A stretch of DNA of 64,000 bases. Origin: Struthio camelus (lineage: Eukaryota; Chordata; Aves; Struthioniformes; Struthionidae). The stretch is from contig NC_090943.1 in assembly GCF_040807025.1 (NCBI RefSeq), positions 23,527,213 to 23,591,212 on the forward strand, read 5' to 3'. Positions 1 through 64,000 of the stretch are shown piece after piece. Positions within the stretch are counted from its first letter, which is position 1, and each line of letters opens with the position of its first letter. Both the position numbers and the translations under genes were made by a program. A model generated the notes under the pieces. It saw nothing but the letters and a program-made list of their open reading frames with translations. It had not been told where the DNA came from and did not search any database.

Positions 1-3000
1 ACACCTCATTTATCATGTTCATGCAAGGCTTCAATCCTGCAAGTCATTGCATGATGTACAGCACAGAGCACTTGACTAGAGTGAACAGAGCCTAATAGGA
101 GCACAAATAAACCTAGTTTATATTAGGCAATCCTCCATTTTCGCAGTAGCGGATTTCAAATAAACTTCTTAGGGAGCAGCTGTACATGGTTACAGGCTTG
201 TTTACATGTAGGTTTCCTATTTCAGTTTTGAATGTGACTTCTAAACTGTTTTTGCTAAACTGGAGAAAAAAAAGGTTGGAATATCATTTTCTGTGATTTA
301 AAGAAACCTTGTATTATTCATTTCAAATGGACTGAAAGTCAAGCTACCTTTCAATGAATATGAGGGTGTCTATGCAGTAGACTGAACCAACGTAATGACT
401 GAACCATCTGTGCAGACAAGGATAAAATCTGAAATTAATTATGATGGCCTATAGTCAGCATTCTTTGACGTTTTCAGTTCCCAGGCAGGAAAAATAGCAG
501 GTGAGAAATATACTTATACCATATATATATACACTTATAAAATATAATATATATATATATATATAATATATAATATATAATATATATTACACTTACAAAA
601 TATATAATGTATATAACATATATAACATATATAATATATATAGTGTATAGTATAGTATAGTATAGTGTGTATATATAGTATATATAATATATATATATAC
701 TTATAAAATATAAAATATACTTATACCAAATAGAACCTTAAAATTTTACCCTGTGGGTTACTAGTATACTTATACAAGCATCATTTTCTTCAGCAATTAA
801 AAACTGGACTCAGATGTCTTTTAAATTGCATCATGAGTTGGGTTTCACAGCCATGCAGTTAAAAGCACATTAGGAAAATGGCAGTCACAGAAGGGGAAGG
901 CTATGAAGTAAGAGAGGATTGAGGGTCCAGTATTGTTCCCATGATCAGTACCCCTCTCCTCCAACCTTCCAGCTCATGTATCTTGACAGAAAGATTTCAG
1001 CTGGCCTACAGTTCTCTCCAACACTCCTCTTACTCCAAACCTCCTTTCCCTTCCTGCAAAATCTTTTCTCTACTAAGTTTCTCCACAAGTTCAACTGCCA
1101 ATTCCTTCTCCTTCAATTTATCCAGTCATTTCCTATCTAAACCCCTTCACAAGTCAAACTATTCTGCAATATAGACAGTATTAAACATTTTGGACAAGTT
1201 AACTACTCGCAGTACTACCCCTGTGATGTGCATATTCCCACTGACATGGCAAATCCCTGATTCTGTCTATCCTGGCCTCTAGCCTTTCTCTGAACTACTT
1301 ATCATATTCCCGCTTTTCCTTAGATACTACTCTTATTTCTTCTGATGGCCTCTGCCCAAGATGCTCGTTACTTAATCTGGACTCTAATTTGTCTCAATAC
1401 CCAGAACTCTCTTAGAACAGTCCTTGTATCACCTCCCCTACAAACCATTCATCTTTCCCTCTACTTATACTTTGCGATTGCTCAGTTTTCTGTTCCTTCA
1501 GTCAACTTGTCTATTTGCTTAAGGCGTAGTATATAGATTCAGAGTGGAAATATGCAATAATCTAGAAATAGGTAACAAATATGCATTTTTTTGTTCAGTT
1601 TAGAAACAAACACATTAAACAGAGCAAGCTATAACTTTAATTATAAGTTCTGCCTGCCTTAAACACATAAAAACTCCAGGATAGTGCCTAGCTGATAATT
1701 TTTTTAGGCCCTGATCATGTCAGCAAAAAGACTCTCAATTTTGGTCGTCATTCAACATGAGGTGAGTTTTACAACTGACTTACTGTTTTCCTGAAATGGA
1801 AGGATTAGAAGACCTTTAAAAAGAAAATAAAATTACCTTTTGAAGTCTGTTTCTTCCTTCTGAAGATTTTTACCTGTTACTGTTAGAAGTGAGGGGATTG
1901 TCTACAATGAAGATCTGTTGCAGAGATACTGGGAGACTGGACTCAAACCAGGACATTCTACATTCTTAGGATAAAAGCAAAACTTGAAATCATTATTCTC
2001 TCCTTTTGTGAATTTGAAACAACTTTCAGTGTTGTCAACCTCCTATCTATACCTCAAATTTTCCTTTTATAATAAAATTTTCAGTTTATAAGCACTGAAT
2101 ACAAAAGGGATAAGATATTAGAAAATGCAAAATATCACGTAATACTGCAAAAATTGCCATAGATATGTATTCCTTGATTCTGTTCTAAACATATCATTTA
2201 GCTACAACTTAACATGGCAAATTCTCCCTGAAAGCAAATGCTGGACCTTCTATTAAACAACTGAAAATACATTTCTTTACACAAACTTTTGTTTACTCAA
2301 AATGAAATGTGATAGGATCCTTGTTTGTAATTTGGAAGAAAACATGAAACTAAGCATGTACGTTAGCACTTACCTTAACAGGAACTAGAAAAGTTCCAAA
2401 TGTTCTAATAAAATTGTCTTTGATTTAATAAGAATATATTATTTTCAAATGATTTGAACTGAATAACACATATCTGGTATGCAAAGTGAAAAATAACTTG
2501 CAAAGTACTAGTGAGATAAAGGAGAGGAAAATGTCCTTTACATCCAAAAGAATACAACTAATTTGCTTCAGAATGTCTATTTTTGTCTTGGCTATTTTGG
2601 CTGTGACAAAATCAGTTATGTTAATATTTATTCAAATCTGTTCAATAAACATGATCCAGCCAAATGAAAGGATATCACCTTAAGCAGAACTTGTTTAAAT
2701 ATCCTTCCTTAGTTTTTCAGGGAAAATAATCATTTGAATAAGACTCAGGAATGCCCAGTACTTGAACAGCTTCAGTTTTAAGAGAATAAGTGTAGATTCT
2801 TTAAGAGATTCTACCTACCTTAGTCACAATGCCATTTCACATGTCAAGAAAGGTACAGCCACACAAGGATTTTACAGACTGAGTTTGCTTGTAACTACTT
2901 ACAGTTCTGGATTACTGATTACATTGAACTCCAGGAACCTTTTTTAATGGTGATCACTGGCCAGGTAGACCCAGACTCCTTGGAAAACCTTCCTGATAGT

Positions 3001-5009
3001 CCACTATATTCCCAGTGAAATAAGCTTACAGTTCTGTTAGTAATTATTAAATGTGCTTCCCAATATATGTTTTAGAGGATAAAACCCACAAATACTTTTG
3101 GGAGGAATGTGAAGGAAATCATTATGAACTGGTTTGTTCCAACTCCACTAGCAGCTTTAGATGCAATATTATACTTTCCCCTTTATATTGTTCAGTAAGA
3201 GTAGGAAACTTTCTTCAGCTGCTCTCTGCCCTCTCACTACGATTGTGGGGAAAAAAAACCCAGAAGTGCTGAGCTAACAGTCAAGGTTTCTGATGACACA
3301 GACACTGTTTAGATAACTCTCACTGCTACACTACAAATGACAGTAATAGAAGGAGAAAATTTGTAGTCACATAGCCAGATACAGAGTGCATTGTTTATTT
3401 CAGGCTTATCCATTTAGGTTTATCTGCTAAAAGAGCTGAGGTTGATTTCCTTTTGAAAGGACTGTTGATTTAACAAGACAGCTGGCTTCCTCCTGCAAAG
3501 CCTGAGAAATGACAGAGATGACAGAACAGCAGAAAATTGTAAAGAACAAAAAAATCAGCAAATAACTAACCAGAAGATGCATGTCTCCAAGTAAGTGATA
3601 AGATGGTTGAATGTACAGTGATCTAGAAGGCTGCAAAGCTGAAAAGCGTTATTGGTTGCCCTTTGTCTTTATAGCAAAGGGTGTTTTAGGTCTCCTTCCT
3701 AATAAATTTAAAGGAGAAATTAAGCTGCTCTGTATTGCCAGCATGGTTCATATATTAGGATGGTGCTGGAGGTTCACTACTTAGTCACAAGAGGAAAGAC
3801 TAAAGGATGTTTTTTAAGTGAGAAGCAATAAAAGTGCCAGAAAAGAAATCCTGCAGGAAATAAGAAAGTAGATTTCTGAAACAAAGCTGAAGTTACAAAA
3901 ATAAGATGGGAAGCTATTTGATGTTTCCTTCTACTGTTGATGGTGTTTGGAATGTAAATATGCTCTTTTATAAAATAATCAAAAGATATGATAAAAGAAC
4001 ATCTTAACAAGAATTGATTCAGAAAAGTCTTACAGTCTCTGGTCTCTTATTAAAGCGGGTAATCACAACTTTTCTTCTGGTCTTGCAATCTATGAATCAC
4101 CTGTGCTATATAAATAATTCATTTTAATGCAACCAATTTGTCATAGCCTAGACACTTGCTAACCACCTGAATCAATGGAAAAGGTATGAGAAAAGGCTTT
4201 CTTAAAGTATGAGAAAGCCACATTTTTCAGAACACCCATCTGCACGGACTTCTCATGTTCCAAGCTCCTATTAGAGCACTGGTACAGCATTCCTAAAGAT
4301 CATCTCTTAGTAAATGAAGCTAGAACTCAGTGCTGATGAAGTGTATTGTTGACTCTTGGTTTTACTTAAAGTGTTTGAGTTAGTGAGGTCTGCCTCCAAG
4401 AACCACTCCATATAAATAAGTATTGCATGAAACTATTCCATACAAACCATATTTCAGGTTTGTCCTTGAAATATTGGCAAACCACTCAGTAAGCACGCAT
4501 TGAATTTTGAGGGCATATTTTCTTCAGTAGAATCCACATGGTCTTATGAAAAGCTACATTTTCTTTTCCAGGACATAAAATAGCATCAACTGTCAGAATT
4601 CCTCAATGGCTGACAAATAAAAGTTAGCTGACTATTTTAGGAGAGTAGTAGAAAAACTTTGGAGGAATTGTATCAGTGGTTACGTGCAAAAGAGGGAAGC
4701 AAATTTTACAGTCCTCTAAGATACTCAGTGTCAGGCATTTAGTCCCTTCATGTCTCTGAAAAGCTAGTGACACTACATGAACTTTTTCGAAAATATTGAT
4801 GAAGACAGCTGTTTGTTGCTCAGGCTCTACAGTTTCCAAAAACGGGGTACATAAGCAGTAGCTGAGAGAGTCATGAACCTTTTAGAAATATTTCAGGCAT
4901 CCAACATTATTTAAAAGGACATGTCACCGAGCCATGCTCAAGATAATGTTTTAGAAATCATAAGCTCAATTTTCTTCAAATGTATGTCACGAATAACAAT
5001 GGCAGTAGA
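1..5009. other. No supported gene; AT-rich sequence
   Basis: Apart from the AT microsatellite, I see only short chance frames. A pyrimidine-biased stretch spans about 0.93-1.54 kb on the plus strand. Nothing here can be assigned to a protein family. Confidence 0.5.
519..721. repeat. AT-rich microsatellite (TA/TATAA)n
   Basis: About 200 bp of nearly pure TA, TATAA and TATAG units. This is a simple repeat prone to length change and secondary structure. Confidence 0.95.
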
Positions 5010-6200
5010 AGAACATAAGAATTACTAAAGTGGCTGAGTCCAGAAGTCCATCTAATAAACTGTCTTATCGCTTACAGAGGCTAATAATGGATGCTTAGGG
5101 GAGAAGTATACAACCACCTATATCCTGAACAATCTCTCCTTGTTACATTATCCTATTTTCTTTGAGGAACCTCCTGAGCCACAGGTCATACGTGGATATT
5201 TGTGTTCAACAGTGCCCATGGACATATCCTCCAGGAACATGGAAAATCCATTTCTGAGACCATCCTACGGCAATTAAAAAGCTCAGAATATTAGAGGCTG
5301 CCATAATACGTACCCTCAACCACCTTGTCTTATAACTGAAAACTTCTACTGCATTTAACCTCTCCTCGTGCAGTAAAACCATAATAATGACCATTCTGAT
5401 AACTCTTCTCTGTACCTCTTGTGGATCCTTTGAATTCATTTTGGGAATCAAGAGTCCTACATAGTCTTTAATACGAGGGTACAGCTGCATATTTTTCTCT
5501 TTAGCTTGCAAGTTCTTTCATAATAATTCCTAATATTCCATTTACTCTTGAATATTACTGGGTACTGACTAAATGCTGTCAATAAATGATAAACACTGGC
5601 TGCAAGATCTGTTTTTTTAAAATATAATAATAGCTCCTATTATATAGCTAATAATAACTGATAATAATAGCTAATTAAGAGTTTGTCACTGCACATGTCT
5701 TTTTAGGGTTATTTTTCCTGAATGCATTACTTTGACTTTCATAACATTTCATTAAACTTTACATTTTTTTATCTCACACCTCAGTAGTGAACAACTCTTC
5801 TGCAGGTCTTCATAGTCAAGCTCTAATTTTGACAACCATAAATAATTATGAGTCATTGGTAAACTTCGTCACTTGCTCCTTCTTCCAGGTGACTCATCAG
5901 TTGTTGAATGGCACATGACAAACATTCTTCACATGCTTACTGGGTCCTTCAAAGAATTCTAATAAAGTTGTGAGGCATGATTTTCCATTACAAAAAGCAT
6001 GTTTATGCTTTTATAAATTACGATATGTATTTCCTAATTCTTTCCTTATTACTGTTGCTACCCATTTACCTCTGAGAAAGGTAGATGAGCTCTAGGAAAC
6101 CTAGAGACTCTTTCATAGACTGATGTTGTATTTTTCGCCTTCTATTCCTTTGGCATTAAAGTGTGTTTGAATAACAGGTTATGTATAACAGCAAACAGCA
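5010..6200 (-). mobile_element. Ancient degenerate CR1/L3-like LINE remnant
   Basis: On the plus strand, GAACATAAGAATTAC near 5.01 kb, AAGTCCATCTAATAAACTGTC, CATATCCTCCAGGAAC, and later TTTTTCCTGAATGCATTACTTTG and TCATTGGTAAACTTCG follow the order of an antisense L3/CR1 element known from reptile and bird genomes. All matches are heavily decayed, and coding on the minus strand (e.g. 5511-5206) is only partial. The boundaries are approximate. Confidence 0.6.
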
Positions 6201-7110
6201 ATTTAAAATTCTTTTAAAACCACTGGTTGAATAACATCCATTATGTGTATTTTATTGCCATCAGCGTATCAATCTGTTATAAACACTGACTGACCTCATC
6301 TATTTTGTACTGGTACTTCATTTTAAGGCAGTTCCCCAGACTTATTCTGTAGAGAGAAAGTCTCCAATGTGCAAGTCTCCTTCACTGTCATTTAAAGTAA
6401 ACACCATAGAAATAATTCATTTAGGGTTTTTTTTTTTTTTTATGTGAGATTTCTTCAGTGATATTCTCTTCTCAACTTTTTGGTAATTTGCTAGTCCAAT
6501 TACTTGTTTTTATGCTTCTGCTGTTTTTCCTCATTTTCTGGATCTGCCTTCTTATGGATTTACATTCAATCACCAGGCTTCTGCTGTTCTCAATTTTCCT
6601 CATTTGAACATAGCTTCCAATTTTGGAAGGCTATTTTTTTACATCTGAAAGTCTCCTCTACTCTAGTCTTCAGCTTTCCTGGGTATCTCTCCCTTTCTTG
6701 CCCTCCTTCCTGTGTTATTCTCAGAGGATCTCTTTTTAATTCAGTGCACATAACTGTTTGATCGCATTTCTAAATGAGCTCCTTGTTACCTGTAAGCATG
6801 TCACCATTTCAGCTGATCTTTCTGATTTTAACTAAGTTCCTCATCTTCATGTTGCTCCTTTTTTTTTTTTTTAGAATATTTTTTCCCTTTTTTTTCTCTT
6901 CAGAGATGTCAAATTTGAGGAGAATGTTGTCAGCATTAAAGGGATTGTCGTCTCGCATATCCTGAATAAGGTCTTATGATCTGGGGATTAGCCTTCTGTT
7001 GCAGGTTTTCTGGAAAAGTGCTCCAAAACTAAGTTATGTATGAAATGTATGTGTGCGGCCTACATGATAGCCCATATGATAAGTACAAGTTCATTGGCAG
7101 GAAACTGAAA
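6201..7110. other. No supported gene; T-rich stretches
   Basis: The region contains T-runs near 6.43, 6.86 and 6.89 kb and a pyrimidine-rich plus strand. It may be a further decayed part of the L3-like remnant, but I find no specific match. Confidence 0.4.
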
Positions 7111-7565
7111 TCACAGAATCACAGAATCACAGAATCGTTTAGGTTGGAAGGGACCTCTGGAGATCATCTAGTCCAACCCCCCTGCTCAAGCAGGGTCCTC
7201 TAGAGCATATTGCCCAGGATCACATCCAGACAGGTTTTGAATATCTCCAGCGAAGGAGGCTCCACTACCTCTCTGGGCAACCTGTTCCAACGCTCTGTCA
7301 CCCTCACAGTCAAGAAGTTTTTCCTCAGGTTTAGGTGGAACTTCCTGTGGTTCAGTTTCTGCCCATTGCCTCTTGTCCTGTCACTGGGCACCACGGAGAA
7401 GAGGCTGCCCTCATCCTCTTGACACTCCCCCTGCAGATACTTGTACACGTTTATGAGATCGCCTCTCAATCTTCTCTTCTCCAGGCTGAACAGGCCCAGC
7501 TCTTGCAGTCTTTCCTCATAGGAGAGGTGCTCCAGCCCTCTAATCATCTTTGTTATCTTCCATTA
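7111..7565 (-). mobile_element. CR1 LINE 3' end
   Basis: Three tandem CACAGAAT units at 7112-7135, followed by GGTTGGAAGGGACCTCTGGA and the C-terminal ORF2 region, read on the minus strand (frame 7547-7200 with [20 protein letters not shown]). This is the standard 5'-truncated 3' end of a bird CR1, about 450 bp long. The coding tail is largely open, so the copy is moderately young. Confidence 0.94.
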
Positions 7566-8829
7566 CTGCTTTGCTTTCTCTATTTGAAAGCTTTCAGTCT
7601 GCTGCGGTCACTAGTATCTTAGTGAACAGTGAGAAAGACAACAAAAAACAGCAAAAAAGAAGAGATGAAACACTGATAGCAATTACACTCATGCTCTCTG
7701 ATGTGTCAATGACATATTGCCTCTAAGTGCAATTTAATTTCATCTTTTTGAAAGATCTGCAAAGAAAAAAATGGACCCAATTAAAGTGTGGAAAAATATG
7801 AAAACAATAGAATGGACATTTACTGAAATACTTGTGATGCAATAAAACATCTTCATCCTGACAGTACGAAAAAAAGTTGGAAACTAAAGTGGCCATTAAA
7901 TATCCCCAAGAGGGACAAGTCCGGTGTATAAACAAGTTTCTGAAATTGAGCCAGGAGAATTCTTGTCTGTGCAATTGATGATAATAACCTAATGACAATA
8001 CTTCACATTTTTGTAGACTTCTCAATTTTAAGATTTAAAAGCAATTAACAGATTCCCAGAAAGCTTCTGTGAGATAAACACACATTATTACCTGTGTATT
8101 GGCGAGGGAGAAGCTAAGGCACAGTTTCTGATTTGTCACGTAATGAACTGATTACCAGAACGATCAGTGAATCACACACACTTCCTCTCGTGCTAATATT
8201 TTGCATACTAATCCTAATAGCATTCATGATGGACAAATGCCTCTATCTGCAACATTTAAGCGATGGCTCCACACGGCTTGAGAGACGAATAACAAAATGA
8301 AAGAGAAAGAGAAGACGACGATCTGCATCTTACTACATTTGGTTTATCTATAAGTCAAGCAAATGAGCTATGAGCAAAAAAAATCCTAGGCATGACTATA
8401 AAAAGAGGCTATTCCAACTGGAAAAAGAAGACTAGGTCATTATTTCATTCATCATCTAAAAGATTAACTATGAAATCTGAATCCCTTCCCTTTTACCTCC
8501 ACTGTAATTCACTTACTCGCCTTAAGGCTCAGCCTCTGAGTGATGGGCAGGGTCTCACCTATTTTGTTTTGAGCAAGTCCAGCTGGACTGGGCAGATCTG
8601 TTGTTTGCCTGCCTATCATTCCCACACAGCAGAGCGAGCTGCCTACCTTTCTCTGGAGCTAAATCCTTGAACAGCTCCAGCTGAGGTAATTCACATGACG
8701 CCTCATCCCACTGCAGAGAAGAAATTCTTCGGTCATGCCACAGATTCGTCTTTGGCTCCAGAGCTTCTGCCAGTGTTTGCTGTATCTAAAATAAAGCAAA
8801 ACAACAACAAAGCAGAAATAAAGACCCAA
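7566..8829. other. No supported gene; sequence leading to the CpG island
   Basis: AT-rich sequence with only short frames. Around 8.5-8.8 kb the GC content starts to rise. This could be the first intron or exon of a minus-strand transcript from the CpG island, but no exon is identifiable. Confidence 0.4.
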
Positions 8830-9560
8830 CTTGGAGCTCGCTTCGCCGCCGCAGGGCAGCGGCGCGGCCGCAGCCTGCTCCTCGCTCGCTAGGTGTCGCT
8901 GCCGCCCTCCGCGCAAGATGGCGCTGCGCGCCCCGGCCGCCATCTGGCGGGTAAGCGGCCGCCGTCGGCCGTGCCGCGCCGACAGCCGGGCTGGCAAATC
9001 CCGTATTTCTGCCTACAGCTGCACTGCTCTCAACGCTGTGATCTGACCCCTGTGACCTGTGCGGCAAGAAAAGATATACCCCCGCCCCAGTGGGTCTAAT
9101 TTGTTCCACAGAGGCCAGGCGCCCTGGAGAGCTGCGGTGGAGGCAGCGGAGGAGGCTTCCCCTGCCCTGGCGGGAGCGGGAGGCCTGGTGGCTGGAGGGG
9201 CTGCACCGGCCTTGCGAGCGAGCGTGGGGGGACAGGGTGGGAGGGGATGCGTGCAAGGGCAGTTTGTGTCATCCAGTCGCCCAGAACTGGGCTGCCAGGT
9301 GGTGGTCCTGGTGACAGGCTGGGTGCAGGGGAATGGCCGGGGAGGGAGTAGATGGCGGCGTACTTTCCGCTTGCGGTCGACGCCGTTTCGGGAGCAGTCG
9401 TGCGGCTGCTGTTGGGGAGCGGGAGGGGAAGGCAGGGGCCTTGCGGGCACCCAGCCAGGGCTACCCCCACGCCACTCCAGCCGCCGCCGCATCGCGCGCA
9501 CCTCACCTGGCCAGCGGCCCATCAGACCGGGCAGCGGTGTTGCTGCTTTGCAAAACAGCC
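8830..9560. promoter_or_regulatory. CpG island, probable bidirectional promoter
   Basis: CpG dinucleotides are dense at 8840-8995 and again at 9345-9510, in strong contrast to the AT-rich surroundings. AAGATGGCG at 8915-8923 (plus) and AGATGGCGG at 8945-8937 (minus) are opposed YY1-type cores, and another ATGGCGGC lies at 9352. Such an arrangement is common at TATA-less promoters. The gene it serves is unknown. In mammals MRC1 is next to SLC39A12 and TMEM236, but I could not recognise exons of either. Confidence 0.75.
8918..8950 (+). CDS. Possible short first coding exon, unidentified gene
   Basis: ATG within the YY1-type motif opens MALRAPAAIWR, directly followed by a consensus donor GTAAGC at 8951. 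The peptide is basic and alanine-rich, like the start of a mitochondrial targeting sequence. No second exon can be assigned with confidence. A possible acceptor TGCCTACAG at 9010-9018 would add 25 codons before a stop. It could also be the 5' end of a non-coding RNA. Confidence 0.3.
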
Positions 9561-9750
9561 AGGCGCAGGGCAACAGGCTGCTGTCCGTTATGTGCATGGG
9601 TTGTGCGTGCCAGGGAGGAGTGGAGGGCAGCAGAGAGATTTTTGGACGCGTCTCCTTGCTTTTGGGGACTGCCAGCTTTGTGAGGCTTGACTTTCGTTGT
9701 CGAGAGCGCCTGTGTGCCCTTCCTCCCCCTTGCAGTAAAGGGGGTGGCCA

Positions 9751-9890
9751 AATCGCAGAATCACAGACTGGTGAGGTTGGAAGGGACTGTGCGGTCCGAC
9801 CCCTGCTCAGGCAGGGTCAACCAGAGGAGGCTGCCCAGGACGGTGCCCTCAAGGATGGAGACCCAACAACCTGCCTGTGCTACCTCTTCT
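9751..9890 (-). mobile_element. Short CR1 3' fragment next to the CpG island
   Basis: TCGCAGAATCACAGACTGGT followed by GAGGTTGGAAGGGAC, and later GGATGGAGACCCAACAACCT, match a CR1 3' end on the minus strand. It is about 140 bp and belongs to a different subfamily from the copy at 7.1 kb. Confidence 0.82.
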
Positions 9891-12800
9891 GGCGTTGAAG
9901 ACACTCACCAAGTGTGGGCTTTTTCACCATGCTGAAGATACACTCCTCGATGGATGACACTTCTAAAGCCACAGGCAAGAGACATGTGAGACAAGCAGCA
10001 CGTGGGCTGGGTGGGAGAGAGACCTTTCCTCCAGGCCTTTGGTGGTTCTGGTGTTCCCCAGGGCAGAAATAACAGCTTGTCAGCCATGGCTGCGCTGCAG
10101 CGAAGCCCTGTCTTCAGTCCCCGAATTATGGAGTACCGGGATGCCAGTGCAGACCTGTCATCTCAATGTCTGCATGCTCTCATAGGAAAAAATGTTTCTC
10201 CATTTTGTAGTTTCTGCAAAAAAAACCCAGATCCTGACTCAGGCAGAGTTCAGAACGACTGAAGGCCGGCAAGTTCTGTTTCTATTAAAGAGGGAAGTTT
10301 CTATCAAATCAGGAAGTTGAACAATTAGCAAACTTTTAAAAAAGGAATTATGAAGTTAGGATTAGCTGGGAACTGCTGAAACCCACTGGAGAAATCTGAT
10401 GTGGAGAAATCTGATGGTCAGTTAGGAAGAAAATCTTGTTTCTTTGTATTTGTGCACTAACAAACATAAAACTGTAATGTTTGTTTGCAGTTCACATAAA
10501 CTTTCTGAGCCATGACTTTTTCATATGTCTTTTTCAAACTTGTATATGGTAGCAAGGTGATCTTGGCAAATAAAATGAGTTTCCTCTAGACAATATTACT
10601 AATGTATGACCAATTAGGTAACTCTAATAACCAGTTTATTCCCATTAACATAATCTTTTGATATGGCATTCATTGATAAATTGTGATGTAACACGTTGAT
10701 CTCATTCTAATGTTTGAATTTGGAACTTAAATACTGAAATCACAACAGAGACAGAAAATGAGGGGATGAAGAGAGAGTGCTTCTTAAAGAGACAACAATT
10801 AACTTACCCATTAGTGGTTCTCGCTACCAGAACTCGCTTCCCAGGAAATGGGGATAGTTAACTGCTAAAAGCTAAATTGGACAATTTTTGGAAGCTGAGA
10901 AATGAGCAGGCAATGTTCCTCTGAAAGTCTTTGAAAAAATAATTGTTGAGGCAAAGTTTATAAAAGTGGCACTGGCTTTCTTTAAGTGGGGAAAATAAAC
11001 GGATTCTCCAATCTACTCGATTTTACTGAAGATTTGGTCTTTTGTCTCGCTCTCCTTATTCAGCTGGATTGATGTAGATAATATCTCCCCAGGACTAAAA
11101 CTGAGTGGCTTCCACGAGACACATTGTATGAGTATCTGGAGGAGGAGGAGAGAAAGAGGACAATTTCCATGTTGGGAAGAGTACCCCTATACTGTGCGAG
11201 TGTCTGCGAGCCAGGTTATCAGAGCTGCTGGAATCTCTGAATAACCAGTGCCAGTCACACAGCAAGAAGTGACCATGCTCAAGAAGTAGTTTGTAGAGCA
11301 CCTTGTGATGCTTGGAACTTATTCATGAGGCACACTGCCTTCAAAAGTCCAATAGAGTTTTGCAAGAATATCCTATATAGGGAATGCATAAAAGACAAAA
11401 TTAAAACACAAGGTTCAGGGGAATAAATGAGATGGGGAGGGGGAAAAAAGGCGGAATGCAACAAGATGCAAAATAAGTTATTTTGAAAGTTATTAACCTA
11501 GTTCAAGTAATTATTAATTTCTAATCACTTTTAACCAGTGGAACGTGGCATTGTTAAATAATACCACACAATTCAGAAATATTTCATGATGTGCATCAGG
11601 ACAGTATTGGGTAAAGTGGCTAAAAGATATAAGATCTTCATATGTAGTGATGACTAAGTGATATTCATGCTTTAACGGTGGCTAAAGCTATGATACTGAA
11701 AACTGAAGTAGGGCTTATATAAATTCAAGTCAGTCCAGACTTAGCTGAACTAAAATTTGAAAAATCCGTAGTAAATATGGATTATCAACTTGCTAATCAA
11801 AAATATTAGTTTTTTATTGTAGCTAAGCATTAAGACCATAAAGGTGGAAAGGAATAGGAAAATATAAGCAATGTGTTCCCAGAGTGACTGCAGACCTTAC
11901 TTGACGTTCCTCTATGTTGTCAGTCTACACAAAAGAGGAGAGGGAACTTTTAGCATGCAGTGCTTGATATTAGGCTGGTCTTTGTATTACATGCAATTTG
12001 TTGTCCTAAGCTGTATGTATCAGTGATGGAGATCGAAGAAGCAGAGCCCTCATTTATGATTCTGGGCAAAACTTTATCAAGGCTTCACTGGTATGCTGTA
12101 CACATCAGCTGCTGTACACATCAGCTACTGCTCAGGGAAACACGGTTGTGCAAATCTTAAATATAGAGATTATATCAGCAGTATAACCCAAAATACTTAA
12201 CTGATTGCCTACCCATCCTGGCCCTGGCCTAGGAAGTGCTCACGAGAGTACATAGGCCGATGGTTCCTTGAAAGGTTATTTTAGACATAGTTTCTTGGCA
12301 GTTAGGGCCAATGATTTGTGCTTTCTTAGGAGTTCCTGGCGATGCTAATATTCTGTTAATAAACGCTACTTGCTCAGTTTCCATTCTCTATTAGTATGGA
12401 AAATCAAGTCAAAGAAATGCTTGAATTTATAATTAGAAGTTCTGTTTCCAAAAGTAATGCTTTTCAAGGAAAAAAAAGATCTTTTGGAACTGGTTTTGGT
12501 GGTTGTTTTGTGAAATAGCCTGGAGCTATTTCATGAATTGGCATTAAATATAATCAACAAAAACCTGTTCAAGTGTGCTATGTCAAATTGCAAAAGATAT
12601 CAATTAAGAATTGTATTCTGAGGGACTCAGCGTTTCTCTCACGTCATGTCTAGATGTGCGGCTTCTCCAACATCTCATTCTTGCAATAATTTTAAAGCAA
12701 CCACACTCACTTTTTAAAAATGCTTCTTTAAAACTCTAACAAAGCAGCTAGTCACTGTATTTGGCAGTACTCACTCAATTTGCATTCATCTTTTTTTCCT

Positions 12801-14625
12801 CTGAAGTCCTAAGCCATTACTGAGCTTCAGGAGAGTAATAGCTGATAAAACAAAAAATAACAACAATAAAAATAGTTCTTCATTCCCACCCTTTTAATCA
12901 CAGTCTCCTTAGCCATTGTTTGTCCAGATCTATTCTTCACATAGTCATCGTAGGGTTCTCATTATTCAAATGTATTTGAATCTTTAATCTCTTCAAAACT
13001 TACAACTCCTTGATTGGCACTGGGAACGTACCTGGGTTGTTAAATCTGTACAAGCAACAAGTTAAGACAGTGAATTACAATTACATTGTATTAGGAACTT
13101 GTCATAACAATAGACATTGCAATGTGTATCTAGATGGTCTGTTTTGGTTTTGCGCCCATATATCTTTAAGAAACAAAGATGAGAAATGCCAACAAGAAGC
13201 TTCAACTTTGAATGCATCCATAGTCTTGCCTTTTCCTGTCCTGGTTTACCAGGAGTTGCATTTGAGATGATCAGTTTAGGCTTTGTCTATATTATTTGAG
13301 AGTCTAGAGATTCACATCATTCTCTAAAGTAGAGATGTACTTATTTCTGTGTGTTGACCACAGTGGGAACCTCAGGTGACTAGTTTAGCTGCGTATGTCT
13401 GCCTTTTGGATGTCTGAAGTTATGTGAGATGAATTCCATCTCCTTCAGATGTCTTAGATAGCTGAGCTTATGTATGAAAGAGATTATGGTGTCTGTCCAA
13501 ATAGCTATGAAGAAAAAAGGGAAAAGATTGTTACATGAAAACGTGTCCAGAATTTTTCCTTACGTAGCTGTCAAAACTGGCATTCTAAAAAGCATTTCTG
13601 TAAAATTCTAAAAGCATTTCTATAAAACATTTGCTTGACTTCTTATTCTCATTAACACACACTAGTGTTCTTTGTAAAGGTATTATGAAGAATACAAGAT
13701 TATCTTAATCACCAACTTAAACCACCTGGGTTCAGTTTCCATGCTTTGGTTAAGTGTGTAGCTTTAAAATATGTTAGTAACAGCTAAAGAAGGAAAAGAA
13801 GGATTGTTTTCCCCAAATTAAGCCATGTGGGTGCTCAGCCAAAGAGAAGATAACAGCTAGTATGTGTTAAAAAAAAAAAAAAAAACAAGCTCGGAAGTGC
13901 GTTTCTGGTTCTGATGACCTCTGGAAGTTCTACCCATCATTTTTGTAAAATGTGTATATGCTGTAGTTAGGTAAACGGAATTTTAAAAAAGCTCCTTAAA
14001 ATATAACAAGGTACCTTTTAACTTCTGTTTTCCTACACGTGTAAAATGCTTAAGATGCTTAAAAACCTGAAAAACGTTTTTATAATTGAATGAATTTGTG
14101 TTTGTTACAAAGTTGATGTTCACGTGTACACTGCATTGTACAGTTTTCATCCAGCCTGTTACATATAGCAGTTTATTAAGGTCAGCAAAAGTAGAAGGAG
14201 GCCCTCTGATACCATCTAAAGGCTATTATGAACACACAGGTAGCAAAATGGAAATTTCTTGATCAAAATTAGTGCATATGTAATTGATGGACAAAATAAC
14301 AAGAAAATGAATTGTTTCATCACTCCTTTTAGGATATGTTGTTTTTACAGATACCAGAAGGGTGGGGGGAGAGAGAGAGAAATAAGTTTTATCATCCTAG
14401 GTATTCTATTTACCATCTGCAAAGTCTCATGATTCACTGTGACACTCCTGTGTCTTTCTCTTGCAGGGCATTCTGACCTGAACAAGATTGAGAGAGAGCC
14501 CAAAATGATATCAGTCTTCATTGAACTTAGTTAGTGCAAGCAGAAAAGTGAAATTATTGCCCTTATTGTCATCTCCTTACTTAGGTTTCTTTTTCTTTCC
14601 CTGTTGCTTTTCTTCCCTTTCCTAG
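9891..14625. other. No supported gene
   Basis: Mostly AT-rich sequence. A plus-strand frame at 10002-10262 lies at the edge of the GC-rich zone without recognisable features. A tandem 17-bp duplication (GCTGTACACATCAGCT-type) occurs near 12.09-12.13 kb, and an A17 run at 13869-13885. If the CpG island drives a plus-strand transcript, this would be its intron. Confidence 0.45.
13869..13885 (+). repeat. Poly(A) run
   Basis: Seventeen consecutive A. No retroposed body is recognised upstream, so I call it a simple repeat. Confidence 0.7.
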
Positions 14626-14703
14626 CTTTGAAATGAACCATTTGTTTAGCAAGAATCTACTTCAGTAAATGAAGACAGCATCTCTTTGTGATATAGCTGT
14701 TAG
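14626..14703 (+). ncRNA. Candidate non-coding exon with strong splice sites
   Basis: A long pyrimidine tract ending TTTCCTAG precedes, and TTAG|GTAAGT follows, a 78-nt segment. Every plus-strand frame has a stop inside it, so it would be untranslated or part of a long non-coding RNA, possibly started at the CpG island 5.7 kb upstream. It is supported by splice-site quality only. Confidence 0.3.
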
Positions 14704-15659
14704 GTAAGTAAAAGCAAAGGTTTAAACTGCTGGATGGTATGACAGATTTGTCCGCTCCTGGAGTATCTGTTAGAGATTATACGTGGTACCTCTTTCTGTA
14801 GCTGGTCGTCTTTGCTTTTACTTTGTGGGCATGTTTATGTCTTGTCTTAAAGCAATCGGGAATGTAGTTGAATAGCAGCAGCTGCAGCCCATCTAGGATA
14901 ATATCCCTTTTTCCCATAAAGGACATCTATGATCATCTTTAATGCCATATAAAAAGTCTGACAAGCTAAGTTTTTTCTTCCCTATAAAAATTTATTTGAA
15001 GTAGAAGAGTAGAGAACAAAGGGGGCTATTAAAAAGCCTGTATTTAAAATTTGTAATAATGATTGTTTGTCAAGGGATACCAGTCCTCAAAAATTCTAAA
15101 TGTTTTAACTGTTGTACAGTGACAAAAAATGTCTTATTACTCTAATTCTTATTTATTCCACAAGCATTAATGCATTAAATGAGATTATTTTTGTCAGCTG
15201 TGATTAGTTTTTACTGGTGGCACTACGACAATTGTATGATCTTTCGTTTGATCGCAACTTCAAAACTTAGTGTAATGCCCTAGTGCCCTAAAAGGCACAG
15301 ATGTACTGAGACTACATGTTGCTGTTGCAGGGTACATCCATTCCTTCTTCTGTATTTCTAGGAGCATATCGTGCCTTTCCTCATCAGTGTTCACTGTTTG
15401 ACTGGACTGTTTCCTAGGTGGTGTTTCACAGATAATCAGTGCCAGCACGGCCAGTCGTAGTGTCTAAAATCTTCCATTCTGTCAGCAATTTAGTCTCTTC
15501 TGTAACAGTGGTATCAGATAAAAAAAGGTTCTAACAGATGCAAAAAGAAATTAGCACAAAAAACTGAAAAGATTAGTTCTCAAAATGCTGCCTTTGTAAT
15601 ATTGAGACAACACATTAGTTGTAATTCATACATTCTTCTTTTTTGCTGTGGATTTTCAG

Positions 15660-15829
15660 ACACCATATCATTTCAACTCCTCTACTGCTACAGTTGCAAA
15701 GTAAAATTTCTCCTTTGGCGCAAGAAAACTAAGAATTCTGTATTCCCACTGCTGAATTACATTTTTCTGTCACAAAATGACCCCAACCTCGTTACAGAGG
15801 AGGTGGTGTATCCTTCGGAAACTAGTGAG
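15660..15829 (+). CDS. Candidate coding exon of an unknown plus-strand gene
   Basis: A 170-nt segment with acceptor GGATTTTCAG and donor GAG|GTAAAT is open throughout (entry phase 1, exit phase 0). It encodes LLYCYSCKVKFLLWRKKTKN, then NDPNLVTEEVVYPSETSE. A hydrophobic stretch followed by a basic cluster and an acidic tail is reminiscent of the cytosolic side of a membrane receptor, but I recognise no family. It may be chance. The next candidate exon at 17441 continues in the same phase. Confidence 0.3.
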
Positions 15830-17440
15830 GTAAATCAAGTGTGATTTGTTTATGAAAATGAGTGATCATACATAAACACACACATAACTGTGATCGCTTA
15901 TATTTAACAGCAGTACTGGGAAATTTCCAAGAAACATTAAACTGCTGTGTCTTCTATTCTCCACTCTGAAACTAATTTAAAGTGATTAATGCTCATTCAT
16001 GATGAACAGTATTTTTCTTATCCCAAGCACTGAAGTGACAGTGCTTTTAAGTAGACAGGACTTTTTGAAAATAAAAGGGAGAGGCCAAAAACTGACTTGG
16101 ACAGAAACACCGAGATAAAGCATTGAAAGTGGTATGGTTCTCTGCTGCTCTGTGCACTCAGTCTGAGTACAACCCGGTCCTCTTTTCTGTCTGAGTGATT
16201 AACAAGGTGAGTGGCCAATATCGTTCCTTAGTCATACACAATATCCACTTCAAAGGACAAATACAGAGGTGTCAGACCGTTTGGACACATTAGTCTCTCT
16301 CCCCCAGTGGATGTTGAGCTGTTTGAGACTCACTAGGCTGCATCCACCGTCCTTGCTGTGGCAGTGCTGTCCCTCACCACAGGTGGGTGACGATGACTGA
16401 GCCCAGCTAACGCAGGCACGTATGGTCCAGGTGAGGCCTTCCTTTCAGTCCTGTACACAGGTGGTAGCTCCACTGCACTTGGTGCACACTTGCTCTGCAT
16501 TCACCCATTATCTCCGTGCTGTTCTTACCACAGTGCTCTTTGTCTTTGGCTGTTTCTGTAACAATCGAGGCCTTTGGATCAGCCTGGCGGCGTTTCAGTC
16601 TCGTGCAGGGGGATCAGCGACAGACCTCCTGCCTAGCCTATGATTCTGTCCATTTCTTTTTCAGACATTATGTTGAATTGACTCTAACTGCAAAATATCT
16701 GTACATACAAATGCATCTACATCAAACAATTTCCATATAATAGCACAGATCCTACAGCCTGGCATGCAAAGAAGCCTGACTGTTCAGCTGACCTTGGTAA
16801 CTGCGGTGGTAATATGGGGCTCTCTCCTCTAGGCTTCTTAGGCTGTTCTGGTTTTGGTCACCAGGGCACCTCTGTTATGAGCTTCCCATTTTTACAGTTG
16901 TAGGCCACGACACTTACAAGTAACTGTTAAAACAATTATTCCCTTCTGTTAAGTCTTTACTGAAAACACATTTTTCTTTGGGAAAAGGTTATTTTATCAG
17001 ATTCACTGAAATGGGCATACATACTGAAAGATCCAGTATCCTGTATTGTTGGGAAGTATAACACAGGAAAAACACTTATACTCTTTACTCTTCCAAAGAG
17101 CAAGCATAACTATGTATTCCCAGATTTCTCTTGCACATACCAGGAAACAGTTATATCTGCAGTCATCTCCATGGGAAGCAGGTGGTGTTTTTCTCATTCC
17201 AGTTGTGTCCAAAGTTCTCTGAGCCATTTCCTATTTCCTCCTGAAAATAGCTGTGACTGTTTATCACAGGAGTTGGGATTATGGATTCATGATAGTAATA
17301 CAAGAAATTTATTTTTATCTGAATTTTTTGCCTCTGGGTTTTACAAAGTGTTCAAAGGACATACTGTAAAACTGAGTTTATTTTACTTCAGTTCTCTCTC
17401 TATTTTAAATAACGCTATTTTGTTTATTTTTTTTAACCAG
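15830..17440. other. No supported gene between two candidate exons
   Basis: AT-rich sequence with short frames only. If the flanking candidate exons are real, this is their intron. No repeat is recognised. Confidence 0.4.
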
Positions 17441-17731
17441 GTCTCATGGTTAAGTAATGTCATACACACATACCAGAAAGGAGAAAGCTGTGCAATCTGC
17501 AGTGTCTTTAGAGGTCCTGCAATCTATAATTGGAGCCTGCCTGCCTTACAAACTCAGCCCGAAGTGTATAAAGTGTGTCCATCAAGCAAAGCAATGCAAG
17601 GGAAAAAAATGACAGCTCAACAGGAAAGTTATGTTCGCAGTAGTGCACCATGTTTTAAGGCAACTCTTGATAAAACTATTGAAGTACTCCTAAAGGAAAG
17701 AGTGACTTCCATTCTAAGCTGCCATCCATAA
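17441..17731 (+). CDS. Candidate terminal exon of an unknown plus-strand gene
   Basis: After a strong acceptor (T-rich tract ending TTTTAACCAG) an open frame of 96 codons runs to TAA at 17731. It includes QKGESCAICSVFRGPAIYNW, then LPALQTQPEVYKVCPSSKA and KTIEVLLKERVTSILSCHP. Phase 0 matches the exit of the 15660-15829 segment, and the two would give about 153 residues. The frame is also open for 90 codons upstream of the acceptor, so a chance open stretch cannot be excluded. It would converge on gene 1. Confidence 0.3.
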   Translation, partial: VSWLSNVIHTYQKGESCAICSVFRGPAIYNWSLPALQTQPEVYKVCPSSKAMQGKKMTAQQESYVRSSAPCFKATLDKTIEVLLKERVTSILSCHP

Positions 17732-18339
17732 TATTTTTACTTAAGGCCCTTCGTTGTTTACTGCGTATCTAAACAAAGACAAATCCTAGAGGTGAGATGA
17801 GTGTATTGTATGAATGTCTCAAACTGATGAGACTTAGGCACAGAAAATCTATTCCAGACGTAGAACCTATTCCAGATACTCTCTTTTCTTTAGAGGAGAG
17901 CTTTAGTGTTCTGGCATCTTTTTGTCAATCAGAGACCTTACACATGGGGACAGCGTAAGAAATTCTGACTGCAGTTCTACAAAACAGCCTATGAGGGAAT
18001 CTGTTTCCCCTTGCAGATATTTTGTAGAAGCCTGTGTTATCCAGCCCCTCTGTATGCTTCTCTGTTGAGGCCTGTTAGTACCAGGCACCTTCCTATACCT
18101 TGGAGAAAGGTTTCCGTATCTCAGAGACTGTACAATTCTTAAAATGCACAGAATGATAAACCGTCCGCTAAGGCAAACAATGCTATTGTGTACACTTGAA
18201 GAAAATCTGAAAGGGGATCTAATGAAGTACATTGTCAAGTGAAATTAAAACAGAAACGGAAAAAGTTAATGTAAAAAATGAGTTAGTGATTACATTTCTC
18301 TGAACTGGAGAGTTAAATAATGCAGTATATAGACAGCCA
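17732..18339. other. No supported gene; zone between converging transcripts
   Basis: This lies beyond the putative gene 1 poly(A) site and downstream of the plus-strand candidate stop. Only a minus-strand frame at 18238-17903 without family features is present. Confidence 0.4.
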
Positions 18340-18345
18340 TTTATT
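18340..18345 (-). terminator. Candidate poly(A) signal of gene 1
   Basis: TTTATT on the plus strand reads AATAAA on the minus strand. It is the first canonical hexamer I found downstream of the stop. Actual use is inferred. Confidence 0.35.
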
Positions 18346-19053
18346 ATATATGCTGAGATGAAAAAAGTAGCATCGCTGCATACTGAAAACATCATTACTG
18401 AAGTTAATACCCAATGAATAGATTATCTACTCTCATATATTTGTTATTAATTTGAACCTAGTAGAAAAATGTTAATATTTGCAGAACAATAAAAAAGTAC
18501 AAGGCTGTAGAAATTGGCATAATTATTCCCAAGTTCAGACTTGAAGTAGGAATAGAGGAAAGTCTTTTGAATTATTTTTCTATCTACCCATCTATGTTTC
18601 AGTAAGGAAAATATATTTAATTCACAGATCCAGGTATTAGAGTAGGTTTTACGTGAATGAAAAGATGATATCACACACTGAATCTGAAAATCTGAAATCA
18701 TCTGTGTTTCCCGACACAGTCTAGATAACTCTGAAGCAATACAATAGGAAAAATTAACGTTAAGGAGTAACATGATTTCCTCTGTATGTAAATGGAAGAA
18801 TCCCTACATTAAGTTAAATACAACAATTGTACATAGTAAAAATTTCTAAGAGTTTTACTCCGAAGCTCTTTGGGAGGCAATTTTTGATGGGAGTATATAT
18901 TTGTATGTGTTTATATAAATCTGTGAACTTTATATCTGTGCAGCGAGAAGACTGTTATTTGCACAGGAAAAAGCAAAGCCTGCCTAAGATTTCACTGATT
19001 CCAGTTACATAGATTGTTTTCTGCTACGTGGAACATACAGGTATTTTGTCAAA
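18340..19053 (-). other. Probable 3' untranslated region of gene 1
   Basis: The stretch after the gene 1 stop is AT-rich without supported coding. A minus-strand frame at 18447-18773 has no family features and I treat it as chance. The first canonical AATAAA on the minus strand is at 18340-18345, about 710 nt beyond the stop. That site is the likely poly(A) signal. Confidence 0.4.
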
Positions 19054-19256
19054 CTACATGTCAGTAAATGCATCTTGTTCTTGGCTATCCACGGCTGCTG
19101 CTGGTCCCTTCATTCTCGTTGAAATATCTAGTTGGTTTTGTTTTTTCTTGAACTTCAGGTAGAAATAAACTGTACTTCCAGCTCCAGCAACAGAAAGGAC
19201 TAGAACAACAAACAGCCAAATGATGATGTTGGAAAATACTTTCTCCTTTTTCTCTC
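19054..19256 (-). CDS. MRC1L: Gene 1 exon 30: membrane helix, cytosolic tail and stop
   Basis: The exon encodes the helix IIIWLFVVLVLSVAGAG and STVYFYL, the stop-transfer KFKKK, and a tail ending EQDAFTDM before TAG at 19056-19054. The tail has no tyrosine beyond the membrane, no FxNxxY motif and no dileucine. It also differs from the EHSVV-ending tail of gene 2. Confidence 0.94.
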
Positions 19257-22200
19257 CTGTAAGTAGATGAAATGGAATCAATACTTTTGATTGTAAGAGA
19301 TTTCAGAATCTAGTAATAAGTGGGATTACTTTGACTAGAATTCATATAAATGCAATATGCATGTAGATTCTCAGTCCAACCAGTTATTTTACTAACAAAA
19401 AATATAATTGTATTAATTTAAAAAAATACAAAATTATAGCTCTTTTCTGTACCTAGATACAAATGAAGTTTATGGACTTTTTATTTTGAAATGCTTTTAG
19501 AATTAATATTTAGAAACTATTTAAGTATGTGCTTGTTATATTTGAGCACCTCCTTAATTCTACTTAAAGGAAGTATGCTTACCTTTATTTCCTGGTAGCA
19601 TCACTGTGTTTTCAGTAGCTTTGAGAAAGAAAATAAAGTGTTTATTTTGAATGCTCTTAAGAGAAATTTCAAAGTTCCTAAGTCCACATGCTCACCTGTT
19701 TGTGATAATTGCATTCCCTGGGAGGTGGAGCTAAGAATGTGTAAGCTTCTAACTTGACCTCCTCAGTTATGTTACCCAACAAGAATTTAGATTACGGTTA
19801 GATTTCTGTATCTTCTAAAAGCCTTTACAAATGTGTTAGTTTTGAGAAACTGCCTGTTGAATCTAATTCACTTTTAGGTGTTTTCTGAAATGGGAAACAT
19901 GTCTTGAATTAAGTTCTCATGTGTACTGGAAATATCTCATAAGCGTCTCTATTCACAGAAATACCAAGCTGAAAAGAATCTTCTGTGAATTTAGCCTTCT
20001 TTTGAAGGCAACCCTTCCTTGTGATTGTGTTTGTGGAATGAACACAATGCTCTGGTAACTGGGGTTCCTAAACTTTTTAAGTAAGGGAAAGGTTAACAGA
20101 AATGCGGAGGAATTAAGCCAGCAAAATGTCCAGTTCAAGTTCTCGACTGCTTTAGTTTAATCTCATTTGGTAATTGAATCTTTGAATTTTCTTTCAGATG
20201 ACCATTTTGCTATCAAGAAAATACTAGAAAGTGCTGTTAAACATGATTCTATCACACTGTAGATAAAGAGTGCCACAAAAATGTATGCAATCATATTTCT
20301 CTGTTCCGTCAGCACAGAGGATAGTAATGAATCACCAACTCCTGCAGACAGAGTTTTCACCGTGCTCATAAGAACAAAATTTTGGGGGGGGTAATACAGT
20401 CAAACTGAAATGAGACAAAACTTGTTGCTTTTAAGCTTAAGTTTTGTGATAGTTGCGGGACAATTCTGGCTTTACTGAAAACCCACTTCTTATGAAAAAT
20501 GAGTGGTCTTTAGCCATTCAGTTTCCTACACATAGGTGATTGAAGTATCCAAGACAGCTGCATGGGGCTCATGGTTATTATACAGGTCTTATGGGGCATG
20601 CAGCCTTCTGAGGAGGTAGTTGGAAGCCACGTGGTATACCCAGCTGCACCTGAAGCCTCAGGATTTAGGTCACTGAATCTTGGTACAGATATATGTGCAA
20701 AAACAATAGACACCTATAATCATTCTTTACAGTATGTGCACACATGCTTTAGAATATATAATTTAGATACATCATGAGGCATTATTAGCCATAACCTCAA
20801 TATATTACAAATATTACTTACTTTTTGGTTTTTTACAGATATATCCTTTTTTGAAAGAACAGACATTGCTGTTCCAGTACCCAGACAACGCACATATTTC
20901 TGCACACTGCTTATTCCTGTTGTTTGAAGGCTCTGCCATGTTCCAGTTGACAAAATCCACTGCAGTCTTGTCTGTCCATACCCACTCCTCTGATGTTTAA
21001 AATAAGCATATATGGATAAAACACAATGTTTTAGGCTGATAGAACATGTGATGGAAAAACAAAAAAGTTACAGCATGAATAGATAATTAAACATTTCAGT
21101 TACAGTTCTAAGCATATGTAAGCATGCCTTGAAATATACTTTATATATTTGATAGGTACGTATACTTTCAAGTATATAAAGATGCTTTCTTTTTAACATA
21201 TCTTACATCATCATTTTGTATCATCTAGTAATATATGATTAAATATTTAAGATATTACCTCTATCGTTTTTCTTCAGTCCTATCCAAAAGTTTGGTGATT
21301 TTCCATGGAGTACCTTAATGCTGTCTGACAGAAAGTTTGTTTCAGCATAGTCTCCTATTGATACCAAGTTAGCAGCTGAAAAGTATTAATGAACACATTG
21401 CAATGTCTCATTCTTTTACGCTTTATGGACAGTTTAAGTCAATAAACACAGAAATTACATATTCTTGCACAGAATATTCACTAGTCTCATTAAGTTTATT
21501 GTATCCTATCCAGCCATTTTGAGCACGGCTGTGACGTGTGTGGATGCAAGTTAGCACGAAGGCATGGATTTTCGGTTAGCCTTTGATATTTTAGAGAAGA
21601 AAAACTGGTCTCCTGCAATACTTTTGGACAGGGCCAACCACAGCACTAAATGTGATGCTGATACGCTGACAGTAATGCATGTGATGTAGTCAGCACCATG
21701 ATCCTGCCATTACAGCTCTGTCATACATCAGACATGGAGTGCTATTAGAATCGTGAATGTGTCCAGAGGCTGTGCTGGGTTCATCAAGAAATAACTTCCT
21801 GGCCTGGCCTAGCTAGAGTGCAGGCAAAAGCTTTGGAATTTGGTATACGGACCGATGTCAAAGTATGATCTTTCATTCTGCTTTTTAGTGTAATGCTTTT
21901 TCTAGTAATTGTGTGATTTATCTTTTTATAGAACTATTTTGTGAATTTTATTGTCACACAATTGTAAAGTAAAATGCCTTTGCAAAGCTACTTTTTCCAT
22001 TTACTCAACCATAGGCCAGCGTCTTAATACGTAAGAGGAAGTATTACTAGAAATCCCTGTATTACCTCTTAACCATACGAGAGTAATTAGTCAGTAATAT
22101 GGTGTTGATGTATAGTATGTTGCTTATTCTTCCTCATTTAAAAATAGTTAGAAGACACTGAAATTACGCTGTATCTCAAGAATTCTTGGTTAGCATTCAA

Positions 22201-25200
22201 CAGAAATCAGAGATGTGGAGTACAGTGTCTTTTCTTCTCCCTTAATCCACGTACAGCTCTTCTCCTCAAACAGTAGACAACACAGCAGAGGGACTGGATG
22301 GCTAGATGTGTTTTGGCAGTTCATGAAAGCTAAATAATGGAGCTCATCCATCTCATTTGTTGTCTAGCCAGTGAAATCCAATTAATAAACAGAGCCCTGG
22401 AACTAACAAAGACGGCTTTGCCAGGGAATTGTGTCTTGTAGTTTACATTCTGTGTGGATTCTCTCTTGTTCGAGAAGGAGGAAGCTAACACTGCAGTCTT
22501 CACCCTCCGGTCTACACAATTACTGCTTTTCATAAAACTAGGAGGAACTTAATATTTTTGAGATACTAATAGCTCAGCTGGTAATTGAAATATCAAAGAC
22601 ACCTCTATCTCCAAAAATATTTAGTTTTATAGTGAAACAGCATAAATGCCATTTTCTCAGAAAAAAAAAACAGGCTAAAAAGCATTGAGTATGAAGTTTT
22701 TGCATAAGATTTTCTTAGCAGTATCACCCACTATTTTATGCCTTTAATTATGTCTTCAGTCTTTCTAAAACATGACACTCACCCAGTCGGGCACATTCCT
22801 GATAAGCTTGAGACCAGCTTCTTTTCCGGGAGGCTTCAAAGTAATAGCAGTGACCATGGAAAGGTATCCAAGATTTGTGTCCTTTTGATTCAGGGCATTT
22901 TCCAGGGAGTTCTGGGGGCTCAGTAGGGGCTATTACTGATAAAAGATCAGATAATCGTCATCCAATTTTTTTATAAAACTCATTTTTGTCATTATACTAG
23001 TAAGACAAAACTAAACAAATTGTATTAGGTTTCTCATTATAGAAGAAAAACAGTCTGAAAAGAGCTTGGATATTGTTTTCATTTTGTGTTTGAGAGCATA
23101 ATTTATTTCGTATTTAGAAATCAAGGTGATTAAGAAGATAGATGCACTAGTTTTTAAGAAGTATAGACTCTGTCCAATGATGATTTTTAATGACTGTAGT
23201 CAACAAAATATCCAGCTAGTTTTCTGGCATAAAGATCTGCCTAATTAGTTAATATTGCTATTTTTAAAATGGCTTCTGACACTGATTTTTTGACAGGATC
23301 AAAACCTGAAATTGTGAATATGAATGAAAGCGCTGGCATTATTCAACATAGCTTGCAGGTGTTTTTATTAAACTGCATCCTGAGTAGATTCCATAGTGAT
23401 TGATAAAATAGGAAAATTTTGGATGTGAAGATTAATGCGGATGGAATGAAAATTAAATATTCTGCCAGATTACGTTTTCTTCCTATGAGTCTTGCAGTCT
23501 GTTTCTTTCCCTAGTGAGGAACATTCAGCTTTCAAATTAGATTCCCAGAATATTAAAGTGGAAAGAGAAATTACATGTCAATCTTCAAACTACATCATCT
23601 TAATATGTAGTTTTACATGTAACTTGCATGCATCTTAGTAAGTAGTTGGCAGGTTTTGTGTGTAAAATTTAATTTTATAAAAGGTAAAGAGCTTTCATAA
23701 TGTTGAAGAAGACATTAGAATATTTAGCTAAATTGTGAAATCACAGTTTTCCTTATTTCCATAGAAACTGTAGAAGTCTGTGCTTGAAAGGTGCCCCAAG
23801 GGATTATCTTGTGCTGTCCTTGTGCTCATAGGTGACACCAAATAGACATATAATTATGTCATTTTTAACAGAAGTTTGTCCTATCTGTTCTTAACAATCT
23901 GTGGTGATGGAGATTCCCTGACCTGTCCAATGGGTTTATTAAATGCTTCTGTATTGTACATTTAGAAGATTTTCCTTATATCTAACACAGATCTCTCTTG
24001 CTGTATTTTAAGCCTGTTATTCCTTGTCAAACTCACATGGGATATAGGGAAGATTTTAATTTGATTTCTTTAGAGCTGTGTTTCATTATTGAAAGTGATA
24101 CTATGGTTTCTCTTAGTCTTCTCTTCTACAGACTGTCCAACCCCAGTTATAATCTTTCCTTACAATTCTGGTTTCCTAGTTATCTGAAAACCCAAGGTGA
24201 CTGACATCCTTTTCAAACTATGGTGCCCCAGACTGGATACAATATTCCTTATCAAAACAGATCTCATAGTAAGTGAATGAGTTCTCTATTAGAATGAATA
24301 ATTAAGAAATCAATGAGCAATCAGTCCTATGTTTTTCAGAGTTGAAGAGATGATTAGTATGAATTGACTGACTTCTGAGAAGAATTCCTGTAAATTTTTA
24401 AAACTAGTTAGTTAGCTGCTCATGTCATCCTATATACTAGTCCATGAAGCAAGTATTTTTCCAGCTTCTTACCATATTTAGCTCAGCTGATAAGTCTCCA
24501 CACCCTCCAGTTAAAATACTTATATTCAACTGCTTACCATCAGATTTTTTACAGAGAGAAAAGAATTCTTCCTTGCATGAAGCTGTCTTCCAGGTGCCAT
24601 CAGTGTCTAGGTAGACACATGCTAATTTCTGTTTCGGTTCCCCACTGGACCACTTGCTGTAAACCAATCTCCATTTGTCAATCCATTGATACTTGCCATT
24701 GGTCTGGAAGTAAAATCTATATGGTAATTTCAAGGTTGGTGAGAGTGACATTACTAAACAGGATCCTTGGAGGACTTTCATAAAACTAGTATAGAATCGT
24801 GTGCTTAATAATGCCACATTTTTGAGCTTGTAAATGCTTATTGCAATGAGATGACAGTGTCTGTTATACAAGAATATGAACGTAGAACGATTTTTTTATA
24901 CCCTCTAGAAAAGTATCTAATATTAATTCAGAACATTTTTCAAGCACTGGGAAACGGAATGGAAAAACTAAGGGGACGTGAAGGAAGGCTCAAGACTGGG
25001 AGTCAAATAAGACATGTTGGTACCACCAAAGGCGTGCGCGGGAGTGGGAGTGGGAGTGTCTAAAGGTGTGAGTGGGAGTGTTTTTAATGCTGATCAATAG
25101 CCATCACTTTTGTTGTAGTTACCAAGACTGTGATTCATGGGGAGGAGTATAGCATGTCAAAACACACCTACAAGCCAAATGTTCACCTTTCTCTCTCCTG

Positions 25201-28200
25201 TCATGCAACTGAAGTAGACATCTCACTGACAAAGGATTTTCCTCCATAAAATTCTAACTTCTGAATGGGGACTATTACACCAATTGCACTTACAAATGAA
25301 AAAAAAAAAATCCATTGGTCAATATGTCCTGGTACCCTATCGTATAGCCTTCAGATTCCTTTAAATAATTTTTGCCATTGTTTCTGTCCCTAACTGTATT
25401 TCTCTGCTGCTACCGTAAATAAGACTACTTAGGGAGGTATGTGTGAACATAAACACACATATAAAATCCGTTCCTTCCCAGATGTCAGATGTGCAAGCGA
25501 AGATATGATGGCACTAATCGTTGGGATACATAAACACATGACAAGAGGGCGGGATGTACTCATGCATGTTGATTTTGGAATATCTTTTAAATTAAAGCAA
25601 ACTCATGAAGTGGGAGATATTGCTTGTTATGTTGGAGACCCTTTAAATGACTTCAAACGGTAAACAGCATTGTGGTACGCTGGTTTGCAGGAGCATTCCC
25701 CTGGGCTACAGCATTTAAGAGCTCTTGATTCATTAAAATCTGCACAATATGGCTCATATTCATTGAACGTTAAATGGGTATAGTACTGACATAAATTGTG
25801 GCTTTCAGCGATACACTGACAGAAATTCTTACAGGTTTCAGGATGAGAGCATGCAGTAAGATTCTTCTAAACAAAGAGTAAGACTGGTCCAGTGTAAGCT
25901 TGACTCTCTGTAATGCATATGTTCTTACCATGTTGCTATTAAGACCAATCCAGAGAGGCTCTCCATATTCTTGTGCGAGTAAGAACAACAGTGACTGGCT
26001 ATATACATCTAAAATGCTGGCAAGTTCTGAGGCTTTGTTATTACAGGATCTTTGTGCTTCTTCCCAATTCATTTTGGAATGGATGACAGAATAACTAACT
26101 CCATCAGAATGGGCAGAAGCAAAATCCAGCAGTGTGGCTGATGACTTAAAGAGTTTAGGATCTGTAGGAATAAGGGAGAAGAAAGAAAACAAGAATAGGT
26201 ATATCTAGAGGACACATATTTCACTTGAGCAACTGAATAACATCTTCATTATTTACAAACCAAGTAGTAAATTGCTAATTTGAGTGGAACACTTCTCGTT
26301 ACATGTTTATGAGTAGCAGATAATTCCAAAAAAGAATGAACCTGCATGAAAGGAATACGTTCTCAGCCTTTGGCAATTTTGAATCAGTGAATTCACAGTA
26401 GTTTTCAAAACAGTCAGTCAAAAACTGCACACCAACTCTGTCTTTTCAAACTATTTTTTGCTGCTTAATATGACTATCAAATTTATTTGGATAAATGTAA
26501 GACTTGCCAATTATGATGATATACAGATCATTATCAACTTATCGAATTAAAAAGTTTGGGGTTTTTAGCTGTTCAATTACAGTATTGGAAAATAAAAATA
26601 TTTGTGTTCCTAAATTCTAGTATTTATCACTCCCTTCTCCAAAACACTGCTAAGCAGTACTGGGATGCAAGATAGGCTGTGGATTTTTTCTAAAGTTTTA
26701 CTTGTCCTTTACCTAAAAAAAAATTGTGAGCAATGATCTAAATAACGTCGAACAAGAGAAGTGTTTTTAATTAATATATTATCAATTTCAAGACTAGCAA
26801 AACAGAACTCACCACTGTTCTTCTGGCATATATACCCTCTGGAGTTGTAACATACTTCATCATTCCATTTTCCTGTATCATCAGCATGACCTTTCTTCAG
26901 AGAAACACAGTCAAACTGATGGAGGAAGGCAAGGAGTATGAATACGTTGATGTTAAAAAACAAAGTACTGTAAACCTGGGACATTTCACTCCTTTTTTCT
27001 TTGAATTCTGATATTGTGGGCTTTGAACTGCTCTAGAAACACATTCTTTGTGGTCTCCTTTGTTGTGGCCAGCTTCTGCTCGGTACTATCTTGTAAATCT
27101 TTTCAATGCTGCTACTGCAGCTCAGCCTGCTTCTTCATTCAATTATATTTTGAGAAAATATACTTGAATACTTGAATATGCTTTCAAGAACATTTTATCA
27201 CACCTTCTGTTTCACTGAATAATGAGCAGCTCCCAGCTAGATTTTGGAATAGGAATGAAATAAAAATGAATGGAAGTCAAGCTTTGTATATGGCCTACAA
27301 AGGGACATTTAAATAGTGGTTATTCTTGACAGAATCAGCTTCAAGATAAATGAACAACTTGGGAAAAGGGTTGAGGCATATTTATGGTAAATTGAACTGC
27401 TTACCCAAAGTGATACTGCTCTCCTGATTTAACCTGATGATACACTATAAGCGATATTTACCTGTTGCCGATTGTGGCCATCTTCTGGATGTAGGCTGGG
27501 AAACAAAATAGGTTCTGCAAGTTTGGGGCAATCTTGAGCCCAGTTTGTATAGGAAACAGCACTTCCATCAGTCCAAACAAAGTTGAGTTCACTGAGTATA
27601 TCATTCAAGCCAATCCAGGGATCACTTGACACATCCTTCAAATGGTAAGTGAGAAAAGCTGGTAAAAGGCAATAGAAAGGAAGTTGAACATGTCATCACT
27701 CAAGACATCAGCATATAAACAAATCCTTAAGTATTTTGTTTTTCTAAAGTCTTGTAAATGCATTTTAATTCGTATTTGATTGGAATTGTACCCAATTTGA
27801 TTATGGCAAACCAAGGTTCCAAGCCTTGGCCTGTGAAAAGTCTCAAAGAGTGGAAGTGTTTGTAACTATGAAGCAAGACTAGTTCAGAAAGAGGTAGGAT
27901 AAAATACCTGCATGACCATCATGTTATCTACTGAGTTCACTTATTTCAATCCTTGGAATGAGCTGATTGACTGATGGAAGCTACACAAGTAGCTACCTTT
28001 AGCTGCAGGTGGAACCCTAGGAACGTAGTCAAGGTGAAAATGTGTCTTCATGTGACATTGCTACAGAGGAATTAATTTGCAGAATTAGGGCAATCATTTC
28101 AGAGAGGGATAGTATTAGATCCATTTCTTTTTCTGACAGGAGCAGGCCATGACTTCCTTTGCCTTCTCTGTATCAAAAACTACAAACATCAGGTCTGGAT

Positions 28201-31200
28201 TTGTTATTCTATGCTGATAATTCATATCCTACAAATCAGTAAAGCGGTTTGTGTGGAGCAGGAGGGAGCAACCCTTAGCATCACTAGCATGCTTGAGGCA
28301 GCTGGTTTTAATTCTTCCAAAAAAGCTTTATGCCATGGCCTTATAACCCATGTGAGTATAGCTATTATAAAATATATATATATTTACAACTACCTCTTTT
28401 TACCATGTTCTTTTTTGTAGGAAATGATCACTGTGTACAGAATAAATACTGTCCAAGACCTAAAGAGCTGTTATACTATACCTTGTACTTGTCCATCATG
28501 TATGCTAGCCAGGTTTCCTCCAAGGCTCATACAAGCTCTATGTGCAGTTCTCCAATATACATAGGCAGAGCCAAAAATCTTGTAACACTGGGGGAGAATG
28601 AGTTGGACTGTTAATAAGTGATAGCAAAAGGAATGTAGGTTTGAATTACACTAATTTTAATAGAAATTAGTGCAATTGCGATCCAGAAGAAAAATTCGTA
28701 AAGTTAACAAGGACTCAGCACTAATATTCCAAGTCTGATATCAAAGTCCTGCTCTGATACTCTGTTTGCAGATTTTAAATTTACTCTGTATCTTTCGCCA
28801 AGTAGCAGAATATCCCAGCAAAACTCTAACAACCATTTATAAATCACAGTAGGAGTTGTAGAAGAATCTTGTGTGTCAGCCAGCTCAGAGTTTTGGATAA
28901 ACCATACTTCATCATTGATAAAAGACAAAGAAGTGTTGTTTCCTCAAAACAAAACAAAGCAAAACAAAACAAAAACTACACAAAAGCCAGCACAGCATTC
29001 CACATGGGATCATCTGAGCTTTGTGAAAAGCAATATTTTTGACCTGTAGCCTGTGATCAGTGAGCTGTTGTGTGTTTAATCAGCCTTTCTCATTTTGTAG
29101 CTCTTTTATTAATGGAAGTATATGACTAATGCACTCTTAAAAAAATACCTAGTTACCATACTACCAGTAGACATTCACCCTGAAATGGTCCTGGTAATTA
29201 TGAATGTGCCAAAAGTGCCCTCGCTATGCTTCCAGTGCACCTTCTGCTCTGTGGCATACCAGTAGCAGAGAATAAGACTTGTGGAGCTTGTTGGAAATAA
29301 CTCTGACAACTGTAACAATTACAAAAAGGTGAACTGGCATAAATTCCACCGTTGTATCAGTGGGTGCTTCCATAACAATTTTTTATATATTATAAAAGAG
29401 AACTCTGACTTAATATGCACATCAGAGTTTGCCTCTTTGGAGATGAGGGAAGCATTAAATTGAAACTTTTTTAGAAAGATCAGGCATTATTCTTGGTTTG
29501 TTCCAGCTCAAATGACTGACTGTACACTTACATACACTCTAAGAGTGTATGTAAGAGCTTTTTAAGTAGATATATGCTATGTAACAATTTTGTCAATGTG
29601 TCTCAGATGGCTACTTTTCAGGAAAACAAAAATCTGTAACTACAAAATCATCATTTTGCAACAGTTAGGTAACTGGTCCAATTTTTAGTGCAACTTCGGA
29701 TAATCACTGTCAAAAGGTAACTAAGAGATAAAAGACCTCTTTATTGCTTTACATACCTTCCCAAAGACTCATATTGTGCTTAAATGCATGTTATCATACC
29801 TGATTTTTGAATAAAAGCCAATCTTTAGGACATCCTCCTGGAGGTGGAGGTACCATTGGAGCAAGTGTTGCATTTATAAAACTCCTGCGCCTCTCACAGA
29901 TAAAGCCATTTGAAAAACCACAGTGGATATCATTCCACAAGCCTGAAATCAATTTAAATGTAGATAAGAAGACACTGAATAAGACTGAAGTTTGTGAGAA
30001 AATGAACTGACTTCTATGCCTGTAGCTTCTCAAGCACTCTGTCTGGGAATGTTAGCATGAGTGATGGCATGCTTCAGCTCAACTGTCCATCCCATCTTCA
30101 CTGCTTATAGACAAACCTTGAACCTGCAGCAACTGTGCAAGTAGTGGCTATATTAGGCAGAAGCCATATGATATGCCTGATACGGCAGTTCCCTAACCTC
30201 CATGCAAAACCCACAAACATCTTTCTTACACTCAAGAGTGCAAGTGTAAAGTAACAATTTATCAGCGGAAACACAATTAAATGTGAAACTAGGTCCTTAG
30301 GTATACTTTCTATTCCTTGGCTAGCTATCCTCTCATCTATTTTTGAAAGACCAATTTGCCATTGATTTGAAGGAAACTTACTGTTTGTACAGCTGAAAAG
30401 TTATTGCTCCAGTCTTCTGCTGTATTACCCATGAAAGTTATAATTTCTTATATTCTACTTCCATGACCAATATTGCCCGTGAACTAACCTCAGATATAAT
30501 GACTAAACTTTATTATGGGACTTTTTCACAAAATCCCTGGGAAAGAATGGATTAAGGTAGGCAAGTCACGTTAACAAATGGAGGAAGAAAGATACCCCTA
30601 AAAATACTCTTTTAAAAATGTTTTGTAACTCACCATCTTTTTTATTTAAGACCACGCAGTTTTCTTCAGCAGCTGCAAAGTTGGGCTCATCTGGTGCCCA
30701 AGCTGCATAGTGAACTGGGCTTCCATCTGCCCAACTGAAAAAACAAAGGCAACACAGTAGCTGTTGGTCAGATAACGTTCATGAAACAGTTGAGAAAAAT
30801 CTATTTTAACCTAACAATCATTTGCTAATAATCTTACCATCCCAAAATAAAATATTTACAGCTGAGTGTGTCTGACTGTAAATTGGATTTCTGCTGGGAT
30901 TAAAATGTCTTAGATAATAAAATCCCAGCATGTCAAGTCAAAGAACAAAAATATTGTTATTTTTAAGAGTTGTTATCTATGTATTCATAGCATGTATATG
31001 ATCTATTTTAAAAGCCTTTGAAATATAGTGATTTTACAATGCAGATAAACCAAGGGAGAGCACACATTTCAACATGCAATATAACTCTCTGAAACTGCTT
31101 TTAACTCCCTTGCAGTGGTCCCTCCAGAAATAACTCTAGCTGTACAAAACTTCTGCACTGAATGCTAGGAATTTTGATGTAACTTTTGTTTACCAACCTA

Positions 31201-34200
31201 AACTGTTGATCAACATCCTGAAGTAATCCGATGAGGTATGATTCCAGTTTGCCACTTTTTAAGATCTACACACAAAAATACACTTTCAGTTAGTGCTTGC
31301 TTTTACATTACAGTTATCTGATATGAAAAAAATGTATTTTTGTGCGATTAAATCAAATAGACAAATACATATTGTATAAATGTTCATGTGTAGCCACCAG
31401 AGAGGACTGCCAATGAAATAAGTACTGTATATTGCATACTTTTGCTTCATTATCTTTACTGCTGCTTCCCTAGTTTGACTGCATTAACAGTGTGATGAAA
31501 GTTTTTAGAGTTGGATCCTGTTCTCACTTTTAAAAGACACAAGGAAGACTTGAGGAAGAATTTAGTATAAATATGTTGGTACTTAGGAGTAAATACATCT
31601 AAATTTTCTTCTTCAGCAGCTGTGCAGTTCCAGTGTCCCAAGCTGTCTGTCCTCTGCTCCTTTCATATCCTTTCCCATACATAATGAACACAATCATCTA
31701 ATAGTGTGATGAGGAATGGAGGGTCTGTGGCTACTTCAGTCTTAGTGAACTGAACCGGGTTAGGGCAGAGGCGGGAGCACTGAGCAGCAAACAGCCCTGC
31801 TCATAAATTGTCCGCACGCTGCCTGCGGTGGCTTTGGCGTGTCCCAGCAATCACCACCACGCGTAGGCAGTGCCCGGGGTGTACATTAGCAGGTTTGATA
31901 CGTGTTACAGCACAGCGAATTCACCAAGGTCCCGATTCTTTAATCCCTGACCTGTCCTGGGCTTGTGCTAAACCTGCCTTTGCAAAGCTGTATTGTTCGG
32001 CAGCGTGATACAGTATGTGACCCTCAGAGCTATACTGGCAGTAGCCTCAAATCTGCGCATATCACTGCACTTCAGACCAGTCAGATAAGCTAGGGGTAAC
32101 CATCCTGGAAAAAAGGATAATTTTCTCAGTGTACATTTAATCTACCTGTTTGTTGCTCCTTACATAACTTTCGTCTTGGGGAAAGCTCTCTTTAGATTAG
32201 AATATAAAAAATATACCCACTCTAGTAAAGGATACATTCTTTTGTATTTATTTTCCTAAACAGAAGGCCTATTCTGAAGTATAAACATTTTTTCGCTGAA
32301 CGTTTAAATCTACTGCCGATAAAATGTAGTAACAATATTATGCGACAAGCTTGTTCTCCTGCAGTTCACCAGCATATGCAGCAGAGCATACACACAGCAG
32401 AGTATGCACACCATATATAGTGAAACACATAGTTAAATTTCCTCTTACGTATTTCCACAAAAATTTTCTTTCATTATTATTTCCAATAGTAACAAGGTCT
32501 CCATAATTGTTTTTGCAGAACTTTCTGGCTTTTTCCATAGAGGTACTTTCTGTGCTGAAAAAATATTGTTTGTTCCCGTTTATAACCCAGCCATCTTCAG
32601 TGACTTCATACACTGCAACATAGAAAAGGAATTATTCTGCACAGTTCTTATGTGGTGCTGGTCGTGTTACATGATATTACTCTTTAGATAAGAGGATATA
32701 AACAAAAAACTTACTGGCAGAAGGGCTTGCAGGTTCTGATTTCAAGGGTGCTCCTGTAATGAAATGGACAAAAAATGAAGATGTAAAATGCTTCCTGAAC
32801 GTTCACCCAGTGTAAGTGCTCAGTTAGTGAAAATGAATTTGGTATCAAACCATTTTCCATGTTTTACACATTCAGCGAAGAATGTATTTATTCAATACTG
32901 TTGGTGCAGAGAAGGAGTGTATGTTCAGGGAATAACAGATGTATTACAGCTCTACATCTCTGCATCAGTAGATTTTTTGGTGAGTGCATCTTGTACATCC
33001 TGAAAGTTGCCTAAGTTTGGCGAATGCAGTTAGTTTGAATGAGTATTTGTTTCTGAGAGAAAATAGAAGATTGAAAATATGTTACTTGAATGTTAGCATA
33101 CTTGCTCTGCACGGTAATAAGGTTCTTTATAGATGTGATCTTGTAGCTGAGCAAGAAATTCAAATGAAAAAAATCAAAAATAAATCTACTTCAAAGTATT
33201 TTGAATTTTATTGGTATACATTTGTTGGCAAAATAAATTTTTTCTAAGAAACTACTTAGTGAAAAACCACATTTGACTGAAAACCTGCTGTCTACTGAGA
33301 CATAATTTAAATGAAAAATTCAGACATCATCTTACACAGAGAATGATTCTAAGATGCTGGTAGTCTTGTTTGAATTAAACTAGGTAACTAATTTGTCTTT
33401 GTTTTTAGCTTCCTTGCTCCATCTGAGTGGAGGATAGAAGTTTCATTTCACACAGGATATTGAGATTTCAAGGAATCTTTTTTGTAAATTGAAACCCTTG
33501 CTTTCTCCCTCAGCCCTCCATTTCAGAAATTCCCTAGAAGTAGTAGTTCCAAGAAAAATGCAGTTTCATGTCAGCAAAAGCTGCTGTTTTGACAAAATCT
33601 TCTTTTGGGCAGAGCAATCTGGGATTTTACCAGATGAGCCCTTGAGGTGGCTTTCTCCTTATTTGCTATGATTCCATAATTATATAAGCATGTATATTTT
33701 CAGTATAACATCAAATAATAGAAAATTTTAAATATGCATAAACCAAAATTTTTTAATTAACAGTTGAAGCGCTGTATTCTGAAAGTATTGCTATGTTTTG
33801 ACTCATTTTTCCTTATGCAAAATTCCTGTGAAATCAATCAAATTTTCTTGGTTGGGGAACTTCCTAATTTGGTAGAGCATGACTCAAATTTCTCAGACTA
33901 CATTTACTGCGAGCTCGGAAAAAAAGTAGCCTACCTTTCTTTATTTCACAAATCCAGTCATGACTGTATTCACAGTGCATGTTAATCCATGCCATGGATG
34001 ACTCTTCATTGATTGTTCCACAATACTCAAATCCAATATTGTCAAAATAACTTGTTTCCCTGTAATTCACCTACAGTAGAAACTAGCGTTGATTTTTGTT
34101 CTTAACTTACAAGGAAAGGAGTTTCCAGTCATGGAAACAGCTCCAACAATGGAAAAGTCAGGAAAAAATTGGGAGGGTCTAACACTCACCGGTGATCCAT

Positions 34201-37200
34201 CACTCCAGGAAAGCCCACCGTCAGGATCCAAACAGTGTAAACCTATCCAGAAAGGCCGAAATGATGGGGATTTGTTTCTAGAATGTGAAAAAACGTATCA
34301 TGGAAGAAGAGGATGTGTACAGTTAGCCGCATCACATTTGACAAGTTCTATAGGAAAATAAACCTTACATTTACTAGAGGTCCAAAGGAATATTCAAACT
34401 TCTGAACAAATAATATAAATGTATTGTATACAGCTGCAAGGACTGGTAGATAAATACCTGCTCTGTAATGATGAAGTAAGTATAAATGTATCTGAAGATT
34501 CAAAGACTCAACTGCTGAATTCCCAAAAGGTAATTGCGGTAGAAATTTTAAAAAGGACAAAATACTGTTGGCCAGCTAACTCTCACTAGTAAATAAGCTA
34601 AGTGATCACACCTTAAAACTTTCCACTTTGCAAATTGTTGTATTGAAAACACAGCATATTGTTTTTCTTCACCGATGCTGTGATTATTATGTTCTTTGAA
34701 AAGAAAATGTTCAAGTGTACTAGAAGCGACAGTTTTGTTTCAAAATGGCTCAGTGAATGAACTTAGAAATGGGTCTAAAGCAGGAGAATTCACCCAATTT
34801 CTTTCTTTTTTTTTTTAGTTTTAAAGGTTTGTGGATAAAGACCAATTTTAGGAATTCCAAATAAGTGTTTGGAAATTGGTACCCACATGAAGTTATTTTT
34901 CCAATTCTTTTATTTACGACAATGACTATAAACAGAAATAGATTTAAAATAAATTAATTATCTCAGGAAAGAATCAAGAATATTTTTTAGTATTCCTATA
35001 TAATGTATCGTTACACTAAAGCATCAATTATTTGATGTTTACTTACATTATTAAATTTTCTATCAGTCTTTGCTCTTCTTCATTTTTAATGGCAGCCAGA
35101 TCTCCTCCTATTTCTCTGCAAAAATCTCGGGCTTCAAACCATGTTTTCTTTTGGTTTCCTTCTCTCACAAAAATCTATAGATAAATTTTATAGTAGATCA
35201 CTGTTTACATTGTAAATATTAAAAATAAAACTGACTGCCTTCTATAAGCAATATAGGAAAATAGTAAATTATAAATAAGCATATATAATGTGGATTAAAG
35301 AATATGATACTTAGTTAATCTTACATATCACTGATACAGTAATAATTGAAGTGATTTCCATTAATAGTCTGTATAAAAGCTTACTACATTTGTACTATAA
35401 TGTGCCATTCTCTGAAATTTAGACTTTCTATCCATTTAATATTCCTCTGTCTCATGAGCAGGCTTGTTGAAAAAATTAATACTTACTTTGAAGCATGAAT
35501 TAGTGCTATTGTCTGTATTCCAACCCAAAGGACATTTGGAATCCGAAATTGTTTCAGGAGCAAGAGGAAGACTCATTTTTTCAGCTAGTTTTTTGCAGAG
35601 AAATTTTGCCTTCACTTTGCAGTTCTGAACATCCCATAGTCCAGCTGTGCTTCCAGTCCTCAGGACGACGCAACCTCTTCTCTTCCCTTTGTGAGATATA
35701 AAACAAAATTAAAATGTGTTTGTAAGTGGTTCCCCTGCTGTCTTTACAGCTCGTGTGATTCTTTTCTAAAAGACTGTTGGAAATAGAAAATGTAATGTCT
35801 GCTCAAGGAAAGAGCTTCTTAAAGAGAGGAAATAGGTGAGCAGAGTCCTTCATTATCTTCACTCCCCCCTTGTAAAGGTTTAAACCTCCAGTGCATAAGC
35901 AATGTGCTGCCTCCCTCTTTCCTATGCCACGCTCTGCAAGGGTTTTGCGGCACATCGCCTAGAAGTGATCTGAATTTTTGAGCTTCTGAAACCCCCTCAC
36001 CATGACTTGGTTCATTCCCTGCTGTCAAAACCTAAGTTACAGTATTACTTATAGAGACTCTTAATTTCTAAGGTGGAGCCTTCTCAGTTCGCTTCAGCCA
36101 CCTCATCGTTAAGCTTATGATGAACCTAACTGTTGAATTCCCTCCCCGTATAGTCCCCAAATGTGCATGTTCAGAGAATTGATCACATATCTTTTTTTCT
36201 GATCACACAATAGGTGGATCTGACTGCTACCACAGAGTAGACACTTTTAGACGGTTTAAGTTTAATACAATGAATCCCAACCTAAGAGTTTAAGGATATG
36301 CATAAACTCAGATGAAGCACAACACATCAATTTCTGAGCAAGAATCAAAGGAGTTGTACCAAAAGTAGTGTAGCTGTGCCAGCACCATGCTGAAATTAAA
36401 AAATCAGCCTGAGCGTAGCATCACATATACACTGCACTCTACTTTCAAAACCTAAGCATTTTAGCTCGGCATGATGCTGCATTATGCTTCCAATGGCTCG
36501 CTGGGAGCCAATTCGGGTACTTCCAGCATGTCATCTACATGTCCTCAGTTATCCAGCAACAAATACAGGTTGGAATAATGTGGATGAATAAGTATCGTCT
36601 TGGAAGAAATCAGGTGAGGTTACACTGGAATAGCAGAAACGTGTTTACAATCTGAGGCTGAAAAGCTTGTAGAGTCAAAAAACACTTTTCAGGTGGTTTT
36701 CCACGTGTTTTCTTTCAATTCTGTCCTTTTCACTATGTCCCCTCTGTTTGATTTTGCTCTTATTAGTAGTTTGAAAGCAGGAGTCAGAAAAGAAGTATGT
36801 TCGTGGCACCATATATCAAAGATACTCCGAGTTAACATTTCAAAGGCAGAATGTCCATGTGTGTCATTATGGATGTGTTTCAGTACTGGTAGTGGGGAAA
36901 CAGCTTGGAATTACAGCACAGAAAATTCCTTAATACCATAAATCGTTTCAAAAGAGCAAAAACCCTACTAGGACCTTACATGGTGGCTCAATTATAGAAC
37001 TGCAGCGAACAGTTCAAAACAGTGTTTTTCTTTGCAGCAGTGAAAAATTGATATAAAATTCTACCCCATCAGAACCAGAATATTTAATGTTCACTTGCCA
37101 GTGGAGTGAATGGTTATACAGGGGAAAATACTGATGACAGTGTGTTCTGGTGGCCTGTAATTCTTGCTCTTCAATAGCGGCAGAGTGTTTAAGACAGAAT

Positions 37201-40200
37201 GTTCTGTGGTTTTGGTTTCTGTTTGGGTGGTTTAGCGATAGGTTCACCCTGTGTGCCAGGCTGTGCTTTGTAAAGAGGCTGCAGCTGGGCGAAGGGGAGA
37301 AAGCTGCTCAGTTGGCACATCCTGGCTGCTGTATGGAGGGTTGGTAGGACTCTCTGTAGGGAAAGAAAACTGTTTCTTCACAGACAGAAGCTGAGCACTT
37401 GCAGCTGGGAGGAGAAGTTTTGGAAGAGTGTAGAAAGGAGCAGGCAGAACTGACGGAGCGTCAGCAAGCGCTCAAGTCCGCCAGACGGACAAGGGAATCC
37501 GTATATTAGACAGGTCTCAGCCATTGCGGAACAAAACAAACATTAATAAAGGGGCTATGGAAGCTGTTGCAAGCTAGAAGGTCCTTACGGTGCTGGATTC
37601 AGGGCCGGTCTGCCAGAAGCAATCTGCCTGCCAGCATGCGCTGAACAAGGGGAAATCTGTCTGCCAACCCTTTGTTTCTGTCCTGTCTCATTCTGAATTT
37701 TCTGTTTTAAAAACTGGTTCTTCTAGTGTACATTAAGTAAAACTAGCTGCAGTCTTAAAAAAAAAAAAAAAAAAAAAGTGAAGCAACCAACCCAGCGGTG
37801 CTTGGTATGCTTACTTAAAGGTGCTGGTGGACCACCTCAAACTCTAGCTGACTTGGGGTCCTGTCATAGCAGACTAAACTGGTGTGCCCAAAAAATGGCT
37901 TAGGGCAGTCCAGAAGCAAGCCCAGAACTACGCATGACACTAGATGAGGCACAATTTTGATAAGTCAACAACAATTTACAACTCTTCTGTGTTGATTCAA
38001 TTACTGAAATGTTTTGATTCACTGGACCAGCTCAGAAGGTTGCCTGGAAAAACAGGCAGAAAGGCCTGTAACAGCTTCCTCTGATCAAAACCTTTAGGCA
38101 TAACTACTAGGAGTTAAAATTTTGCCGACCTACAAGATTGCCTTTGACCAGGGACGGTTAAATGCAGCATCATGGAGAAAGAAAGGAAACATGGCAGGTT
38201 TTATAGAAAGGACTTGTTCTAAAGGAAATAGCTGCTGACAAGTAGAACAGAGTAAAATGTGGCACCTCAGTGAACGTATCTAAAGCAGGTCTATCTTTGC
38301 TGCCAATAAGGAGTAAAAAAACAATGGGAAAGACCAACTTATATGCAGATTTTTTTGTCTCTTTACATTTTTTTCTCTGTGAAATTAAATGGTACTTTAA
38401 GAAGGCAGCTGTCATAACCATGCATCACTGATCCTAGGTGCTGAAATAACTGTGGCTGAATGCAGTTGCACTGGGCGAGGGAGTCAGCAAAACTGCAAAA
38501 ATTCACTTAGTAATAAGTAAAATCGTGCAGGCTGGCATCCTGGGGGCAGGGAGAGGCGCTCGTAGAACGATCACTGAGAATGCAAAGGTACGTCTGACTC
38601 TGTAACCATCACACCGTTCACTAAGTAGCATTTGGAAACTGGTAACTGCTGTATGTCACTCTTCCTGAGCATAGGACTTTAAGATGCAGCTTCTAAAATA
38701 CAGATTCAGATGACAGAGACTGCACATGACAAAGACTACCAGGCATTGCAGAGTTCCAGTTTGTGTACAGAACAGCTTCACCATCAGCCCACGTGAACAC
38801 CCCTTGCTCTTTCATATCTGAGAGACCAATCCAAAAATATTTCTCAGGACTCAGACCAACAAGACTAGTCAGGTACGCTTGCTCATATCTGAAATGAAAA
38901 GGAGAGTCAGATGGAGATTAAGCCTAGTTTTTCCTTAGTTTGCCATTTCTCAGCATCCTAAGCTATACAAGCATAGCATGAATGGAGTCTCCTTTATGTT
39001 TCCTTTTACATGGAAACACCTCACTAAAATAGCTAATCAGATGGCCTAATTTCAATAGCAGTTGAAGTTCTGCTGTGCTGAAAAACAGCTTCTTATAGAA
39101 TAGAGGCAGCTATGGCCTTTTCTTTTGGAGTAGAGTAGGGGAAAACAGGAAGATATAAGATACAGTGAGTTAGAAAAGACATACTATATTTTCTGAATGT
39201 TTTTTCCTGAAGAAAGACATTTCGTATTCCTGATTTAATACTATTTTCTAAAAAGTTCTCAACTGCTTTTTAAAATTCCAAGCATAGTCTATCAAAAGCT
39301 CTTTTACAGCTCTTCGTACCTGTCTCCTACGCTTGTTAAATAAGCATTGCTCCTTTCACAGGCTTTCTTTGCCTCCAGAAATGTTACAGAGGTATGCCCA
39401 ACTAGATAGCAGTAAAAACCATGTCTTTCCCAGCCCTGTAAAGAAGAACATGTGGTGCACACTTGCATTTATAACAGCATGTGTTATAGTACTTGAATTT
39501 CAGTGTATACTTTTGAATCATCATATTGTTTATACAACATAATGCAGTAATGCATTAATTTGAAATCCAGTGGACCAGTGGTAATTGAGCTTAGTAAGCA
39601 TCCAGAAAGAGAGAGATTTAATGCATATAAATCCATCTCTTTTGACAACTAACAACTGATAAGTTTTAACTGATTAAAAAATGTGAGGCACATAGAATGG
39701 AGAAACAAATAAATAAAATACTTCCTTGCTCAGAACTGACTAGAGTAGTCTGTGTTATAGTGAGATACTGACTCAAATTTCCTAATGTGACTGTTTACCA
39801 TGCAAACTCTTGAAAAGCAACACCCTTAAAATTGCAATTGAATTCCAGGTCACTTTCCCCTTTTATACCAGCCTAAGATATGCTTGATGCACCCAGGAAA
39901 GGTAGAAAATCATCTATGTGGTTTGGTTCTGCCTTGTTCCAGCTAGGGCAATGTGCCTCTGCTCTGTTTCCTGTATACGGTCATGGGAAATGTTATTAAA
40001 TATTGAACAACAGTAAATAGAAAAGTAAAAGGAGGGAAAAAAGGAAGCTAAAAAACAGTAGAAATACAAACCACTTGTTGTGAGAATAATTTCATTCATT
40101 AAAACAATTTGATTGATTTGGTTTTGGCTTCATTTTTATTACTGAGATTTGGCATCGTCTTGCATCATGTCACGTAGTCTAGAATCCAGCCCACTCTCTT

Positions 40201-43200
40201 CTGTATCTTAGATAATGATATAAGTAGTAGAACAATATAACAAGCAAAAAAACCTCACAAGGCTTCAGCCTCATCTGAAGACAGTTCTGAGAGATAATGG
40301 GGCTGACTCAACTAAAAAATTTTCAAAATACCTTTATTTTAAATGAGGAAACATAATGTATCTCCTGAAAATTATCAGCATGAATTTGATTTGCAATCAC
40401 AGTTGTAAGGAAAAAGTAAAAGGACAGTTTCAATGTCAAGTGGAGATTGTGAGGACAATGCATTTTTGTTACCTAAATACTTAGTTACCCTTTATCCTTA
40501 CCTTCTGGCAGGCAGGATCAGTCTTCACTGTCCCAGAAACTCCTTGCAGTGCCTGTCTTCTGCAGATGTAACCTAACTTTCTATCACAGGCACTGTCTGC
40601 CCAGTACCCATCCTAGATGCAGTTTGGGAAGAGGGGAAAAACAGTCAGATGCGATCTGTCTCATTTGCAAACATTATTGATTCCTTTTTTACAATAGTGC
40701 TTCAAAGAGAAAATAAAGATGCTTATTTTTGGAATGAATTCCAAGAATTTGTGCATAAAGGCCAGGTTATGTTAGGCTGGACTAATTGTCAGAGGCAGAC
40801 TGTTAAGGATTGCCTAATACATAGTGTACATTCACAATCAGGTATGAATTTATCCAGTTATCTCTGTAACAACCATCTCCCTGAGTGAATAGACACTGCT
40901 CCCCGATTTGTTTCTAATCTGCAGTCCTGAATTAACTAAAAATGGGGAAAAAAATCAAATGTTATAATAATGTATGACTATGGTGTGATTTTTACCTTTC
41001 CTGCCATAATAGCACAATCTTCTTGCCCATTGGTTGCATGGCTTGGTTCTCCACGCAACCATCTGGTATATGTGACAGGAGTCCCATCGCTCCATTCAAA
41101 ATACATTTGAGTGTTGAGGTCATTCAGACCAATCCACAGCTCATCAGTAGCTTCTAGGAAGAGAAATTCACCTGTTTAGTGCCTCAGTTGTAACAGAGCA
41201 AGACTTAACAGAGATCAGCTGAAACAGCTATGTTACAATACAAATTCGTCTAGGTTAAATGACAGTGGAGTCTATTTTAAGATCTAGTTCATATTCTTTT
41301 CAAGAAGTTAAAACGGAGATACCAGCAGGAAATGAAATTGTTCAGCTTTATCAGTTAAAGTCCATTATGTGGACTTTATTATCTACAGCTACAAAGTGTC
41401 TGAGGAGGATAAACACCAGCCTACATACTGCTGTAACTGGGGCTGGGGCTTCCTTTAAGTGATTTCTTGCAATGAGAAACAGCAATGAAGAGAGAGTACT
41501 AATGATTCCTCCTGCTTTTTTATCTATTTTTCTGTGGGCTTCCCTGTCAAAAGTCATATCAAATAACCAACGAGCTTTTTAAAAATCCTGTAAGTTTTCT
41601 AATGGTATAATTTTCCATTTACACCAAACATTGCTCCATAGAAGTACTTACTGTACCCAAGCTGAGACAGTATAAAGCCATGCTCTTCAGTGTTGTGAAT
41701 ACTGGCCAGGCTGCCATTGCTCTCTTTGCAGGAAATCAAAGCTTCTTTCCATGCTCTGGGTTCTCTGTGAACCACGTAACAGTGATCTGCATAGGGCAAC
41801 CATCCTTCTGGGCATGCAACAGGCTGTGCGCCCCCTCAAGATAAATAAATGCTTCAAGCTTTAAAATAATTTAAAGTGAAGTCTAAAATAACTGCAATTA
41901 CATTTGAAATTAAGCAATTTGTTAATTGGAATGAAAATAGAGCAATTTTAAATAGACAGCTCTTCTATTCATTCTACATATGTATAAGAACATTGTAGTC
42001 TACTTGCTTTTATGGAATATAATATTGTGTTTAAAAAAGGGGAAAATAATGCAGCCAGTAGTAACTGGGCTTCACTCGTGTGAAACATTCACTTTTGGCA
42101 GAGGAATATTTTAAACTTCCATGTATAATGTTTTCAGACAACATACCACATCCAGTATGTTTTGTATATTTCATAGATGTCTTACTACTGCAGCGCAAGT
42201 AATCCTCTGGGGACATAGCTTTCCATGATAAATCTCATCAAATAAATCACCAGAGGCAAAGAGCTTGTTTCTGTATTTGAAAAGTGGCCTGAGGGAAATT
42301 CTTTTTGCAACCTTGAGGTTATCTGCAACTCCCTGAAAAGGTGGTTTAAGCCTGTACGTGCAATCTTTCTGCTTTTTCATTAGCATACACTACAGGAAGG
42401 GTGAAGCATCTCTAACTTTATTTTCTTTTATTCTGGGAAGTGCAGTTCAAGACACTTTTGGAATAGTCTGTGGCTTAGATCATTGCCTCTGTTTTCCTGA
42501 AAAATGTCATGAAATAAAAATTACTGATCTTGTCTCTGGGTTCCAGGAACATTTCTGGTGTTTAAACATACTTATTAACGAAGTAACAGCACATTCTGTT
42601 CTGCGCCACTCAGTAAAGTAGAAAAAAGAGTGAAAATGCCTTTTTTAATTTTGGTAATAACTGTGACAGTTCATGTCAGCGACACAAATTCTAACTTCAT
42701 TATAAGACTTGTTTGTTTGACCTACCTGAGGGAGGAAAGAAAGGATCCCGTGTGGAGTTTACCTTTTTACAGATATAGCCAATTTTTTGTTCGCACTGCT
42801 GGTTTTCCCATTGAGCACCTCTTCTGGGATTTAGTACTGCACAAAGTTTTTCAGGCTCAGGAGAAGGGCTTCCTTCATAGAATGAAAACAAAATCGTTTT
42901 TATGTAACACAGGTTTTATATCAGCAGTTAAAAGAACAATTTATTTCCGGCCCTTTCATGCTTCAATTATGAACTCATCACTTCATTGTCAGTGCTATTT
43001 TTCTATTGGAGTTAAGGAAATGTTATTTAAAAATAGCCATCAAAACAATAATATTTCTTTAGATGCTTATTGCATAACTCACACTTTCTGCCATAATTAA
43101 TTTCACGATTGCTATTTCAAAAATAAGACGAGTTTTGTGGAAATTGTCAGCTTGTACAGAAGAGAGATTAAGTTTAGAGCCACCCAAGGGAAAGGCTCAA

Positions 43201-46200
43201 TTCTCTTGCCCTCAGCTGCTTGATCAGCATGTACATAGGGGCCAGCTATGTGTCCATTAAGGACGTATGCTGCTCACAACCAGTCATGGCACAACCGATG
43301 TTTTTGCCCAATCAATATATGCTGGACTTGAGTCCAGACATTGAAGGGGTGCCTGGTAGAGATACGGGACAGAGGGCTCTAAGGAATCAAAGGTAACAGC
43401 TTCACAGCTCATGAGAATCTTGTTTTATACATTACTTCCAGTTAGGACCCATTTGGGCTAATAGGACAACTTAATAATGAACTTCCAGCTCTCATTTGCG
43501 TTTATGAAATCAGAGGATAATGTATCTGGGCAGGAATGCAGTACCACAACATCTTTTCTTAATATGATTTGTATTCAGACAAGGAATTTTACAGCCATGT
43601 GAAGAGAGAAGAGAGTTCTTTCTTTAGAAGAAAAATCATCAGCTGCTAATCATAAAAAGAGGTTTCAAAAACTGCAAAACTTTGAATTCTAGCTCTGCAT
43701 TTTAGAGCTAAACGAGGCTTAGTGAACAAGCATCATTTGTTAAAAATAGGAGACAAAAGGGAAATGTCACTAATCTTTGGGTACGTTGTCTAACAGTTAG
43801 GTAGGAAATGATGGGAATTCAGGCTGGTCAAAGCCTGTCGAGGTCAGCTTGCTCTTTATGGGAGCATACTAAAAGGCTTCTAGTTTCTAGAGCTCTGTTT
43901 ATTAGATTGCAAAAATAATTAAATGGAATTCTTTAAATATAAGGCAAATCCGCTGGAAGATAGAAGGCAAATCACAACGTGCAAAAACAAATCACCACCT
44001 TTCTGCTGTGCAATTGCCGGGTAGCTCTTTCTCTTCTATGTCACATTCTGGTCCAGCAGCTTTCAGCGGCTTGCTGGAACGAAATAACTCTACTTGGGAT
44101 CTTCAGAAACTACTTCAGATAGGATATAGGTTTATCTAACTCACTGAAGAAAAGCTTAGCTTTTTCACCTCATACCAGCAGTGTGTCTCATAGGAACCCC
44201 GTTTCCATATGTTTATGGCAAATACTGCAGTTCTGTAATTAACATTCAACATTCTGGCAGGAAAGAGTCATCTGTAAAACTGTTAAAAAAATGGTTACTA
44301 CCTGGAGCCCAGCTTAAGTATCTGAAAGGAAAGCCACCGCTCCATTGCCAGCCGCTGTTGAGATTCAAACTGTTAAGCCCAATCCAGAGAGAGGATCTCT
44401 TGCTGTCAATCAAATCTAGGTAATCAAAAGAATTTAAACTTTATGATGTTTATGATAAAATGTTCTACATTTTCAAAGTTTGCAGAAGGTAAATGAATGT
44501 CTGCTTAGGGACTTCCAAATTTCAGCACAGAATCCATATTTACTAATAATAAACTCAGAGAGTTCATTCTGTAGTTGGAGGGTACAGAACGGCAAAAGAT
44601 TAGTTTGCATATTAGTTTATCCCAGTGTAATGCTATTTTACAGTTGTATGTAAGTAATAGGCATTGAAAACTGAAACAATGAATTGCTTTTGTTAATATC
44701 TGTATTACAGGTTAGCTGTAAGTTTGATGCAATTAATACAGTGGCTTCATTCTACAGAGCCTTTCCATATGTACGCAAAGTCTTAAATCTTGTATAAAAT
44801 TTGTATGATATCTGAAAAAAAATCTGTCTATTGCGTGAGTTCTGCATAACGGACACTGATTTCTTAATAGAAAAGTGAAGTACTGAACAGTAGGCAATTA
44901 TAATGGCTTTTTTTTTTTTGGTAAGGTCCCTTTCTAAGACTGATGTGTTAATGTTTTTTGCACCTGATCCAACTTTTGCTTGATTAGCTGGAAATTCTTC
45001 ACTGGCTTTCTGAAAATAATAATCACAATTTCAAATGATAATTCCACAACTCACTTACAAAAGCTTAATTTACAGTACTTGTGACATTTCTCTAGCAGTA
45101 CAAATATTATTGTTACATAAGCTATTTACTGTCATATGATTAAAGCACTGAAATGTTTGTAAGCAGTCAAAAAAGTGCAGTCTTTACTGAGTCTCATTTG
45201 CTAGTTCACCTCTCAGATACATTTGTTCATGTATCTCTGTGACGCTTAATAATTCTGCATTCTGCTGCTGGCAGCTCTTCCTTGCTTGGTGCCATGTGAG
45301 AGCTGCCTGGAAGTTTGTCTGGTAGCAGGTTCCTGTCAAAGGATCTGTAGTCCAAAATCTGCCATTGCCACTGTCTGCGTGAGGGAAGGGAGATGCAATA
45401 TTGCAGTCCGTTATAAACAACTTAGGCAAAATGTTATGATAGAGTTTAACTAAAAGCTTATTCGTGAAATCACGTTGTTCTGGAGCAAAAAAGCCCCAGC
45501 CCTACCCCAAATTTTCCCTTTGTGTGCTCTTTGTTAAGTCAAAGAGGGATTTCCACTGGCATTAACAAAGGTGGGCTTTCATCCTTTATTTTGTTTCCCC
45601 TATCAAATCTGATAATTTTCAGATGAAAAAAATAGCACAAAGAGATCAATAAACAAAATGGCACCTCAGTCATCATCTACTTTGAAATCCTGTTCATCAG
45701 CTCAAAGGCCTTATCTGAATGGGTTTTTAGTCACTGGCGCTTAGAAATTGTCTTCTGGGAATTCTCTGTTAGCAAAACCATTTCCTGGGCATGTGCTTAT
45801 AAGCTGTGATTATGATTTCCCTTAACTTTGTCTTTCGTTAAGGGAAAGAAATAGGATTCCTTAAACCGTTCATTAAAAGAGGTATTTTCCAGGGTTTTTC
45901 TTTTGTTCCTTTGTTGCTGGCTCCCTTCAAATTTTTAACATTCTTTTTTATTTGTAGACCCAGTGAGCCTAGTGGTAGTGTCCCAGCAGTTATATAATGC
46001 CAGATATTTCTGATTTTCCTGTTTACATAACAAGGGATTTTATTAAAACTATTGTATGCATTATTGCACCAGGAAATGATTTTCAGCAGTGTCAGTTGAA
46101 AAGACACTGATGGCAAATTGGATAGTGAACTGTACTTGGTTTTCTAGAGTTGTGCTCTTCCGAAAACAACAAATGTGATTCTATGGCACATCACTGAAAA

Positions 46201-49200
46201 ATTAGATCTGAGATAGCTTTTTCATTATCTTCAGTCACACCAGACTTTGGTGTCCTTCATTCTGCCCTCAGGTGCACATACATTTATCTGGTGGCTTTCA
46301 GTACAGCGTGAAGCAGGATGATGGAAAGCCATATGCTCTTTGGGAAACATTACAAGGGAAAGGCTAATTATACCGCTATTCCAGTAAGACCTTTGAGCCA
46401 ATCTTCTCCTTCTTTTATCCCTTTCAGAAGACAAACTATATTCTCCCGCAGGGTATAGGCCAGTTTTGTGATCTAGAACAGGGATTTGCATAGGTAGAAA
46501 AGGATACACAACTCTTACCAGAAATAGCAATGAGGCAGGGAGATTAGAGTAGCATCTTGCTTTTCAGATGACTTTATGCTGACTGCAGTCACATTTAAAG
46601 TCTAGTGGCCTTTTCCTGGCTGTGACCTTCTGATGGACAACCCAGGCAACTTTTAGTTTGACTGGAGACTCAATAGGGGAAACTTTTTTTGTTTCCTATG
46701 TAAGGAATATTATGGCTTGGTAAAGACACATTTTTGTGTAAAAAAAATCATTGCAAGGGCTTTCCCTGCTAATACTAGCAGCAGCATCTCAATATTGATG
46801 TATTAATCGAACAATATTTTGTTAGAGCATCTATAGCAGCATTCAGGACTTACTGTCAGATGGACAGAGCCCATACATATGGTCTGAGTCGAAGTCAGGG
46901 GTTGTTGCACACCAGAGCAAGCCATCCGACCTGCCAGCGTTTGTGCACTCCGCGTACCATTTACCACTCAGCTTGAAAGGGAAGGTGCACGGCGCTCCAT
47001 TGGCATTTCCTAGCAGTGTAAACAGATCTGAGGGGACAAAACAGAAATGCGAACACAGACACAGGAGTGTGGGAGACCCAATTGTCTACATATTTGTACA
47101 CTCCTTAGAAGTAACTGGAGAAAATGTTACATTCATGGTAACTGGTGACCCACTGTCACTAGCAGAGTTATCCAAGGAAATTCAAGGTAAATCTTGTAAT
47201 TTACCGTTTCCATATGGTATCACCAGCTATAGCAGCTAGAAATAGAGCAATTTTATGTAATAGTCAAGAATTAGAAGAAAAGTGTAGTGTTTTTCGCCTC
47301 GTATGTTTAGAAATAGTTTTCTCTAAATAGCACTATTTTGTTCTTCCCGTGGCTTAACTTTCAGTCATTCATGAAAAAGATCATTGATTTAATTTTTAAA
47401 TGCTTTTTTTTTTTTTTGCATCTGAGTTCTCATAGAGGAACTGAATGGCCTTGTTCTTGGAATTACTTCCTTACATTTGGGGCTATGGGGCATTAAAGTT
47501 GAAGGCTGTTGCCTTTCATCCAACAATGATAATACAATTATACTTGCACATATTCATCAGCTAAATAGGCTAAAGCACTTAGCTTAAAGGTAACGATTAA
47601 AAATAGCCTAGATCTGCCTTTGTTTCAAAGGAAAATGTAAGAATTGCGATTTTTTTTCAACATACTACATTCTCTCTGAAGCAAAGCACCTTTGTATCTT
47701 CAGGATGGAGGAATGAAGGCCTGAGTATATGAACTAACCATCCTCCAACCCACCATTGGGTCAAGGGGAACAGCTGAAGTTAGACTAAGGGAAACAGAAA
47801 TCAAAGGGCCCCAGCCATGATGGCAAACGAGTACAAGAGACTACCAAGATTAATCTTCGGACTTTACCTTCATGGCCTTCAGAACACAAGTCACCCATGG
47901 TTTCATAGATCTTCCATTTATTCATTGTTCCTGATTCTGTGTCCAGCACAATATTGTCTTCTTTTCTTTTGCCAGCACTGAGAAACAAATCTTCCCCTGG
48001 GATTGCCAAGGTCGCATTTCTGCAGTCCCATTTTTGGAACTCGCTTTTCTTGTTGCAAGGGTATAAAGAAATTTTGGCCTGGTCTTGCTTAGAGGGCACT
48101 CCCAAACATTGCGCAAATGCCACACTCATCACCTGGTGATCAGATACCCACTTGAATTTTTGTAACACACTGTTTTTTTGGCAAGCAGCTGTTGTGACTG
48201 CATGAGAACTCTTAGCAATTATACAGTGCTTACTGTCCTCATTGTATATTAAAAAGATTTCATTGCCTGTAAAACAAAATAGTCAGAATTAATGTACTAA
48301 TGCTGAAAAAAATGGTGGAGGGGGGCTTGTAAGCAGAGAGATGTGTTGCGTTGCTGATCTTTATACTCGTATCAGGAGACTATAGGTCTGAATGACTTTC
48401 ACAAGGAGCAGACTGCATTTTCAAGAGTTTTATTTCCTTCTGGAAAGGAAAAATCGGTGTGGCTATTATAAATACAATTCAGAAGATAATAGCACACAAA
48501 ATATATTACGATATAGTTTCAAAAAATGTCATCAGGATAATGGAATTTTCATAAATATCATGGATTTTCTTTTTCCAAATCCCTCCTGAAATATATATTT
48601 CTTCTAAGAAAGTTTTCAAAAGACTGCACTGAATATTCAAAATTTAACATTACTTTATACACTACATTTTGCTTGTCTTATATATGTCTCCACTGGATTG
48701 CACGTGAGCTTAAAACAAGTAATGAGTGAGCCTTCTCCTTCAGAAGACCCTTTCTCCTTCAGTACTTGTCATGTTCTGTTATTTATTTTTTAAGACGAAA
48801 AACTATTAAACAATAAGTTGTTATCATGCCCTGTTCCGGTATCTTCTCATTAGTGCATCTTTCAAAAGGAGTGAGTATAATTTATATAATCAAACCCCAA
48901 ACAAATTCTCACAAGAACCAACATCAGGGAACATTTGGGGGTAAAAGTATTATTGGTAAGTCTCTGTATGCCAGTGTCTTCCTAAGGAAAAAGAGATATG
49001 CTAATGCTAAACAAGCTAACTAACACATCTAAAGTTTTATAGACAGCTTAATATAGCACTCAAAAGAAGACAAGTCAGTCCTGCTGAGAAGGATTGCACA
49101 TTAATGCAGCTTTACTCCTGCTGGTGTGTAAAGCTGTTCGTTCAGTGCTGGGCATTGGTCTATGAACAGAACTGCCTGCTTTTCAAAATGTTGAATAATG

Positions 49201-50761
49201 TAGAGCTCCCACTGACTTTGGCTCAAGAGGGAGTGAGATTCGGACTATAGTTGAACATTATCGGACCTGTGAGAATGGAGGGCAAGTTTCTGCACTTCAG
49301 CTTCGACTTCCCATCTGTGAATACATAGTGCAGCATCACCCCATATCCTTACCCAGAGAATAAACGCATAAGGGACTGTGAGACCACAAAGAAGTATAGT
49401 TCCAAACACTAAAATAAATTCCTAAGATAAGGGTTGGATGTTAGGACATATTCTCTGTTGAACAGTGAACACAGTAGAAAGAGTCTGAGAAATTCAGATT
49501 AATGAAATTGTGACAGGAAAAATAGTTCTTGTAACCAAGTCTCTGGACATGGGACCCAGGATTTCAGATATCTGGATTTAACATGTAGCGCTACCAAAAA
49601 TGGTTCTGTGTAATTTTGACCAGCTTAGTAAATCTATGCAAGTTTCAGTTCTTCAAATCTAAATTTGGAAATAATGCATAATTTTTTTCTCTCCTTGTCC
49701 ATTTAGACAGTAAGTTTTAAATCTTGTTGGATCGTTTAGTTCTTACTGCTTGCTAATTAAGTGCTGAGTGTATTGCCCCTAATTTCAGTCTTTCAGAATA
49801 TTATTGGGTCTAATAAAAGCAACTGTGAGGGAACAGTGAGGTTCACAGTTTGACTAATGTGTGCCTTCATTTGGGTTGCAGCTTGCAGAGCAGAGCACAG
49901 ACCCAGCTCTGAAGGTGCTCTTTCCAATGGCTACCGGCACAGCTCATAGGAAACAGTATCTGCCTTCAGAAGCTACGATTAGTACCTATCTCCTCCACAA
50001 AAATAATGAAGGATACAGGAAAGATGTCCTTTAACCTTAACACCATCCTAACATCAAAAGGGAGGGCCAGCCATGATCCGTCTGTAGAGTTCCTGGTCAA
50101 CTTTAGAGCCTTAGCTGTGCCTCACATCCATACTCTAAAGGCTCTAGTGATTATTCTTGGGCCATTCTTGATTCCGTGATTTTTAAAAAATTTTCACTGG
50201 CATCTGCTCAGCCACAGTATGACATCTCACATTGATCCACAAGCTCCATCTCATCTATCACAACCTCATCCTAAGGGTAGGAGATACACATACAACAATC
50301 TATTTTATTCTTTACTCTTTTTCTTTTTTTCATAACCACAATCACATCATACGGACAAGCAGTACGGAGCATGCTGCAAAGAGCATCTCTTTCACAGAAC
50401 AGGCTTAACCAGTAATTAAATAGTATCCTAAGGGAAATCTCTACTGCCATACATCACTCTCTCCTGATTTCTGATTCCCTGATTTGCCCTATCCTGATTC
50501 TTCCCCTCTCTCTGAAAGTGAACCAATAACTCTGTATCTACATCTTCTTTAAGCTTCTATAAATTACTCCAATTAGGGTAAATATGAAATGCAGAATGGT
50601 CAACCAGCAGGAAAATCTTAAAGCGCCTGAGAACGAACAAGGGAACAAAAATGCTGACTTTCACATCCACTTTTGCAGAGGATAAAGAACAAAGACTCAC
50701 CCAGTGTCTGAAAAGCAGTATGAATGAAAAAGAGGAAAACTAAGAATGTAGAAAAAGTCAT
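19054..50761 (-). CDS. MRC1L: Macrophage mannose receptor 1-like, complete 30-exon gene (gene 1)
   Basis: Type I membrane endocytic lectin of the mannose receptor family. I joined 30 coding exons by GT-AG sites and phase: 4326 nt, 1441 residues plus stop, close to the usual ~1450 of MRC1. Residues 1-20 are the signal peptide; ~22-153 the cysteine-rich ricin-type domain (Cys 35, 49, 74, 91, 102, 148; Trp100); ~155-210 fibronectin type II (Cys 167, 181, 193, 208); CTLD1 ~212-345, CTLD2 ~355-495, CTLD3 ~505-640, CTLD4 ~645-775, CTLD5 ~795-930, CTLD6 ~945-1083, CTLD7 ~1090-1215, CTLD8 ~1230-1362; membrane helix ~1385-1408; tail 1409-1441. CTLD5 has EPN (883-885) and WND (903-905). CTLD4 lacks both. 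The tail has no FxNxxY signal. The start is the only ATG ahead of a hydrophobic leader with a phase-1 donor. A second paralogue lies 2.8 kb upstream. Family assignment is certain; which avian paralogue this is remains open. Confidence 0.95.
19583..19618 (-). CDS. MRC1L: Gene 1 exon 29: membrane-proximal stalk
   Basis: A 36-nt micro-exon encodes TENTVMLPGNK, with acceptor CTCAAAG and donor GTAAGC in phase 1. It links CTLD8 to the membrane exon. Gene 2 has a 42-nt counterpart. Confidence 0.85.
19619..20821 (-). other. Gene 1 intron 28
   Basis: A 1.2-kb AT-rich intron between the CTLD8 end exon and the stalk micro-exon. Minus-strand frames inside it (e.g. 20369-20163) lack splice support. No repeat is recognised. 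Confidence 0.6.
20822..20989 (-). CDS. MRC1L: Gene 1 exon 28: CTLD8 end
   Basis: A 168-nt exon encodes EWVWTDKTAVDFVNWNMAEP, then CAEICALSGYWNSNVCSF and GYICKKPK. EPS replaces EPN and WNS replaces WND, so calcium-dependent sugar binding is not expected. Confidence 0.93.
21259..21375 (-). CDS. MRC1L: Gene 1 exon 27: CTLD8, middle part
   Basis: A 117-nt exon encodes ANLVSIGDYAETNFLSDSI, then SPNFWIGLKKNDR. Gene 2 has an exon of the same length and phase. Confidence 0.93.
22783..22935 (-). CDS. MRC1L: Gene 1 exon 26: CTLD8, first part
   Basis: The exon encodes a proline linker, KCPESKGHKSWIPFHGHCYY, then SRKRSWSQAYQECARL. WIPFHGHCYY is a hallmark of MRC1 CTLD8. Phases are 1/1. Confidence 0.93.
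22936..24537 (-). other. Gene 1 intron 25
   Basis: A 1.6-kb intron between CTLD7 and CTLD8. It contains the old CR1 remnant at about 23.78-24.29 kb and nothing else recognised. Confidence 0.6.
23780..24290 (-). mobile_element. Ancient degenerate CR1 remnant in gene 1 intron 25
   Basis: Plus-strand blocks TGTGGTGATGGAGATTCCCT, TTAGAAGATTTTCCTTATAT, CTCTTGCTGTATTTTAAGCC and GCCCCAGACTGGATACAATA appear in the order of an antisense CR1 3' region. Divergence is high and no 3' tandem end survives. It lies in the same orientation as the gene. Confidence 0.65.
24538..24703 (-). CDS. MRC1L: Gene 1 exon 25: CTLD7, second part
   Basis: A 166-nt exon encodes YQWIDKWRLVYSKWSSGEPK, then ACVYLDTDGTWKTASC and FSLCKKSD. 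EPK replaces EPN, so this CTLD should not bind mannose. Gene 2 has an exon of identical length. Confidence 0.94.
25039..25080 (+). repeat. Short GGGAGT minisatellite
   Basis: GGGAGTGGGAGTGGGAGTG followed after a short gap by GAGTGGGAGTG, in gene 1 intron 24. G-rich on the plus strand. Confidence 0.75.
25929..26161 (-). CDS. MRC1L: Gene 1 exon 24: CTLD7, first part
   Basis: A 233-nt exon encodes a short linker, [29 protein letters not shown] and [12 protein letters not shown]. The matching exon of gene 2 is 230 nt and clearly similar. Phases are 1/0. Confidence 0.93.
26813..26915 (-). CDS. MRC1L: Gene 1 exon 23: CTLD6 end
   Basis: The exon encodes DCVSLKKGHADDTGKWNDE, then CYNSRGYICQKNS. KWND resembles the calcium-site WND, but the CTLD6 loop has no EPN partner. 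The phase 1 donor is GTGAGT. Confidence 0.92.
27462..27658 (-). CDS. MRC1L: Gene 1 exon 22: CTLD6, middle part
   Basis: The exon encodes FLTYHLKDVSSDPWIGLND, then FVWTDGSAVSYTNWAQD, and ends HNRQQ. No EPN is present. It runs from phase 1 to phase 0 with donor GTAAAT. Confidence 0.92.
28482..28587 (-). CDS. MRC1L: Gene 1 exon 21: CTLD6, first part
   Basis: The exon encodes CYKIFGSAYVYWRTAHRAC, then MSLGGNLASIHDGQVQ. The acceptor CTCCCCCAG is strong. The donor GTATAG in phase 1 rather than GTACAA is required for the Ala codon that joins exon 22. Confidence 0.88.
28946..28976 (+). repeat. (AAAAC)n microsatellite
   Basis: Six AAAAC-type pentamers in gene 1 intron 20. Confidence 0.85.
29527..29555. 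repeat. 29-bp perfect palindrome in gene 1 intron 20
   Basis: CTTACATACACTCT, a single A, then AGAGTGTATGTAAG. The two 14-bp arms are exact inverse complements. No function is assigned. Confidence 0.85.
29800..29942 (-). CDS. MRC1L: Gene 1 exon 20: CTLD5 WND and start of CTLD6
   Basis: The exon encodes LWNDIHCGFSNGFICERR, an NAT glycosylation sequon in the linker, and GGCPKDWLLFKNQ opening CTLD6. WND (903-905) completes the CTLD5 calcium site. Phases are 1/0. Confidence 0.93.
30634..30734 (-). CDS. MRC1L: Gene 1 exon 19: CTLD5 with intact EPN
   Basis: The exon encodes WADGSPVHYAAWAPDEPNF, then EENCVVLNKKD. EPN at 883-885 predicts mannose-type specificity, and Asn892 and Glu residues are available for the calcium site. 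The donor is GTGAGT in phase 1. Confidence 0.92.
31198..31265 (-). CDS. MRC1L: Gene 1 exon 18: CTLD5, short core exon
   Basis: A 68-nt exon encodes KLESYLIGLLQDVDQQF. The donor GTTGGT is weak, but the phase-2 junction forms a Ser codon followed by WADGSPV, as expected for CTLD5. Confidence 0.86.
31266..32448 (-). other. Gene 1 intron 17 with a GC-rich patch
   Basis: A 1.2-kb intron. At about 31.74-32.01 kb it has unusually GC- and CpG-rich sequence for this locus, with a 66-codon plus-strand frame. No match to a known repeat or exon is recognised. Confidence 0.45.
32449..32612 (-). CDS. MRC1L: Gene 1 exon 17: CTLD5, first part
   Basis: The exon encodes YEVTEDGWVINGNKQYFFS, then MEKARKFCKNNYGDLVTIG and FLWKY. 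The TEDGWVI segment is characteristic of MRC1 CTLD5. Phases are 1/0. Confidence 0.93.
32715..32753 (-). CDS. MRC1L: Gene 1 exon 16: CTLD4-CTLD5 linker
   Basis: A 39-nt micro-exon encodes the proline- and serine-rich linker APLKSEPASPSA, with acceptor TTACAG and donor GTAAGT in phase 1. It joins the frames of exons 15 and 17 exactly. Confidence 0.86.
33935..34070 (-). CDS. MRC1L: Gene 1 exon 15: CTLD4, degenerate sugar-site exon
   Basis: The exon encodes VNYRETSYFDNIGFEYC, then SMAWINMHCEYSHDWICEI. In MRC1 proteins this exon carries the EPN and WND triplets of CTLD4. Here the EPN stretch is missing and a little shorter, and WND reads WIN (759-761). The cysteines and the WIC end of the fold remain, so the domain should fold but is unlikely to bind calcium and mannose. 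Confidence 0.9.
34190..34277 (-). CDS. MRC1L: Gene 1 exon 14: CTLD4, WIGL core
   Basis: An 88-nt exon encodes PSFRPFWIGLHC, then GGLSWSDGSP. It ends in phase 0 at GTGAGT. It lies inside an unrelated plus-strand frame but has correct splice sites and phase on the minus strand. Confidence 0.88.
35047..35174 (-). CDS. MRC1L: Gene 1 exon 13: CTLD4, helix region
   Basis: The exon encodes KKTWFEARDFCREIGGDLAA, then IKNEEEQRLIENLI. It starts in phase 0 after a TATAG acceptor and ends two bases into an Ile codon at GTAAGT. Confidence 0.9.
35487..35686 (-). CDS. MRC1L: Gene 1 exon 12: CTLD3 end and start of CTLD4
   Basis: A 200-nt exon encodes RRGCVVLRTGSTAGLWDVQN, then CKVKAKFLCKKLAEK, a proline-bearing linker, and CPLGWNTDN with SCFK opening CTLD4. 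It follows a large 3-kb intron. The phase 0 donor is GTAAGT. Confidence 0.91.
35687..38739 (-). other. Gene 1 intron 11, largest intron
   Basis: A 3.05-kb intron between CTLD3 exons. It holds an A21 run at 37757-37777 and a slightly GC-richer body at 37.25-37.7 kb. No coding sequence with splice support is present on either strand. Confidence 0.55.
37757..37777 (+). repeat. Poly(A) run, possible retroposon tail
   Basis: Twenty-one A preceded by AATAAA at about 37.54 kb within a GC-richer segment. It could be the tail of a retroposed sequence on the plus strand, but no source gene is recognised. Confidence 0.6.
38740..38888 (-). CDS. MRC1L: Gene 1 exon 11: CTLD3, middle part
   Basis: The exon encodes YEQAYLTSLVGLSPEKYFW, then IGLSDMKEQ, TWADGEAV and NWNSAMP. 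It has no calcium-site triplet, as expected for CTLD3. The donor is GTAGTC. Confidence 0.91.
39320..39435 (-). CDS. MRC1L: Gene 1 exon 10: CTLD3, first part
   Basis: The exon encodes GWERHGFYCYLVGHTSVTFL, then EAKKACERSNAYLTSVGD. It runs from phase 0 to a split Arg codon completed by exon 11. Confidence 0.91.
40502..40612 (-). CDS. MRC1L: Gene 1 exon 9: CTLD2 end, linker, start of CTLD3
   Basis: A 111-nt symmetric phase 0 exon encodes DGYWADSACDRKLGYICRR, a linker, and TDPACQK. WAD replaces WND, as is usual for CTLD2 of this family. Confidence 0.92.
40996..41153 (-). CDS. MRC1L: Gene 1 exon 8: CTLD2, middle part
   Basis: The exon encodes ELWIGLNDLNTQMYFEWSDG and RWLRGEPS, then EDCAIMAGK. 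EPS stands at 450-452 in place of EPN. Phases are 1/0. Confidence 0.92.
41652..41834 (-). CDS. MRC1L: Gene 1 exon 7: CTLD2, first part
   Basis: A 183-nt exon encodes CPEGWLPYADHCYVVHREPR, the helix with ISCKESNGSLASIHNTEEH, and SQLGY. The acceptor is TTGAG with a modest pyrimidine tract. A nearby CACAG would give phase 0 and break the frame with exon 6, so the TTGAG site is preferred. Confidence 0.87.
42726..42872 (-). CDS. MRC1L: Gene 1 exon 6: CTLD1 end and linker
   Basis: A 147-nt exon encodes SPSPEPEKLCAVLNP, WENQQCEQKIGYICKK and a linker ending FFPPS. CTLD1 lacks EPN and WND. I chose the donor CAG|GTAGGT at 42725-42724 over an upstream AAG|GTAAAC because only the former gives phase 1, which matches exon 7. 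Confidence 0.87.
42873..44301 (-). other. Gene 1 intron 5
   Basis: A 1.4-kb intron within CTLD1. No repeat or RNA gene is recognised. Confidence 0.5.
44302..44415 (-). CDS. MRC1L: Gene 1 exon 5: CTLD1, middle part
   Basis: A 114-nt exon encodes SLWIGLNSLN and GWQWSGGFPFRYLSWAP, which carries the WIGL core of CTLD1. Phases are 1/1, with donor GTAGTA. Confidence 0.9.
45210..45374 (-). CDS. MRC1L: Gene 1 exon 4: CTLD1, first part
   Basis: A 165-nt phase 1/1 exon encodes FWTTDPLTGTCYQ and TWHQARKSCQQQNAELLSV, the N-terminal helix region of CTLD1. This part is nearly the same as in vertebrate MRC1. The donor is GTGAAC. Reading through it would reach a stop within eleven codons, which supports the splice. 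Confidence 0.92.
46854..47027 (-). CDS. MRC1L: Gene 1 exon 3: fibronectin type II domain
   Basis: A 174-nt phase 1/1 exon encodes GNANGAPCTFPF, then YAEC, DGLLWC and YGLC. This is the four-cysteine FN2 fold that binds collagen in this family. All four cysteines (167, 181, 193, 208) and the aromatic framework are present. Confidence 0.93.
47868..48266 (-). CDS. MRC1L: Gene 1 exon 2: cysteine-rich (ricin B-type) domain
   Basis: A 399-nt phase 1/1 exon encodes the whole N-terminal cysteine-rich domain (residues ~21-153). The six expected cysteines are present, and the SEFQKWDC segment carries Trp100. The equivalent tryptophan in mammalian MRC1 stacks on sulfated GalNAc. From conservation of this segment I infer that binding of sulfated sugars is retained. 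The acceptor TTTTACAG and donor GTAAAG are clear. Confidence 0.93.
48267..50700 (-). other. Gene 1 intron 1
   Basis: A 2.4-kb intron between the signal peptide and the cysteine-rich domain. A first intron can carry enhancers, but I see no distinct motif cluster, repeat or exon. Confidence 0.55.
50701..50761 (-). CDS. MRC1L: Gene 1 exon 1: start codon and signal peptide
   Basis: ATG at 50761-50759 opens MTFSTFLVFLFFIHTAFQTL, a short hydrophobic leader. The exon ends in phase 1 at a consensus GTGAGT donor. The mature protein would begin near Gly21, at the junction with exon 2. Confidence 0.92.
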
Positions 50762-50925
50762 TTTGAGTGTTTCGTTCCTTTCTTCTTTTTCACAAACGGA
50801 TGAACCAAAATTAGTTGTTGCAATAAAAATCCTTTTGGAACTAGTGGGTGCTATGTCTTCCTCAGTTTTGGAGAGCTTTAGTTGAAAGCAAAAATGCTGG
50901 GCTCTAAATAAGGAAATATCCTGTC
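50762..50925 (-). promoter_or_regulatory. Putative proximal promoter and 5' UTR of gene 1
   Basis: The segment just upstream of the gene 1 ATG has no CpG cluster and no clear TATA box. It contains GAGGAAG (minus strand, 50863-50857), a PU.1/ETS-type core about 100 nt ahead of the ATG, and a second AT-flanked TTTCC at about 50911-50918. Mammalian MRC1 promoters depend on PU.1-type sites, so myeloid control is plausible. Confidence 0.35.
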
Positions 50926-52828
50926 ACATGTGGTACTTTGAAATCTATAAATAATTATAATATTCAAACTTTGTGTCTGAAAGCAAAGTTTCCTTCCATT
51001 CTAATGCAAGTGACAAAGTTTGAACAGCTCAACATCATTCTACTGAAACATTTTTAAGTTTAATTGGTGGTTCAGTTCTGGGATTGTCAAGTGACAGCAC
51101 CTAAAGTCAAAACATCAGGGAGTGCACAGAATATAATAGATATGCATTAAATCTCATACATACATACATACCTAGGAAATTCAGAAGAAAAAAAATGCAA
51201 ATTACTTGACCAGAGGATTTTCACTGCTACAAAAGGTGCACCAAGTAGTATCTGCTATAGCAGTGTGAAAAATTAACAGACAGGACAATTTAATTTCATA
51301 AGCTGGTCACTATATATACACCTGGCTTTTATCTTCTCTAGTTTATCAACTGGTAAAACTAGTGTGCCATAATTACATGTAATTTTATCTCAGGAGAATG
51401 AATATAAAATAGTCATTCAGTGGTTAAAAATAAATCTTTCTTTTAACAGGTGATTTCAACAACAAAGCATATTGAAAAAATGCCCTTCAAAACTATTTAA
51501 TCCACAAAGTAATAAATGAATAAATTTTAATATGTAAAGAAATCTTATTTTGCACCATGTGTAACTGAGAAAAGCAAAGAGGAATATCCTCACACATTAC
51601 AGATGATCTTTATGATGATCTTCCCACTTTTTTTTAAGTGGAAATCTGCTTCAGCTATGATGTTTCAAAAAACCTTACATGTTTTGCAGGAAAGGGGGCA
51701 AAGATATTCAGCAGAAATTGCCTTGAGAATTTTCCCTCATTTTCCATACCTTTATTATGAAACCTAATCTCACAAGATATTCTGCAAGGGTAAAACATAA
51801 ATTGATCTGAGATAAGAAAGCCATTTATAGAATTATTGGGTCTTCAGAGCTATATTACCAATTCAAAATATTCTTACCCCTCCCCGCACCGCGGCCCCCA
51901 CCCTGAGCTAAGCAAAAAAATAGGCTTGATTCCAGAATCTAACAGGCAATGAAAGTCTCTGTTATTTCTCCTCCATCATCTGCTAAAAATAATTATATGA
52001 ACTATGAAAATTATAAATAATTATATTATTTGTTATATATAAGATACGTTTTCTTCATCACCTGTTTACACCTTTCATTTACCTTGGCTTATTTTTTAGC
52101 CACCAGACAGCAGTGGACCCAACGCAGTGTCAGTTTTTTAAAAAAGGACAAGCACATGTATGTGTTATAACACACATGAAGGAAAACAAAAAGGCATAGG
52201 ATCAAGAGGAACGTGAGTGAAAACTGCCTGAGAACAGAAGGCCCTTCCTTCCTTATCCTATGCGATATTTTTATTTGAACGTAATATCTACAAGCCAGCA
52301 ATCCAAGAGCATGTGAGTCTCTTCTTCCCAATGACCTCTCCTGGGCAGTTCTTACGCACTTTTTAGAGTCTTTTTTTTCCATGGGTCCTTGAGATTTTTT
52401 TTCCAGTTTAGCATAGACAGCATAGCATTTATAGAAAGCTGAATCAGTCCAGAAAACCTGTAAAGCAGCACATAACAAGACACATTTTTTTTGCCCCACT
52501 GCCATACTGGCCCATGCCACCTCATTTGCAGCATTGATACAGGGTGCAGTTGTTAGTCCAGTTATCAGAGAGCTGGAGGATGGGGAGGAGGCATCCAGAA
52601 ATGAACAGCCAAGTGAAGTAAAAATGAGAAAGGATTATTTCAGCTTTATTTGACACTCATTTTATTTTATATTTTATTTATGTTTCTTTTTAGTCAGATG
52701 CCATGTTCAAGTTTCTGTGTTTCCTCCTGTTATCTCTCTTAAGATAAATGACTCATTTGATCACCAGCTGTTTAACATCTCTGTACGCTAATTCATCAGT
52801 ACTGAAGTATTATGTAACATATAGATCC
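50926..52828. other. Intergenic spacer between the two receptor genes
   Basis: About 1.9 kb of AT-rich sequence separates the likely 3' end of gene 2 from the gene 1 promoter. Minus-strand frames at 52.09-52.53 kb show no family features. I see no gene, CpG island or clear repeat, only a short C-rich patch near 51.89 kb. Confidence 0.5.
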
Positions 52829-53561
52829 TTTATTTATATATTTTCATTTCCATAATTGATACAAATATTCAAAGTCATAGAATATGACCAAGTGCTTTGC
52901 AACATTTACTTCTTTTGCGAGATCCAAGCTGAAGCCATCAATAAAGGACAGTTATTTACATTTAACTTATAGCTATAATATTATGACAAGGAAGCTTTTT
53001 CAATTGACATATAATATTATCTTTAAGATAATTTTGCATACTATGCATCCAAACTTTGAGCAAGAAAGAGTGTAATACAGGGGCAATAATGGGGAAGAAC
53101 AATTCTTGTAAATCTCTAGATACTTCAAACACCATTTGACTGAAGTAACAGGATGCACTTTTTGTATTTGAGTGTGACATATGCTGAAAGTGCGGGCTTT
53201 GGAGCTGTGTGCTTTGCAGAATGTTCACTATATATCTGTACTTGATTCTGTACGTGACGGTGGCACAGATGTCTAAAAAGTGAGAACACTAGAGCATTAA
53301 TCTGTACATTGTGAGTTTAAACTCTCACTAGGTCTCCTATTTGCTCGACATGCTTAATTAGCTATCCTATACAGTACCCTGAGTCTTAGTCCTGTAAATA
53401 TTTCTTAAACAGCATAGAGCAATAGCACTTATCCCCTACCAAAGAAATAATTGTTACTTTTAATATGTACAGTATGTGTTAGGTGCATGTAACTTTTACT
53501 AGGATTTCATTTGTTGTAGTTAGGTTATTTTTAAGTTTAAGTACGTAGTGTAACTGTCACA
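52829..53561 (-). other. Probable 3' UTR of gene 2 with poly(A) signal
   Basis: AT-rich sequence follows the gene 2 stop. The first minus-strand AATAAA found is at 52834-52829, about 730 nt beyond the stop, with others near 52.64-52.68 kb. No separate coding is supported here. Confidence 0.4.
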
Positions 53562-53806
53562 TTAGACAACACTGTGTTCACTTTTTCCTTTGTCGTGGGT
53601 AGAATCACTTTTATCGCCCACTCCAGTTAGAGCATTGCTGTATTCTAGCAGTGTGCTGCACTGCCTCACCTCTCTCTGAGTTTCACTTTGTTTTTTGATC
53701 TTGAATAGGAAATAAACCATGAAGCTCATTCCTACTAAAATAAAGAGGACCAGAGCAAGTAGCATCCAAATTGTGCTGTGACCATGTGGCTTGTCCTCTT
53801 TGGCAT
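53562..53806 (-). CDS. MRC1L: Gene 2 last exon: membrane helix, tail and stop
   Basis: The exon encodes [13 protein letters not shown], a helix through [20 protein letters not shown], the stop-transfer KIKK, then a tail with [12 protein letters not shown] and the end KSEHSVV before TAA. The tail is 13 residues longer than that of gene 1 and has one tyrosine, but no FxNxxY motif. Confidence 0.93.
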
Positions 53807-56800
53807 CTGTAAATAAATACAATGCAAGTAAAAGTGGGTCCACTATAGCCATAAATAAATATGAAGACTAACAAAAATTATTTGTCTAATTTTCCCCTCA
53901 TTTACATTTACGATTCTAGAACCATTTATGAAGACAATGGGGTATAACCTCAGCATCTCCCTGCCTTCTTCCATCGTTCTGTTAGGGCAAGGGTAGGACC
54001 ATAGGCGAAGAAGATATGACCATTAAGATGCAGATAGTCTCCCATGCTTTTTCAGAATGAGAGTTCTCTTAAAAATCTACCTTGGTGCCTCTATGTCAGT
54101 CCCCTCATGGACTGTAGCATGTGAAAGAAGGAGCAAAGACGGAATGATCTGTTTATCAATGCATTTAGTTATGGGATGTCGTCCTGGGGTGCCATAAGTA
54201 TCCCATAGGTTCTGCTAAATCACGCTGGGGCTGAAATCAATGGCAACTAAATAAATGAAGTGAATATAAATAAATATATAAAAATCAATTAAATTATAAA
54301 TACCAATTAATAAAAAAAATATTTTCATTTCTTTTTTAAACTATCAGAAGGAAAAGAAGTGCCTACCTTTCACGTTTGCTGGAGTTACTGAAGTTACTTT
54401 AAGAATAGCTGTCAGAGATAATGAAAAATGTTCAGTCCGAATCTTAAAAGCTCACATTTTCATCCCTACAGTTACATGGTCAGCAAAGCAAGTGATGATG
54501 CACATCACTTCTGGAAACACATTTGCTAATCTGGCAGGGATGAAGAGATGCGATTGATCTTAACCTGATGATATTCACTGCAATGAAACTATGGTGTTTT
54601 GCATATTAAAGCCTGCTTCTTGCTCCTTTATTGATAACCAAGTAATCTCCAAGCACAAGTAGTTTCTGACTGGGGTAGAAGGACTGTCTCTGCCACTCTT
54701 GCTAACAAATCTTGCCCTCCTTACTGGTTCCCCATGCCAGCCGGTGTTTCCTACACAGGAACTACCTAAGTGTTAGGGTGAGAGGAGACTGGGAACAACT
54801 TGATGAAATGCTGCGGATTTTTTCTAGTTGTCCTCTACTACACACAGTTCCTCTGAGACCCAGTAGATTTTTGATGTATCATACTTCGTTTGCACCTATA
54901 GCTACTTTTCTAAGTTCAAGCTTTCGTATGCAGTTTTCCTTGCTGTGTAAAGAGGGCGCCGTCTGCACTATTTTTCACTGCTCGCTGAGCAGCAGCTGGG
55001 GGCAAGTTGGATCACTGCGAATGCCAGAACAGATTTTCAGTATGGGCCGTGGGAACCACACGGAGAGGCAGAGTGCACGCTTCAGCGCAGCAGGAAGCCA
55101 CGAAGAGCCTGCTGTTCCATCAGAAGTACCGCAACGCACAAAACGCTGGCGTGCTCATGAGCACTGAGGGAATGCACCTCTTAAATTGTCCCTTGGAAGG
55201 GTGCAGAACTCACTGCAATGTAACGTTCACTCACTCTGAAAAATCTTTCTGTTGGAGAGCTGGGTGTCAGGGAATACACTCCACGCTTTGACATTGCACG
55301 TGGGGGCAGTCACAAGCAAACCCAGATAACTAAAGTATATGTTGATGATGAGTTTGTGCTTTCTGAAATGTCTAGTGACAAAAAAAAAATAGCTGTAAAA
55401 TCTGTAAAGCATATTGCTCTAGCCACCCAAATAAAATTAGAAATTGCCCTAAAAGGAGAATTTTGTTTTTCAGAAAATGCTGTAATGCCAGTATGTAGGT
55501 GAACTCTGCTTTCTCCACTAGTTACTTGCTCTGGTAGGAGAAAGGACAGAGCATAAGAGAACCTCAAAGCATTCAGAACCTTTGGATTGTGAAACAGGAC
55601 AGGAAATCATACTTTTCTGCAGAATTACAGTTCAACTCAAAAATACCACATGGCTGCTTGGCTCATGATATTCTGATATTTCTACTTCCTGACCAAAGCA
55701 GATGGTGCACAGTTGCACAGAAACACAATATTAAAAAAAATAAATGTTAACCAAAACGCTTCTACTATTTTTCAAAGGTCACTATACAAGCTCTGGATCA
55801 TGCTTCCGTTCTGTTATTATTTAAATGGAATTGCTTCATCCATCCTTCACTGGAACAGCATGTATCATAGCACAGCAAGAGGAAGAAAAGCAAATTATTG
55901 AGGCAACCCTTATTCCATAAAAAGGGAATAGGAATGTTGGCAGGAAAAAGTGTGTATATGTTGGGGGGGAGCAAAATCAAAAAAGGAGTTTAAAAATTTT
56001 CCAGAAAATACTGATCATTTTTGTTATTATTTAAATATTGATTACAGAATGCAAGAACATCTGAAGTTACGAAGCAATAAAACACAGACAGAGGAGACCA
56101 GAGAAAAGATAACTTTCTATATACATATTATTTTAGCTGAATCCTGTAAACAGGTGTGGTGTTAAGGAAAAGTTTATAAATACAGCATTTTATGTGATAT
56201 ATAATGTAGCTCTTTTCAAAATGACCATATTGTGTTACTACTACTAAAACAGAACTGTAAATGTCAAAAGCAAATACTAAAGAAGCCACTTACTCTTTGG
56301 TTTCTTACAAATAAAACCCCTTTGGGAAGAGCAAGGAATGATACTCCAGGACCCAGAGGCCGCAGACAGTTCTGTGCAGTAATCAAGCTGATCATCTGAA
56401 GGTTGTCCTTCACCCCAGTTGACAAAGCCTAACGCAGTGTTGTCTTGCCAGAGCAGCTTTCCTGGTGTGGCAAATGTTAGCTGTAGTACTATTAATTCAG
56501 CAAAGATGTTCACTGATATTAGTTTTTCTCTAATTTTATTATTTTACTCAGTGTAGCAAAACAATATTATTTTCTTGAAAAAATTCCTGCTGTGGTTATT
56601 TTCCAATACATTTTATTTCCTTTGATTCTTTTATTAAAAATAGTATAATTATTTTTCCAGATTATGATCATAGCTTTGACATTTGTAACTAAGTTTTTAT
56701 CTTTATATATCTCCATATTTTTGTCTAGGGGACTAATGCTTGAAACTAAAAAATAGAGAAGGCTAGGCTATTTCTTTTAATTCCTAAATTGTTAGTTTGG

Positions 56801-59800
56801 CAACACTCACTGATAATCAAGCAGCTTTCTACTGTAAAGCATAAACATACACTTAATTAAAATTAAAACTTATTTCTTTTTGCCATAACCTCTAAAATAA
56901 AAATATTGACATATCAATGAGTTAAAAGAAGCCTATATTATCCTTTAAGACTGCTTGTGGATTGAGGCTAGGCTTATTTTCCTCCGTTTGCATGTTTTCT
57001 GAAAGAGCCTTTTCCAGATAGCCTCACTTTCTCCTTGTGGAGAGCAATGACAGTGCTTAGTGTGATGCCGTGGGCTCCAGCTGGATGCCCAGAGCCCCAC
57101 GCGGGAGCTGCCAGGCCATGAGAAGGCCAGAGCACACAGGAAACGGTCCCCACCAGGAAACAGAGCAGACCTGATGGAAAAATGCTCTCCCACAGGCCAG
57201 GAACTGGAGACATCCTCAGTGAGGGCTCCACACATAGGGGCAGATGAATGGTATGTGTCCTGGACTACGGACCTCTGTGAATTCTTCCTTATACTGCAGC
57301 CAAGAAGCAAGTGAGCAACATTAACAGCAATTCCTAGTTCTAGTTTAGAAAGTTCTACTTTAGAAGGGAGCCCCTATGATTGCCCCAAGTACAGACAGCC
57401 AAAACTACACATTATGTCCCACTTTCTTAAGAAGGAACCTGTTCTGTGTTATGTCTCGAGAGAGATCCCAATCACCTCTCTATACTTTTGTTACTAAGCT
57501 AGATATACAATATAAGAAATTTGAATTGAGCCAGTCCTCATGCTGGCAGAAGGCTGTATCCTTTTCAGTTGACTCATACAAACTTTGGCCTCTTCAGGGA
57601 CCTACTTGGAGGAATCTCATGGGGTAGGGCTCTAGAAGGAAGGGGGGTCCAAGAAAGCTGGTTAATATTCAAGCATCACCTCCTCCAGGCTCAAGATCAG
57701 TGCATCCCTCTGAGTAAGAAGTCCAGCAAAGCGGGCAGGAGACCTGCATGGATGAGCAAGGAACTCCTGGCAAAACTGCAGCAGAAGAAGGAAGCCTACA
57801 GAACGTGGAAAAGGGGACAGGCCACTTGGGAGGAATACAGGGACGTTGTCAGAGTGTGCAGGGATGCAACAAGAAAGGCTAAGGCCCATTTGGAATTAAA
57901 TCTGGCAACGCATGTCAAGGACAACAAGAAGGGCTTCCTCAAATGCATCAATAGCAAAAGGAAGACTAGGGAAAATGGGGGCCCGCTGCTGAATGGGGCG
58001 GGTGCCCTGGTGACGAAGGATACAGAGAAGGCAGAGTTATTGAATGCCACCTTTGCTTCAGTCTTGACTGCTAAGGCCAGTCCTCAGGAGTTCCTGACCC
58101 TGGGGACAAGAGAGGAAGGCTGGAGAGAAAGGAAGACTCTCCCTTGGTGGAGGAGGATCAGGTTAGAGATCTTTTGTCCAAACTTGACATCCACAAATCC
58201 ATGGGCCCCAATGGGATGCACCCCCGAGTGCTGAGGGAGCTGGCGGATGTTATTGCTAGGCCACTCTGCATCATCTTGGAAAGGTTCTGGAGAGCAGGAG
58301 ACGTGCCTGAGGACTGGAAGAGAGCCAGCGTCACCCCAGTCTTCCAAAAGGGCAAGAAGGAGGAGCCAGGCAACTACGGGCCTGTCAGCCTCACCTCCAT
58401 CCCTCAAAAGGTGATGGAACAGCTAGCTCATCCTGGGTGACATCTCTAAGCATGCGGAGGACAAGAAGGTGGTCAGGAGTAGTCAGCACGGATTCACCAA
58501 AGGGAAAGTCATGTTTAACCAATCTGACAGCCTTCTATGACGGAGTGACTGGCTGGGTAGATGAGGGGAGAGCAGTGGATGTTGTCTACCCTGACTTCAG
58601 CAAAGCTTTTGACACCATCTCCCATCATCCTCATTGGCAAGCTCAGGAAGTGCGGGCTGGATGAGAGGATGGTGAGGTGGATTGAGAACTGGCTGGATGG
58701 CCGAGCTCAGAGGACTGTGGTCAGTGGCGCAGAGTCTAGTTGGAGGCCTGTAGCTAGCCGTGTCCCCCAGGGGTCAGTCCCGGGTCCAGTCTTGTTCAAC
58801 TTATTCATCAGTGACCTGCATGAAGGCACAGAGTGCACCCTCAGCAAGTTTGCTGACGATACTAAACTGGGGGGAGGGGCTGATACACCAGAGGGTTGTG
58901 CTGCCATTCAGGGGGACCTGGACAAGCCGGAGAGATGGGCAGAGACGAACCTCACGAAGTTCACAAAGGCAAGTGCAGGGTCCTGCCCCTAGGGAGGAAT
59001 AACCCCATGCAGCAGTACAGGCTGGGGGCTACAAAGATGTTAAAAGGCCTGGAGCATGTCTCCCAAGAAGAAAGGCTAAGAGAGCTGGGCCTGTTCAGCC
59101 TGGAGAGGAGAAGACTGAGAGGGGATCTCCTCAATGTGTCCAAATATCTGAAGGGAGGGTGTTGAGAGGATGGGGTCCGACTCTTCTCCGTGGTGCCCAG
59201 TGACAGGACAAGAGGCAACGGGCACAAACTGAAACACAGGAAGTTCCATCTGAACCTGAGGAAAAACTTATTTCCTGTGAGGGTGACTGAGACCTGGAAG
59301 AGGTTGCCCGGAGAGGTAGTGGAGTCTCCTTCCCTGGAGATATTCAAAACCCGTCTGGATGTGATCCTGTGCAATGTGCTCTAGAGGACCCTGCTTGAGC
59401 AGGAGGGTTGGACTAGATGATCTCCAGAGGTCCCTTCCAACCTTGGCCATTACGTGATTCTGTGAATCTGTAATATGCAGGACCCACAACTGAAGCCAAG
59501 CAGAATCTGTTTTCTATAGCCTTTCACTTCACTTTTGAGCCTTTCACTCAAAAACCCTAAATCTCCAAAATTTTTTAAATAAAATGGTATTTGTATCATT
59601 TTTTGTTTTTAACTACTTTTTCTATATGACTTCTGCTGTATTTAAATCATTTCCCCTAAAATAACAACATATCTTAATCATATTTCAGTCAATTTAATGA
59701 AGCCTATTTATGATTATGTGTAAAAATTTAAATAATTACCATTTACATTTCTGTATATTCCTATCCAAAACCCACTTGTCTTGCTTGTGAATAAGTCTGC

Positions 59801-62800
59801 ATGATCTGCTAAAAAGTTTGATTCAACCAGATCTTCTATGGAAACCAAAGTACCACCTGTAATATATGAGAAAACAAACTAAAGATGACTGGAAGTATCT
59901 CTTGCCTTAGAAATCAGTGGTAGTTAAAGATTTTGATACAGGATAAGAGTAATAATCAAACCTCTTTCCGCTCATAGAGAGTGAGCAAGGATTTAGAGAC
60001 CAGAAAGTGCTCAACTGTGGGGCAATAGCATAAACTGTATATGATGTCCCATATGACAGAGACATGATTTTCACTGCAGCACAGTGAAGATAATTTCAGA
60101 ATTTTCCAAACAAGCAAACAGGAAATTATTTTCAAGTGATTGCATAATATTTTTCATAATTATAACTTACTGATGATTATATATTCATTCTTCTTGGATT
60201 TGACAGGATATTGTGCAGCATGTTAAAGTCTGCACCGAACAAACATGGGATTCAAAAGGAAGGATTAAGTTTTCTGGCAATGCTGGCAAACTGAAAGGGC
60301 TGGGAGGTTCTAATGAGATAAGGAACAAAAGGACCAATTTCTTTAGAGCAGTATAGTGCTTCCCTTTTCTGTTCACTGCCTAGCAAAGCATTGACGAGCT
60401 ACCTCACAGCTGAGCTGTTAGTGGACCAGGTCCAAGGAGGAGCTCATGGGCTTGGCTGGGGGACCAGAAGCTCGAGAAAGGAGGGAGGCATTTGCCTTCT
60501 CTTTGCATTGTAAGTTGCCAGGGAGTCCTGCTAATAGAGTGAGGGCTTTCAGGCAGTACAGGCAACGCCCTATTAGATCACATACCTCATGTGAAAAAAA
60601 GCTGATTGTTATTGTGATATTTACCTCTGTTCTTGACACAGAGATATTGAAAAACAGATGAAGCTGGAAAAAGTTAAACCATTTTTTTGTGAATTAAGTT
60701 GTAGAACAGAACTAGAACAAAACCCAGATGGTTAGGAAAAAACAAGGAAAATTGATCACCTTAGTTTCAACATAAATGAAAAGCAAACCGCATAAATGAT
60801 GAAAAGTAAATGAGATATTGATTTCTTTCTTAAAATTTGTGTAGATTTTGCAGCATTAGTATTCAAAGCTTTTAAAAAGTGAATTTGTAGGTCAAAACTG
60901 AAATCCCGTCTTTATATAATAATTATATGATAACATATATAATAATAATAATTACCTGATTGAATGCATTCAGTCACAGATTGAGCCCAGTTCATTTCAT
61001 TGACATTGAAGTTATAGCAGTGACTTCGGAAAGGAATCCAAGAGATTTGACCAGGTTCAAGACATTTGCCAATATCCTGTGAAAGGTAATAAGGAACTAC
61101 ATCTAAAAGAAAATGAAATATTATAGATTTTTTTGTCAGTGGGGATTGTAATTCTTCAGATATAAAATTATGTTTAAAAAAATACCTTTCTTAAAAGTAC
61201 ATAAAATAGTCTTCATCACACATTACTAGAATTATCAATTAATATGTCAAGAGTGACAATGAGGAACAGAACTCCTCAGTTACAGCTGAACAGTAAAGCA
61301 CAAGGCTACGCTCTTCAGTGTTACCAGCTGAATCAAACTTGAACTGTCTCAAGAAAATCTAAGTGCTTAAATTTCTTTTCCAGTATATTTTCTATAACTG
61401 ACAACTTTGTATAAATTAAAGGTGCAATAAAAGGTAGAAAAGCAAGAGAACACTCAAGATGTTCAAATAAAAATTTTATTTTAAATGACATATCCTCTAA
61501 ATTGTTACTTACTATGGAATTTCCCTAATTAATATTTTCCTCAAGATAATAACTCTAACAGAAAATGTTGGAATGTTTTTAACTTTGACATCATGTGGAA
61601 TAATCTGAAGCTCACGAAATATTTGTGTAGTAGCCCCACATTTTCCTGCAAGCAATCATGTTAGAGCATGAAATAGTAACATTGCCAGTTGGCACACGCA
61701 TTTTTAATCTAAACAAATAGAAGTTGCAAAAGAATCAAGTTCCGAACATGATCTGGAAGAGAAATTAAAGCAAAATTACACATCATCAACTCAAAAGAAA
61801 CTTAGACTGTCCACAACCTCTGTGTTGCTACAGCCAACAGCAGTTGTTCTTGTACAAATAAGGAAGCAAAAGTTCAGTCCTATCGTAAGGTTTGTCTGCA
61901 CGCACTAAAACTCATAGTATTCCTCACCGAAGTCCATGCAATCACTATGAAGTATGAACTTCTGTTTGTGCCAAGAGACTTTCTTCCAACACTTTAATAC
62001 ATTGGCCACAGTCACCAGAAACTACTGATCGCGTTAAGAACCACATACAACTATTCCTCCTTTCTCCAGCTGTTACAATCTAATAACATTGAAGCTTTAA
62101 CCACTGTACGAACACTGCTATTTTGAAGGTGCGGAATTTATTTTATATTCATTGTACCTCACTGATTATAATCCTTCCCACAAAACCCCTATCAGCAAAA
62201 AGATTCACATTATAGACTCTAAAGAAGTAAAAAGTGTAGTACTCTCACAGTTTATACGTTCTGTCTATCTGCAACATTGCATTTCTACTGCAGTTATCTC
62301 CTGAGTCCCATAAAATTGTGGGATTTCTAATGGCCATGAAAAATTTTCTAAGTCCATGAAAATAAATTGATATTGACACAAAAATAAGAGTATTGGCACT
62401 ACATATGCAGTCTCACTATTCCTTAATATATATTTATAAATACATATTTTAGTCAAAGCAGATTCAGTGAGATTTCTGCCTTAAAACCTAAAGTGTTAGC
62501 ACCATCATAGCTTACCATCAGATTTTTTGCAGACAGGAAAATGTTTTTCATTACAAGGTGCTGTTTTCCAGGCTCCATGGAGATTTAGATAGACACAGGC
62601 TATTTTCTGTTTTGGTTCACTATAGTCCCAGTTAGAAAAATTGATTTTCCTGTTATCCATCCATCTGTAATACCCATGACTCTAAAATTGAAATAGACTT
62701 TTAGTATCATTTTTCTACACTTCCATATTCTGTTTCAAGTAAGAAGATTTATACAAATGCACATTTTCCCACTGATATGTAAAGCTCAGTTCGGACATCT

Positions 62801-64000
62801 GTGCTAGTACTATCAAAATATTAATCAAATCAGTACTCAGCAACATGAAAGTAATACATAACAGTATGCTTCCCATGCTGTGACAGCCAATGAAGGTTTT
62901 TTTGAAGGCCAAGTGATGCTTTCCTGGTGCTGGTGGTGCCCAGTTTCTTATGGGACAGTGTGGTGAGAAGCAATCCCTGTCCTGGAGGAGTAAGGTCACC
63001 CCAAAGAACAATGTGACTACAGGGAACATGAGCATTGCAGAGAGCTCCGGTAGAGCAGAGCGGAGGGTGGCTGTCACACAAGGGTTCTAAGCTCAATTAC
63101 AGTTGAATGTGCATCCATGCTTTTGAAATAGATAAAGGAGGTGAATGCTATCTTCCCGTCCTAGTTTCCTAAGTCTACCCATGCTACAGTTCCACCTTCA
63201 GACAGTAATCAAATCGTAACATTTAACCACACCTCACGTCAATGTATTGATCTTACCACATTGCTGTTGAGACCAATCCATAGGGGCTCTCCATGTTGAG
63301 CTGCCTGCAGCAGCAGGAATATATTACTATAATAATCTAAAATGCTGGTGAGCTCCGAAGATTTCTCCTTGCAGGCTTTCCTTGCTTCTTCCCAATTCAT
63401 TTTAGACGGAATGACTAAATAGCTGCTATTATCGTAATGGATGAACTTGGACTCTGGAGCAGGTGTGGAATGAAATAATTCAGGCTCTGTAGGAAAGAGA
63501 TAAGGAGGAAAGAAGAGGAAGAGAAAACAGTGATAACTATTAGCTGCCTGAATAGCAGTATTATTTTCGAATAACAGATGAATATAGTGTGGCAACAAAA
63601 GCATCAAGTAAAACCATTTCTTATTTCAAACACAAGAGACATGTTTTAAAGATAACTTAGAACTGTTTGTAACTACAGTGTACATAAAGTATTCAGGGAG
63701 TAAGGAGAGGCAGAGAATTTGCCGTTTATGCCTATTGATACGAGCTATCACCAGCTGAAAATGATATCAAGACTGGTCACGCAGCAACCCTCCCCCTAGT
63801 TGTCTCCAGGTTAGCCTCCCCACAGTGTGGGTGAAATTCCTCCTAAGCAAAAGCACAGTAAAGGTCCTCTGTATGTCACTTCAAGATCACTTCAGCCTCA
63901 AATAGGGATGAATTTCATTCTAAGAAAAATTTGTCACTACTCTGCTGCTGCTTCTTTCACATTTAGGACCCACAATTCTGCCTTAAATGGCGTGTACGCA
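53562..64000 (-). CDS. MRC1L: Second mannose receptor 1-like gene, 3' part only (gene 2)
   Basis: This is the 3' end of a tandem MRC1 paralogue whose 5' two-thirds lie beyond the right edge. Seven coding exons are visible: 63486-63257, 62681-62516 (CTLD7); 61102-60956, 59856-59740, 56461-56294 (CTLD8); 54408-54367 (stalk); 53806-53562 (membrane helix and tail). All phases match, and exon lengths 166, 117 and 168 equal those of gene 1. CTLD7 has EPK and CTLD8 has QPS, so neither should bind mannose, as usual for these two domains. The 46-residue tail contains [10 protein letters not shown] and ends EHSVV, resembling the EHSV-type end of mammalian MRC1 more than gene 1 does. No break is visible. 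One intron holds an antisense CR1. The last visible coding base is 63486; 63487-64000 reads as intron. Confidence 0.93.
54367..54408 (-). CDS. MRC1L: Gene 2 exon: membrane-proximal stalk
   Basis: A 42-nt micro-exon encodes [13 protein letters not shown] between a TGACAG acceptor and a GTAGGC donor. It keeps phase 1 on both sides. It is six nucleotides longer than the gene 1 stalk exon. Confidence 0.8.
54409..56293 (-). other. Gene 2 intron before the stalk exon
   Basis: A 1.9-kb intron with a moderately GC-rich part at about 54.7-55.3 kb, where plus-strand frames of 151 and 94 codons are chance or unexplained. No family match and no splice support were found. Confidence 0.45.
56294..56461 (-). 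CDS. MRC1L: Gene 2 exon: CTLD8 end
   Basis: A 168-nt exon encodes [20 protein letters not shown], then [18 protein letters not shown] and GFICKKPK. The position of EPN reads QPS, and WND reads WSI. Donor GTAAGT. Confidence 0.93.
57569..59165 (+). pseudogene. Broken CR1 ORF2 (endonuclease end and reverse transcriptase)
   Basis: Fragments in three frames (57569-58234, 58144-58440, 58437-58664, 58561-58992, 58896-59165) together cover the end of the endonuclease linker, the RT palm and the C-terminal part of the CR1 polyprotein. Overlapping frame switches mark small indels. No intact product can be made. This is typical of old truncated CR1 copies. Confidence 0.85.
57570..59470 (+). mobile_element. 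CR1 LINE, 5'-truncated, frameshifted and internally deleted
   Basis: A plus-strand CR1 non-LTR retrotransposon lies in a gene 2 intron, opposite to the gene. Frames show [11 protein letters not shown] and [18 protein letters not shown], reverse transcriptase blocks [39 protein letters not shown] and DFSKAFDT, and [15 protein letters not shown] with the catalytic FADD. The frame changes at least three times (near 58.14, 58.44 and 58.56-58.60 kb), so it is dead. Near 59.03 kb [10 protein letters not shown] runs directly into TKMLKGLEH, which shows loss of the last part of the RT region. The 3' end has GATTCTGTGAATCTG. The endonuclease N-terminus is missing. Confidence 0.93.
59740..59856 (-). 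CDS. MRC1L: Gene 2 exon: CTLD8, middle part
   Basis: A 117-nt exon encodes [18 protein letters not shown], then [12 protein letters not shown]. It has the same length and phase as gene 1 exon 27 and lies just 270 bp beyond the 3' end of the CR1 insertion. Confidence 0.92.
60956..61102 (-). CDS. MRC1L: Gene 2 exon: CTLD8, first part
   Basis: A 147-nt phase 1/1 exon encodes a linker with [10 protein letters not shown], then [15 protein letters not shown] and [22 protein letters not shown] corresponds to WIPFHGHCYY of gene 1. Donor GTAATT. Confidence 0.91.
62516..62681 (-). CDS. MRC1L: Gene 2 exon: CTLD7, second part
   Basis: A 166-nt exon encodes [20 protein letters not shown], then [20 protein letters not shown] and CKKSD. 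It is the counterpart of gene 1 exon 25, also with EPK in place of EPN. Donor GTAAGC. Confidence 0.92.
63257..63486 (-). CDS. MRC1L: Gene 2 exon: CTLD7, first part
   Basis: A 230-nt exon encodes [18 protein letters not shown], then [19 protein letters not shown] and [12 protein letters not shown]. It matches exon 24 of gene 1 with one codon fewer. Acceptor CCTACAG; phase 0 donor GTAAGA. Confidence 0.92.
63487..64000 (-). other. Gene 2 intron running off the window
   Basis: Beyond the CTLD7 first exon there is no further exon with MRC1 features before the edge. CTLD6 and everything upstream must lie outside. Confidence 0.6.

Follow-up and report, generated by a model that had tools for sequence, protein, structure and literature searches.

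An intact MRC1-like bird gene, probably MRC1L-E, whose CTLD4 has by sequence lost its mannose and calcium site

Birds carry several copies of the mannose receptor, compared with one in mammals, and the discussion of an earlier description of these copies asks whether they have suitable carbohydrate-binding activities (PMC4229073). The stretch of Struthio camelus DNA analysed here, 64,000 nucleotides in all and referred to below as the window, contains an MRC1-like gene whose CTLD4 had been described from the letters alone as stripped of its sugar-binding residues. We therefore asked whether the CTLD4 site is really gone, whether the gene around it is intact, and what kind of receptor would remain. 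We consider it probable, at roughly 0.7, that we are dealing with an intact bird copy of MRC1, in all likelihood MRC1L-E, in which the Ca2+ site of CTLD4 was lost after duplication and the domain now has a structural or protein-contact role. Two of the alternatives weighed below, in which CTLD5 carries the lectin function or the receptor has turned to protein recognition, overlap with this reading as sub-versions of it, and our confidences consequently do not sum to one.

Gene structure and position in the MRC1L array

The gene model was assembled by hand from 27 internal coding exons, followed by a likely signal-peptide exon and a last exon, giving 29 modelled coding exons compared with the 30 exons stated for MRC1L genes (PMC4229073). 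All 29 exons are open over 1429 codons and GT-AG dinucleotides flank 28/28 introns; given that splice sites were picked as GT-AG and in phase, such agreement is partly by construction, and the evidence for the model lies in the fact that an open solution could be obtained for each domain. The predicted product comprises a signal peptide, a CysR domain, a single FNII domain, CTLD1-8, one transmembrane segment and a short tail of 33 aa, which is the layout of the mannose receptor (group VI C-type lectin) family, and Pfam returned CysR, fn2 and eight Lectin_C stretches on the same protein. Across the 29 modelled exons we found no stops, frameshifts or broken splice sites that would mark a pseudogene. 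The features on which the argument draws are as follows, with positions in the window.

19054 to 50761, minus strand: the whole MRC1-like (mannose receptor family) gene, 29 modelled coding exons, 1429 aa; supported by GT-AG in-phase splice sites, a single terminal stop and Pfam
50701 to 50761, minus strand: exon 1, which by hydrophobicity, phase and donor (tgg/GTGAGT) is predicted to carry the start codon and a signal peptide (MTFSTFLVFLFFIHTAFQTL)
47868 to 48266, minus strand: exon 2, CysR (R-type lectin) domain, by alignment to MRC1
46854 to 47027, minus strand: exon 3, fibronectin type II domain
35487 to 35686, minus strand: exon 12, end of CTLD3, linker and N-terminal disulfide loop of CTLD4
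35047 to 35174, minus strand: exon 13, CTLD4 (IFVREGNQKKTWFEARDFC...)
34190 to 34277, minus strand: exon 14, CTLD4 (WIGL...WSDGSP), with an extra cysteine (WIGLHC)
34071 to 34189, minus strand: intron 14, 119 nt
33935 to 34070, minus strand: exon 15, last part of CTLD4, with the EPN loop shortened and lost and WND changed to WIN
32449 to 32612, minus strand: exon 17, first part of CTLD5
31198 to 31265, minus strand: exon 18, CTLD5 (YLIGLLQDVDQQF)
30634 to 30734, minus strand: exon 19, CTLD5 loop DEPNFAAAEENC, Ca2+ ligands kept
29800 to 29942, minus strand: exon 20, CTLD5 WNDIHC, Ca2+ ligands kept, and start of CTLD6
19054 to 19256, minus strand: exon 29, transmembrane segment and tail, in which no A/B-type endocytosis motif was seen by eye
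53562 to 63490, minus strand: 3' end of an upstream paralogue, with CTLD7, CTLD8, a transmembrane segment and a 46-aa tail ending in EHSVV

A competing ATG for the first exon, at 50046, has a higher hydrophobicity score and poorer donors. For CTLD5, a candidate exon built on a WIGL-like stretch near 30.4 kb was rejected, the true exon being 31198-31265.

Five tandem MRC1L genes have been described in chicken, turkey, zebra finch and painted turtle, among which D lacks the CysR and FNII domains, the tail of C is very short, endocytosis motifs are retained in A and B, and small gaps separate C from D and D from E (PMC4229073); four additional chicken paralogues have been named MRC3-MRC6 (PMC12032555). 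The present gene encodes both CysR and FNII, which chicken D lacks, and its 33-residue tail, KFKKKQNQLDISTRMKGPAAAVDSQEQDAFTDM, is not very short as in C and by eye contains neither a PhixNxxY nor a (DE)xxxLZ motif of the kind found in A and B. Exon 29 (19054-19256, minus strand) also encodes a YFYL stretch where the tail meets the membrane. The upstream paralogue runs in the same direction, and its stop codon is separated from the predicted ATG by 2800 bases, a distance like the small C-D-E gaps. Furthermore, the 19 kb downstream of the gene yielded no MRC1L exons apart from one chance-level match (E = 0.30). Because the gene combines CysR and FNII with a tail without A/B motifs, a 2800-base upstream gap and no further MRC1L exon downstream, these observations point to MRC1L-E, which the gene resembles in its CysR-FNII-8 CTLD-TM layout, one-direction tandem arrangement, short upstream gap and tail. 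We infer that it is most likely the avian MRC1L-E orthologue, which closes the sauropsid MRC1L array. Three points speak against this assignment: the EHSVV end of the upstream tail presumably resembles an MRC1-type tail, on which basis the neighbour may be a B-like gene and not D; 29 coding exons were modelled where 30 are stated; and SLC39A12, beside which MRC1L-E is expected to lie, gave no match in the window with a provisional human query. The flanking gene STAM, searched in the same way, gave chance-level matches only. The array, together with a CR1-like reverse-transcriptase frame described below, supports a bird origin of the window.

Residues of the CTLD4 calcium site

The last part of CTLD4 is encoded by exon 15, and the interval 33935-34070 and the peptide quoted for it in the sequence-only reading proved exact. 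The exon is 136 nt long, with acceptor tactgtag, donor gtaggc, incoming phase 0 and outgoing phase 1, and its open frame, immediately preceded by an in-frame TAG, reads VNYRETSYFDNIGFEYCGTINEESSMAWINMHCEYSHDWICEIKK. Among PDB chains, the best single-domain match to this CTLD4 was that of human MRC1 (CD206; 1egg, also represented by 7jub), with a domain score of 136 bits, compared with 63 bits for the top single domain of the other chains with a printed alignment (HMMER). The two domains have six cysteines in common; the human domain differs in having an EPN loop three residues longer, a complete Ca2+ site and no seventh cysteine.

Alignment of the ostrich segment, VNYRETSYFDNIGFEYC...MAWINMHC, with its human counterpart, VSYENWAYGEPNNYQNVEYC...MSWNDINC, localised the change to both halves of the site. 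The loop that had been called shorter at EPN carries a 3-residue gap relative to human MRC1 CTLD4 (HMMER, 1egg), and in this alignment human Glu725, Pro726 and Asn727 face D, N and I; the position of the gap differs among three alignments, and EPN is absent in 3/3. Measured from the V of [ST]PV to the Cys, the loop spans 16 residues, compared with 19 in human MRC1. In the second half, Asp748, the fifth Ca2+ ligand of MRC1 CTLD4, is replaced by N, as had been noted, and Asn747 by I, so that WND reads WIN. By sequence, the mannose and calcium site is thus gone in both halves, in agreement with the original claim, and only Glu733 is kept among the five Ca2+ ligands that make up the EPN, WND and Glu733 signature of a sugar-binding CRD. 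A further 11/11 site residues are changed or deleted (Leu694, Asn728, Tyr729, Gln730, Asn731, Glu737, Lys739, Ile749, Asn750, His753 and Asn755). Previous work indicates that Glu725 and Asn727 determine mannose-type sugar specificity, that Glu733 and Asn747 are Ca2+ ligands, and that alanine at Asn728 or Glu737 lowers Ca2+ affinity about tenfold (PMC7949135). The cis-proline keeps the Ca2+ loop in place, and it is through WND that Ca2+ is coupled to the core (PMC7618208). With four of the five ligands missing, this CTLD4 is very unlikely to bind mannose in a Ca2+-dependent manner. Weak metal binding could conceivably persist through the Asp and Asn left in the shortened loop together with the retained Glu733.

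To what extent the losses are concentrated at the site can be judged from identity to human MRC1 CTLD4, which is 1/16 at binding-site positions vs 60/122 at other aligned positions (Fisher P = 0.0009, a value that overstates the case and serves as a guide only, because loops vary faster than cores anyway). A better control is provided by the same protein: EPN...E...WND is still present in CTLD5, and each of the seven remaining CTLDs retains the loop proline when compared with human MRC1 (provisional human letters for CTLD5-8). Over its whole length, CTLD4 has 60 identical residues among 131 aligned (45.8%), the lowest identity to human of the eight CTLDs but near CTLD7 (47.1%) and CTLD6 (47.8%), two values that rest on the provisional human letters used in this domain-by-domain comparison; CTLD1-3 are 59-67% identical. 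The similar overall divergence of CTLD6 and CTLD7 counts to some degree against a change special to CTLD4.

The scaffold of the domain is retained. The disulfide cysteines and reading frame, previously described as intact, are so: all six cysteines of human CTLD4 are present and the frame of exon 15 is open. A seventh cysteine, at residue 717 (WIGLHC), is additional to the human six and had been overlooked; being odd in number, it is probably unpaired. CTLD4 also contains two N-glycosylation sequons, N652 and N703, the latter of which (NKSP) is followed by Pro and may be poorly used or unused; in the mammalian receptor, CTLD4 and CTLD5 are both free of N-glycan sites (PMC9672410).

One cysteine more than in human MRC1 was likewise counted in each of CTLD1, CTLD4, CTLD6 and CTLD8 (5/4, 7/6, 7/6 and 7/6, respectively; human CTLD6 and CTLD8 letters provisional), and these additional cysteines may be unpaired. 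The exons that encode them are listed here.

45210 to 45374, minus strand: extra cysteine in CTLD1
34190 to 34277, minus strand: extra cysteine in CTLD4
27462 to 27658, minus strand: extra cysteine in CTLD6
20822 to 20989, minus strand: extra cysteine in CTLD8

The original reading would have fallen had an alternative exon in the intron at 34.07-34.19 kb restored EPN, and a search for one found none. A scan of both strands of 32753-35046 (introns 13-15 with exons 14-15) for codons resembling EPN/QPD or WND revealed no EPN-restoring exon; its four matches were the WSD of exon 14, the WIN of exon 15, an out-of-frame WNN inside exon 15 and a plus-strand QPS, and the coding strand of this interval held no EPN-like codons and no WND. 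When the whole window was searched with the human stretch by tblastn, the top hit was exon 15 (E = 2.5e-9), other CTLD exons came next, and the remainder were at chance level. Extension of exon 14 to an internal GTAAGT of intron 14 was considered and rejected, as it shifts the frame and leaves an intron of about 40 nt, which is too short.

Sugar-site residues in CTLD5 and CysR

In addition to the altered CTLD4, the protein contains a CTLD5 in which all five Ca2+ ligands are present: DEPNFAAAEENC...WND supplies E, N, E, N and D in exact spacing, and CTLD5 is the sole domain among the eight CTLDs with both EPN and WND. Since CTLD5 keeps these ligands, it cannot be concluded that sugar binding has been lost altogether. 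The proposal that sugar binding was lost in a maintained protein therefore holds for the maintenance of the gene and for the CTLD4 site, which is gone by sequence, but does not extend to the protein as a whole. In mammalian MRC1, single-unit sugar binding is a property of CTLD4 only, and CTLD4 and CTLD5 together bind mannose as well as all eight CTLDs (PMC9672410, PMC7949135). Because only CTLD4 binds sugar alone in mammals, the CTLD5 encoded here may give weak, partial or no sugar binding.

These residues bear directly on the strongest alternative, that CTLD5 carries the lectin function and the product is still a mannose-family lectin of altered affinity or geometry, much as Endo180 uses CTLD2. 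The exact spacing of the CTLD5 ligands argues for it, as does the precedent that sugar is bound through CTL2 in Endo180 and through CTL4 in the mannose receptor (PMC4635314). Endo180/MRC2 indeed resembles the present gene in that its CTLD4 is not the sugar-binding CTLD and its CysR has Ser155 in place of Trp117 (PMC4635314), but differs in that its sugar site lies in CTLD2, the full site here being, by residues, in CTLD5. The restriction of single-unit binding to CTLD4 in mammals, and an A at the position of Tyr729 in CTLD5, weigh on the other side. We regard a CTLD5-based lectin as a tentative possibility, of somewhat less than even standing; the intact CTLD5 site, which allows that the protein may still be a lectin, is at the same time a point against our main reading.

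The entire CysR domain can be aligned with that of MRC1 (1dqg), with Trp117 replaced by M and both Asn102 and Gln104, which we take to be site residues, replaced by K. The Trp117 change had gone unremarked. In MRC1, Trp117 stacks on the sulfated sugar, 4-SO4-GalNAc, and Endo180, with Ser at this position, does not bind sulfated sugars in the account of PMC4635314. The sulfated-GalNAc site of CysR has thus probably been lost too.

Proposed origin and present role of the altered receptor

In the scenario we favour, duplication from a mannose receptor would have been followed by loss of the principal Ca2+ site of CTLD4 through in-frame shortening of the loop and substitutions. CTLD4 would now be a disulfide-stabilised structural or protein-contact domain instead of a receptor for mannose, fucose or GlcNAc, any leftover Ca2+-dependent sugar binding would have to come from CTLD5, and the R-type site for sulfated GalNAc would probably be lost as well. 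We infer such a role by analogy with the CTLD4 counterparts of PLA2R and the IgY receptor, which may have one, and with NKG2D, a CTLD without a Ca2+ site that has such a role (PMC7618208). A further point against this scenario is that chicken HD11 cells are reported to have yielded no intact MRC1L-E transcript (PMC4229073); the same source gives intact frames for Line 0 cDNA.

A second alternative holds that the receptor has come to recognise proteins, in the manner of its relatives PLA2R, DEC-205 and the avian IgY receptor, and that this is why the classical lectin sites in CTLD4 and CysR were both erased. Consistent with this, loss of the CTLD4 site and the W117M change in CysR occur together in one intact gene, the tail lacks A/B endocytosis motifs, and CTLD4 carries an extra cysteine as well as the sequons N652 and N703, the mammalian domains being free of N-glycan sites (PMC9672410). 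The CTLD4 loop is also about as short as in PLA2R (7qsr) and the avian yolk-sac IgY receptor (9wyt), where it has 17 residues vs 16 here and 19 in MRC1 and where, in the printed alignments, there is neither EPN nor WND, as in the present gene. PLA2R, the IgY receptor and DEC-205 (7jpu) nevertheless form separate branches, and the gene is much closer to MRC1, CTLD1-3 scoring 596 bits to MRC1 and <=469 bits to the other three. The CTLD5 site is intact, variation at these positions is common among CTLDs that are not known to have gained a function, and one of the two sequons, with Pro next to it, may be unused. We judge a switch to protein recognition unlikely, although it retains some weight. 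Slightly less probable still is a specific form of it, in which a paralogue kept in birds, lacking both MRC1 sugar sites and the standard endocytosis motifs and bearing CTLD4 sequons and an odd cysteine, would be a protein receptor re-purposed from within a lectin array, perhaps a disulfide-linked dimer, and the shortening of the CTLD4 loop would parallel that in PLA2R and the IgY receptor.

Decay of the gene, with the CTLD4 change as the onset of function loss, would fit the clustering of changes at a functional site and the report that a chicken cell line yielded no intact MRC1L-E transcript (PMC4229073). It is difficult to reconcile with 29 modelled exons free of stops, frameshifts and broken splice sites, with the retention of the structural cysteines and WIGL, and with the 59-67% identity of CTLD1-3 to human MRC1; moreover, coding sequences of all five MRC1L genes are described as intact in three birds and a turtle, and the Line 0 chicken cDNA frames are intact (PMC4229073). 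We consider decay very improbable. An assembly or annotation artefact, in which exon 15 is wrong or chimeric, would draw on the fact that a single assembly underlies the exon and is scarcely credible given that exon 15 fits the frame and splice phase, that the best single-domain match is MRC1 CTLD4 and that introns 13-15 hold no other candidate exon.

A CTLD4 without a sugar site is known elsewhere in the family, which has itself been published together with the array and the sequences from chicken; a literature search of limited full-text coverage turned up no account of an avian MRC1L gene whose CTLD4 site is missing. A copy whose CTLD4 site is gone by sequence, beside an intact CTLD5 site, makes the question raised in PMC4229073 directly testable by binding. 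It also advises caution, in that a bird "mannose receptor" transcript need not mean a mannose-binding receptor.

Two further features of the window lie outside the gene. The stretch 8001-10000, in which no gene was identified, is rich in G+C (54.9% vs 38.6% and 38.5% in the adjoining 2-kb windows) and is possibly a promoter island. At 58561-58989 on the plus strand, an open frame resembles a reverse transcriptase, which we take to be of the CR1 type, as in bird genomes.
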